40,402 bases of DNA, taken from Acidobacteriota bacterium (GTDB lineage Bacteria; Acidobacteriota; UBA6911; RPQK01; JAJDTT01). The first letter of the stretch is position 1. Every line of letters begins with the position of its first letter. The notes beneath the pieces were generated by a model. It was given only the letters and a program-made list of their open reading frames with translations, made no database searches and was not told where the DNA came from. The position numbers were made by a program, and so were the translations under genes. The stretch lies in contig JAJDTT010000218.1 of the NCBI GenBank assembly GCA_022827025.1, positions 1 through 40,402 of the forward strand, written 5' to 3'. Below are positions 1-40,402 of this stretch, one piece after another.

Positions 1-16
1 GGGACAGGAAAGTCCC
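1..16. repeat. short GC-rich hairpin (REP-like)
   Basis: GGGAC and GTCCC arms flank a six-base AGGAAA loop. An inverted relative, with arms GGGGAC/GTCCCC and loop CTTCCT, lies at 434-451. Longer relatives lie at 26267-26287 and 26345-26364. The stretch 1-491 holds no convincing gene: its open frames are low-complexity Arg/Pro/Gly-rich translations of these repeats. Confidence 0.5.
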
Positions 17-150
17 CCCTCCGGGTGCCGCATGTTTTTCTCAGAAGTCCCCCACGGCCGGGCCTCCGGCAAGACAGCATGACCCCGCGAGAAACTGCAC
101 GGGGATTGTCCATCAGCGGCGCCCACCGCGTTGCCGCTGTCGAACGACTC

Positions 151-404
151 GTAGGGGCGCCCCTTGTGGTCGCCCTCCCCCTGAACGGCGCCACCGTCCG
201 CCGGCCATTGCCTGGGCACTACCGGACCGGGGGGGTGGAGCGGCGACTTGCTAGTCGCCGACTGGGAGCGGCGTCTGGAGCGGCGTCGTCCTCGGCGCCG
301 ACTGGGACCGGCGTCCTTCCGGGCGCCGGGAATGGCGACGTGGAGCGGCGACTCAGCCGGAGAACGCTGCGACCCCGCAGGGCACCCACAAGGGGCGCCC
401 CTAC
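151..404. repeat. 19-bp perfect inverted repeat pair (151-169 and 386-404)
   Basis: The arm GTAGGGGCGCCCCTTGTGG at 151-169 returns as its exact reverse complement at 386-404. About 216 bases of repeat-like, GC-rich sequence lie between the arms, including the hairpin at 241-260. No transposase frame is present between the arms, so this looks like dispersed intergenic repeat material rather than an insertion sequence. Confidence 0.6.
241..260. repeat. 8-bp-stem hairpin repeat, copy 1
   Basis: Arms CGGCGACT and AGTCGCCG enclose a TGCT tetraloop, preceded by GGAG. The element at 40193-40212 has the same layout (GGAG, 8-bp stem, loop TCCT), but its arms are CGGCGGTT/AACCGCCG. The two copies differ in the stem yet keep perfect pairing, so they are members of one REP-like family with compensatory changes. 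Confidence 0.6.
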
Positions 405-433
405 GGTCATCGGGGATTGGAAGTTTCAAAGGA

Positions 434-451
434 GGGGACCTTCCTGTCCCC
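434..451. repeat. short GC-rich hairpin (inverted relative of 1-16)
   Basis: GGGGAC, loop CTTCCT and GTCCCC form a 6-bp stem. It lies about 40 bases past the stop codon of the minus-strand gene ending at 492, so it could also act in transcript end formation, but no T-run follows it. Confidence 0.4.
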
Positions 452-491
452 CCGGAGGAGAGGGGACATCCCCGCCCCCTCGACAATCGGA

Positions 492-1559
492 TCAAGCGTT
501 GACGACCACGAGGATCTCACCGGCGAAGATGCGGGGATTGGTCCGAAACATCACCAGGACCCCATCCCGGGGGCTCCGAACTTCTTCCAACAGCGTGCCG
601 TCCAGATCCCGGATCACTCCCAGCAACTCCCCTTGCTTGACGCGCATTCCCACACGGGCGTCCGAGAAGAAGAGTCCGCTGCATCCGGACTTCATTGAGA
701 CATCCACGTCCCCGTCTCCGCAAAGCCGTAGCGGCTCGTAATCCGCTTCCAGCCCGGCCGCAGGAAGCTTCGCCATCCCCAGGAACTCCACCAGATTGGC
801 CAGCCCCCGGGTGTAGCAATCCACGTCGTCGGGGTGGGCGGCGCCTCCTCCCCGGGCTTCGGTGTACAGGGACGGGATCTCCAGCTTCAGCGTCTCGGTC
901 AAGGTCCGGCCGGGAGAGACCTTGGGATGCTCCCAGATCAAGGGGGCCCCGAAGCACTCCGCTGCCGCCCGGGCCGTCTCGGCCTGCCGGCCCAGGGACG
1001 CGTAGCCGACGAGAGTCATCATGGCGTTGTTCCGGCCCGAGCTGTGCAGGTCGATATAGAGGTCGGCATGCCGGAAGACCTTCTCCAGCATCAGGGCCGC
1101 CAGCCGCTCGCTCATGGACCCCGAAGGGGACCCGGGAAAGATACGCGCCATGTTGAGACCGTCCACGGGGTTCGCCCGCGTCGCCTGCCAGAACGCCGGC
1201 AGCGTCACCACCGGCACGGCGACAAAGGTGCCGGACAGGTTGGAAGGATCCAGGGCTTCGTAGGTCCGATAGATGGCCTCCATCCCCTCGTATTCGTCCC
1301 CGTGCACTCCGGCCGTCGTCACCAGAGTCTTGCCCGCTCCCGAGGCGCCCTTCACCGCCAGGACCGGGATCGACAGTGATTCGCCATCTAGCCGTGCCGC
1401 AATGGCGTCCGAAATCGCGTCCGGCGTAATCGTGTCGCCGCAGGTCGTCCGAACGGCGCCGGCCAGACCGGTCAGATCCGGCGCCTTCATCCGCAGCTCG
1501 TAGATGTCCTTGCTGGCTCGTGGCAAGTTTTCGAAATCGAATTCCTTATGCCGGCTCAT
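492..1559 (-). CDS. succinylglutamate desuccinylase/aspartoacylase family zinc amidohydrolase (M14-like)
   Basis: Members of this family are zinc carboxypeptidase-fold enzymes that remove acyl groups from N-acyl amino acids; the exact substrate cannot be read here. The family is shown by HGDE at residues 86-89 (zinc ligands His86 and Glu89) and DLHSSG at 170-175 (third ligand His172). The C-terminal third resembles the biotinyl/lipoyl-like beta domain common in this subfamily (SPRDGVLVMF region). The chosen start at 1559 follows a strong GGGAGGGG ribosome binding site about eight bases upstream; a longer open frame reaches 1616 but lacks one. GASGAGKT at residues 71-78 resembles a P-loop but sits in the strand leading to the zinc motif and is coincidental. 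The gene is divergent from the secreted protein gene at 1713. The family call is firm; the role is open. Confidence 0.85.
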   Translation of the reverse strand: MSRHKEFDFENLPRASKDIYELRMKAPDLTGLAGAVRTTCGDTITPDAISDAIAARLDGESLSIPVLAVKGASGAGKTLVTTAGVHGDEYEGMEAIYRTYEALDPSNLSGTFVAVPVVTLPAFWQATRANPVDGLNMARIFPGSPSGSMSERLAALMLEKVFRHADLYIDLHSSGRNNAMMTLVGYASLGRQAETARAAAECFGAPLIWEHPKVSPGRTLTETLKLEIPSLYTEARGGGAAHPDDVDCYTRGLANLVEFLGMAKLPAAGLEADYEPLRLCGDGDVDVSMKSGCSGLFFSDARVGMRVKQGELLGVIRDLDGTLLEEVRSPRDGVLVMFRTNPRIFAGEILVVVNA

Positions 1560-1712
1560 TCGTGACCCCTCCCGTTGACAGCCCTTGGCGAGAACGCTTC
1601 CGAAACGTATCCTCACATGATTGCGATTTCAACATGGACGGAACCGGAATTTTCGGCGTCTACGTGAAAACCTGCGGGACACCGGCACCCAATTGCGACC
1701 GAGGAGTGAATC

Positions 1713-3227
1713 ATGCGCGTAACCTGGCTTCGAATCTTGGCGTCGCTGGCCGTATCTGCGGCCGCGGCCGGCCCCTTCATTTCGGCAGGGGAGGCCACTT
1801 CCATGGAGGCCGTTGACATCGGTTCCCGGCTGGAACTGTTCGTGGACGACCACCTGATCGACAACATGGAGGGAGCGGAGATCCGATTTCACTCACCCTG
1901 GTCCGGCGGCACGGTCCTGGAATTCGATCGTCCCTGGGAGGGGAACACCAGTTGGCAATTGACCGTCTTCAAGGACGGCGACCTCTTCCGCATGTATTAC
2001 TTGGGCCGCACCGAACCGACCTATGCGAGGAAGGCCGGACTGCGGCCGGACGAGAAGCTCACACCCGATCATCCCAACTTCCTCTGCTACGCCGAAAGCC
2101 GGGACGGGATCCATTGGACGCGGCCCAATCTCGGCCTCTACGAGTTCAACGGATCCACCGAAAACAACATCGTCACCGCCGATCTTCCAGGAGCACCCCT
2201 GCTGGACACCCGGCCGGGAGTCGACCCGGCGATCCGCTTCAAGGCGCCGGGCGGAGTCGGCATCAATCCCCGATTCGGCCAGGCCAGCAAACGCTCGGTC
2301 GGCCTGGTGCTCTGGGTCTCGCCCGACGGGCTCAATTGGAAGAAGTGGCGGGAGGACCCTCTCTTCGTCACGTCGCTGCCCAATGCCTTCGATTCCATCA
2401 ACCTCCTCTTCTGGTCCGAATCGGAACAGCAGTACGTCTTCTACTTCCGCTACATGCTCCAGGACGTGCGCACCTTCGCCCGGACCACGTCCAAGGACCT
2501 CCTCGACTGGACCGAGCCGGTCCCCTGCACTTTCAACGGCAACGCCCGGCCGGTGGATCACCTCTACACGAATGCCGCGACGCCCTACTTCCGGGCTCCG
2601 CATATCTATCTGGGGTTTCCCAAACGGTTCCAGCCCTTGCGGCAGATCCACGACGACGCTCCCCGGCCCGGCATTTCGGAGACCGTCTTCATGACGAGTC
2701 GTGACGGGATCGACTGGAACGTCGTCCCGGAGGCGTTCATCCGCCCCGGGAGGCAAGAACGAAACTGGATCCACCGGACCAACAGCACGGCCGCGGGCGT
2801 GATTCCCATCATCAACGACGAGATGTCGATCTACGTGTCCCGCAACTACACCTACCCGTCCACCTACCTGGAGCGATTCGTCTTGCGCACCGATGGCTTC
2901 ACCTCCATCAATGCGCCCTATTCCGGCGGGGAATTCGTGACCAAGCCGTTCCGGTTCGAGGGGCGGGACCTGGTCCTCAACTTCTCGACCTCGGCCGTGG
3001 GCAGCATCCGAATCGAGGTCCAGGACCAGGACGGTCAACCCATTCCGGGTTTCACGCTGGAGGAATCGCCGGTCATCTTCGGCGATCACATTCAGAGGAG
3101 GATCCGGTGGAGCCGGCCGGGATTCCTACCGACCGATCCCATGAGATTCGACCGGTTGGCGGAAAGACCGATTCGGCTGCGCTTCGTCATGAAGGATGCG
3201 GATGTCTATTCCTTTCGGTTCAAGTGA
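1713..3227 (+). CDS. secreted five-bladed beta-propeller glycosidase-like protein
   Basis: A 504-residue protein with an N-terminal signal peptide: MRVTWLRI, then an Ala-rich hydrophobic core, with likely cleavage near residue 20-25. It therefore acts outside the cytoplasm. The mature part has repeated aromatic/Asp blade motifs such as SRDGIHW, SPDGLNW and SRDGIDW. These are typical of the GH32/GH43/sialidase-type propeller fold found in many secreted proteins of Planctomycetes, Verrucomicrobia and Acidobacteria. I cannot point to a proven catalytic triad, so glycoside hydrolysis is an inference from the fold. Translation starts at ATG 1713 behind GAGGAGTG. No partner gene adjoins it; the next frame downstream is a decayed HigB. 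Confidence 0.65.
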   Translation: MRVTWLRILASLAVSAAAAGPFISAGEATSMEAVDIGSRLELFVDDHLIDNMEGAEIRFHSPWSGGTVLEFDRPWEGNTSWQLTVFKDGDLFRMYYLGRTEPTYARKAGLRPDEKLTPDHPNFLCYAESRDGIHWTRPNLGLYEFNGSTENNIVTADLPGAPLLDTRPGVDPAIRFKAPGGVGINPRFGQASKRSVGLVLWVSPDGLNWKKWREDPLFVTSLPNAFDSINLLFWSESEQQYVFYFRYMLQDVRTFARTTSKDLLDWTEPVPCTFNGNARPVDHLYTNAATPYFRAPHIYLGFPKRFQPLRQIHDDAPRPGISETVFMTSRDGIDWNVVPEAFIRPGRQERNWIHRTNSTAAGVIPIINDEMSIYVSRNYTYPSTYLERFVLRTDGFTSINAPYSGGEFVTKPFRFEGRDLVLNFSTSAVGSIRIEVQDQDGQPIPGFTLEESPVIFGDHIQRRIRWSRPGFLPTDPMRFDRLAERPIRLRFVMKDADVYSFRFK

Positions 3228-3312
3228 GGGACCCGATCCGGCTGGCTGAGGGGAGCATAGCGTTCGCGGACACGGGGTATAGAGTGCCGGCGCCCAACAC
3301 GCCGATCCGAGA

Positions 3313-3495
3313 TTGCCCCGCAACCGTTTCGAAGCGTTCAAGGGTGGCCGCAAAGGCCTGTACAGCATCCGCATCAACGACCAGTGGCGGATTTGCTTCG
3401 AATGGCCCAACGGATCCCCCGGACCCGAGAATGTGGAGATTGTCGACAAACATTGGGAAAATCGCTATGATCGCACCCACAATCCATCCCGGTAA
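3313..3495 (+). pseudogene. higB: HigB-type RelE-superfamily toxin, truncated at the 5' side
   Basis: The C-terminal half is unmistakable: LPRNRFEAFKGGRKG followed by YSIRINDQWRICFEW and VEIVDKH. In HigB mRNA interferases this part follows about 40 residues of N-terminal fold. Here the frame is closed by a TAG at 3280-3282, and nothing between that stop and residue LPRN resembles the missing half. A few HigB-like residues (IAFADTG) occur just upstream in another frame, suggesting an internal deletion plus frame change. The frame overlaps the start of the intact antitoxin gene by 29 bases, the usual HigBA arrangement. Probably non-functional. Confidence 0.6.
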
Positions 3496-3721
3496 ACATG
3501 TCGCCGAGGAACTGAAAGATCTCAATATGAGCGCCGCCGCGCTTGCGCGCCGGCTCAAGGTTCCTACGAACCGCATCACTGAGATTCTGAAAGGATGGAG
3601 GGCCATTGCCATCGACACGGCCCTGCGCCTAGACCGCTTCTTCGGCACCAGAACGAAATTTTGGCTCAATCTGCGGAAGCTCTATGAGCTACGCCTTGCC
3701 GAGCAGAAAGTCAGCAAATAG
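3467..3721 (+). CDS. higA: HigA-type antitoxin, XRE helix-turn-helix
   Basis: This 84-residue protein matches the HigA family almost end to end: HPGKHVAEEL at the start, a helix-turn-helix (MSAAALARRLKVPTNRITEI), then TALRLDRFFGTRTKFWLNL and a basic tail. HigA binds and silences the HigB mRNA interferase and represses its own operon. ATG 3467 is chosen because it gives the family-typical N-terminus MIAPTIHPG; an earlier in-frame start would add residues foreign to the family. The toxin frame just upstream is degraded, so this is now effectively an orphan antitoxin. It marks the left edge of the accessory region. Confidence 0.85.
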   Translation: MIAPTIHPGKHVAEELKDLNMSAAALARRLKVPTNRITEILKGWRAIAIDTALRLDRFFGTRTKFWLNLRKLYELRLAEQKVSK

Positions 3722-4167
3722 ATCAAGACCCTGCCAACGATCAAGAACCAACGGTTCACGCCTGAAATTTCACTACGGCCCAAGATACTGAGCCCACGGT
3801 TAAGGGGAATATCTGGTGGGAAGTGATGATCCCGCGAGCCGATGGGAGGGGCAAATTGGCTTGGGCCAAATGTCGGTCCAGCATCGCGCATTACAGATTC
3901 GGGGTGCCATGCTTCGACGAAGAGCTTGTCCACCTCCGTCAGAGTTTCAGGAGCAGAGCAGAATTCCAATAGCCCTCAAACTCCATAGTCTATCCCTAAA
4001 AGGTGGTAGGATAATTGCGGATGCTGCCTGGGATACTTGCGAGATCCCTCGCGGGCAAGTCTCAGAAAAAGAGCCGGATGTGGCAAGGAACGATTTAACG
4101 AATTCAGGGTCGCTCTCTTAGGATATGGGGAAATGTCTCAGTCTTTATCATTAGAGGACACAGTTCC
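3722..4167. other. intergenic stretch before the seven-gene cassette
   Basis: I see no convincing gene: the open frames on either strand have no family resemblance and no good ribosome binding sites. A nested hairpin lies at 4035-4060 (outer ACTT/AAGT, inner GCGAG/CTCGC with loop ATCC). Base composition shifts here toward the A+T-richer style of the cassette that follows. Any promoter for the cassette should lie in the last ~150 bases, but I cannot pick a clear -35/-10 pair. Confidence 0.5.
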
Positions 4168-5382
4168 ATGAAAGGAATGAAGTCTTTAATCTCAGCCCAA
4201 GAAAGCATAATCAAACAAGTCGGTGCCCCGGGAACCTTGCTCAAACGCCTCAAAGACAAGGAGGCTCGAGGCAAGTTGGCCACGTTGTTGGGCTCGACGC
4301 TACCCCCGGAGCTACGTCTTCGTGCACTATTAGCCCTAGGCAAACAGCCTTCACCTGATCTTCTTTCTGAAGACAATATTCGCCGTTCGTTGACGGCGAA
4401 GGATTGCCTCAGTCGGATTGCACGCCTCACTGTCAAGACATCCGTTCTTGAGGCCAGCGAATCGCTCCGATCGGCTGCCACATTGGCACAGACTGCCAGT
4501 GAAGATGACCTTCCTGTCGCGATCGGGAAATTTGCAAGAATAGTTGAAAAATGGGACACCAATAGGGAAAAGGTCAAGGTCAGCGACCAGACGATTCTCG
4601 AGTTCATTCGGCTGACCGATGCTTTGTGTCAAAAGTCGTCTAAGGTGCGGCATCGATACTTCAAGAAAAAACGTGAACTCTTTTTGCGTTTGGCCCAAGT
4701 TGGCGCTCGTTGGGCCGTCAGTTCCAACAAGCCTGAACAGTTGGCAGGAGCTCTTCGATTGCTAGGAAGCGTCGAGAAATTCGCGTCACTCTCCATCCAG
4801 GACGAAATGGACGACTCCGAACAATTCGCCGTAGTTATCCGGGATTTGAGGCAAAAGAGCATCGACTACATGATTTCAAGTGCCTCTTCATCAGACATCT
4901 TGACCTTAGAGAGACTTGCGAGATCCCTGCTTCGGGGTCATTTTAGTCGAGAGGTCACCGCCGCGACGCTTAATGAACTATACGAGCAAAGATATGCCTT
5001 TGACGAAGAAATACAGGCCACACTCGCTTCTTTGTCAGGACGTCAACCTACGCGTACTGGATTTCATGCTTTGGATGCTAGTTTGGAACAAACAAAGATG
5101 CTACAGCTGGCGAGCATCCTGCTACGCGCATGGAAGGTCCGCCACGAAGGACTAGGCTCAAGCGAGGTCTTTGAAGAAATGCAATCGGTGCTCCGCAACT
5201 TCTTTGATTTACGCCTTATTGATTGCGTCGATGAATCCCAAACTTACAATCCTCGAATTCACGAATTCGTCCACGGCGAGAATCGCACAGCAACCGTGCG
5301 CGTCATCCGTCCGCTAGTTGAACAGTCGCACGATCCGTCACGTATTATCGTAAAGGCATTGGTTAGACCAGTGCTCGACTAG
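4168..5382 (+). CDS. protein with GrpE-like C-terminal domain, first gene of the cassette
   Basis: 404 residues. The first ~300 are largely helical, with no family I recognise. The last ~70 resemble the beta domain of GrpE, the nucleotide exchange factor of Hsp70: YNPRIHEF at residues 360-367 matches the GrpE F/Y-D/N-P-x-x-HE signature, followed by TVRVIRPLV and RIIVKALVRPVL, which parallel the final strands of GrpE. The next gene, ten bases downstream, encodes an Hsp70-like ATPase, which strongly supports the reading. I infer that it is a dedicated exchange factor or adaptor for that ATPase, with a greatly enlarged N-terminal part (classical GrpE is about 200 residues). A GAGGA motif lies about a dozen bases before ATG 4168. 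The 15-base string at 4914-4928 also occurs upstream at 4035-4049, which may be chance. Confidence 0.65.
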   Translation: MKGMKSLISAQESIIKQVGAPGTLLKRLKDKEARGKLATLLGSTLPPELRLRALLALGKQPSPDLLSEDNIRRSLTAKDCLSRIARLTVKTSVLEASESLRSAATLAQTASEDDLPVAIGKFARIVEKWDTNREKVKVSDQTILEFIRLTDALCQKSSKVRHRYFKKKRELFLRLAQVGARWAVSSNKPEQLAGALRLLGSVEKFASLSIQDEMDDSEQFAVVIRDLRQKSIDYMISSASSSDILTLERLARSLLRGHFSREVTAATLNELYEQRYAFDEEIQATLASLSGRQPTRTGFHALDASLEQTKMLQLASILLRAWKVRHEGLGSSEVFEEMQSVLRNFFDLRLIDCVDESQTYNPRIHEFVHGENRTATVRVIRPLVEQSHDPSRIIVKALVRPVLD

Positions 5383-5392
5383 AGGTTAAGAT

Positions 5393-6748
5393 ATGGAAAA
5401 CGACAAGTCACATTTAGGCATTGACTGGGGAACTCACTCGGCAAAGTGGGCTGTTCGGTTAGCGGGTACAAAAGAGATCGCTCCTAAGATGCCATTATAC
5501 AGTTCCGACCTTGCTCGAACAGGAGACAGCCTGACTTTCTCCCCGGATTCTACAACTATCGATGAGGATTCTCTGATAACGTCGATCAAGAGCCGATTGA
5601 TTCAGGACCCTCTCGGCCAAGACTTCTGGGATTCTGATCGGCGAGACACGGGGACCTCCCTGGGACAGGCGGTAGCATTCAGCCTATGCTGCCTTTTGAA
5701 TGATGCCGTGTCCCATATCACACGAAACGTTGGTGCGTATCCTATTGAAATTGGGTTCTCGTTCCCGAATTGGCTAGTTGAGGACACGAAAGCAGCAAGA
5801 GTCGCCGTTAGACATTTCCGCCAAGCCGTTGGAGTGGCCGTCAACCTTCTCGGTCACGTGCCAACCAACGAGCTACCTCTGCCCCAAATGAGTTTCCCGA
5901 TCATTCGATGGAAGGATCTGGTACGTCAAGTCTTGCCATGCTCTAATGAAGCGGACGGCAACGACGAGACGTTAAACATCGATAACATGACCCAAAAGGT
6001 GTTTAGCTTGCCAGCGCACGATGTGAAATGGAGCTTCCTTGTGGAATCCGGCGCGGCCGGTCTCCCGTACCTACGGGACATGGATACCAGCATCAACCTC
6101 GTACCTGGGGCCCCTGGCTTGGTAAAACTTCTCGTAGTTGATGTGGGCGCAGGTTCGACTGACGTGGGCTATATGTTGCGGGTCCAGAATCGGAACACGC
6201 AACGGGAAAATTTCTACTACTTTATGCCTGCGTCAAGCTTTCCCGAAGCTGGGAGTGTGCTTACACAGGAACTGAAGAAGTATAGTAGTGCTAGAAATGA
6301 TCCAATAACAGACCGGGAAGCCGAGTCACGCAAGCTCGAAGATACAAGCTGGGCAAAACTTCCATTTGTTGCTTCATGGCAGAGACGAATCTGTGAACAC
6401 GTTAGAGTGTACGTCGAAGGTATTCCAGATGAAAGATGGTTGCCTCTGCCCGTGCCATTGAACATTATAATAACAGGTGGATCGGGCCTCGTTCCAGGTT
6501 TAGCAAACGCTGTCAAAAATGCCGTTGTAGAAGCACTTAAGCGTTCATACTTCGGACAAGCGACGCAGCGAGAGGTCGCCGTCTCTGGAAGCTATATTCG
6601 TGATCTACCTTTTCGGATGGACGCTGCGTATGCCCAGCGTGCAGTTAGCATTGGAGCAAGCGACCCCGAAAAGCCAGGTTTTCAATTCTTGCCCAATTTG
6701 GATCCACCGATCAATGAGAGAATTCAAGCACGACGCCCCTGGGTATGA
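5393..6748 (+). CDS. Hsp70/actin-fold ATPase lacking a substrate-binding domain
   Basis: 451 residues forming only the nucleotide-binding half of an Hsp70-type protein. Phosphate-1 motif is LGIDWGTHSAKW (residues 8-19), phosphate-2 is VVDVGAGSTDVGY (248-260), and the adenosine motif is IITGGSGLVPGL (359-370). Chaperone DnaK is about 640 residues with a beta-sandwich peptide-binding domain and helical lid; both are absent, and the frame ends soon after the ATPase core. It is therefore more likely an ATP-driven switch than a general chaperone. It follows the GrpE-like gene by ten bases and is surely co-transcribed with it. The 318-base gap after it is the largest inside the cassette. Family confidence is high; biological role is inferred from context. 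Confidence 0.8.
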   Translation: MENDKSHLGIDWGTHSAKWAVRLAGTKEIAPKMPLYSSDLARTGDSLTFSPDSTTIDEDSLITSIKSRLIQDPLGQDFWDSDRRDTGTSLGQAVAFSLCCLLNDAVSHITRNVGAYPIEIGFSFPNWLVEDTKAARVAVRHFRQAVGVAVNLLGHVPTNELPLPQMSFPIIRWKDLVRQVLPCSNEADGNDETLNIDNMTQKVFSLPAHDVKWSFLVESGAAGLPYLRDMDTSINLVPGAPGLVKLLVVDVGAGSTDVGYMLRVQNRNTQRENFYYFMPASSFPEAGSVLTQELKKYSSARNDPITDREAESRKLEDTSWAKLPFVASWQRRICEHVRVYVEGIPDERWLPLPVPLNIIITGGSGLVPGLANAVKNAVVEALKRSYFGQATQREVAVSGSYIRDLPFRMDAAYAQRAVSIGASDPEKPGFQFLPNLDPPINERIQARRPWV

Positions 6749-7066
6749 TTTAGCAAGAACGGAAACTTGAACTGCTGGCCGCCGAAAGAGTATCAAGAGA
6801 CGTCAAAGGCAAGCCTGGACGGTGTTTCCAGCGCGTTGCCGCGGACGTTCACTTGGTGTGCGCCCAACAGGAAACGGCTGAACCAACAAGATCGGGGTAA
6901 ACATCTGATCGAAAAAACGCCGGCGTTTGAGCGTAGACAACTGAAGCCCACACGCAGGCAGTTATGCGTGCGGCTTCCTTCTCTGCCGACGAATCGCCTC
7001 CCGCTAAAACACCCGTTTCCCAACCACCACCCGAACAGAGATCAAAACCGCAAGGAGTAGCACACG
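6749..7066 (+). promoter_or_regulatory. 318-base gap inside the cassette with a perfect palindrome
   Basis: No convincing gene is present. A 14-bp perfect palindrome, AAACGCCGGCGTTT, lies at 6915-6928, about 140 bases before the next gene. A second hairpin (CACGCA/TGCGTG, 8-base loop) lies at 6951-6970. The other cassette junctions are mostly tight, so this gap may carry an internal promoter and an operator that lets the ATPase/nuclease half be controlled apart from the Hsp70/GrpE half. That is inference; no clear -10 is identified. Confidence 0.35.
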
Positions 7067-8197
7067 ATGTTCGATCATCTCTGTCTACAACGATGGCCCT
7101 TCGTCGTGGTGCCCGAACCGGCGCGCTGCGATTTCATTGCGGACAGAAAGCAGGTACGCGAAGATCTAGAAAAGCTCCTGCGCAATTTGTCACGGCAAAA
7201 TGCCTCTTCCATTCATCCAATATGGTCCTGGTTCGGTGCTGGCAAGACGCACACCCTTTACTATCTCTCAAACCGCGCGGACGAGATACGTAGGCAAGGC
7301 ACCAGTCACCTTAGAACCATATACAGTGAATTTCCCCGAAGCCCCCGCTCATTTGTGGATGTTTACAAAAGTTTCGCGCTTAGGCTGGACCGGAAAGTAT
7401 TGTACGATGCTTATCTTGAGATTTGCACATCCCGGCATGCCGCGTGTCTGGAGCAGAACCTACTCGCCACTTCATCTGATCTCGTGGCCATGCTTAAGAT
7501 CCTGGTATTTGGGGAGTCGGCCGATCAGGACTTGGCAATGCGCTGGGTACGGGCAGAACCCCTGCGGGTCGCCGACTGTCGTAAGCTTGGCATATCCCAG
7601 AAGATCACGTCGTCTGAGGATTCGAGCCGAGTTCTCATCGGCCTCGTGCGGATGTTCGGCCTTACTGCTAGCTCACAGAACCAGATCAATTCTCGGCTGA
7701 TCTGGCTGCTGGACGAACTCCAGAGAATCGATCATTTGCCGCCTCGATTACGTAACGAGATTAACATTGGTCTGCACTCGACATTCAACGCGTGTCCGAC
7801 TGGCTTCAGCATGATTTTATCGTTTTCCGGTCAACCTACGGAAGCACTTCCCGCTTGGTTTAGCCCCGAGCTTAAGGACCGTATCGGAAGAACAAAGGTC
7901 ATGATTCTACCGCCTATGCAAACAGAGGACGCACTGAAATTCGTCGAGGATATCCTGGCGCATTGCCGTCCAACCGACAACTCTCATGTCGATCCCTATT
8001 TTCCATTTTCGGAAGATACATCCCGGACTATCATCGAAGATATCAAGGAGCACGGCGAACTGAAGCCGCGTGCAATAATGCAAGCCTTTCATGCCGTATT
8101 GCTGGAAGCGGACCCTCAGATCGAGGACAAGAAAATGCAGGTCGTTTCCCCCGAATTTGCAAAGACAGTTTTGGCAGAACTCGTGCAACTTGATTGA
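7067..8197 (+). CDS. AAA/ORC-like P-loop ATPase 1 of the cassette
   Basis: 376 residues. The P-loop is SWFGAGKTH (residues 54-62), in which the first glycine of GxxxxGKT is replaced by Ser54. Walker B is LIWLLDE (211-217). The rest looks like an AAA+ helical lid, and the C-terminus may be a small helical or winged domain. It shares the ..GAGKTHTL and LLDE signatures with the ATPase encoded at 8760, so the two are probably related and may form a hetero-oligomer. The start is ATG 7067 behind AAGGAG. A 59-base gap separates it from the phospholipase-D-type gene. No fused nuclease domain is visible. The ATPase call is firm; its job (loading, sensing or signalling) is inference. Confidence 0.75.
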   Translation: MFDHLCLQRWPFVVVPEPARCDFIADRKQVREDLEKLLRNLSRQNASSIHPIWSWFGAGKTHTLYYLSNRADEIRRQGTSHLRTIYSEFPRSPRSFVDVYKSFALRLDRKVLYDAYLEICTSRHAACLEQNLLATSSDLVAMLKILVFGESADQDLAMRWVRAEPLRVADCRKLGISQKITSSEDSSRVLIGLVRMFGLTASSQNQINSRLIWLLDELQRIDHLPPRLRNEINIGLHSTFNACPTGFSMILSFSGQPTEALPAWFSPELKDRIGRTKVMILPPMQTEDALKFVEDILAHCRPTDNSHVDPYFPFSEDTSRTIIEDIKEHGELKPRAIMQAFHAVLLEADPQIEDKKMQVVSPEFAKTVLAELVQLD

Positions 8198-8256
8198 CTG
8201 ATAACCGGCCACGAGTCTGGTGACTGCAATAATAAACGAGGGTAAACTGGGACAAC

Positions 8257-8748
8257 ATGCAAAGAACTAACTTTCTTCAATTGCGCTACGGCGCCGGAAA
8301 CGTTATCGAACCTTTTCTCAGCCGGCTATATATAGAAAGGAATCCTAAGACAGTATATTGGGTGTCGCCTTGGCTAACGCATATGAACTTCCGTACCGGG
8401 ACTACAAAGAAGCTCCTGAAGAAGCTGCAACTACACGGGGTCAATCTCGTAATCATTACACGCGAACCGGAGCTGGGTAGTCCACACCAAACATTTATCA
8501 GGGATGCCAAGGAGTTGCCGACCGCTTCGATTTTTTACATGGCTATGCTTCACGCAAAATTCTATCTCGCCGCTACGAGCGAACGGCGTTACGCCCTGCT
8601 TGGCTCGGCCAACATGTATGAATGGTCAAACAGGTCTTACGAGATGGGCGTTGTCATCGAGTCTCGTGGCGAAGGAGAGACCTTGGTGGACAAGCTGGAG
8701 GAACTCGCAATTGAACTTCGGGTTACGAAATACACAACCAAAGCATAG
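8257..8748 (+). CDS. small phospholipase-D-type protein with a single HKD motif
   Basis: 163 residues. One HxK motif is present at LHAKFYL (His99, Lys101), followed by LLGSANMYEW (Asn119), the usual second part of an HKD site, and then SYEMGVVI with the conserved Glu. Phospholipase-D-type enzymes need two HKD sites, so a protein of this size would act as a homodimer, as in Nuc-type and BfiI-type nucleases. In a cassette of DNA-directed ATPases a nuclease role is the natural reading, but this is inference. It has no signal peptide, so it should be cytoplasmic. The gene sits between two AAA-type ATPases; 11 bases separate it from the next one. This is the only nuclease-like catalytic site I can see in the cassette. 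Confidence 0.75.
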   Translation: MQRTNFLQLRYGAGNVIEPFLSRLYIERNPKTVYWVSPWLTHMNFRTGTTKKLLKKLQLHGVNLVIITREPELGSPHQTFIRDAKELPTASIFYMAMLHAKFYLAATSERRYALLGSANMYEWSNRSYEMGVVIESRGEGETLVDKLEELAIELRVTKYTTKA

Positions 8749-8759
8749 AGGACAAAATA

Positions 8760-9938
8760 ATGGTCGCACCACTTAACCAAAGATTCTGTCTGCAAGGTGA
8801 CAGGAAAAATTTTTCGATCAATTTCCGAGTCAATCGAAAGGATCGTGCAGCGTATTTTGGCAAGACAAAAATAAACGACGAAATTGCCGAGTCCATACGC
8901 GAGCGCTACATGATGGGCACTCAGCCGAAGAAATATATTTACGGACAATATGGTGTCGGTAAGACGCATACCTTGTTCAATATAAAGTATAAGCTTGAAG
9001 AAAGCGCCGAGGCAAAGGCGACTACGGACTATCAGGTCAAGTGTTGTTTTATAGATGCGGAGTTTAAGGAAAGAACAAACTATAACTATCTACATGCGCA
9101 AATGATGGAAGCGTTGACGCTGGAAAAGATAAAGGAAGTCATAGACGAATATCTGGCGAGAAACGCAGGACCGGCTCTCGAAGAAAAACTCAGAAACGAC
9201 TTTGGAGACGCGAACATAGCGCGTGCAATTCGAGCTCTAGGATTCGCGGGTGAACCGATCACTTTGTGGAAGTGGTTATGCGGCGGGTCGCTATCCGCAG
9301 CTGAACTCACTTCGTACAATCTGACAAAGAACATGGACACCATATCGGAAATGTATCGGGTACTGGTAGGAATCATGAGGCTCTTTGTAAATAAGGGAAT
9401 CTATTACCTGTTTCTTCTGGATGAAATGGAGGGTCTGATCAACATCCGCAATCGGGACTGCAGAGCATCATTTCACGACGCACTTCGGAAGCTTGCCGAC
9501 GACGACAACGGTGTTGTCGGTTTCATCGTATCTATTTACGCGCTGCAGGAGGATGAGATTCCGGACTTCGTGTTTACGGAGGACATCCAGACACGTCTAA
9601 ACAAAGCTAACATTCACCATCTTGAGTACCTAGCCCATGACGATGACGTGCGGCAATTCCTGAAGGACCTTTTGGCGCTTGTTATTGATGAGACCAAAAG
9701 AAAGGATAAGGAGAGACAAGGGCATATACCGGCCAACTTGGAGTACTACCCCTTGACTGACGAAGCGATAGACGAATTTGTGAACTTGGCAATCGGCGCG
9801 CCGACCGCGAGTCTACCCCGAAACTTCATATCGGCCCTTAACGAGGGAGCGGTCCACGCCGCCCGTCGCGATTCCTATGTCATAGATACGGAAGACCTAA
9901 CTGCAGCGCAGGCGATCTTCACAGAAGATTTGTTTTGA
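8760..9938 (+). CDS. AAA/ORC-like P-loop ATPase 2 of the cassette
   Basis: 392 residues. A complete Walker A motif, GQYGVGKTH, spans residues 62-70, and Walker B is YLFLLDE (216-222), followed by EGLINIRNRD. A sensor-like strand and helical lid follow, with an end rich in acidic residues. The P-loop is followed by the same HTL residues as in the ATPase at 7067. The two differ in that this one keeps the first P-loop glycine. The start is ATG 8760 behind AGAGGA, 11 bases after the phospholipase-D-type gene, so translation is likely coupled. Codon use is notably A+T-rich for this window. Probably a partner of ATPase 1 and of the HerA-like gene that follows 23 bases later. Confidence 0.75.
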   Translation: MVAPLNQRFCLQGDRKNFSINFRVNRKDRAAYFGKTKINDEIAESIRERYMMGTQPKKYIYGQYGVGKTHTLFNIKYKLEESAEAKATTDYQVKCCFIDAEFKERTNYNYLHAQMMEALTLEKIKEVIDEYLARNAGPALEEKLRNDFGDANIARAIRALGFAGEPITLWKWLCGGSLSAAELTSYNLTKNMDTISEMYRVLVGIMRLFVNKGIYYLFLLDEMEGLINIRNRDCRASFHDALRKLADDDNGVVGFIVSIYALQEDEIPDFVFTEDIQTRLNKANIHHLEYLAHDDDVRQFLKDLLALVIDETKRKDKERQGHIPANLEYYPLTDEAIDEFVNLAIGAPTASLPRNFISALNEGAVHAARRDSYVIDTEDLTAAQAIFTEDLF

Positions 9939-9961
9939 GTGATCATTGACGGGAGGACTTG

Positions 9962-11356
9962 ATGCTTCGTTATAGAGTGTTGCCTAGGCTCCGGGACGAA
10001 GACGGGGTGATCTGTCTGGGGTGCGATCGAGCGAGCATGAACGGGACCACTCATGTCAACCTCGGAAGATTGAGCGAACAAGGTCCACGCTCGAAAGTAG
10101 TCTTGGGGTTCGCGCGCGAACTCGTAACCGGCATCTTCGGGCAACGTGGGTCTGGGAAATCATACACTCTTGGCACAATCATTGAAGCCTTAGCCACAAA
10201 GGACGTCGGGGCCAACATAGGTATTAATGCCAACGATCGTGCCGTTCTGTTGCTGGATACGCTTAATATCTACCCGTACACGGCCGTTCCAGTATCACAA
10301 ATTCCCGATGAGGCAACGCGCAAAACGTTATCCGCGAAAATTGCGAGTTTCAGGCTCAAGGAAACAGATATCGCAGTCAGAACATACTATCCGGAGGGGC
10401 ATCGTCAACAATTTTATACCTCGAGATACCAACCCTTTGCATTGAACACTTCGCTCATTCGGCCCGAAGATTACGCGCATATATTCGAGATCGATCTCTT
10501 CAAAGATCCGACCGGACACCTCTTGCTGGCTGCATACGACGCGGTAAAAAATACTGGATACAATTTCAATTCCGCAACTCGTGCAGGAAAGGACGAAGCG
10601 GGTCTTTCGGAACTGATCGAATATCTTTCCGATGAAACGAATACTACCGGGAGTTTTGAACGCACGACTGTAAGAGCTCTTCGGAGCCGTCTTCAGATTC
10701 TGGCCCATGATGAACTATTTTCATCGAGGCCAACCTCGCTGTCGTCAATTATTAGGCCCGGCGAGGTAACAATTCTCTTGCTGGGGCAGCTAGCCGGTCC
10801 AATGCGCAGCCTCACGGCTGCCATCCTTGTCAGACAGTTATTCAATTTGAGATCCACCGCTTCGGAAGCAAACAAAATCCTTCGGTTAGACAGCACGATC
10901 TCGCAAGACGAACGTGCTGCAGCGCTTAACACAATAGAAACATCTCCACCCCGCACGCTGTTGTGCATTGACGAAGCGCAGGGATATGCCCCGCCCTCGA
11001 AGGCCAATCCGTGTACATCTATACTGATCCAATATGTGAAGGAAGGCAGGAACCATGGCCTGTCGCTGATGATCACCTCACAGCAACCGGGCGCTATTCA
11101 TCCGGAGATTTTATCGCAGGTCGATTGCGTCGTGGCCCATCGTCTAACCGTTCAATCGGATATTCATGCGGTTTTGCGTAATGCTAAAGGCCGGTCCCCT
11201 GAGAGGATGTCTAGCGGTTCGCAAAAGCTAACACTTCATGACATGCTTCGAGAACTCGCACAGGGGCAAGTATATATCAGCCACGGTGACACAACACGAG
11301 CTTTCATATCCGAGATTCGACCGAGAGTGACAGCTCACGGTGGAATAGAAGGGTAG
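9962..11356 (+). CDS. HerA/FtsK-like DNA translocase ATPase
   Basis: 464 residues of the HerA-type hexameric helicase/translocase family. Walker A is GQRGSGKS (residues 60-67), Walker B is TLLCIDEAQ (333-341), the sensor-like strand is MITSQQP (371-377), and HRLTVQSD near residue 393 is followed by an Arg-rich tail. A HAS-barrel-like N-terminal region precedes the P-loop. Such enzymes pump double-stranded DNA and usually work with a nuclease; here the candidate partner is the phospholipase-D-type protein. ATG 9962 is preferred to the adjacent TTG at 9959 because the GGGAGGA binding site at 9951-9957 is better spaced from it. The downstream gene starts five bases after the stop. HerA-like ATPases recur in known defence systems. 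Confidence 0.85.
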   Translation: MLRYRVLPRLRDEDGVICLGCDRASMNGTTHVNLGRLSEQGPRSKVVLGFARELVTGIFGQRGSGKSYTLGTIIEALATKDVGANIGINANDRAVLLLDTLNIYPYTAVPVSQIPDEATRKTLSAKIASFRLKETDIAVRTYYPEGHRQQFYTSRYQPFALNTSLIRPEDYAHIFEIDLFKDPTGHLLLAAYDAVKNTGYNFNSATRAGKDEAGLSELIEYLSDETNTTGSFERTTVRALRSRLQILAHDELFSSRPTSLSSIIRPGEVTILLLGQLAGPMRSLTAAILVRQLFNLRSTASEANKILRLDSTISQDERAAALNTIETSPPRTLLCIDEAQGYAPPSKANPCTSILIQYVKEGRNHGLSLMITSQQPGAIHPEILSQVDCVVAHRLTVQSDIHAVLRNAKGRSPERMSSGSQKLTLHDMLRELAQGQVYISHGDTTRAFISEIRPRVTAHGGIEG

Positions 11357-11360
11357 TGAT

Positions 11361-12554
11361 TTGAGAGTCGCCCTCACATTCCGTCTGTACATGATGCGGT
11401 ACGGGATTGCTCTTCTTGCGTCGTCGTTCGCGAGTCACCGACGACCTGCGTTCTCGGAAGACATTTCTCAAAAAGTGTCGGCCTTCTTGCAAGACAGACG
11501 GGAGGTTCCGAAATACAGTTTGGAGTCGTTCAGAGAATACGTGTTTACCAAGCCTGGCTCACGGCGGTACACGTCGCTTCGACGGAAGTTGAGAAAAGGA
11601 CACCCATTCAGGGTTGAGCGCCAGGACTTGTTGCTGTCGGATTCGAGGTTGCCGTCCTCCGTAGGAGCATTAACACGAGACTATTTCGATGATGCACTAA
11701 CCCTCGCGCATTCGCTGAAACTCGTAAAGAAAGATCACAATCTCCTGCTCGCGCGGGGACGCCTGAGTTTGTCCACCGGCTGGCTCTCGGACGATCCCTT
11801 CCACCTTCGTTTCCTTGACTCGCTCTATCTTGGACTCTGGCTTCTAGACATTGATTGTGACTGGCTTTGGGCATTTCTTGTGCAACTTCCCTCCAATCCA
11901 GAGTTTGAGATTACAGTAGAGAATCGTGTCGAACTTTTGCTGAAGAGTTGGAAACATATTTTATCCGCGCGGCAGCTTCGGTCCGGCCACCCAAAAAATG
12001 CCAAGGTTCGTACTAGGCTTAACGATCTTGTTAAGATTACTGAGCGCAATGTCCGCTACAAGTTAAATCTCGGACAACCATGGTCGTGGTTTCTTATTCC
12101 TCGCCTCGAACTCTTAGTGGATGCCGGAGTCCTGCGAAAGAGGGAACGGCACGGCCTCAGAGGATACAGCCTGACTCACACGGGTCGCAAAATGCGCTCC
12201 GTTTGCGACCCGAACAAGAGTGGGGCCGATCTCATCCGTTGCTATTTTCGGTGTCGCGATATGGAGCGTCGTCCGTTCACGGATAGTATCGAATGGGAAT
12301 CCATTGGAAAGAAATTAAGAGTCGCCGCTCCGGAACTCAGAACATCGGTTGGCTATTTCCCAATTTTCGAAACCGCCTCCGCGCTATGTGTATCGCAGTT
12401 CGTGGACCCGGGGCGCTCTGGTGGACCAATTTGGGAGATCGAAAGCGTCAAGAAAAAATTGTGGGAGGAATCTCAATCGTCTTCGCCGAGGGTAAGGCTT
12501 GCCATCAACCGGTACGGGCAAATTTATGCCTTCAAGTTGGAGGAAGGCAGTTGA
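11361..12554 (+). CDS. uncharacterised protein with a probable winged-helix segment, last gene of the cassette
   Basis: 397 residues that I do not recognise as a family. The N-terminal part is basic (RRYTSLRRKLRKG region). Around residues 250-285 a segment reading PRLELLVDAGVLRKRER followed by GYSLTHTGRKM looks like the recognition helix and wing of a winged helix-turn-helix. Trp-rich stretches occur in the middle. No nuclease or NTPase motif is visible. The TTG start at 11361 lies five bases after the HerA stop and behind GAAGGG; an ATG at 11391 is a possible alternative. Tight linkage to the HerA-like gene argues that it is a DNA-binding or specificity subunit of the same machine. It ends convergent to the Ssp genes, 83 bases away. 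Confidence 0.6.
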   Translation: MRVALTFRLYMMRYGIALLASSFASHRRPAFSEDISQKVSAFLQDRREVPKYSLESFREYVFTKPGSRRYTSLRRKLRKGHPFRVERQDLLLSDSRLPSSVGALTRDYFDDALTLAHSLKLVKKDHNLLLARGRLSLSTGWLSDDPFHLRFLDSLYLGLWLLDIDCDWLWAFLVQLPSNPEFEITVENRVELLLKSWKHILSARQLRSGHPKNAKVRTRLNDLVKITERNVRYKLNLGQPWSWFLIPRLELLVDAGVLRKRERHGLRGYSLTHTGRKMRSVCDPNKSGADLIRCYFRCRDMERRPFTDSIEWESIGKKLRVAAPELRTSVGYFPIFETASALCVSQFVDPGRSGGPIWEIESVKKKLWEESQSSSPRVRLAINRYGQIYAFKLEEGS

Positions 12555-12637
12555 AACGGCCAGAGGGTCTGTTACACGAACGGAGTGAAGAGACAAAAAT
12601 CCTGATTCTGACGTGACGGTCAGCTTCGTCCGAGCCG

Positions 12638-13474
12638 TTACTTGTGACACGCGAGACAGACCTTCGACTGTCCATAGAGATCGTCAATGTCGAGAGGTCC
12701 GCTGTTCGGCCGTAGCGGGTTGGGCTGAACCTTGGATCGCATCCGAGCTAGTCGCTCTCTGTATTCATCTCTGATCTGCTTGATGCGCTCGGGTCGCTCG
12801 AGCTCGTCCAAGGATTCACCCTGGCTCCAGGTGAAGGGCGACCCATGTTCGACCGCATTCTTTTCATAAGCCTTCGCCTCTTCGAAGGCTTCCGGGTGGT
12901 GCTCCTTGAGCCTCACCCACTCGATCTTCTGCTGGAAAAAACAAAAGGTGCAGCCGCTACGGGTTCGCCACGAGTAATATCTGGGCAGGCCAAGCCCGGC
13001 CCCGTCCAGAATTTCAAGGACTCCAGACTTGTCGATCCCTGCTTCCTTGAATGGAAGCTTAACGATTAGGCCATCGTGCTTGGATGAGTACCCTTTCCGG
13101 TACTCTTCGTCGCTACGGATCGCAACGTAGCTATAGATCGTGGTGCCTTTTGCCAGCAGCGGGCGCAGCCAGTGCTCGAATGGCCGAAGCTTGAGCTGCC
13201 GCGTGCACCAGCGGGTCTGTGGCGAAGGAAGGAAGTCGTTGTACTGCTTCAGCCAAAAGTCGAAATCCCGATCGGGGTTTAGCCTGAGAATAGGCTGCCC
13301 GAGAAACCCCTCCAGTCGCCCGAGGTACTCGTAAACCTCAGGTAGCTCTTTGCCAGTGTCGGTAAAGTAATACTCGATCTCAAGTTCGGAATGGTGCTGT
13401 CGCATATAGACGGCAAGCGCCGCACTGTCCCGACCTCCGGAGAGACCAAGAACATGTTTCACAGAACAGGTCAT
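12638..13474 (-). CDS. sspD: SspD-like PAPS-reductase-fold ATP pyrophosphatase (DNA phosphorothioation)
   Basis: 278 residues of the PAPS reductase/ATP pyrophosphatase fold. The PP-loop SGGRDS lies at residues 12-17, and TDTGKELPEVYEYL follows as in this family. Cys pairs that could hold an Fe-S cluster or sulfur are seen at WCTRQLK, CTFC and the terminal CLAC. In SspABCD-type systems this enzyme activates DNA for sulfur insertion. ATG 13474 is preferred over the TTG at 13477; an AGGAAGAG binding site lies upstream. It is the last gene of a minus-strand operon after sspC, with 21 bases between. The C-terminal CxxC close to the end is a feature worth noting. DndC is a related alternative, but the DUF4007 neighbour favours the Ssp type. 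Confidence 0.8.
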   Translation of the reverse strand: MTCSVKHVLGLSGGRDSAALAVYMRQHHSELEIEYYFTDTGKELPEVYEYLGRLEGFLGQPILRLNPDRDFDFWLKQYNDFLPSPQTRWCTRQLKLRPFEHWLRPLLAKGTTIYSYVAIRSDEEYRKGYSSKHDGLIVKLPFKEAGIDKSGVLEILDGAGLGLPRYYSWRTRSGCTFCFFQQKIEWVRLKEHHPEAFEEAKAYEKNAVEHGSPFTWSQGESLDELERPERIKQIRDEYRERLARMRSKVQPNPLRPNSGPLDIDDLYGQSKVCLACHK

Positions 13475-13495
13475 CAAGAAGCAGCTCTTCTCTTC

Positions 13496-16400
13496 CTATT
13501 TCATTTCTGCAGACGGTGAATCTTGCATGTAGCGCGCACTGAGTTCCGCCAAGGCCGCCAGAATGATGCTGGGCCGGATAGTGTCGGCTTTCTCCAATGT
13601 GGCAGCGACACGCTCGATGAGATAGTTGACAGCTGGTCGGTCAGATTCGGCGATGTCGAATTCCTCCAGCATTGGTGTTGGCCTACCATTCATCCCAACC
13701 ACAACAGCCATAGCCTGCCGTTTCTCTGAACGCCCTTTTACGCGCGCATACGTCTCGACCCGCAGAAACTTCTGCGCCATGTCAGCTAGCTCTATTGCAG
13801 CCTTATCGATATCTGGATCGACCCAGTCGCGCGGTGGCTTGCTTGCAGCTAGGCTGGCGATACCCTCGAAGCTATCGTTGCCAGCGTCGAATTGGGAAAG
13901 CCTTCCGACAAAGGCGTTCAGCCGGAAGTCACCGGCAAGCTGCCTTATATTGTCGGCGCGATCGCGTAATTCCGCAATCGACTGCGGTGAGATGTTCGGG
14001 ACCTTTAACTCGGCAAGCATTAGCTCCCGTAACCGCTGGAGCATTTCAGGATACGCCTGTATCAATTCCTTAAGGCCAGCGCGCACGCTTACGATCACAC
14101 GGCGGAGGTCTTCCTCTCTGCCAAGAACAACATTCTCTCCCAAAGTTGCCGGAATATCGTCGAACAGGAACTTGTTAGGATCATGGGCACGCTTGAAGAC
14201 CTCGCGGATATGCACGGCATTGGTCGACAAGCGCATCGTTCTTTTTGTCCATTGTGGGAGCTGATCGTAGATCGAAACAAGCCCGCACGCCACGTCGATG
14301 GGCTCTAGATGAGCGAGTTTGTTGTTCCTGTCGAACTCGCATACGATTTGCGCCATATCAGACAGGAGGCGGCGGGACACATCGGTTAGATCCATCCATC
14401 GTAACTGGATCGTGGTGGCATCCTTTGCAAGGTAATCCACATCGACATCGTCGAACTTCGCCCTAAATACCCCCTCACGATAGACGGCGAGATTGTCGCG
14501 TTGCGACAGCACAAACGCTACAGCCAGCAATGGCATCAGCCCATCCTTTACTCCAAACGGCGCCTTGCGCCATATTTGGAACAATTCGGAAACAGCGATC
14601 GTGCGGCTACCATGTTGCTTCAAATACGCGTATGCGGTCTCCCACATGGCGGTCAGTCGGCACGGATCGTAACCACTCGCTGTAGGCGAAACGAACCGCC
14701 AGCGATTGGCAACCTCCGCATAGAGGCCGGTCGATTCCAATAACGAGGCAAACAGGCCGCCTTCGGCCGGAAAACCCTTGATCCCCAGCCGCGGTGCCCC
14801 TTCGTTCAAGACCATTTTCCGCAGCAGGATGTTCTGTGCGGCTATAGCGTTGCTCGAAGGCTTCTGGCGGTTTAACAACTCATTATGCAAACGCGGGCAC
14901 GCGCAGAAACGATGATCGGCCAACTCGGATGCGATGCAGTTTAGATCCGCTTGACGCAATCGCTTAGGATGGTGATTCTTCCGGAACCACAGAGCATTGT
15001 CAAACGCTTTCTGTAGTTCGGTTTCCAGCAGCGCCTGTAATGCCGCTAGCCGGGAACAGACTTCACGGCGGGCAACTGCATCCCCGGCCAATTCGGGATG
15101 ACCATTGCGCACGCTGTCGAGGGCGAACATTTCGCGCGCCAACGGTACGACTGCCCATGACCTCTTGGAAATGCCGACCACGACATCCCAATCGCCGCTG
15201 CGACCCGCCGCCTTGCGGCAAGCATTCTCTGCAAGTTCCTGGCTTTCGCCCTCAGTCGGGATCCCCAGCAAGAACTGACCGATCTCATCGTGCTCCGGCC
15301 TAAAATCTGCCGCAAAGGCGTCCAACTCACTTACTGGAATGATATTCACGTCAAACCATCGGAGCGCACCGGTCACGTGCAAGTGGCGCTTGGCGAGAAT
15401 CGGCTGTAGGCCAGCTAGAGTCTTGAGAGCTGTGAAATCTATTTCGTCGATATCCTCTAGTGCCGCACGAACAGCGCGATCGATGTCGAAATCGCTCCCA
15501 GCAAAGATCGCGTGAGCATTGAGATATTTCTTAAAGATCGTAAAGGACCCGCCATCAAGCTGGCAAAGTGCCTTCTGGAAACGCTTTGCTGATGTGTCAG
15601 GGAAACAGCTTTGCAGCAGATCAGAATTAGCGACCAGACCGGATCGTTCCTTGAAAAGATCAATCACCGCGATTGTCTTGAGCAGGTCGATGTGAAGCGC
15701 ATCGCTGCCGGTGACTTCGCAGCGTTCTAGCGCTTCGGCGGCCACCGCCCAGCGGTGCCCGTCCGGAGAAGCCAGAATGGAAGGCTCTAGATTGGCGTGC
15801 AAATAATCCCAAAGTCGGTCCGGACCATATAGCGAACCATCGTCAGTGTGTTTCAGGAAGTCTTGGAAACCTCGCGGCTCTGATGAATTGAGAAAACCGA
15901 AAATGCTGCGCTGGTTCTGTCCAAATCGGCGCCGTGATATTGGCCCCAACAGACAGGCAACGACAGGATGCAACGGCCAGCATGCTTCCAGCATGGACGC
16001 TAGGCGCGCCGCTTCGCCTGTACGGTCGCGGTGCACGATACGGGCAACCTTAGTCGCTAGCGCACGATGTTGCTTGGGGCCGGGGGCGCTCTCGATCGCG
16101 CGGGATATCAGTTCGATCTGTTCCTCACCGGACGTATTTACGGCAAGATCGATGAAGCGCCCCTGAATCTTCGTCCATTCGTCGCGCGTTTCGTGAGACA
16201 GACGATGCGCGTACTGCTCGAACGCCTGATGCAGCACACCGATGATTAGTAAACGTCCGTTACTACGAGAAGCTGCTTCGGCAATCTGCTGGAGTACATA
16301 AATGTCGGACCCATCCTGTGCGGCAGCTTCCAAAAACTTTCCCATCTCGTCGATTAGCAGAATCAGACCCCCATAAGTCTTAGGCTCTTCGGCTGCAGTG

Positions 16401-16864
16401 GTTAGCGCCGCGATCAGGTTGGTTTCCGTCCAGCCGCCGCGCGGAAGGCGTCGAAGCAGCGCGGCCTTCCGCACCGCCTCGCCCATGACGACGATGGGGT
16501 CCTCCCGTCTACCGACGACCGGGACGATGCGCCATCCCTTTGAACCTGCCGGCAAAGCCTCTCGAAGCGCATTGGTCGGCTCACGGCCAAGCAGCCTCGC
16601 TGCCTGTTTCTGTAGTCCAGCGCTGCCGTTCAACAGTGCAGCCAACACGACAACAAGGCTGGATTTGCCGCTACCGTAGGGTCCAGTCCAAGTGAACGCG
16701 CCTTGCCGATTTTCGGAGACATGTTGCGCCATTGTGACAAGAACATCAACGGAGGATTGCGGGCACACAAATCCCTCAAGGGCGGTCCCTTCGCCAAGAT
16801 CGGTGTCGATACGTATTGACCGCTGGAAACGTCGGGCAACGCTGACGTGCTCACTTAATGCCAT
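13496..16864 (-). CDS. sspC: SspC-like large P-loop ATPase of the phosphorothioation module
   Basis: 1122 residues. Walker A is GPYGSGKSS (61-69), preceded by FTWT. Walker B is LILLIDEMGK (167-176). The remaining ~900 residues are mostly helical, with no nuclease or methylase motif that I can see. The ATPase in SspBCD complexes is of this kind: a large helical protein with one N-terminal P-loop domain, whose ATP hydrolysis is needed for strand-specific sulfur modification. The start ATG 16864 overlaps the last ten bases of sspB, so the two are translationally coupled. The assignment rests on the P-loop plus position between DUF4007 and PAPS-reductase-fold genes rather than on sequence detail. 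Confidence 0.75.
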   Translation of the reverse strand: MALSEHVSVARRFQRSIRIDTDLGEGTALEGFVCPQSSVDVLVTMAQHVSENRQGAFTWTGPYGSGKSSLVVVLAALLNGSAGLQKQAARLLGREPTNALREALPAGSKGWRIVPVVGRREDPIVVMGEAVRKAALLRRLPRGGWTETNLIAALTTAAEEPKTYGGLILLIDEMGKFLEAAAQDGSDIYVLQQIAEAASRSNGRLLIIGVLHQAFEQYAHRLSHETRDEWTKIQGRFIDLAVNTSGEEQIELISRAIESAPGPKQHRALATKVARIVHRDRTGEAARLASMLEACWPLHPVVACLLGPISRRRFGQNQRSIFGFLNSSEPRGFQDFLKHTDDGSLYGPDRLWDYLHANLEPSILASPDGHRWAVAAEALERCEVTGSDALHIDLLKTIAVIDLFKERSGLVANSDLLQSCFPDTSAKRFQKALCQLDGGSFTIFKKYLNAHAIFAGSDFDIDRAVRAALEDIDEIDFTALKTLAGLQPILAKRHLHVTGALRWFDVNIIPVSELDAFAADFRPEHDEIGQFLLGIPTEGESQELAENACRKAAGRSGDWDVVVGISKRSWAVVPLAREMFALDSVRNGHPELAGDAVARREVCSRLAALQALLETELQKAFDNALWFRKNHHPKRLRQADLNCIASELADHRFCACPRLHNELLNRQKPSSNAIAAQNILLRKMVLNEGAPRLGIKGFPAEGGLFASLLESTGLYAEVANRWRFVSPTASGYDPCRLTAMWETAYAYLKQHGSRTIAVSELFQIWRKAPFGVKDGLMPLLAVAFVLSQRDNLAVYREGVFRAKFDDVDVDYLAKDATTIQLRWMDLTDVSRRLLSDMAQIVCEFDRNNKLAHLEPIDVACGLVSIYDQLPQWTKRTMRLSTNAVHIREVFKRAHDPNKFLFDDIPATLGENVVLGREEDLRRVIVSVRAGLKELIQAYPEMLQRLRELMLAELKVPNISPQSIAELRDRADNIRQLAGDFRLNAFVGRLSQFDAGNDSFEGIASLAASKPPRDWVDPDIDKAAIELADMAQKFLRVETYARVKGRSEKRQAMAVVVGMNGRPTPMLEEFDIAESDRPAVNYLIERVAATLEKADTIRPSIILAALAELSARYMQDSPSAEMK

Positions 16865-17826
16865 CGCGCCGCCTCGCTTCGAAATAATCGATCATAGCTC
16901 CGAGGCAACCATGACAGCCTTGAATCCTCATCATCGATCTCTATATTTCGTACGACCTGCTTCAAACCGGCTGTCTCAGACCACTGTAATGCCCCCTTGG
17001 TTATTTCATCGAGCATAACGAGACGGTCGGCAACATCATTTTCATCGAAGGCGAATACGCGACCCGGCCCGCCGGGCGCATGGGCAATGGCCTCAAATGC
17101 GAGAGTCGCCGTGTTCTCGTAATAACGATTCCAAAAATCGATCAGTGCGAAGACAAAAACACCATCACTCAATGTCGATTTGGGGCCTCGAACGAATCGG
17201 AAGCCATCTCTTTTTCCGATTGCTTTGATGAGCCCCAACTCTGTTAGCGGTGACTCAAGAGCGCCGTCGTGTCCGGTTATGCGAGAGGGTTGCCGACCGA
17301 CGTACGTCCGGATGAAACAAGCAACATCGTTCTTGATTGTTATCGTTGCAACGCGGGACCAACCTCGGTCCTTTACGAGCCGGCTGAGCTTTTTTTTCAA
17401 ACCGTCACGTTCAAAGGTGATCGCCGGATAGTGGCTAAACGCCCAGAACCATGTCGTCTTTTCCGATTGCGCCGCCAACTGCCAATGAATCAACCAAAGT
17501 GTCGCCGGATGCTCCATATATGGATCAAGTCCCCCTGCACTGAATAGTTTTCGGCCGAATTGCGTCGTCCGTACGGAATGGATTTTCGGTTCCGTGATTA
17601 CGCCCGCTGCCTTGGCCCAATGGCGCATCGAGGCCACCATGTTCTTGCCCACGCCGAATCGTGCGATGGCTTCGTCGCCCCAACACGCGCCTCTGTTTTC
17701 GTCGTCGTGTTCGGTTTCGGCGACGCGGTCATACACCTTCTTCAGCCACCCATAGCGTAGCGGGAAAGTTTCGTGCCCCGAAAACCGCGGCCTATAGGTG
17801 TCCCGGAAAAGAGGCCCGCTTGGCAT
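16855..17826 (-). CDS. sspB: SspB-like DUF4007 protein, putative nickase of the phosphorothioation module
   Basis: 323 residues that match the DUF4007 pattern. FSGHETFPLRYGWLKK at residues 15-30 is the N-terminal signature; FGVGKNMVASMRHW (57-70), a helix-turn-helix-like element, follows; and the C-terminal block reads FALIDFW, PGRVFAFDEND and TAGLKQVVRNIE. From the literature on SspABCD, the DUF4007 member SspB is the DNA-nicking subunit; I see no textbook nuclease motif that would prove this here. ATG 17826 lies behind GGAGAT. It is the first gene of a minus-strand operon and is divergent from the cysteine desulfurase gene, the usual Ssp layout. Confidence 0.8.
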   Translation of the reverse strand: MPSGPLFRDTYRPRFSGHETFPLRYGWLKKVYDRVAETEHDDENRGACWGDEAIARFGVGKNMVASMRHWAKAAGVITEPKIHSVRTTQFGRKLFSAGGLDPYMEHPATLWLIHWQLAAQSEKTTWFWAFSHYPAITFERDGLKKKLSRLVKDRGWSRVATITIKNDVACFIRTYVGRQPSRITGHDGALESPLTELGLIKAIGKRDGFRFVRGPKSTLSDGVFVFALIDFWNRYYENTATLAFEAIAHAPGGPGRVFAFDENDVADRLVMLDEITKGALQWSETAGLKQVVRNIEIDDEDSRLSWLPRSYDRLFRSEAARWH

Positions 17827-17872
17827 AAGATCTCCGGCTACTGGATGCTACCTCCAGCTAGACTCTATCACA

Positions 17873-17899
17873 CCCCTATGATAATCAAGAACGTAGGGG
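17873..17899. promoter_or_regulatory. inverted repeat in the sspA/sspB divergent intergenic region
   Basis: CCCCTA at 17873-17878 and TAGGGG at 17894-17899 are exact reverse complements separated by 15 bases. They lie in the 136-base region from which both sspB and sspA must be transcribed. A minus-strand CTTGAT and a TAGAGT 16 bases apart overlap the repeat and could be a weak promoter for sspB. An operator controlling both directions is plausible but not shown. Confidence 0.3.
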
Positions 17900-17962
17900 G
17901 CATGGTTCCACTCGAATGCGGGGGCTACGCAGACGATTGAATTGCTAAGTCGTTGAGGAACA

Positions 17963-19150
17963 ATGAGAATCGGCAAAACGATCTATCTCGATCACCAAGC
18001 GACAACACCGGTGGATCGACGCGTTTTAGCCAAAATGCACCCCTATTTCATCGACTCGTTCGGCAATCCACACTCCTCGGATCACAGCCTTGGTTGGGAA
18101 GCTGCACGCGCGATCGAGGAAGCCGCCGCGTGTATAGGCCGATTTATTGGCGCAGATTACGACGAACTCACATTTACCTCGGGTGCGACCGAATCAAACA
18201 ACCTAGCTCTGCTAGGGCTAGGGCGTAGGGCCGCTTGGGGCGAACGGCGCCGTATCCTAGTCAGCGCCATCGAGCACAAATGCGTGCTCGCCGCAAGTAG
18301 GATTCTAACGGAACAGTACGGGTTTACCGTCGAACAGTTACCTGTCGATCCCGACGGTTTTGTCATACTCCCGGTTCTCGAAGAAGCGCTGGATAGCGAT
18401 GTTCTCGCCGTGTCAATCATGGCAGTGAATAACGAGATCGGAACGATTCAGGATATTAAAGGAATATCTGAATGTGTTCGCAGTTGCGGCGCCATCTTTC
18501 ATTGCGATGCGGCGCAAACGCCGTTGGGAATACCCGTCAACTCGATTGCTCGGCATACGGACATTCTCAGCCTTTCCGCCCATAAAATGTACGGACCAAA
18601 AGGAGTCGGTATCCTCTTTCTTACCCGCGGATTGGAAAATCAGATCGAGCCACAGATCTATGGCGGGGGTCAACAGAACGGGCTCCGCTCGGGCACAGTG
18701 CCGGTACCGCTATGCGTAGGTATGGGTGAAGCTGCAAAAATGATTTTCGGGCCAGATGCCGAAGGTAAACGTGCAATGCTGCGTCGCCGCCGAGATGCCT
18801 TTGTCGAGAAGCTCGAGGAATTGCCCTGGCCGACTATCGTTAACGGCCCGAAGGCTGAGGCACGACATCCCGGCAATGCGAACATCTGTTTCTCCGGTTT
18901 CTCTGCTCACGACATTCTGCATATGTTGCAACCCCACTTATCCGCATCAACGGGCTCAGCATGCACGTCGGGTATCCCCGAGACTTCACATGTTCTAAAC
19001 GCCATTGGCCTAGAATGGAACAAGGCCGAATCGTCGGTCCGATTCAGCCTCGGATTTGGAACGAGTGACGAAGATGTCGAAGACGCGGTAGAATTGATCG
19101 ATGGCGTTTTAGAAAAACTGAGCAAGGTTGACATCGCCGATAGGACATGA
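17963..19150 (+). CDS. sspA: SspA-like cysteine desulfurase
   Basis: 395 residues of the class V PLP-dependent NifS/IscS type. YLDHQATTPVD occurs at the N-terminus, TSGATESNN at residues 72-80, the PLP lysine at LSAHKMYGPKG (Lys208), and the sulfur-relay Cys in GSACTSG (Cys334). It takes sulfur from L-cysteine as a persulfide and, in phosphorothioation systems, passes it to the PAPS-reductase-like protein. The start follows GAGGAA. It is divergent from sspB, which argues for the Ssp role; a second, typical NifS at 27043 serves Fe-S assembly. The protein is complete. Confidence 0.85.
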   Translation: MRIGKTIYLDHQATTPVDRRVLAKMHPYFIDSFGNPHSSDHSLGWEAARAIEEAAACIGRFIGADYDELTFTSGATESNNLALLGLGRRAAWGERRRILVSAIEHKCVLAASRILTEQYGFTVEQLPVDPDGFVILPVLEEALDSDVLAVSIMAVNNEIGTIQDIKGISECVRSCGAIFHCDAAQTPLGIPVNSIARHTDILSLSAHKMYGPKGVGILFLTRGLENQIEPQIYGGGQQNGLRSGTVPVPLCVGMGEAAKMIFGPDAEGKRAMLRRRRDAFVEKLEELPWPTIVNGPKAEARHPGNANICFSGFSAHDILHMLQPHLSASTGSACTSGIPETSHVLNAIGLEWNKAESSVRFSLGFGTSDEDVEDAVELIDGVLEKLSKVDIADRT

Positions 19151-19163
19151 TCGTAACTTCCCC

Positions 19164-19182
19164 CTGTTGCTTTAAGTAACAG
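19164..19182 (+). terminator. hairpin after sspA
   Basis: CTGTTGC and GTAACAG form a 7-bp stem with one G-T pair and a TTTAA loop, 13 bases after the sspA stop. No U-run follows, so intrinsic termination is uncertain. Confidence 0.35.
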
Positions 19183-19625
19183 CCATGATCGGATGCATGA
19201 CAAGAATTGACGAACTGATCAAGCAGCGACTTTGAATCTCAATTCCCAAAAGTCCTCGAAACGACCACTGATCCGAACGCAACGGAGTGCCATGGTGGAA
19301 TTGGCTCTCCGCACACTCCAATGCATCTCGGATCGTTTGAGTCATGCTCCGATATCGTTCTTGCATCCGGCTTTCACCACCCCGGTTAGTTGGAAAGCAA
19401 GTCACTCACTATGATTTCAGGGGATCGTCTCGACACAAGTGACGGCAAGGCGAACGATCAAGATCAAATGATCGTCCAGTTGTAAGCAATGACGGCGACA
19501 TACGGGTAACGGTTGAAGAGGGTGCTGGGGGACTGGGACTCCGGCAACGATCGGGACTTGGCGGAGTTGGAGGCGTAGCGCATCGACTGGTATGCGACAC
19601 TGGGTCTGGAGGGGAATGGTGAACC
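19183..19625. other. stretch with no recognisable gene
   Basis: Open frames on both strands here resemble no family that I know. The right part (from 19409) is the meaningless tail of the broken DUF5615 frame. The stretch separates the Ssp module from the toxin-antitoxin string. Confidence 0.4.
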
Positions 19626-19774
19626 GAGAACGGCACAGTCACGATCTTTCCCCTGACGATTGCATCCGTCGCGCCGCCGATTTCCTGGTCGAGGATCGTC
19701 ACTGCATCATGCCCCGCCTCGATGAAAAGCCTCGCCAACTCGCCGGGCAGGTTTTCATCGAGTTTGAATCGCAC
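19409..19774 (-). pseudogene. DUF5615 PIN-like toxin, truncated after ~38 residues
   Basis: From GTG 19774 the frame reads RFKLDENLPGELARLF and then GHDAVTILDQ..GGATD, the exact beginning of the DUF5615 PIN-like family with its first acidic residue (Asp6). After residue ~38 the family resemblance stops abruptly and the frame runs on as Ser/Pro/Arg-rich nonsense. The breakpoint falls next to repeat copy A (19626-19651), where family sequence such as an LVTLD motif should follow. The full family is about 110-120 residues. It lies nine bases after the DUF433 gene, the standard antitoxin-toxin order. The toxin is almost certainly dead. Confidence 0.65.
19626..19651 (+). repeat. module-boundary repeat, copy A
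   Basis: Reads GAGAACGGCACAGTCAC, then a TCTTTCC tract. It is a member of the five-copy family with core GAGAAGGGGACAGTCAC (copies at 20121, 22684, 23284 and 25033), all in the same orientation. This copy lies exactly where the DUF5615 toxin frame loses its family resemblance. Confidence 0.5.
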
Positions 19775-19783
19775 GGGGAGTCT

Positions 19784-20011
19784 CTATGCACCCAGGGGCA
19801 CTACTCGCTCCTTGGCCAATTCGGCGGCGTAGTGCAGAGTAGCCCTGACCGCATCGGTGGAAACGGAAGGATAGCTCTCGGCGACGTCCTCGACGGTCAA
19901 TCCGGCGGCGAAATTGTCCAGGATGACCGTTACCATCACACGAGTGCCAGCAATGCAGGCCTGGCCGTGACAGATATTCGGATCGACGGTTATGTACTCA
20001 TGCCAGTCCAT
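19784..20011 (-). CDS. DUF433 antitoxin-like protein
   Basis: 75 residues matching DUF433: ITVDPNICHGQACIAGTRV, VILDNFAAGLTVEDVAESYP, and STDAVRATLHYAAELA. These small proteins carry a helix-turn-helix-like fold and act as antitoxins of DUF5615 PIN-like toxins, encoded directly upstream of them as here. ATG 20011 gives the family-typical beginning MDWHEYITVDP; an extension to 20041 is possible but foreign. The frame is intact although the toxin is not. Its 3' part (19834-19864) is duplicated exactly at 22633-22663. Confidence 0.8.
   Translation of the reverse strand: MDWHEYITVDPNICHGQACIAGTRVMVTVILDNFAAGLTVEDVAESYPSVSTDAVRATLHYAAELAKERVVPLGA
19834..19864 (-). repeat. 31-nt exact repeat, copy inside the DUF433 gene
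   Basis: These 31 bases, coding VSTDAVRATL on the minus strand, recur without mismatch at 22633-22663. The second copy is outside any DUF433 gene, so it is a leftover of another such gene or of a recombination event. Confidence 0.8.
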
Positions 20012-20120
20012 AGTCAACTCATCTCCGCGACACGGGTTCATGTTCCCCTTTCGCCTTATCCGCCGTCAACCGCGATCCGTGCGCCAGTGCGTCGCGGCTA
20101 AGGCCATCGTCCTACGCCCC

Positions 20121-20148
20121 GCGAGAAGGGGACAGTTACTTGCTTTCC
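20121..20148 (+). repeat. module-boundary repeat, copy B
   Basis: Reads GCGAGAAGGGGACAGTTAC, then TTGCTTTCC. It lies in the gap between the DUF433 gene and the Fic gene. Same orientation as the other copies. Confidence 0.55.
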
Positions 20149-20214
20149 CTTCCGAAGCCTTGCGGTCGCCATGCACCCCGACATCGACAGCCGAATGATC
20201 GTTGCGGAATGCCG

Positions 20215-20967
20215 TCATGCACCAGGACTGGTTCTTCGAAGGGGTTCGTCGTCCGTCAGGATGCGAAGATATTCGTCGTAGGCGTAGGCGCGCCAGCGCC
20301 GCTTTCCCGTGATCTCGCGCAGCACGCCAAGGCTCTCCAGCAATGCCACGGCCTTGCGAGTTGGCGGCGCCGTGAGGCCGAGCAGGTCTGACGCCGCGGC
20401 GACGGTGACTACCGGACGGGACGGCAGGCACTCGATCAGCCGGATGGCGGTCACCGTCGAACATTCGTGGGCCAGTATGCGGCCACGGTCGCGACCGACA
20501 AGCCCATGCAGCTCCCGAGCGACCCGAACGCCATCATCGGCGGCCACCCGAACGCAGTCGAGGAAAAACAGGGTCCAACCCTCCCAATCGCCGGCGCTGC
20601 GCACGGCCGCGAGCCGGGCGTAGTATTCCGGCTGGTTCCGCTTGAATACCAGGCTGATGTAGAGAAGAGGCAGATCGAGCAGCCCCCAGTGCTCCACCAG
20701 GAGCGCGATCAGCAACCGGCCGATGCGTCCGTTGCCGTCGAGGAACGGATGGATCGTCTCGAACTGTACGTGCGCGAGACCCGTCCGGACCAGCGGCGGG
20801 AGATCGCTGTCCTGGTGCAGCCACCGTTCCAGCGCGTCGAGCGCACCCGACACCTCCTCCGGCGGAGGGGGCACGAAGCGGGCGTTGCGCGGCCGGCTGC
20901 CACCGATCCAGTTCTGCGAGCGGCGGATTTCGCCGGGCTGCATGTTCTCCCGTCGTACACCCGCCAT
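20215..20967 (-). CDS. Fic/DOC-family AMP transferase, N-terminally truncated
   Basis: The Fic active site HPFLDGNGRIGR spans residues 73-84, preceded by PGEIRRSQNWIGG and FVPPPPEEV, all canonical. Fic enzymes move AMP or related groups from nucleotides to target proteins. The C-terminal ~80 residues look like a winged helix (AASDLLGLTAPPTRKAVALLESLGVL). The homologous frame continues upstream of ATG 20967, coding LPLSIRLLCEAHCIL, up to about 21057, where a stop (TGA on the minus strand) cuts it off. The usual N-terminal Fic_N domain of ~100 residues is missing. ATG 20967 would therefore make a protein lacking the first helices of the fold. The gene is probably damaged, although its catalytic core is open. 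Confidence 0.75.
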   Translation of the reverse strand: MAGVRRENMQPGEIRRSQNWIGGSRPRNARFVPPPPEEVSGALDALERWLHQDSDLPPLVRTGLAHVQFETIHPFLDGNGRIGRLLIALLVEHWGLLDLPLLYISLVFKRNQPEYYARLAAVRSAGDWEGWTLFFLDCVRVAADDGVRVARELHGLVGRDRGRILAHECSTVTAIRLIECLPSRPVVTVAAASDLLGLTAPPTRKAVALLESLGVLREITGKRRWRAYAYDEYLRILTDDEPLRRTSPGA

Positions 20968-21057
20968 CAGGATGCAGTGTGCCTCGCACAGAAGGCGGAT
21001 GCTGAGCGGCAGCCCCTTGGGATCCGCGATCCGCGAAAGGGCGTGGGTGAACGCGTC

Positions 21058-21383
21058 AAGGAATCAACCGTTTCTTTTTCAACCCGGTAATGAATCGATC
21101 GGTTTCTTGTCTACTCCGGCCCGGGGACCGGAGAAACCCACCCGGCAAAACCGGGCGAAGTCCTTGCAGATGCACCTTGATCACACCACGAGAGAAGTTA
21201 TATTTCGTAGATCCAGAACGAGATATGTAGAGAGATCCTATGTCCCAGGAAACGGGAAAATCGTGGAGAGGCCGGCACACCAAATAGGGCATCCGTGGAA
21301 GTTCCGCAAGTAGTCAGTCGACGAATGGGTCCGATCCGGCGGAGCGGATGTGTCCAGGGGGCGCCCGGCATGAATGACCGGCG
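21058..21383. other. break point of the Fic gene and promoter region of the AlbA-type gene
   Basis: This ~326-base stretch should hold the missing 5' part of the Fic gene, but translations in all frames show none of it. It has a lower G+C patch around 21180-21250. The next gene starts at 21384 with no strong ribosome binding site. I see no repeat copy here, unlike most other module junctions. Confidence 0.4.
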
Positions 21384-22622
21384 ATGAACAGGACAGAACT
21401 TCTCGAACTCATCGCCAACGGCGAGAACTCGCGCGTCGAATTCAAGCGTGACGACTGCCATCCTGATGACCTCGCGAAGGAGATGTCGGCATTTCTGAAC
21501 CTCGTGGGTGGCACGATCCTTCTCGGAGTCGAAGACGACGGAACCGATTCCGGTCTGACCCGAAGCCGGGAGGAAGCACAGCAGTGGGTGATGAGCGTCG
21601 CCCGGCAGAACCTTCAGCCCGCCACCACACCCGTTTGGGGCTGCATTGCAACGGACGGCGGAACCTGGATCGGTGTGGTCGAACTTCTCACCGACAGTGC
21701 GGGCAAGCCTCACAAGGCGAAACGGGACCATGCCTGGGTGACGTACATCCGTGTCGGCAGCACGTCACGAGAGGCGACGCGCGAGGATGAAGACCGGCTC
21801 TACCAAGCGGCTCGGCTCGTCCGCTACGAGGTCAAGCCGGTGCCGGATACGGGATCCGAGAGCCTCGACATCGATCGAATCGAAAACTACCTGCGTCATG
21901 TTCTGAAGCGTTCGGCACCGAGCCGGGGGGACGCCATAGGTTGGCGGCAACTCCTGCTCAACTCCGACTTGCTGGTGACGATGGCGGGCCGTGTCTGCGC
22001 CTCGGTTGCGGGCCTTCTACTCTTCGGCGAGAACCCGAACCGCCGCCTGCAGCAAGCCGGCGTGTCGGCGGTGGCGTTTCCCGGCACCGAGAAGGAATAC
22101 AACACGGTCGACGAGGAGAGACTCCGAGGTCCCTTGGTGTCGATGGTTTCCCGGCGCGGTTCTGTGGTTGATAAGGGAGTCATCGACCGCACGGTGGACT
22201 TCGTCATTCGCAACATGGGCAGCGTCGCGTGGCTCGAAGGGGGACGCCGGCGCCGTAAGAAGGCGTTGCCCGTCGACGCGGTGAGGGAAGCCGTAGTGAA
22301 CGCGGTGGCCCATCGTGACTACACCCGTGAAGGGACGGACATCGAGGTTTCGCTCTACGGAGATCGTCTGGAAGTCATTTCGCCCGGTCGGCTTCCGAAC
22401 GGGGTCACCGTGGAGAAGATGAAGGAAGGTGTGGTTCGAATGGCCCGTAACGATCTGCTCAAGGAAATTCTTCGCGACTACGGCTCCATCGAGCACTATG
22501 GAATGGGCGTGCGCCATCGCATCATCGAGTCGATGCGAATCCACAATGGCACAGAGCCGGATCTCGTCGAGCAAGAGGACCGCTTCCTCGTCCGGCTGTG
22601 GAAGGAACCAAGCCGAGCCTGA
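21384..22622 (+). CDS. AlbA-type (Schlafen AlbA_2) DNA-binding regulator with GHKL-like C-terminus
   Basis: 412 residues. Residues ~5-130 form the AlbA_2 domain: ENSRVEFKRDDCHPDDLAKE, then AFLNLVGGTILLGVEDDG, and later WVTYIRVGSTSREAT. Residues ~290-385 match the HATPase_c_4 segment: DAVREAVVNAVAHRDY, then VSLYGDRLEVISPGRLPNG and YGMGVRHRII. Such proteins are annotated as putative transcriptional regulators or RecG-like ATP-binding proteins and are common in defence and toxin-antitoxin neighbourhoods; their biochemistry is poorly known. The frame is complete. The stop at 22620-22622 is followed ten bases later by a fragment of DUF433 coding sequence and repeat copy C. Confidence 0.85.
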   Translation: MNRTELLELIANGENSRVEFKRDDCHPDDLAKEMSAFLNLVGGTILLGVEDDGTDSGLTRSREEAQQWVMSVARQNLQPATTPVWGCIATDGGTWIGVVELLTDSAGKPHKAKRDHAWVTYIRVGSTSREATREDEDRLYQAARLVRYEVKPVPDTGSESLDIDRIENYLRHVLKRSAPSRGDAIGWRQLLLNSDLLVTMAGRVCASVAGLLLFGENPNRRLQQAGVSAVAFPGTEKEYNTVDEERLRGPLVSMVSRRGSVVDKGVIDRTVDFVIRNMGSVAWLEGGRRRRKKALPVDAVREAVVNAVAHRDYTREGTDIEVSLYGDRLEVISPGRLPNGVTVEKMKEGVVRMARNDLLKEILRDYGSIEHYGMGVRHRIIESMRIHNGTEPDLVEQEDRFLVRLWKEPSRA

Positions 22623-22632
22623 ACGGACAAGG

Positions 22633-22663
22633 GCAGAGTAGCCCTGACCGCATCGGTGGAAAC
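22633..22663 (-). repeat. 31-nt exact repeat, orphan DUF433 fragment
   Basis: Identical to 19834-19864 within the intact DUF433 gene. It is followed by GGTGGAAACCGC and repeat copy C. The GGTGGAAACCGC string also precedes copy E near 25010, tying the two elements together. Confidence 0.75.
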
Positions 22664-22683
22664 CGCGTAATGTCCTTGCGCTT

Positions 22684-22709
22684 GCGAGAAGGGGACAGTC
22701 ACTGTCTTT
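22684..22709 (+). repeat. module-boundary repeat, copy C
   Basis: Reads GCGAGAAGGGGACAGTCAC, then TGTCTTTT. It lies between the AlbA-type gene and mazE, 35 bases before the mazE start, so it may also form part of the mazE leader. Confidence 0.55.
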
Positions 22710-22744
22710 TCGACTGTCTTTATAGATACAAGAGGAGACTGTCC

Positions 22745-22984
22745 ATGGTTGCAAAATCACAGATTTGCAAATACGGGTCCAGCTTGGCCGACCGCATCCC
22801 CAAGCCCATCGCCGAGCAGAGGGAGGTGCAGGAGGGCTCCGCCGTTGAGATGGTCTCGCGCGGCAACCACGTCATACTGCGCAAGAAGAACTACAGCTTG
22901 GCCGACATGCTGGCGACTGTGACGGACGAGAATCTGCATCCCGAGGTGGACACCGGGCCCGCCCAAGGCAATGAGGCATGGTAG
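22745..22984 (+). CDS. mazE: MazE/AbrB-type antitoxin
   Basis: 79 residues with the swapped-hairpin AbrB/MazE N-terminus: KYGSSLADRIPKPIAEQREV, then GSAVEMVSRGNHVIL and a disordered acidic tail ending GNEAW. MazE antitoxins bind operator DNA with this part and wrap the toxin with the tail. An AGGAG site precedes ATG 22745. The stop overlaps the ATG of the mazF remnant (ATGGTAG), the usual translational coupling. The frame is intact although the toxin is broken. Confidence 0.85.
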   Translation: MVAKSQICKYGSSLADRIPKPIAEQREVQEGSAVEMVSRGNHVILRKKNYSLADMLATVTDENLHPEVDTGPAQGNEAW

Positions 22985-23249
22985 AGAGGGCCTAAGTCCC
23001 CGGACACGGGGAAATCTTGTGGCTGTTCTTCAATCCAAGTTGGCCATGAACAAGCCGGACGCCGCCCGGCCCTGGCGCTGTGCCCGAGAAGCTACAATCG
23101 GAAAACCGGCCTCGCCCTGTTCTGTCCCATCGCCTCCTGAGACAAGGGCTATCCCTTTGAGGTCGCCCTTCCTGCCCCCGGCAACTTCACGGGGGTCGTT
23201 CCGGCCGACCAGATCAAGAGCTAGATTGGCGGACCCGGCGAGTCTGTTT
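22978..23249 (+). pseudogene. mazF: MazF/PemK mRNA interferase, broken by stops and a frameshift
   Basis: ATG 22978 begins MVERA and hits TAA at 22993-22995. The same frame then reads GHGEILWLFFNPSW, matching the MazF GDIVWLDF region. After a +1 shift near 23040 it continues GHEQAGRRPALALCP, SYNRKTGLALFCPIAS, then stop TGA at 23138-23140, DKGYPFEVALP, TGVVPADQIKS and stop TAG at 23222-23224. These blocks follow MazF order exactly, so this is a clear remnant with at least three in-frame stops or shifts. No functional toxin can be made. Confidence 0.85.
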
Positions 23250-23283
23250 CAAATCGAAGGCGCCACCCCGGGTAATGAGAACT

Positions 23284-23310
23284 GAGAACGGGACTGGCAC
23301 TTTCTTTCCT
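23284..23310 (+). repeat. module-boundary repeat, copy D
   Basis: Reads GAGAACGGGACTGGCAC, then TTTCTTTCC. It lies between the mazF remnant and the end of the AbiEii gene (23337). This is the most diverged copy of the family. Confidence 0.45.
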
Positions 23311-23336
23311 TTCTTTCAGCCGGGTCAGGCCATCCT

Positions 23337-24362
23337 CTATTCGTTGCTGCGGTTGGCTCGCTCCTGAATGTCGGCACATCTCTCCATCAGGGTTTCGAAC
23401 CGCTCTTCGTCATCATGCAACATCCCATCACCGAGCATTCTGCCGTAGTCGTCAGCCAGGGCTCTATAAAAAGGGCCGTGTGGGACCAGTTGCAACTCAC
23501 CGGACACGGCGGCTTCATAGTCGATCCAACTCCCTCCGGCGTCCTTTTCCCGGAAGAACGCCGACTTGTGCCGTGCTACCGAACGCGCCAAGCTGCGGTC
23601 GGCAAGTGACTTTGCGGCGACGCCCGCATCGTCCAAGCGAACCAGATCATACCAGTGCCGTGAGAGCCGTTCTCCCCGGCTTCGCTGCTGGCGGCAGAAG
23701 ACGTGCACGGCCGTCGCCTTTTCCCAGAAAGTGCGCTCCGCCAGCATGACGAAGGTGCGAGTTGAAGGAAAAGCCACCTCCGAAATGTACGGCGCCGCAT
23801 CGCACGCTATCGAATGCTTTTTCCGGGGCTCCCCAGTCGAGCGCGCCCCAAACTCCACCATCACTTCGGGTCTCACGAAGCCATAGTAGTCTGAGGCCAG
23901 CGGCTCATAAGCGATGAAGACTCGGTCTCTGTCAGCGTGAACTCGGGCGGAGGGGTCCAAACCTGACAGGTTCGCCTCAATGGCAGGCAGCGCATTGTCT
24001 TTTACCCACACCGCCAGCCGCTTCCTGATTTTCCGCGTCCATCTCTGCTCCTGGCTACGAGTAGGCGGAAGCGCGTCCTCTCCACGGCCTGTTACCAGGT
24101 CGGGAGCAATGGCCCGGATGTCATAGGTGATGTCAAGGTCTTCCGAGAAACGACGGATGGCATGATACACCTTGGCCAGAGAAGTGCCTCCCTTGAAGGT
24201 TAGATCCCTGCCGAAGGGGCTTTCCGTGAGAGCCCCTAACGTATGCACGACCCATATGTCCTTCTCCAGGAGATGAGAACTCCTTCCACTCAGGCTGGCC
24301 GCAACCCCCAAGACTTCCCGCCGGTCCTCGGAAGAAAGCGACTGAAAAGACGTATCAGCCAT
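23337..24362 (-). CDS. abiEii: AbiEii-type nucleotidyltransferase toxin
   Basis: 341 residues of the nucleotidyltransferase AbiEii/AbiGii family. The nucleotide-binding GGTSL lies at residues 58-62 and the metal-binding SEDLD at 73-77, in the context FKGGTSLAKVYHAIRRFSED; a helical C-terminal half with conserved basic residues follows. These toxins act in type IV bacteriostatic toxin-antitoxin and abortive phage infection systems. ATG 24362 overlaps the antitoxin stop by eight bases (ATGGCTGA), so a TTG at 24368 is less likely. The frame is complete and looks functional, unlike most toxins in this string. Confidence 0.85.
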   Translation of the reverse strand: MADTSFQSLSSEDRREVLGVAASLSGRSSHLLEKDIWVVHTLGALTESPFGRDLTFKGGTSLAKVYHAIRRFSEDLDITYDIRAIAPDLVTGRGEDALPPTRSQEQRWTRKIRKRLAVWVKDNALPAIEANLSGLDPSARVHADRDRVFIAYEPLASDYYGFVRPEVMVEFGARSTGEPRKKHSIACDAAPYISEVAFPSTRTFVMLAERTFWEKATAVHVFCRQQRSRGERLSRHWYDLVRLDDAGVAAKSLADRSLARSVARHKSAFFREKDAGGSWIDYEAAVSGELQLVPHGPFYRALADDYGRMLGDGMLHDDEERFETLMERCADIQERANRSNE

Positions 24363-24951
24363 CGGCAACCAGTCCGCTCACGGGTTCGGCCATCCAGGCG
24401 GGCATTACGGCACGCGATGCCGCCAACTCCTGCAGGTCTTCGGCGGAGAGTTTGCGCCTGATCACGTCCAGACTCGCCTCCACTTCGTCGGGCCCCAGCC
24501 AGGACAGTGCGCGAACTGCCGCGCCGGCCGGCCGGTGTGGCGCTGCCAGTTGCCAACGGGGGGCATGGCGCAGTTCCACCATCAATTCACCGAGCTTCAG
24601 CCTGCGATTGGGTCCGGAGGTCAGGTACACGGACCGCACCGGGACCTGGGTGGTGAGACCCAGGAAGTTTGCTGCCGCGCCGCCACAAGGGACAATCACC
24701 TGACCCCAGAGTGCGGACAGTGATGCGATCACCTTCTCGACCGCTGGTGGCCGAGGACCGAAGCGGGTCTGGATGGGCCACACGTATACACCCGGGCAGA
24801 CTCGGATCAGTCGTCCGCTACGGGCAAGGCGTGACAACGCCTGGTCGATTGCCGCTCTGTTCCCCAAGTGCAGAAGAGCGCTTGGGCACAGCAGCGTACC
24901 CTCCGGTGACTCGGCGGCCTGGGTCATTATCCGGCGAGGAAGGCTGGGCAC
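24355..24951 (-). CDS. AbiEi/DUF6088-type antitoxin
   Basis: 198 residues. An N-terminal winged helix (AAIDQALSRLARSGRLIRVCPGVY) is followed by a conserved middle block, VIVPCGGAAANFLGLTTQ and SGPNRRLKLGELMVELRH, of the DUF6088/AbiEi group. These proteins repress their operon and neutralise the AbiEii toxin. GTG 24951 follows GGAG by nine bases; an internal ATG at 24927 is an alternative. The gene overlaps the toxin gene, as is standard. A promoter with an overlapping inverted repeat lies directly upstream. Confidence 0.8.
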   Translation of the reverse strand: MPSLPRRIMTQAAESPEGTLLCPSALLHLGNRAAIDQALSRLARSGRLIRVCPGVYVWPIQTRFGPRPPAVEKVIASLSALWGQVIVPCGGAAANFLGLTTQVPVRSVYLTSGPNRRLKLGELMVELRHAPRWQLAAPHRPAGAAVRALSWLGPDEVEASLDVIRRKLSAEDLQELAASRAVMPAWMAEPVSGLVADG

Positions 24952-24972
24952 TGAGGTCGTCTCCGCAATAGT

Positions 24973-25009
24973 ATGTCAGAAATACAGCATAATTTCTGAC
25001 ATTTTGCAA
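24973..25009 (-). promoter_or_regulatory. promoter and 11-bp inverted-repeat operator of the abiE operon
   Basis: ATGTCAGAAAT at 24973-24983 and ATTTCTGACAT at 24992-25002 are perfect reverse complements around an 8-base loop. On the minus strand a -35 TTGCAA (25004-25009) and a -10 TGTATT (24981-24986) are 17 bases apart, so the repeat covers the whole spacer and the -10. This is a classic layout for autorepression by the antitoxin, which carries a winged helix. Confidence 0.55.
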
Positions 25010-25032
25010 GGTGGAAACCGCACAATGTCCTC

Positions 25033-25060
25033 GCGAGTAGGGGACAGTCACCTTAATTTT
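25033..25060 (+). repeat. module-boundary repeat, copy E
   Basis: Reads GCGAGTAGGGGACAGTCAC, then CTTAATTTT. It is preceded by GGTGGAAACCGC and AATGTCC, as is copy C. It lies between the abiE promoter and the end of vapC. Confidence 0.55.
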
Positions 25061-25090
25061 CGTTTTCGATGCTTACTTTTACGATGGCCG

Positions 25091-25468
25091 TCAAAGCATC
25101 CGGATCGGCCCCGGGTAGCGCCTAACGGCTTCATCCATCGTCACCCCTTCAATCAGAGCCTGTGCGACCAGGAGTCGGTCGAATGGATCGTTGTGGAACG
25201 TCGGCAGTCCATGCACCACCAAGACATGGGCACCGGTGACGTCCAATTCCGTGTAACCATTCTCCAGCAACCCACGGCGCAGCAGGCTTGGATCGACGCT
25301 GAAATCCGCGCGCCCCAACCCGTTCTTGATGGCCACCTCCCAGAGCGATGCCACCCTATAGATCAACTTCGTCGCAGGGTTTTCGATCAGCGTGCGGGCA
25401 TCGGCCGGCAACCGGCCCGGCACGCCCGCGGGCCAGAGCAAAGCATGAGTGTCATGGCGGACACTCAT
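25091..25468 (-). CDS. vapC: VapC-type PIN-domain ribonuclease toxin
   Basis: 125 residues. PIN acidic residues are at DTHALLW (Asp6), SLWEVAIK (Glu), DPFDRLLVAQA (Asp) and MDEAVRRY (last Asp). VapC toxins cleave specific RNAs, often tRNAs. The region EGVTMDEAV is three or four residues shorter than the common EGxTLVTxDEAV, so a small in-frame deletion near the last acidic residue is possible and could lower activity. The start ATG 25468 overlaps the antitoxin stop (ATGA). Confidence 0.8.
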   Translation of the reverse strand: MSVRHDTHALLWPAGVPGRLPADARTLIENPATKLIYRVASLWEVAIKNGLGRADFSVDPSLLRRGLLENGYTELDVTGAHVLVVHGLPTFHNDPFDRLLVAQALIEGVTMDEAVRRYPGPIRML

Positions 25469-25710
25469 GCTCCGCCTTCGAAAAAGGTCTCGACCTCGTC
25501 AGCGCCCATACGGTCGAAGTCGGGGGGAACCGAGATTCTGCCGGCCAGGAACCCGATTCGGCACACTGTTCCGGGATCCGGCGCCTCTACCGCGACAACT
25601 TTGACCAGCGGCTTGCCGGCCCGGGTGATGATGAACGGCTCGCCATCGGCAGCAGCCTGAACGAGACGCGAAAGGTGCGTCTTGGCTTCGTGCAAATTGA
25701 CGGTGCGCAT
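25465..25710 (-). CDS. vapB: Phd/YefM-type antitoxin of the VapC
   Basis: 81 residues beginning MRTVNLHEAKTHLSRLVQAA and continuing DGEPFIITRAGKPLVKVV, the signature of the Phd/YefM antitoxin family, with a tail (FDRMGADEVETFFEG) that binds the PIN toxin. ATG 25710 follows GGAGG by six bases; a longer open frame to 25812 lacks family resemblance. It is coupled to vapC by a four-base overlap. Both genes appear intact. Confidence 0.85.
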   Translation of the reverse strand: MRTVNLHEAKTHLSRLVQAAADGEPFIITRAGKPLVKVVAVEAPDPGTVCRIGFLAGRISVPPDFDRMGADEVETFFEGGA

Positions 25711-25961
25711 GCAAGCCTCCAGAGACTTAGTCCAATAAACCTGCTTTATTCGAGATCGTGCTGCAAGGGGCGAGTGGACGGGATGGAGCTTGTTATTCTC
25801 GGCATGCCGCACCGACGCCTCGGCCGTGAGCAGCAGGTACTCGCCCCGGCTTCACATCGAGACGCGCTCCGCGACGTTGCGGGTTGACGGAGCCGCAGGG
25901 AACCGAATGCTTCGTCTGCGGACGGAATTGGAAAGGGAGAAAAGGCGAGTTCGTACTGGGG

Positions 25962-26034
25962 TGCCGGGGGACGGAATCGAACCGCCGACACGGGGATTTT
26001 CAGTCCCCTGCTCTACCGACTGAGCTACCCCGGC
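25962..26034 (-). tRNA. tRNA-Phe (anticodon GAA)
   Basis: A complete cloverleaf of 73 bases on the minus strand. Acceptor GCCGGGG/CCCCGGC, D arm GCTC/GAGC, anticodon stem GGGGA/TCCCC with loop CTGAAAA (anticodon GAA), T arm GGCGG/CCGTC with loop TTCGATT, and discriminator A. The CCA end is not encoded. It sits at the right edge of the toxin-antitoxin string; tRNA-Phe genes are frequent island attachment sites, but no integrase or second att copy is seen. Confidence 0.95.
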
Positions 26035-26236
26035 TCTCGAAAAGGGTTGTATTCTACCAGAAGCCGTGAGGCCTGCAAGATGGATCCGACCCAGCGTTCC
26101 CCCGGGAAATGAGGCCGAACAGCGAGAGCAATCCACTGTTGGTCTTTGCGGCGGCTTCGCATCCGGCGGTTCCGGGTCGGCGGATAAGAACTCCCCCACT
26201 GGCCCCGGTTCGGCGAAATCCTGCGAGAAAAAGAAG

Positions 26237-26364
26237 GAGTGGGGGTTTTCCTACGCCCACTCTCACGGGGGGACTGAAAGTCCCCCCTCCTATTCGCGCA
26301 ACTCCGGCCCCGCCGGGGCCCAGCGAAGGCAACCGCGGCGAAGAGGGGGACAAGAATGTCCCCC
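26237..26364. repeat. three tandem GC-rich hairpins downstream of tRNA-Phe
   Basis: Hairpin 1: GAGTGGG (26237-26243) with CCCACTC (26256-26262). Hairpin 2: GGGGGGACT (26267-26275), loop GAA, AGTCCCCCC (26279-26287). Hairpin 3: GGGGGACA (26345-26352), loop AGAA, TGTCCCCC (26357-26364). Hairpins 2 and 3 are the longer relatives of the elements at 1-16 and 434-451. The 400-base interval between the tRNA and the hsp20 gene holds these and a terminator but no gene. Confidence 0.6.
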
Positions 26365-26391
26365 CTCCCAGGTTTTTCGACGAATTGGGCA

Positions 26392-26421
26392 GGGCCCCGG
26401 TGGGGGGAGGTACCGGGGCCC
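26392..26421 (-). terminator. strong hairpin downstream of hsp20
   Basis: GGGCCCCGG (26392-26400) and CCGGGGCCC (26413-26421) form a perfect 9-bp stem with a 12-base loop, 14 bases past the hsp20 stop. No T-run follows on the minus strand, so it may end transcription only partly or protect the 3' end. Confidence 0.5.
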
Positions 26422-26435
26422 TCGGGCCCGGGACT

Positions 26436-26879
26436 TCAGTTGACCCGGACCGCGATCTGCTTGGGTTTCGCCGGCTGGAGCTTGGGGATGGAGATGCTGA
26501 GAACTCCGTTCTTCAGCTCGGCCGAGACCTTCTCCCGATCCAGTCCGCGGGGAAGCCGGAAGGAGCGCTGGAAACGCCCGTGCCACCTTTGGACCTGGCG
26601 GTAGGTGCGATCCTCCTTCTCCCGGGACTTGTGCTCGCCCTTGACTTCCAGATAGCCGCTGTTGACGTTGACCTCGATCTCGCTCTTGTCGAATCCGGGC
26701 AGCTCCATGGTGAAGACCAGGCTGTCTCCGGTCTCGTACACGTCCGAGATGGGCCGGCGCACGGGGTGGATCTCTTCACTTCCGGCGGGAGCCAGGAAAC
26801 GGGTGTCCCGGAGGAAGCTGTCCATCAAACGGTGCAATCCGCCGAAACCTGCGAATGGCGTTACTCTGGTGAGACTCAT
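26436..26879 (-). CDS. small heat-shock protein, Hsp20/alpha-crystallin family
   Basis: 147 residues. The alpha-crystallin domain runs from about residue 45 to 135: PISDVYETGDSLVFTMELPG, EVNVNSGYLEVKGEHK, FQRSFRLPRGLDREKVSAEL and NGVLSISIPK. The C-terminal region PKLQPAKPKQIAV ends in a short I-x-V motif used for oligomer contacts. It is an ATP-independent holdase that binds unfolding proteins. ATG 26879 lies behind a near-perfect GAGGAGGT; the longer open frame to 26966 runs through the promoter and is not coding. Own promoter at 26938-26966, probable terminator at 26392. Confidence 0.92.
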   Translation of the reverse strand: MSLTRVTPFAGFGGLHRLMDSFLRDTRFLAPAGSEEIHPVRRPISDVYETGDSLVFTMELPGFDKSEIEVNVNSGYLEVKGEHKSREKEDRTYRQVQRWHGRFQRSFRLPRGLDREKVSAELKNGVLSISIPKLQPAKPKQIAVRVN

Positions 26880-26937
26880 TGTTGACCTCCTCTTCATATC
26901 AACGTTGTCGTTTGTTCCTTCTTGGCCAGCCACTGTT

Positions 26938-26966
26938 CTAGTAAGATCGGTTCCGGGAGCTGTCAA
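26938..26966 (-). promoter_or_regulatory. sigma-70-type promoter of hsp20
   Basis: On the minus strand TTGACA (26961-26966, perfect -35) is followed after exactly 17 bases by TACTAG (26938-26943, partial -10). Transcription would start near 26930, giving a leader of about 50 bases with a strong ribosome binding site. I see no CIRCE element (TTAGCACTC-N9-GAGTGCTAA). Confidence 0.6.
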
Positions 26967-27042
26967 GGTCGACAGCCGGGGGCGGCGTGAACGTCTCCGG
27001 GTCTTGGGAAATAGATAGAGTGGAACGGGAGCAGAGGCGACA

Positions 27043-28245
27043 GTGAGGCGAGTCTACCTGGACAACAACGCCACGACGCGAATGGACCCCCGGGTGCTGG
27101 AGGCCATGTCGCCCCACTTTCTCCAGGACTTCGGCAACGCCTCCTCGATCCACGAATTCGGTCAGCAGGCCCGCGAGGCGGTGGAGACCGCGCGGCAGGC
27201 GGTGGCCGACCTCATCGGCTGCCTGCCCAAGGAGATCGTCTTCACCAGCGGCGGGACCGAGTCCGACAACACCGCCATCCGAGGCATCGCCGCCGGCCAC
27301 TCCGGAAAGGGCCGTCACCTCATCACCACCACCATCGAGCATCCCGCGGTCCTGCGGACCATGGAGCGGTTGGAGGAGGAAGGATTCCAGGTGACCTACC
27401 TGCCGGTGGATCGCCAGGGGCTGATCCGGCTCGATGACCTGCGCGCCGCGGTTCGCGAGGACACGATCCTCATCTCCGTCATGCATGCCAACAACGAGAC
27501 CGGCGCGATTCAGGACCTGCGCGCGGTGGGGCGGTTGGCCCGGAAAAAGGGAATCCTCTTTCACTCCGACGCGGTCCAGTCGGCCGGAAAGATTCCCGTG
27601 GACGTCAACGACCTGGGAGTGGACCTGCTTACACTTTCGGCCCACAAGATCCACGGGCCCAAGGGAGTCGGGGCCCTCTATATCCGCCACGGGGTGGAGA
27701 TGAAGTCCCTGCTCCTGGGCGGCTCCCACGAACGGGGACGGCGGGGGGGCACCGAGAACGTGCCGGGCATCGTCGGCCTGGGCAAGGCGGCCGCCCTGGC
27801 GAGGAAAGGCCTGGCGGATTTCGACCTCCGGGTCCGGTCTCTCCGGGACCGGCTGGAGACAGGACTCCTGGAGCGCATCCCCCAGGCCAGGATCAATGGA
27901 TCCACGCTCCGCAGGATGCCCCACACCACCAACCTGAGTTTTCGAGGCGTCGAGGGAGAGGCCCTTCTCATTTCACTGGACCTTCAGGGGATCGCCGTCT
28001 CCACCGGCGCGGCCTGCTCCTCCGGATCGCTGGAGCCTTCCCATGTCCTGAAGGCCATGGGGTTCCAGAACCGCCGCGTCGAGAGCGCGCTTCGGCTCAG
28101 TCTCAGCCGAATGACCATCGAGGAGGAGATCGCGACGGCTCTGGACGTGCTCCCCAGCACCGTGCAGAGGATGCGGGAGCTCTCCCCTCTCTACCGGGAA
28201 AGTCGAAACCGTGTACAGCGAGAAGGCCAGAGAGCTCATTCGTGA
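27043..28245 (+). CDS. nifS: cysteine desulfurase, NifS/IscS type
   Basis: 400 residues of the class V PLP fold. VYLDNNATTRMDPRVLEAM occurs at the N-terminus, TSGGTESDN at 68-76, HANNETGAIQDL at 148-159, the PLP lysine in SAHKIHGPKG (Lys202), and the catalytic Cys in GAACSSGSLEPSH (Cys325). It supplies sulfur for Fe-S cluster assembly, as shown by the scaffold gene that overlaps its 3' end. GTG 27043 is chosen because it gives the family-typical MRRVYLDNNATT beginning. It is clearly distinct from the SspA paralogue at 17963. Confidence 0.92.
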   Translation: MRRVYLDNNATTRMDPRVLEAMSPHFLQDFGNASSIHEFGQQAREAVETARQAVADLIGCLPKEIVFTSGGTESDNTAIRGIAAGHSGKGRHLITTTIEHPAVLRTMERLEEEGFQVTYLPVDRQGLIRLDDLRAAVREDTILISVMHANNETGAIQDLRAVGRLARKKGILFHSDAVQSAGKIPVDVNDLGVDLLTLSAHKIHGPKGVGALYIRHGVEMKSLLLGGSHERGRRGGTENVPGIVGLGKAAALARKGLADFDLRVRSLRDRLETGLLERIPQARINGSTLRRMPHTTNLSFRGVEGEALLISLDLQGIAVSTGAACSSGSLEPSHVLKAMGFQNRRVESALRLSLSRMTIEEEIATALDVLPSTVQRMRELSPLYRESRNRVQREGQRAHS

Positions 28246-28570
28246 GCTTCCCAACCGGGGAAGCCTCGCCGGCGCCACCCATACGGCCCGAGCCGAGAAC
28301 CCGGCCTGCGGTGACATCACCCATCTCTATTTGAAGCTGAATCAGGACGTCGTGGTGGACAGCCGCTTCGAGACCTATGGCTGCCCGGCCGCCATCGCCG
28401 CCTCGGCCGCCGTCACCCAGATGTGCCGGAATCTCCGGAGCGGGGAGTGCCGGGAAATCACGGCCGAATCGATCCTGGACTACCTGGGGGGGTTGCCGTC
28501 CCACAAGCTGCACGCTGTGGATCTGGCCGTGGACGTCCTTCGCAAGGCTCTGCGGTCTAACGAACCGTGA
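28211..28570 (+). CDS. Fe-S cluster scaffold, NifU N-terminal/IscU-like
   Basis: 119 residues. The family pattern is seen in YSEKARELI, ENPACGD (Cys33, Asp35) and FETYGCPAAIAA (Cys58). The third ligand Cys of IscU (KxHC) is replaced by Ala102 in KLHAVDLA, which is unusual. IscU-type proteins assemble [2Fe-2S] clusters with sulfur from the desulfurase. GTG 28211 lies inside the end of nifS, a 35-base overlap, so the pair is co-translated. Whether two Cys plus Asp suffice for cluster binding is unknown; a role as a sulfur-transfer partner or a variant scaffold is possible. Its stop overlaps the end of the convergent SAM hydrolase gene. Confidence 0.85.
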   Translation: MYSEKARELIRELPNRGSLAGATHTARAENPACGDITHLYLKLNQDVVVDSRFETYGCPAAIAASAAVTQMCRNLRSGECREITAESILDYLGGLPSHKLHAVDLAVDVLRKALRSNEP

Positions 28571-29360
28571 CCCGGACCGGGTCTCCTACTCTCAGGCCCA
28601 CAATCTGAGCCGCCGACCCCTCCGAGATCGCGATCTCGTAGTACCCGCTGCTCCCCTTCAGGTAGACCAGCTCTCCCGCCGGCGCCTCGGCGTAGGTGCG
28701 GCAATGCCGGCCGATTCTGCGGCCTCCGGCTTGAAACTCCACCAACGACGGCTGACGGCCCAGGAGATCCCGAAGCTCGCGATCGTGGACGCTGGTGATG
28801 ACGTTGCCGAACCGGTCGACCTGCAGGACCACTCCTCCGATTCGCCCGGACCCCTCACGTTGCAGGAGGGTCAGCGGCAGTTGGCGCCAATCGGTCACCT
28901 CCGGTCCCAGCCGATCCGGTTCCAAACCGGAGGCCAGCCAGGCTGCGGCTGGGCCGAAGACGTCCCGCCCGTGAAAGGTGGCCGAAACCGTCTCCCGGCA
29001 ATGCCGCTCCGACTCGATGGAGACGACCTGCCTCACCTTCTCCCGCCGGTAGATCATGGTGAAGAGGCCGTTGTCCGGACCCACAAAGCGGTACCGGTCG
29101 GTGGCGACCACGATGCCTCGCCGCTCGGAACCCACCCCCGGATCCACGACTGCAAGGTGAATGGTCCCGGCCGGGAAGTAGGAATAGCTGCAAGCCAGGT
29201 TGAACGCCGCCTCGAGAATGTTGTGCGAGGAGATCTCGTGGCTGATGTCGACGATTCGGGCTTGGGGGCAGATCTGGAGGATGGCGCCCTTGACCGCGCC
29301 GACGTACGGGCCACTGCTCCCGAAATCGCTGCTGAAGGTGATGATGGGTGGGGACGCCAT
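28557..29360 (-). CDS. S-adenosyl-L-methionine hydrolase (adenosine-forming), DUF62 family
   Basis: 267 residues of the SAM hydroxide adenosyltransferase family, which shares its fold with fluorinases. ITFSSDFGSSGPYVGAVKG lies at the N-terminus (catalytic Asp region), then VDPGVGSERRGIVVAT, FVGPDNGLFT and FHGRDVFGPAAAWL; the C-terminal barrel has VVLQVDRFGNVITS. It splits SAM into adenosine and methionine using water. It is the last gene of the lysine operon, 13 bases after the aminotransferase; the biochemical link to lysine is not obvious. The start ATG is at 29360. Confidence 0.9.
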   Translation of the reverse strand: MASPPIITFSSDFGSSGPYVGAVKGAILQICPQARIVDISHEISSHNILEAAFNLACSYSYFPAGTIHLAVVDPGVGSERRGIVVATDRYRFVGPDNGLFTMIYRREKVRQVVSIESERHCRETVSATFHGRDVFGPAAAWLASGLEPDRLGPEVTDWRQLPLTLLQREGSGRIGGVVLQVDRFGNVITSVHDRELRDLLGRQPSLVEFQAGGRRIGRHCRTYAEAPAGELVYLKGSSGYYEIAISEGSAAQIVGLRVGDPVRVTVR

Positions 29361-29373
29361 GCGATCGCCCGCG

Positions 29374-30513
29374 CTACTTCCGGTTCTGCACGAGCCTGTT
29401 GATGCCCGTCTCGAACCGCCGGAGCCCCTTCCTGAGCGATTCGGGCCGACAGGCGAACGAAAGCCTCAGGTAGCCTTCTCCCTCGGACCCGAAGGCGGCG
29501 CCGGGAATCGTGGCCACCTTGTCCTGGAGCATCTCCAGACTCGCCGAGAGGCTGTCGAGACCGGTTTCCTCAATCGAGACCATGACATAGAAGGCCCCGT
29601 CGGGCGGAACGAACGCCTGTCCCATCCGCCGGCCGAGCCACCGGCAGGTAAGCAGGCGATTCCGCACCATTCGTTGCCGCAACCGCTCGATCTCGTCCCT
29701 GCCCTCCGGCGTGAACAACGCCAGAGCCGCCCTCTGGGTCAAGGTGGACGCGCAGATGGAGGTGTTCTGGTGGAGCACGGTCACCTTGTCGATGATGGCC
29801 CGGGGTCCGCAGGCCCAGCCCAGCCGCCATCCGGTCATGGCGGCGGCCTTGGAGAACCCGCAGATGACGACGGCGGCATCCGTCGCATCCAGAACCGACG
29901 GCGGCGGCGTCCCGTAGTGGGTCTCCCGGTAGATCTCGTCGCTGACGAGCACCAGGTCGTTCTCTTCCGCCAGGCGCGCTGCACCCTGGAGTTGTTCCAA
30001 TGTGAGGCTCCGGCCCGTCGGATTGGACGGCGTGTTGAGAATCAATGCCCGGGTTCGAGGTGAGACCAGGGCCTTGAGCGCTTCCGAATCCAGCCGGAAT
30101 CCGTCGCGGGACCGCAAGGGGTAAGGGACCGGCGTGGCCCCGGCCAAACGGACCGCCGTCGGGTAGGTGACGTATCCCGGATTGGGAACCAGCACCTCGT
30201 CTCCCGGACCCGCCAGGGCGAACACCGCGTCGAACAGGGCCTCCTGGCTCCCGTTGGTCACGCAGACCGAATGACCGCCGCGGCCGCCGTGGTACTCGTG
30301 GACCCGGCGGCAGAGCTCGGGGATCCCGGCGTTGGGAGAGTAGCCGATCCGTCCACCCTGCAACACCCGGCGCGCCTGCTTCCGGACCCGTGGAGGATCC
30401 GCGAACTCCGGCTCGCCCAGTCCCAGGTTCACGCAGCCCGCGGCCCGGGACATGATCTGGCGGATCATCGAGATCTCAATGCCGTCCAGGCGTCGGGCGA
30501 ATCTGGGACTCAT
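29374..30513 (-). CDS. class I/II aminotransferase, probable role in diaminopimelate synthesis
   Basis: 379 residues, fold type I PLP aminotransferase. NLGLGEPEF, VTNGSQEALFDAVFALAGPGDEVLVP, ILNTPSNPTG (substrate loop), VSDEIYRE, and the PLP lysine in CGFSKAAAMTGWRLGWA are all in order; an Arg in LSFACRPESL binds the carboxylate. It follows dapD by 56 bases, so N-succinyl-diaminopimelate aminotransferase (DapC) is the likely job; the sequence alone also allows aspartate/aromatic aminotransferase activity. It is complete, with its start at ATG 30513. Confidence 0.85.
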   Translation of the reverse strand: MSPRFARRLDGIEISMIRQIMSRAAGCVNLGLGEPEFADPPRVRKQARRVLQGGRIGYSPNAGIPELCRRVHEYHGGRGGHSVCVTNGSQEALFDAVFALAGPGDEVLVPNPGYVTYPTAVRLAGATPVPYPLRSRDGFRLDSEALKALVSPRTRALILNTPSNPTGRSLTLEQLQGAARLAEENDLVLVSDEIYRETHYGTPPPSVLDATDAAVVICGFSKAAAMTGWRLGWACGPRAIIDKVTVLHQNTSICASTLTQRAALALFTPEGRDEIERLRQRMVRNRLLTCRWLGRRMGQAFVPPDGAFYVMVSIEETGLDSLSASLEMLQDKVATIPGAAFGSEGEGYLRLSFACRPESLRKGLRRFETGINRLVQNRK

Positions 30514-30569
30514 GAGGATCCGGCGGGGAGGCGGTGAACTCGGCGGACCGCGTCGACTGCCGCCACGGG

Positions 30570-31388
30570 CTAACGGAGCAAATCTTCGAGTTGGACCGAC
30601 CCCTCGGTTTTGGGATCCCGGTACTTGACGATCACCGGAGCATACAGGGACAGGCCGTGTTCACTCCCGAAACCGTCGCGGACGGGCCGGGATCCGGGCA
30701 CCACCACGGCGCCGGGTGGAATTTTGAGAGGAGCGCCGGGCGCGGACCGGTAGACGGTCTCATGGACCAGGTCGTAGACCGGCGTCGACCCGGTCAGGAT
30801 GACTCCCGCGGCCAGGACCGCCTCGTGGCCGACGATGGTCCCCTCGTAGACGCCGGTGTTGCCTCCCACCAGGGCGTCGTCCTCCACGATCACCGGGAGA
30901 GCCCCCACCGGCTCCAGCACACCGCCGATCTGGCACCCGGCGCTGAGGTGCACCCGCTTCCCGATCTGGGCGCAGGATCCGACCAGGGCATGGGAATCGA
31001 CCATGGTCCCCTCGTCCACGTAGGCGCCGGCGTTGATGTACATGGGAGGCATGCAGGTCACCCCCGCGGCCACATGGCAGCCTCGGCGGATCGACGAACC
31101 TCCCGGCACGATGCGCACGCCCGAGGAAAGGGAGAACCGCTTCAGGGGAAACGTGTCCTTGTCGAAGTAACGGAACCCCTCATTGATGGAGACGTCGCTG
31201 AGAACGCCCATCCGGAAACCGGCGAGGATTCCCTTCTTGACCCAGCCGTTGACCGTCCACTCTCCGTCCACCTTCTCCGCCGCCCGGACCCGCCCCGAAT
31301 CCAGGTCATCCAGGAAGGCGTCCAGGGTGACCCGATCCCGGGGAGTGAACTCCTTGGCTTCGAAAAGACGCTCAATGGCTTCTGACAT
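30570..31388 (-). CDS. dapD: tetrahydrodipicolinate N-succinyltransferase
   Basis: 272 residues. A left-handed beta-helix of hexapeptide repeats occupies the middle (IRRGCHVAAGVTCMPPMYIN, VDEGTMVDSHALVGSCAQIG, SAGCQIGGVLEPVGALPVIV). The N-terminal part has NGWVKKGILAGFR and the end is PVIVKYRD, as in DapD. It succinylates tetrahydrodipicolinate, so the window encodes the succinylase branch of lysine and peptidoglycan precursor synthesis. The start overlaps the end of dapA by 17 bases; this and the matching order show an operon. Confidence 0.93.
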   Translation of the reverse strand: MSEAIERLFEAKEFTPRDRVTLDAFLDDLDSGRVRAAEKVDGEWTVNGWVKKGILAGFRMGVLSDVSINEGFRYFDKDTFPLKRFSLSSGVRIVPGGSSIRRGCHVAAGVTCMPPMYINAGAYVDEGTMVDSHALVGSCAQIGKRVHLSAGCQIGGVLEPVGALPVIVEDDALVGGNTGVYEGTIVGHEAVLAAGVILTGSTPVYDLVHETVYRSAPGAPLKIPPGAVVVPGSRPVRDGFGSEHGLSLYAPVIVKYRDPKTEGSVQLEDLLR

Positions 31389-32268
31389 GGCACAACTCGA
31401 GGCGGTCCAGCTCCCGGTCCATCTTCTCCTTGTTCCCGTCGGCCATGGAGCAGAGGGGCAATCGATAGGACTCGGTCAGGCGCCCCATTCGGGACAGGGC
31501 ATACTTGACCGGAATGGGGTTGGACTCCACAAAATTGAGGTTCATGAGATTGAGATAGCGATGGTGCAGGGCGCGGGCCTCGACCAGACGCTCCTCCCGG
31601 ACCAGCGCCATCATCCGGGACATCTCCGCCGGGATGACGTTGCTGGCCACGGAGATGACCCCTTCCGCCCCCAGGCAGGCCATGGGAAAGGCCAGGCTGT
31701 CATCGCCCGAGAGGACCCGGAACCCTTCGGGCCGCCGCCTCAGCAGTTCCATGATCTGATCCAGGTTCCCGCTGGCCTCCTTGACGCCCACGATCTTGTC
31801 CACGCCGGCCAGGCGGATCTGGGTATCCACCGAAATGTTGGTTCCGGTCCTCCCCGGGACGTTGTAGAACACCAAGGGAACGTCCAGGTCACGGACGACT
31901 TCGGAAAAATGCCGGAAAGTTCCCTCGGGGGTCGGCTTGTTGTAGTAGGGCGTCACCGAGAGGATGGCGTTCGCGCCTGCTTCCTGAGCGCCAAACGCCA
32001 GTTGACAAGCATAAAGGGTGTCGTTGGTCCCCGCTCCGGCCACCACCGGAACCGCTCCCGCTGCCGTCTCCACGCAGGTCTCAATGACCCAGACGTACTC
32101 CTCCTCGGTCAGGGTGACGCTCTCGCCAGTGGTCCCGCAGGGGACCAGAAAGTCGATTCCCGATTCGATCTGCCACTCCACCAACTTGCGGTACGCGTCC
32201 ACATCCACGTCACGCTGAGATGTGAAGGGGGTGACCAGGGCAGTTCCACAGCCTTTTAGTTCAATCAT
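31372..32268 (-). CDS. dapA: 4-hydroxy-tetrahydrodipicolinate synthase
   Basis: 298 residues, TIM barrel. GTTGES at 45-50, TPYYNKP at 106-112, FYNVPGRTG at 134-142 with the active Tyr135, and the Schiff-base Lys163 in VGVKEASGN. It condenses pyruvate with aspartate semialdehyde. ATG 32268 follows GGAGAG and gives MIELKGCGTALVTPF, the family beginning; the open frame reaching 32487 is only overlap with dapB. It overlaps dapB by eight bases. Confidence 0.95.
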   Translation of the reverse strand: MIELKGCGTALVTPFTSQRDVDVDAYRKLVEWQIESGIDFLVPCGTTGESVTLTEEEYVWVIETCVETAAGAVPVVAGAGTNDTLYACQLAFGAQEAGANAILSVTPYYNKPTPEGTFRHFSEVVRDLDVPLVFYNVPGRTGTNISVDTQIRLAGVDKIVGVKEASGNLDQIMELLRRRPEGFRVLSGDDSLAFPMACLGAEGVISVASNVIPAEMSRMMALVREERLVEARALHHRYLNLMNLNFVESNPIPVKYALSRMGRLTESYRLPLCSMADGNKEKMDRELDRLELCHVRSH

Positions 32269-32959
32269 TCTGCTCTCCGAAAACGGCATCCTCGAACGCG
32301 TGGAAGCCCTGCTTGCCCTGGATCCACCGCCCGGCGAAGAGAGCGCCCCGGGCGAAGCCGCCGCGGCTGCGCGCCTGGTGCTCCAGGGTGATGGTATCCA
32401 CAGCAGAGTCGAACCCGGCGACGTGGATTCCGGGGAAATGTCCCGCCCGGACGCTGACGGCGTCCACCGAACGGCCATAACATTCACTCAGGATCTTCTC
32501 CATGGCGATGGCGGTGCCGGACGGCGCGTCGAGCTTCTGGACGTGGTGGGTTTCCACCAGGTAGGGGTGGTATTCCTCGAACCTCGATAACATCTCGCCG
32601 GCGCGCCGAGTCAACTGGAAGAAGATCTGGACGCCGAGGCTGAAGTTGCCCGCCCAGACGCAGGCGCCGCCGCCCCGGATCACCGTGTCCCGGACCGCAT
32701 CGATCTGGTCATACCATCCGGTCGTGCCCACCACGATGGGAATCCCGCAACGGACGGCGTTCGCGACGTTCATCGGAACGATGTGCGCCGTCGAGAAATC
32801 CATGAGGACGTCGGTTCTGGCGAGCCAATCGCCTGAGAAACCCGCCTCCAATGGATTCTCGTCGATGTCCATCCAGTAGACGATCTCGTCGCCCGCCTCT
32901 TGCGCGGCCGCCTCGATGGCCCTTCCCATCTTTCCGTAGCCGATCAACGTGATGTTCAT
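32261..32959 (-). CDS. dapB: 4-hydroxy-tetrahydrodipicolinate reductase
   Basis: 232 residues. A Rossmann motif ITLIGYGKMGRAI at the N-terminus is followed by MDFSTAHIV, VVGTTGWYDQ and the catalytic block HHVQKLDAPSGTA. It reduces the dapA product with NAD(P)H. The protein is shorter than the E. coli form (273 residues), as in several phyla with a compact C-terminal domain. ATG 32959 is preferred to a GTG six bases earlier, though both have acceptable upstream sites. It lies downstream of lysC by 53 bases. Confidence 0.93.
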   Translation of the reverse strand: MNITLIGYGKMGRAIEAAAQEAGDEIVYWMDIDENPLEAGFSGDWLARTDVLMDFSTAHIVPMNVANAVRCGIPIVVGTTGWYDQIDAVRDTVIRGGGACVWAGNFSLGVQIFFQLTRRAGEMLSRFEEYHPYLVETHHVQKLDAPSGTAIAMEKILSECYGRSVDAVSVRAGHFPGIHVAGFDSAVDTITLEHQARSRGGFARGALFAGRWIQGKQGFHAFEDAVFGEQND

Positions 32960-33012
32960 GTCCACCCCGGACTTTCCCGGAAGTCAAAGAATTGCTGAAC
33001 CGTGAACCGCCC

Positions 33013-34395
33013 TTACTTGACGGGCTCGAACAACTCCCGGTCCGGCTGCCGGAAGAACTCTTCGTGGAGCAGCCAAACGGCCTCCTCCATTGTCTCCTCC
33101 GCAACCAGAAATGTCATGTTGATGCGCGACGCCCCCTGGGAGATCATCTGAACGTTGATTCCCTCCAGAGCCCCGAAGATTCGGGCCGCGATCCCCGGGG
33201 TCTCCTTCACGTCCTCGCCGACGATGCAGATGATGGCCATGTCGGGCGCGACCCGGACCTCGCCGAACTCCGCCAGATCGCTGCGGATCGCCTCCAGCTC
33301 CTGGGAGGAATCGACGGTCAGGGAGACGTTGACCTCGGACGTGGCCACCACGTCCACCACCGTTTCGTGGGTCTCGAACACCTCGAAGATCCGTCGCAGG
33401 AAGCCATAGGAGAGCAGCATCTGAGTGGACAGGATGTTGACGATGGTGATGCCCCGCTTGCAGGCGATGGACTTGATGGGACTGGAGGAGGAGACGGGGG
33501 CCGCGGAAATGAAGGTTCCCGGCTGGTCGATCTGCCTGGAGTTGCAGACATGCACGGGGATGTCCCGGTCGATCGCCGGCACCAGCGTGCTGGGATGGAG
33601 CACCTTGGCCCCGAAGTAGGCCAACTCGGCCGCTTCCGCGAAGGAGATGGCCCGAATCTTGTAGACGCCCGGAACGATCCGGGGGTCCGCGGTGAGGACG
33701 CCCGGAACGTCGGTCCAGATCTGGATATCTTCGGCCTCCAGCGCGGCTCCGATCAATGAGGCCGTGTAATCGGACCCTCCCCGCCCGATGGTGGTGGTGA
33801 CCCCTTCGACCGTGGAGCCGATGAATCCCGGCGCGACGATCACCTTGCCTTCCCGCAACCGGGGCAGAAGCTGTTTCCGCACGCAACTCCGGGTGAGGTC
33901 CTGCAGGACGGCAGCCCTGGTGAAGTGCTCGTCGGTCCGGATCAGATCCCGAGAGTCCACCAGCTCGGCGGGGATTCCGTTCTCCTGCAGGACCTCGGAG
34001 AAAATCAGCGTGCTCAAACGTTCGCCGAAGGAGGCGACACGATCCATGCTTCGGGGACTGGTCTCGCCCAGCAGATAGAGTCCCTGGACAATGTCGGTCA
34101 TCTCCTGGAAGAGGCCGGAAAGCGACGTTTCCACATTCGACCAGCGGCGGCCCGTGAGGAGCTCGCGAGCCACCTTCAGGTGCAAATCCCTCAGGCCGTC
34201 CCGTATCGACCAGGCCGTGTCGATATCCCCGGAAGAGGCGCTTCGAGCCATCTCCAACAGGCCATTGGTGGTCTTGCCCATGGCGGACAAGACCACGACC
34301 TCGCCCCGGGAGAGTTGCCGCCGAATGACCTGGACGGCTCGCGTCACCGCGTCCGTGTCTTGAACTGAGGTCCCACCGAACTTGAGTACGATCAC
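33013..34395 (-). CDS. lysC: aspartate kinase with C-terminal ACT domains
   Basis: 460 residues. The kinase begins VLKFGGTSVQD and has GFIGSTVEGVTTTIGRGGSD and IWTDVPGVLTADPRIV. Two ACT domains follow (ETVVDVVATSEVNVSLTV and GINVQMISQGASRINMTFLV), indicating allosteric control by lysine or threonine. It phosphorylates aspartate, the first step to lysine, methionine and threonine. GTG 34395 is used. It is the first gene of the minus-strand run lysC-dapB-dapA-dapD-aminotransferase-SAM hydrolase. I see no clear lysine riboswitch in the leader. Confidence 0.93.
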   Translation of the reverse strand: MIVLKFGGTSVQDTDAVTRAVQVIRRQLSRGEVVVLSAMGKTTNGLLEMARSASSGDIDTAWSIRDGLRDLHLKVARELLTGRRWSNVETSLSGLFQEMTDIVQGLYLLGETSPRSMDRVASFGERLSTLIFSEVLQENGIPAELVDSRDLIRTDEHFTRAAVLQDLTRSCVRKQLLPRLREGKVIVAPGFIGSTVEGVTTTIGRGGSDYTASLIGAALEAEDIQIWTDVPGVLTADPRIVPGVYKIRAISFAEAAELAYFGAKVLHPSTLVPAIDRDIPVHVCNSRQIDQPGTFISAAPVSSSSPIKSIACKRGITIVNILSTQMLLSYGFLRRIFEVFETHETVVDVVATSEVNVSLTVDSSQELEAIRSDLAEFGEVRVAPDMAIICIVGEDVKETPGIAARIFGALEGINVQMISQGASRINMTFLVAEETMEEAVWLLHEEFFRQPDRELFEPVK

Positions 34396-35395
34396 ACCGT
34401 CATCTCGCGCAATTTCGAGAAACCGTAATATACCCCGAATCCTTCACGGGAGATCCAACGATCACTGTGTGGAGGTCGCCGGAGAAAGAGGGGAACGAGC
34501 ACTCGGAAGGCAAAAAAAGTGTCCCAAGTGATATTCGCGAGTTGCACTGCCTCGGAAAGCACGTCCTTCCGACCCGAGTGGGGCCAGTTTCCGCGCCCCC
34601 AAGTGGAGTATCCGCCGCCGTGTTCGACCAAGTCCCCGGAGGAACCTGCCCTTGCCCCTGGCGACTTCGACTCCTCTCCAAGGGGGCCGTCCTTCTTCGA
34701 GGATCCCCGGTAAAACCGGCTGACCTCAATATCGAAGCGACCTGCCGCCCTGGAGCCGCACCCCCGATGGCAGCCTCCGAGTACCCGCGTTCGCCACCCT
34801 CGCCCGAAGGCTCCGGCAGGTCCGGCGCGCCTCTTCGGCGCTCGCCCCTCAACCGATCGAAACTCGAAACCGGCGAGGAACTCGCCCGCCCGCCACTGGC
34901 CGCCTCCCCTTTTCCAGGACCGGAATCCCGGAGCCGGATCAGCTGGCCGCGACCGGCGCCGCCTCGGGGCCAACTTGCGTCTACCCCTTGGGACAAGAAA
35001 AATTCTACGCATTTCTCAGACCTGCGCAACCAGAAGATTCACCAAGAAATTGAGCCTTTTTATTGTGGATTTCGGCTGCAAAACCCTATCCGTAATTGCA
35101 ACTTCACTTATGTTCCACACAGCCACAATTTATCCACACCTTGTCCACATGCCTTTAAAAACGTCCCAAAGACCATATCCGCGAAGTTTTCTCGGGAGCA
35201 TCTTCACAAGTTATAATTAGGCCGATTTGGTTGTTTGTAAATCCGCTTTTTTCTTCTTGGACCCCTGACAAAAAATTGACGATGCCATCTCCGGACACCC
35301 CTGACGCCCGAAATGGAGTCCACGAAACATTGCGGATTCGGAATTGCCGGACTGGTGGAGGCTCGCGAGTATACTCGCCATAACAGAGGCGCGAC
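34396..35395. other. 1-kb gene-free stretch upstream of lysC
   Basis: The left two thirds is G+C-rich; long open frames on both strands overlap each other there, but their Arg/Ser/Pro/Gly-rich translations resemble nothing. From about 35000 the DNA becomes clearly A+T-richer up to 35280, and a cluster of DnaA-box-like 9-mers lies within it. The lysC promoter should be in the left part; TATATT on the minus strand near 34430 is a candidate -10, without a good -35. Confidence 0.5.
35064..35149. promoter_or_regulatory. cluster of DnaA-box-like 9-mers in an A+T-rich patch
   Basis: A perfect consensus TTATCCACA lies at 35130-35138, TTGTCCACA at 35141-35149 (one mismatch), TGTTCCACA at 35111-35119 (two mismatches), and TGTGGATTT in the opposite sense at 35064-35072 (two mismatches). 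All are within 86 bases of a locally A+T-rich region. This could be a DnaA-binding regulatory or titration site, or part of an origin; dnaA, dnaN and gyrB are not in the window. Confidence 0.4.
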
Positions 35396-35872
35396 GTGGA
35401 AGACCGGCCGAATCGCATCGTCTCGGGAGGACAGACGGGAGTCGACCGGGCGGCCCTGGACGCGACCCTGGAGCTTTCGCTCGATTGCGGCGGCTGGTGC
35501 CCGAGGGGCCGGCGCGCCGAGGACGGTCCTCTCGATGACCGCTATCCGCTCCGGGAGACGCCTCTCCGGCGGTACGAACAGAGAACCGACTGGAACGTTC
35601 GAGACTCGAACGGGACCCTCATCCTGTTCCGGACTCGAGCGGACAGCGGCACCCGGCTCACCTGGGAGCGGGCCCAAAGCCGGGGGCGGCCTTGCCGGCG
35701 GGTCGACCTGGACCAGGACCCTGGAATCGAACCGGTCTTGGAATGGATCCGGAGGCACGGGATCCAGGTTCTGAACGTGGCGGGTCCCAGGGAGAGCTCC
35801 AGCCCTGGAGTCTACGACCGGGCCAGGGCATTCCTGGTCAGGCTGTTGGGGGAAAGATCCGATCGAAGTTGA
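35396..35872 (+). CDS. putative molybdenum-carrier / YpsA-like Rossmann protein
   Basis: 158 residues. IVSGGQTGVDRAALD at the N-terminus is the signature shared by the Mo-carrier (MoCP) and YpsA/SLOG-type Rossmann-like proteins; CGGWCPRGRRAEDGPL, TDWNVRDSNGTLILF and LNVAGPRESSSPGVYDRA complete the pattern. The family may bind nucleotide or molybdate ligands; the true substrate is unknown. GTG 35396 follows AGAGG. Its last 35 bases overlap the convergent amidohydrolase gene. Confidence 0.8.
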   Translation: MEDRPNRIVSGGQTGVDRAALDATLELSLDCGGWCPRGRRAEDGPLDDRYPLRETPLRRYEQRTDWNVRDSNGTLILFRTRADSGTRLTWERAQSRGRPCRRVDLDQDPGIEPVLEWIRRHGIQVLNVAGPRESSSPGVYDRARAFLVRLLGERSDRS

Positions 35873-36740
35873 CGGTCTGGATCTTGCGCCGATCGTCCCG
35901 GTCCAGACCGAGGCGCTGCAAGATCCGGGACTGCACCGCCCAGACCGGACGTTGCCAGCCCCGCGGAAAGAACGAAGAGTCGGTTCCAAACAGAATCCGG
36001 TCCGGACCCAGGATCTCGAGAGTGCGGGCGAAGACCTGCTCCAGGGTCAGCCCCGAGTATCGAATCCAGGAATTGGAGCTGGACGTGTCCAGGTGAACAT
36101 TGGGACAGAGGTCCCCCAGCATGAGGGCCTCGCGGAACATGCCGGCGCCGAAGTGGGGGAGGATGAACGGCAGATCGGGCCAGGCCAGGGCCAACGGATG
36201 AACGTTCAAGGGATTCGAATACCTGAGGTCGAACCGGGCCGGCAATCCCAGCTTCTTCCTGGCCCCGACCGTCAGCACGCCGCAATGAATGAACAACGCC
36301 GTGCCGGGCACCGATGCCAGCCGCTCGACCACGTGAAGCACCCGCGGGTCCGAGAGTTCATATCCGTGCATGCCGGGAAACAGGCAGGCGCCGCGGAGCC
36401 CCAGTTCCGTGACCGCCCGGGCCACCCGGTCCGTGGCGGCCGGCCGCGTCGGGTCCACCATGAAGAAGCCGACGAAACGGCCAGGATGCCAGGCCAAGGC
36501 TTCCGCCACAGACTCTTCATCCTCCGGAACGCTGGCGATGATCGCCGCCCGGCCGACCTGGTGGCGATCCAGCTCCGCAACCCAACGGTCCGCCAACTCC
36601 CGGTTGGAGCCGGGCGGCTCCCACGCCAGGATTCGGCAGGCATCGGCCACGGGGTCGTCCCCTTGGATCCCTCTTTCTCCTGCCAGCGTCCGGACGAAGT
36701 TCCGGGAGAAGAAATGGCAGTGCGCGTCATTCGGCTTCAT
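35838..36740 (-). CDS. amidohydrolase_2-type metal-dependent hydrolase
   Basis: 300 residues. HCH at residues 7-9 is the metal HxH, IHCGV holds a later His, LPHFGAGM another, and GTDSSFF the catalytic Asp: the order of the amidohydrolase-2/TIM-barrel group, which includes decarboxylases and lactone hydrolases. The exact substrate is unknown. ATG 36740 follows GGGGAGA; a frame reaching 36764 lacks this. It is the last gene of a run after the PP2C gene, 20 bases apart. Confidence 0.82.
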   Translation of the reverse strand: MKPNDAHCHFFSRNFVRTLAGERGIQGDDPVADACRILAWEPPGSNRELADRWVAELDRHQVGRAAIIASVPEDEESVAEALAWHPGRFVGFFMVDPTRPAATDRVARAVTELGLRGACLFPGMHGYELSDPRVLHVVERLASVPGTALFIHCGVLTVGARKKLGLPARFDLRYSNPLNVHPLALAWPDLPFILPHFGAGMFREALMLGDLCPNVHLDTSSSNSWIRYSGLTLEQVFARTLEILGPDRILFGTDSSFFPRGWQRPVWAVQSRILQRLGLDRDDRRKIQTVNFDRIFPPTA

Positions 36741-36760
36741 GATTCTCCCCTTCCCGTAAA

Positions 36761-37489
36761 TCACCCGATCTGAACCAGCACCACGGAGACGTTGTCCAAT
36801 CCACCCTTGAAATTGGCGGCCTGCACCAGGTGACGGGCCATGGCGCGCACGGACCCGGATCGGCAGACGTCTTCGATCTCACCGTCTCCGAGCTGATCGC
36901 TGAGACCGTCGGTACAGAGCAGAAAGAGATCTCCGGCCCGGACGTCCACGGCGAAAACATCCGCCTCGACCGGGGGGCTCAGCCCCAGCGCCTGTTCCAC
37001 GAGGTGCTTGTGGGGGTGCCGGCGAGCCTGCTCCTTGGAGAGAAGTCCCTTCCGGTAGAGCCGGAATACCGGCGAGTGATCGGTGGTCAACTGGTCCAAT
37101 TTTTGGTTCCGGCACCGATAGACACGACTATCGCCCACATGTCCGATCCAGGCCTCTTCCGGCGCCGGTCCGGAGAGCAGGAGCGCGCTGAGAGTCGTTC
37201 CCATCCCCTTGCGCGCCGGGTGGGCCACCTGGTCCCGGTAAACCGCCTCGTCCGCCTGGCGGATGGCCTCGCGCAAGGCCGATGCCGGGGGCAGGACACC
37301 TCCCGCCATCACGCGCCGGAAAGCCGTAGCCGCCAAATCACTGGCTACTTCTCCGGCGGCATGCCCTCCCATCCCGTCGCACACTCCGAACAGATGGTTT
37401 TCCGGACACTCGATCAGCGTGTCTTCGTTCACGGGACGCACCCAGCCCACGTGGGTCGCGCAATGGTGCCGGTAGCCGGGAGTCTTCAT
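36761..37489 (-). CDS. PP2C-family serine/threonine protein phosphatase (Stp/PrpC type)
   Basis: 242 residues. Motifs in order: RPVNEDTL, VCDGMGGHAAGEVASD, GMGTTLSALLL, GHVGDSRVYR, LCTDGLSDQL and DNVSVVLVQI, giving all metal-binding Asp residues. It removes phosphate from proteins phosphorylated by Hanks-type kinases. ATG 37489 gives the family beginning; upstream extension to 37678 overlaps the zinc-ribbon gene in another frame. Eleven bases separate the two genes. No kinase gene is in the window. Confidence 0.92.
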   Translation of the reverse strand: MKTPGYRHHCATHVGWVRPVNEDTLIECPENHLFGVCDGMGGHAAGEVASDLAATAFRRVMAGGVLPPASALREAIRQADEAVYRDQVAHPARKGMGTTLSALLLSGPAPEEAWIGHVGDSRVYRCRNQKLDQLTTDHSPVFRLYRKGLLSKEQARRHPHKHLVEQALGLSPPVEADVFAVDVRAGDLFLLCTDGLSDQLGDGEIEDVCRSGSVRAMARHLVQAANFKGGLDNVSVVLVQIG

Positions 37490-37500
37490 CTCGGGAATTC

Positions 37501-37728
37501 TCAAGGCAGCGAATTCAAACCGTTGGGGCCGTCCAGCAAACGGAGATGGCACTGGACCAGCCCATAGACGATCAACACCAGCAGAATCCAGGCGCCCACC
37601 TTCTTCCAGGGTGGGTGGGTGAGCTGAATCCCGCAATAGGGACAGTACGTGCTGCGCCGGGGCAGGGTGTACCGGCAACTCGGACAGACTTCCGGAGAAT
37701 GCCGTTTGGATTTGCGGTCAGATGTCAC
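37501..37728 (-). CDS. small zinc-ribbon protein with one membrane helix
   Basis: 75 residues. CPSC (15-18) and CPYC (29-32) form a zinc ribbon, and WILLVLIVYGLVQ (about 47-60) is a membrane helix; the short tail would lie on the other side. No enzymatic motif. GTG 37728 is the only good start. It is located between ligA and the PP2C gene on the same strand, so it may be a small membrane partner of the phosphatase, which is inference. Confidence 0.7.
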   Translation of the reverse strand: MTSDRKSKRHSPEVCPSCRYTLPRRSTYCPYCGIQLTHPPWKKVGAWILLVLIVYGLVQCHLRLLDGPNGLNSLP

Positions 37729-37811
37729 GGCAGATCCTATCCGATATCAAATCCGGGCCGGCGCTCCTGCCGGCAGCCGCCCGAAGATCGGACCGGCGAT
37801 GAATTCCGCCT

Positions 37812-39923
<2,112 letters not shown>

Positions 39924-39949
39924 CTATCTGCTATTCTTTCAGCGGTTCG

Positions 39950-40168
39950 ATGGCCAAGCCGATTGTATGCAAGATCGCCTTTACCGTGACGTTTCCCGTC
40001 CGGTACGAACGTCGGGGCCACGTCTCCGCCCGCAAGATGCACTGCCTTGCGACGCATCAGCTCTCCAACCTGGAAATCATCCAGACCATCGACCATCTCT
40101 TCGAGTGTCCCACCTGCCTGGACGCGTACCGGTTCATCCGCTCGGCGGTTCTACAGGACTGTAAATAG
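39950..40168 (+). CDS. small Cys/His protein, possible zinc-binding (ZAS-like) motif
   Basis: 72 residues. I do not recognise the family. HLFECPTC fits the Hx3Cx2C pattern of zinc-binding anti-sigma (ZAS) domains, with further His and Cys (HCLATH) about 18 residues before it. There is no membrane helix and no sigma-factor gene nearby. It begins at ATG 39950 with a weak binding site and is divergent from ligA, with 134 bases between starts. Coding is supported by the ordered Cys/His pattern and clean stop. Confidence 0.55.
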   Translation: MAKPIVCKIAFTVTFPVRYERRGHVSARKMHCLATHQLSNLEIIQTIDHLFECPTCLDAYRFIRSAVLQDCK

Positions 40169-40192
40169 GCGATCGCCGGCAAACCGGAGGAG

Positions 40193-40212
40193 CGGCGGTT
40201 TCCTAACCGCCG
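40193..40212. repeat. 8-bp-stem hairpin repeat, copy 2
   Basis: CGGCGGTT, loop TCCT and AACCGCCG, preceded by GGAG as at 241-260. It lies 25 bases past the stop of the small Cys/His gene and could also end its transcript. The last 190 bases of the window show no gene. Confidence 0.6.
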
Positions 40213-40402
40213 ATTCTCGAGACGTGGGGGGAAACGGGCGATTGGAAATCCGTCGCTCCGTCTAGGAGCCTGCGCGGCAGAAATTGATCTGCTGCGAAAG
40301 CGTATAATCGGTCCATATTTCCCCGATTTCTCGGCGAATAGAACAACTATGCGCCTCTAAATCGTGAAAATCTGGCCTCGATTCTCCACTTTCTCGCTAC
40401 GA

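Follow-up and report, generated by a model that had tools for sequence, protein, structure and literature searches.

A seven-gene ATPase, nuclease and translocase cassette convergent with sspABCD: a candidate restriction arm in modification-linked defence

Introduction

Most sspBCD loci (2,211 of 2,678) lack sspE and sspFGH and have no known restriction partner (PMC8092258). The window analysed here, a stretch of 40,402 nt, contains an intact sspABCD set convergent with seven same-strand open reading frames (4168-12554), and the question it raises is whether these seven genes supply such a partner. Sets of a HerA/FtsK motor, an Orc-type AAA ATPase, a nuclease and a winged helix-turn-helix (wHTH) protein have been proposed to act as anti-invader 'capture' systems (PMC10853773). 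The cassette is best read as a rare, new variant of these restriction modules, coupled here to Ssp, with an Hsp70-like pair as an add-on switch, and is thereby a concrete candidate partner for sspBCD loci.

The cassette and its Ssp neighbours

The seven genes reported by the first-pass annotation are all present on the plus strand and, as it stated, converge on sspD, sspC and sspB on the minus strand (12638-17826). The cassette opens with two accessory genes: g1 (4168..5382), whose 404-aa product is all-helical and carries a GrpE-type motif, YNPRIHEFV, close to its C-terminus, and g2 (5393..6748), encoding a 451-aa protein assigned by its motifs to the Hsp70/actin-superfamily (ASKHA) ATPases. 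Beyond a 318-bp spacer (6749..7066) follow g3 (AAA1; 7067..8197) and g4 (PLD; 8257..8748), for an AAA ATPase and a PLD-superfamily nuclease, then g5 (AAA2; 8760..9938), for a BrxD/Orc-like AAA ATPase, g6 (HerA; 9959..11356), for a HerA/FtsK-type DNA translocase, and g7 (11361..12554), for a fast-evolving, probable winged-helix DNA-binding protein. The junctions, described earlier as mostly tight, are not all so, as the spacer between g2 and g3 gives a 2+5 arrangement; the cassette thus consists of a core, AAA1-PLD-AAA2-HerA-g7, and the g1-g2 pair. A 97-aa TTG open reading frame inside the spacer has no Pfam match.

On the opposite strand, sspD (12638..13477) encodes a PAPS-reductase-like sulfur transferase (PADLOC SspD, 1.4e-134), sspC (13496..16864) a BrxC-like ATPase (PADLOC SspC, E=0) and sspB (16855..17826) a DUF4007 protein (5.6e-83; PADLOC SspB, 1.8e-106). 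Divergent from sspB on the plus strand lies an sspA-like cysteine desulfurase gene (17963..19150) with SAHK and GSAC motifs, which makes the SspABCD module complete. A motif check found SspA, SspC and SspD intact, and these orthologues would be expected to place phosphorothioates (PT) on host DNA. The GC content of the cassette and ssp block is 47-56% (maximum 57.8%) against 59-68% in most flanks, so the island looks acquired. Further defence genes (AbiE, Fic and others) lie close to the cassette, and no phage genes were recognised around it.

Known Ssp partners were sought throughout the genome, which is 98.8% complete. An SspH query matched only a cellular FtsK, and the sole DUF262 match, as a potential SspE-like partner, was a 368-aa protein on another contig; the DUF262 GTPase and nickase domains of SspE are absent from the cassette. 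Comparison of the cassette and core proteins by blastp with two SspFGH sets gave no homologue of SspF, SspG or SspH (best E 0.19). The position of the cassette, convergent with sspD, is taken by sspFGH on plasmids of Sinorhizobium and Ca. Tenderia.

Core proteins

Both AAA ATPases of the first-pass annotation are borne out by a GKTHTL Walker A motif (WFGAGKTHTL in AAA1, YGVGKTHTL in AAA2) and an LLDE Walker B motif. AAA2 matches BrxC_BrxD (1.6e-6) and, weakly, BrxD and orc1/cdc6 models; no inactive REase insert was detected in the AAA proteins by HMM. The HerA-like translocase was likewise correctly called (DUF87, 4.3e-11), and g6 further matches mad8 (1.6e-16) and, weakly, terminase/FtsK phrogs. 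No cassette protein matches an REase model; the nuclease belongs to the PLD superfamily. The proposed single-HKD PLD protein stands in part, as its HxK...SxN...E active-site half is kept (PLDc_2, 1.1e-7) but the D of HKD is missing; similarity to DrmC is weak. Residues H99, K101, S117, N119 and E129 are invariant across this locus and two related ones.

Related loci

Three core loci were found, together with one distant AAA/g7 locus, and Ssp genes occur in two of the four. In a prophage of the same phylum (L010), AAA1-PLD-AAA2-HerA and a 354-aa g7-like protein are followed by a 469-aa N6_N4 methylase protein. An IMG/VR phage contig (L023) carries PLD-AAA2-HerA-g7 in the same order as here, then a 1203-aa Eco57I/N6_Mtase protein, an Eco57I-type N6 methylase. 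The distant locus (L012, genome G240) is an operon, sspB-C-D-(g7 homologue)-(PIN-like)-AAA, whose AAA protein is related. A modification gene therefore adjoins all three core loci and the G240 locus, though the kind of modification varies. Phage context is evident in L010 (head maturation protease, integrase) and L023 (tail tape-measure gene), and the neighbours across loci (methylases, STAND, Mrr_N and Ssp genes) are typical prophage-borne defence cargo.

Homology of the core is supported at E-values from 1e-118 to 1e-6 among the pairs listed: AAA1 with that of L010 (43% identity, about 1e-118), AAA2 with those of L023 (4e-60) and L010 (5e-23), HerA likewise (7e-92 and 1e-46; clade support 96/97 in the HerA tree) and PLD with that of L023 (1.8e-6). 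The PLD and g7-like proteins of L010 are too diverged for blastp support, and HHalign gives the latter 11.6% probability (E 0.0026). For g7, similarity extends to the L023 homologue (1.6e-11) and, by HHalign, to that of L012 (90.6%, E 1.3e-6, score 52 against a shuffle maximum of 17); HHalign does not support a relationship to SspB/DUF4007. The possible winged helix drew no direct match in g7 but a weak one, HTH_45 (E 0.0087), in the L012 homologue.

When genome contigs were scanned with the AAA1 alignment, the one outcome was a relic of 64 aa from a Rhodothermales genome, with 73% identity. Neither a plasmid tblastn with AAA1, AAA2, Hsp70, g1, L010 AAA2, L012 AAA and the L012 g7-like protein nor viral scans with AAA2 alone, AAA1 or Hsp70 gave any match. 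AAA matches in three other genomes (G093, G096 and G348) belong to other systems, namely tandem AAA plus helicase or lone AAA. The expectation that all seven genes would co-occur thus fails: the set does not travel as a unit, and g1-g2 is seen only here.

The g1-g2 pair

The assignments of g2 and g1 to Hsp70 and GrpE draw on short motifs. For g2, earlier described as an Hsp70 ATPase without a substrate-binding domain (SBD), the phosphate-1, phosphate-2 and adenosine motifs occur in order (IDWGTHS at 10, VVDVGAGSTD at 248, IIITGGSGLVP at 358), by patterns fitted to g2 itself; the protein has no room for an SBD, and its ESGAAGLPY stretch aligns to DnaK NEPTAAALAYG. However, no Pfam HSP70 match appears at E<=10, the HHalign score for the Hsp70/actin fold (23.5) is barely above the shuffle maximum (21.9), and an AlphaFold model made without relatives reaches pLDDT 33 and leaves the fold unsupported. 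As to the GrpE-like domain claimed for g1, PF01025 matches two true GrpE genes in the genome and not g1, and HHalign against GrpE falls below shuffles. What speaks for the domain is the resemblance of nine residues, YNPRIHEFV, to GrpE FDPxxHEAV, a motif chosen post hoc that recurs in 1 of 100000 shuffles. Pfam gives nothing for g1 at E<=0.1 (HEAT_2, 0.35, when E<=10 is allowed), and its AlphaFold model, also made without relatives, is helical and of low confidence (pLDDT 50).

No relative of g2 convincing by E-value was found in 376 genomes of the phylum, and none on plasmids or viral contigs; G103 and G195 each gave a weak match (E about 0.009), in both cases at a locus that looks unrelated. 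Plasmids, the one collection searched with g1 by itself, hold no homologue, and both genes are absent from L010 and L023. Since g1 and g2 lack relatives, co-occurrence gives no backing for their role in the system. Hsp70, GrpE and SBD-less Hsp70 have been suggested as regulatory add-ons in GTPase (GAP1-N2) conflict operons (PMC7159879); an Hsp70 switch here is speculative and, if true, would be unusual for a restriction system.

Proposed mechanism and alternatives

The first-pass annotation offered the cassette as a new effector partner for the PT mark. In favour are its SspFGH-like position, the operonic association of AAA and g7 with sspBCD in G240 and the fact that no SspH- or SspE-like partner turned up in the rest of the genome. 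Against an effector for PT specifically, the two best core relatives are paired with DNA methylases, so the core is not PT-specific, and 'partner of a DNA-modification mark, mark exchangeable' fits it better. We consider it slightly more probable than an even bet that the cassette acts as the restriction arm in a modification-linked defence with an exchangeable mark, a role in which every functional step is one that we infer.

On the observed gene content, synteny, core homology and co-location with modification genes, SspABCD would mark host DNA with phosphorothioates, and the core would inspect DNA and destroy what carries no mark. Here g7 may touch DNA or read the mark, the two BrxD/Orc-like AAA ATPases would serve as ATP-dependent sensors and loaders, and the HerA ring would pump the DNA, once captured, past the PLD nuclease for cleavage. 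The g1-g2 pair, a putative Hsp70/actin-fold ATPase and possible nucleotide-exchange partner, would be an accessory particular to this locus, with a possible role in setting the threshold for activation or in controlling assembly. Because related cores use DNA methylases in place of Ssp, the system probably follows the rule 'protected if modified' and not 'activated by PT'. The former is the logic of SspFGH and DndFGH, the latter that of SspE. Core relatives beside methylases suggest a movable 'cutting arm' coupled to various self-marks and directed against unmarked invading DNA; such cutting machinery would be independent of mark chemistry, a point relevant to self versus non-self discrimination by translocase-nuclease complexes. 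A bolder extension, that PLD-AAA-HerA-wHTH is a new class of restriction arm plugged into different self-marks and gated here by an Hsp70-like/nucleotide-exchange pair, chaperone-switched and mark-agnostic, is tentative and rather doubtful.

Since no promoter is shared by convergent genes, the cassette and Ssp could be paired through plain co-location in a defence island. The cassette would then be a stand-alone, HerA-capture type defence that needs no self-mark, in which AAA and g7 sense, for example, replication or packaging intermediates and the PLD nuclease is the effector. DndFGH has been argued to act independently of modification genes (PMC10853773), the nearby AbiE and Fic genes and the change of modification partner from locus to locus would suit this reading, and the core has a GC content (about 50%) slightly below that of ssp (about 54-55%), so the two may have been acquired separately. 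The presence of a modification gene beside all three core loci and the G240 locus argues the other way, and we hold stand-alone action to be unlikely. Far less probable is a mobile-element module for partition, transfer or packaging-like handling in a prophage, with motor, AAA loaders, wHTH and PLD acting on the element's own DNA: it accords with the phage contexts of L010 and L023 and the weak terminase/FtsK matches of HerA, but not with the lack of recognised phage genes around the cassette or with the defence-type neighbours of its relatives.

The g1-g2 pair has nearly an even chance of being a separate stress or regulatory unit, adjacent to the core by coincidence. The spacer, the lack of the pair in L010 and L023 and the failure of the other searches to find it point that way; its location on the same strand and in the same low-GC block as the core, and the Hsp70-GrpE add-ons of conflict operons (PMC7159879), point to a connection.

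Comparison with known systems

As first proposed, the gene combination corresponds to no named system: it matches no complete one in PADLOC, Pfam or NCBIfam and none in the literature searched. Like HerA/FtsK capture systems (PMC10853773), it unites in one operon a motor (here g6), AAA proteins of possible Orc/BrxD type, a nuclease and a rapidly evolving protein that may be a wHTH, and it is linked to modification genes. The cassette differs in having PLD in place of REase, two AAA genes, and Hsp70-like and helical accessories, and the inactive REase is not seen in its AAA proteins; the words 'Hsp70', 'phospholipase' and 'PLD' are absent from the main text of that study. SspABCD-SspFGH shares the Ssp modification genes and a convergent block after sspD with an ATPase and an FtsK/HerA-type motor, whereas the cassette has no significant similarity to SspF, SspG or SspH, a separate HerA and a PLD nuclease.

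BREX-Related Capture (BRC; PMC12839542) provides the closest HerA sister group (27% identity, support 98/96) and includes DUF4007, here present as SspB, but the cassette lacks PglZ, DUF6079, STAND and TGT and has HerA alone in common with it. MADS (PADLOC mad1-8) resembles the cassette in mad8 and the L023 methylase in mad2, yet cassette proteins match no other mad model. GAP1-N2 conflict systems (PMC7159879) combine Hsp70, in some cases SBD-less, with GrpE; GTPase, tubulin, DnaJ and FNIII are missing here, and both g1 and g2 have diverged too far for Pfam to recognise. CoCoNuT Hsp70 systems were rejected, being built on McrB/McrC, both absent here. DISARM and Dpd also couple a PLD nuclease to a DNA-modification system, but DrmA/DrmB and the YprA helicase are missing from the cassette. 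A Haloferax AAA protein encoded beside TGT genes has 22% identity (1.9e-12) to L023 AAA2.

Cassette organization and core proteins

Seven plus-strand ORFs occupy positions 4168-12554 (intergenic gaps 10, 318, 59, 11, 20 and 4 bp), converging on sspD, sspC and sspB, which are clear orthologues (PADLOC); the sspD 3' end lies 83 bp from the end of the seventh gene (g7). The same-strand, convergent layout proposed in the first-pass annotation is thus present, and its tight junctions hold for five gaps (4-59 bp) but not for the 318-bp gap that sets g1-g2 apart from g3-g7. Transcribed divergently from sspB is a cysteine desulfurase gene whose product carries SAHK and GSAC motifs. GC content is 47-56% (57.8% at most) in the 4-20 kb block versus 59-68% in most flanks, consistent with an acquired island. 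Outside this block lies a second cysteine desulfurase gene (27043-28245). Fic-like, Schlafen/ATP-binding-like and AbiEi/AbiEii-like ORFs (20215-24951) adjoin the ssp genes as a defence island, and a HigA-like helix-turn-helix stretch (3395-3721, inside ORF 3107-3721) sits just upstream of the cassette.

The core (g3-g7) has the order AAA1-PLD-AAA2-HerA-g7. As first described, both AAA ATPases carry GKTHTL and LLDE and g6 is a HerA translocase by profile matches; g7 had no family match in profile searches. AAA1 and AAA2 are related to each other (HHalign 99%), and AAA2 matches the BREX BrxC/BrxD model and, weakly, orc1/cdc6 and Hda. The g4 protein belongs to the PLD superfamily, with H-x-K, S-x-N and E kept across three loci, but lacks the D of the single HKD motif originally assigned to it.

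Identity of g1 and g2

Hsp70, GrpE and Hsp70 lacking its SBD have been described in conflict operons (Kaur et al. 2020, PMC7159879). In the first-pass annotation g2 was read as an SBD-less Hsp70 ATPase and g1 as a GrpE-like protein. The g2 protein has three Hsp70/actin-superfamily motifs in the expected order (phosphate-1, phosphate-2, adenosine), and HHalign places its ESGAAGLPY on DnaK NEPTAAALAYG, but no Pfam model matched and the HHalign score barely exceeds shuffles; no convincing relative was found among 376 phylum genomes. The helical g1 recalls GrpE by a YNPRIHEFV motif only, and profile tests (genome search, HHalign) fail. Single-sequence AlphaFold models of both are too poor to decide the fold.

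Distribution of the core

AAA1 occurs in two of 386 same-phylum genomes, the window's own included, a rarity that refers to the sampled phyla; coverage was one restricted GTDB pattern scan plus roughly 2,000 genome searches, of which several revisited the same genomes. In the other genome (locus L010), the order is AAA1-PLD-AAA2-HerA-354-aa protein-methylase (N6_N4_Mtase, 3.1e-9), with an integrase on one side and a head maturation protease on the other; blastp against the window gives 1e-118 for AAA1, 5e-23 for AAA2 and 1e-46 for HerA. An IMG/VR contig in a phage setting (L023) carries PLD (1.8e-6), AAA2 (4e-60), HerA (7e-92) and a g7 homologue (1.6e-11); after them come genes for Eco57I/N6_Mtase, possibly STAND, PC4 and Mrr_N/HARE-HTH proteins. 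For the 354-aa protein of L010, similarity is weak (HHalign E 0.0026; blastp 0.002 to L023). HerA of all three loci groups in one supported clade (96/97), whose sister is the HerA of a Haloplanus locus resembling BREX-Related Capture (BRC; 98/96); SIR2-HerA, NurA-HerA and SspH fall elsewhere in the tree. L010 and L023 both lack g1 and g2, so the seven genes do not travel together as had been supposed; the unit of inheritance is the core.

A third same-phylum genome (L012, 8158-16350) has, downstream of sspB-C-D on the same strand, a homologue of g7 (HHalign 90.6%, its score of 52 comparing with 17 in shuffles), a gene called PIN-like by motif and an AAA gene related to g3/g5, possibly another unnamed Ssp-linked effector. 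In a Rhodothermales genome (L013, 10001-10195), a truncated 64-aa AAA1 relic, 73% identical to the window's AAA1, lies near Fic genes.

The impression that the gene combination is not a named system held: PADLOC, Pfam and NCBIfam gave no complete match. Capture systems built on HerA/FtsK, in which an Orc/Cdc6 AAA, a REase and a wHTH take part, have been described (PMC10853773), in a main text where the terms Hsp70 and PLD are absent; on this basis the cassette is read as a new variation on these systems.

Modification partners and proposed mechanism

Every core locus found, plus the L012 AAA/g7 locus, has a DNA-modification gene next to it. The kind of modification varies among the four (phosphorothioation, PT, twice; methylation twice), which argues for a putative restriction arm with exchangeable marks. 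The first-pass proposal of a new effector partner for the PT mark gains from position: the core, convergent with sspD, lies exactly where SspFGH lies in Sinorhizobium and Ca. Tenderia, the latter carrying the closest plasmid SspB (58%) at a locus with SspFGH, although the core and SspFGH proteins are not homologous. In the rest of the genome, an SspH query found cellular FtsK and no SspH-like protein, and no SspE-like protein was found, the DUF262 match being a 368-aa protein. Since sspBCD without sspE/sspFGH is common (2,211/2,678; PMC8092258), a core at sspD with no other Ssp partner found in the genome fits that open slot. Against an exclusive PT role, relatives adjoin methylases. The core is somewhat more probably than otherwise a modification-linked restriction arm; its specificity for PT is an even call, and gating by Hsp70 is doubtful.

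In such an arm, g7 and the AAA pair would inspect DNA and license HerA, which would pump unmarked DNA to be cut by PLD; g1-g2 may gate the machine. PT would more likely be protective than activating, because the methylase partners act by protection.

Other Ssp and BREX-type loci

Downstream of sspBCD on a Pannonibacter plasmid (15992-25629) are DEAD/DEAH helicase, ATP-binding protein and PLD genes, which may represent another PLD-type Ssp partner. On a Sphingomonadaceae plasmid (3208-15525), sspABCD precedes genes for a DEAD helicase, an AAA ATPase and one more ATP-binding protein; neither SspE nor SspFGH is annotated. On a Ca. Chlorohelix plasmid (12832-28876), sspC and sspD flank two genes, one annotated as sensor histidine kinase and the other large and hypothetical; SspF- and SspG-like proteins come next, along with a gene that has an FtsK/SpoIIIE domain. 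In Thermomicrobium roseum (plasmid, 13932-28861), sspBCD is immediately followed by a BREX-like PglZ/BrxL cluster that includes another DUF4007 gene. The Haloplanus plasmid locus (1293-13700), which has the genes that PMC12839542 describes for BRC systems, places its BRC-like set (BREX ATPase, PglZ-like, HerA, GNAT) beside QueC/QueE/QueD-type genes. On a Haloferax plasmid (7013-13071), in a Dpd-like context, TGT-type genes precede the gene of a BREX ATP-binding protein that is a distant relative of AAA2.
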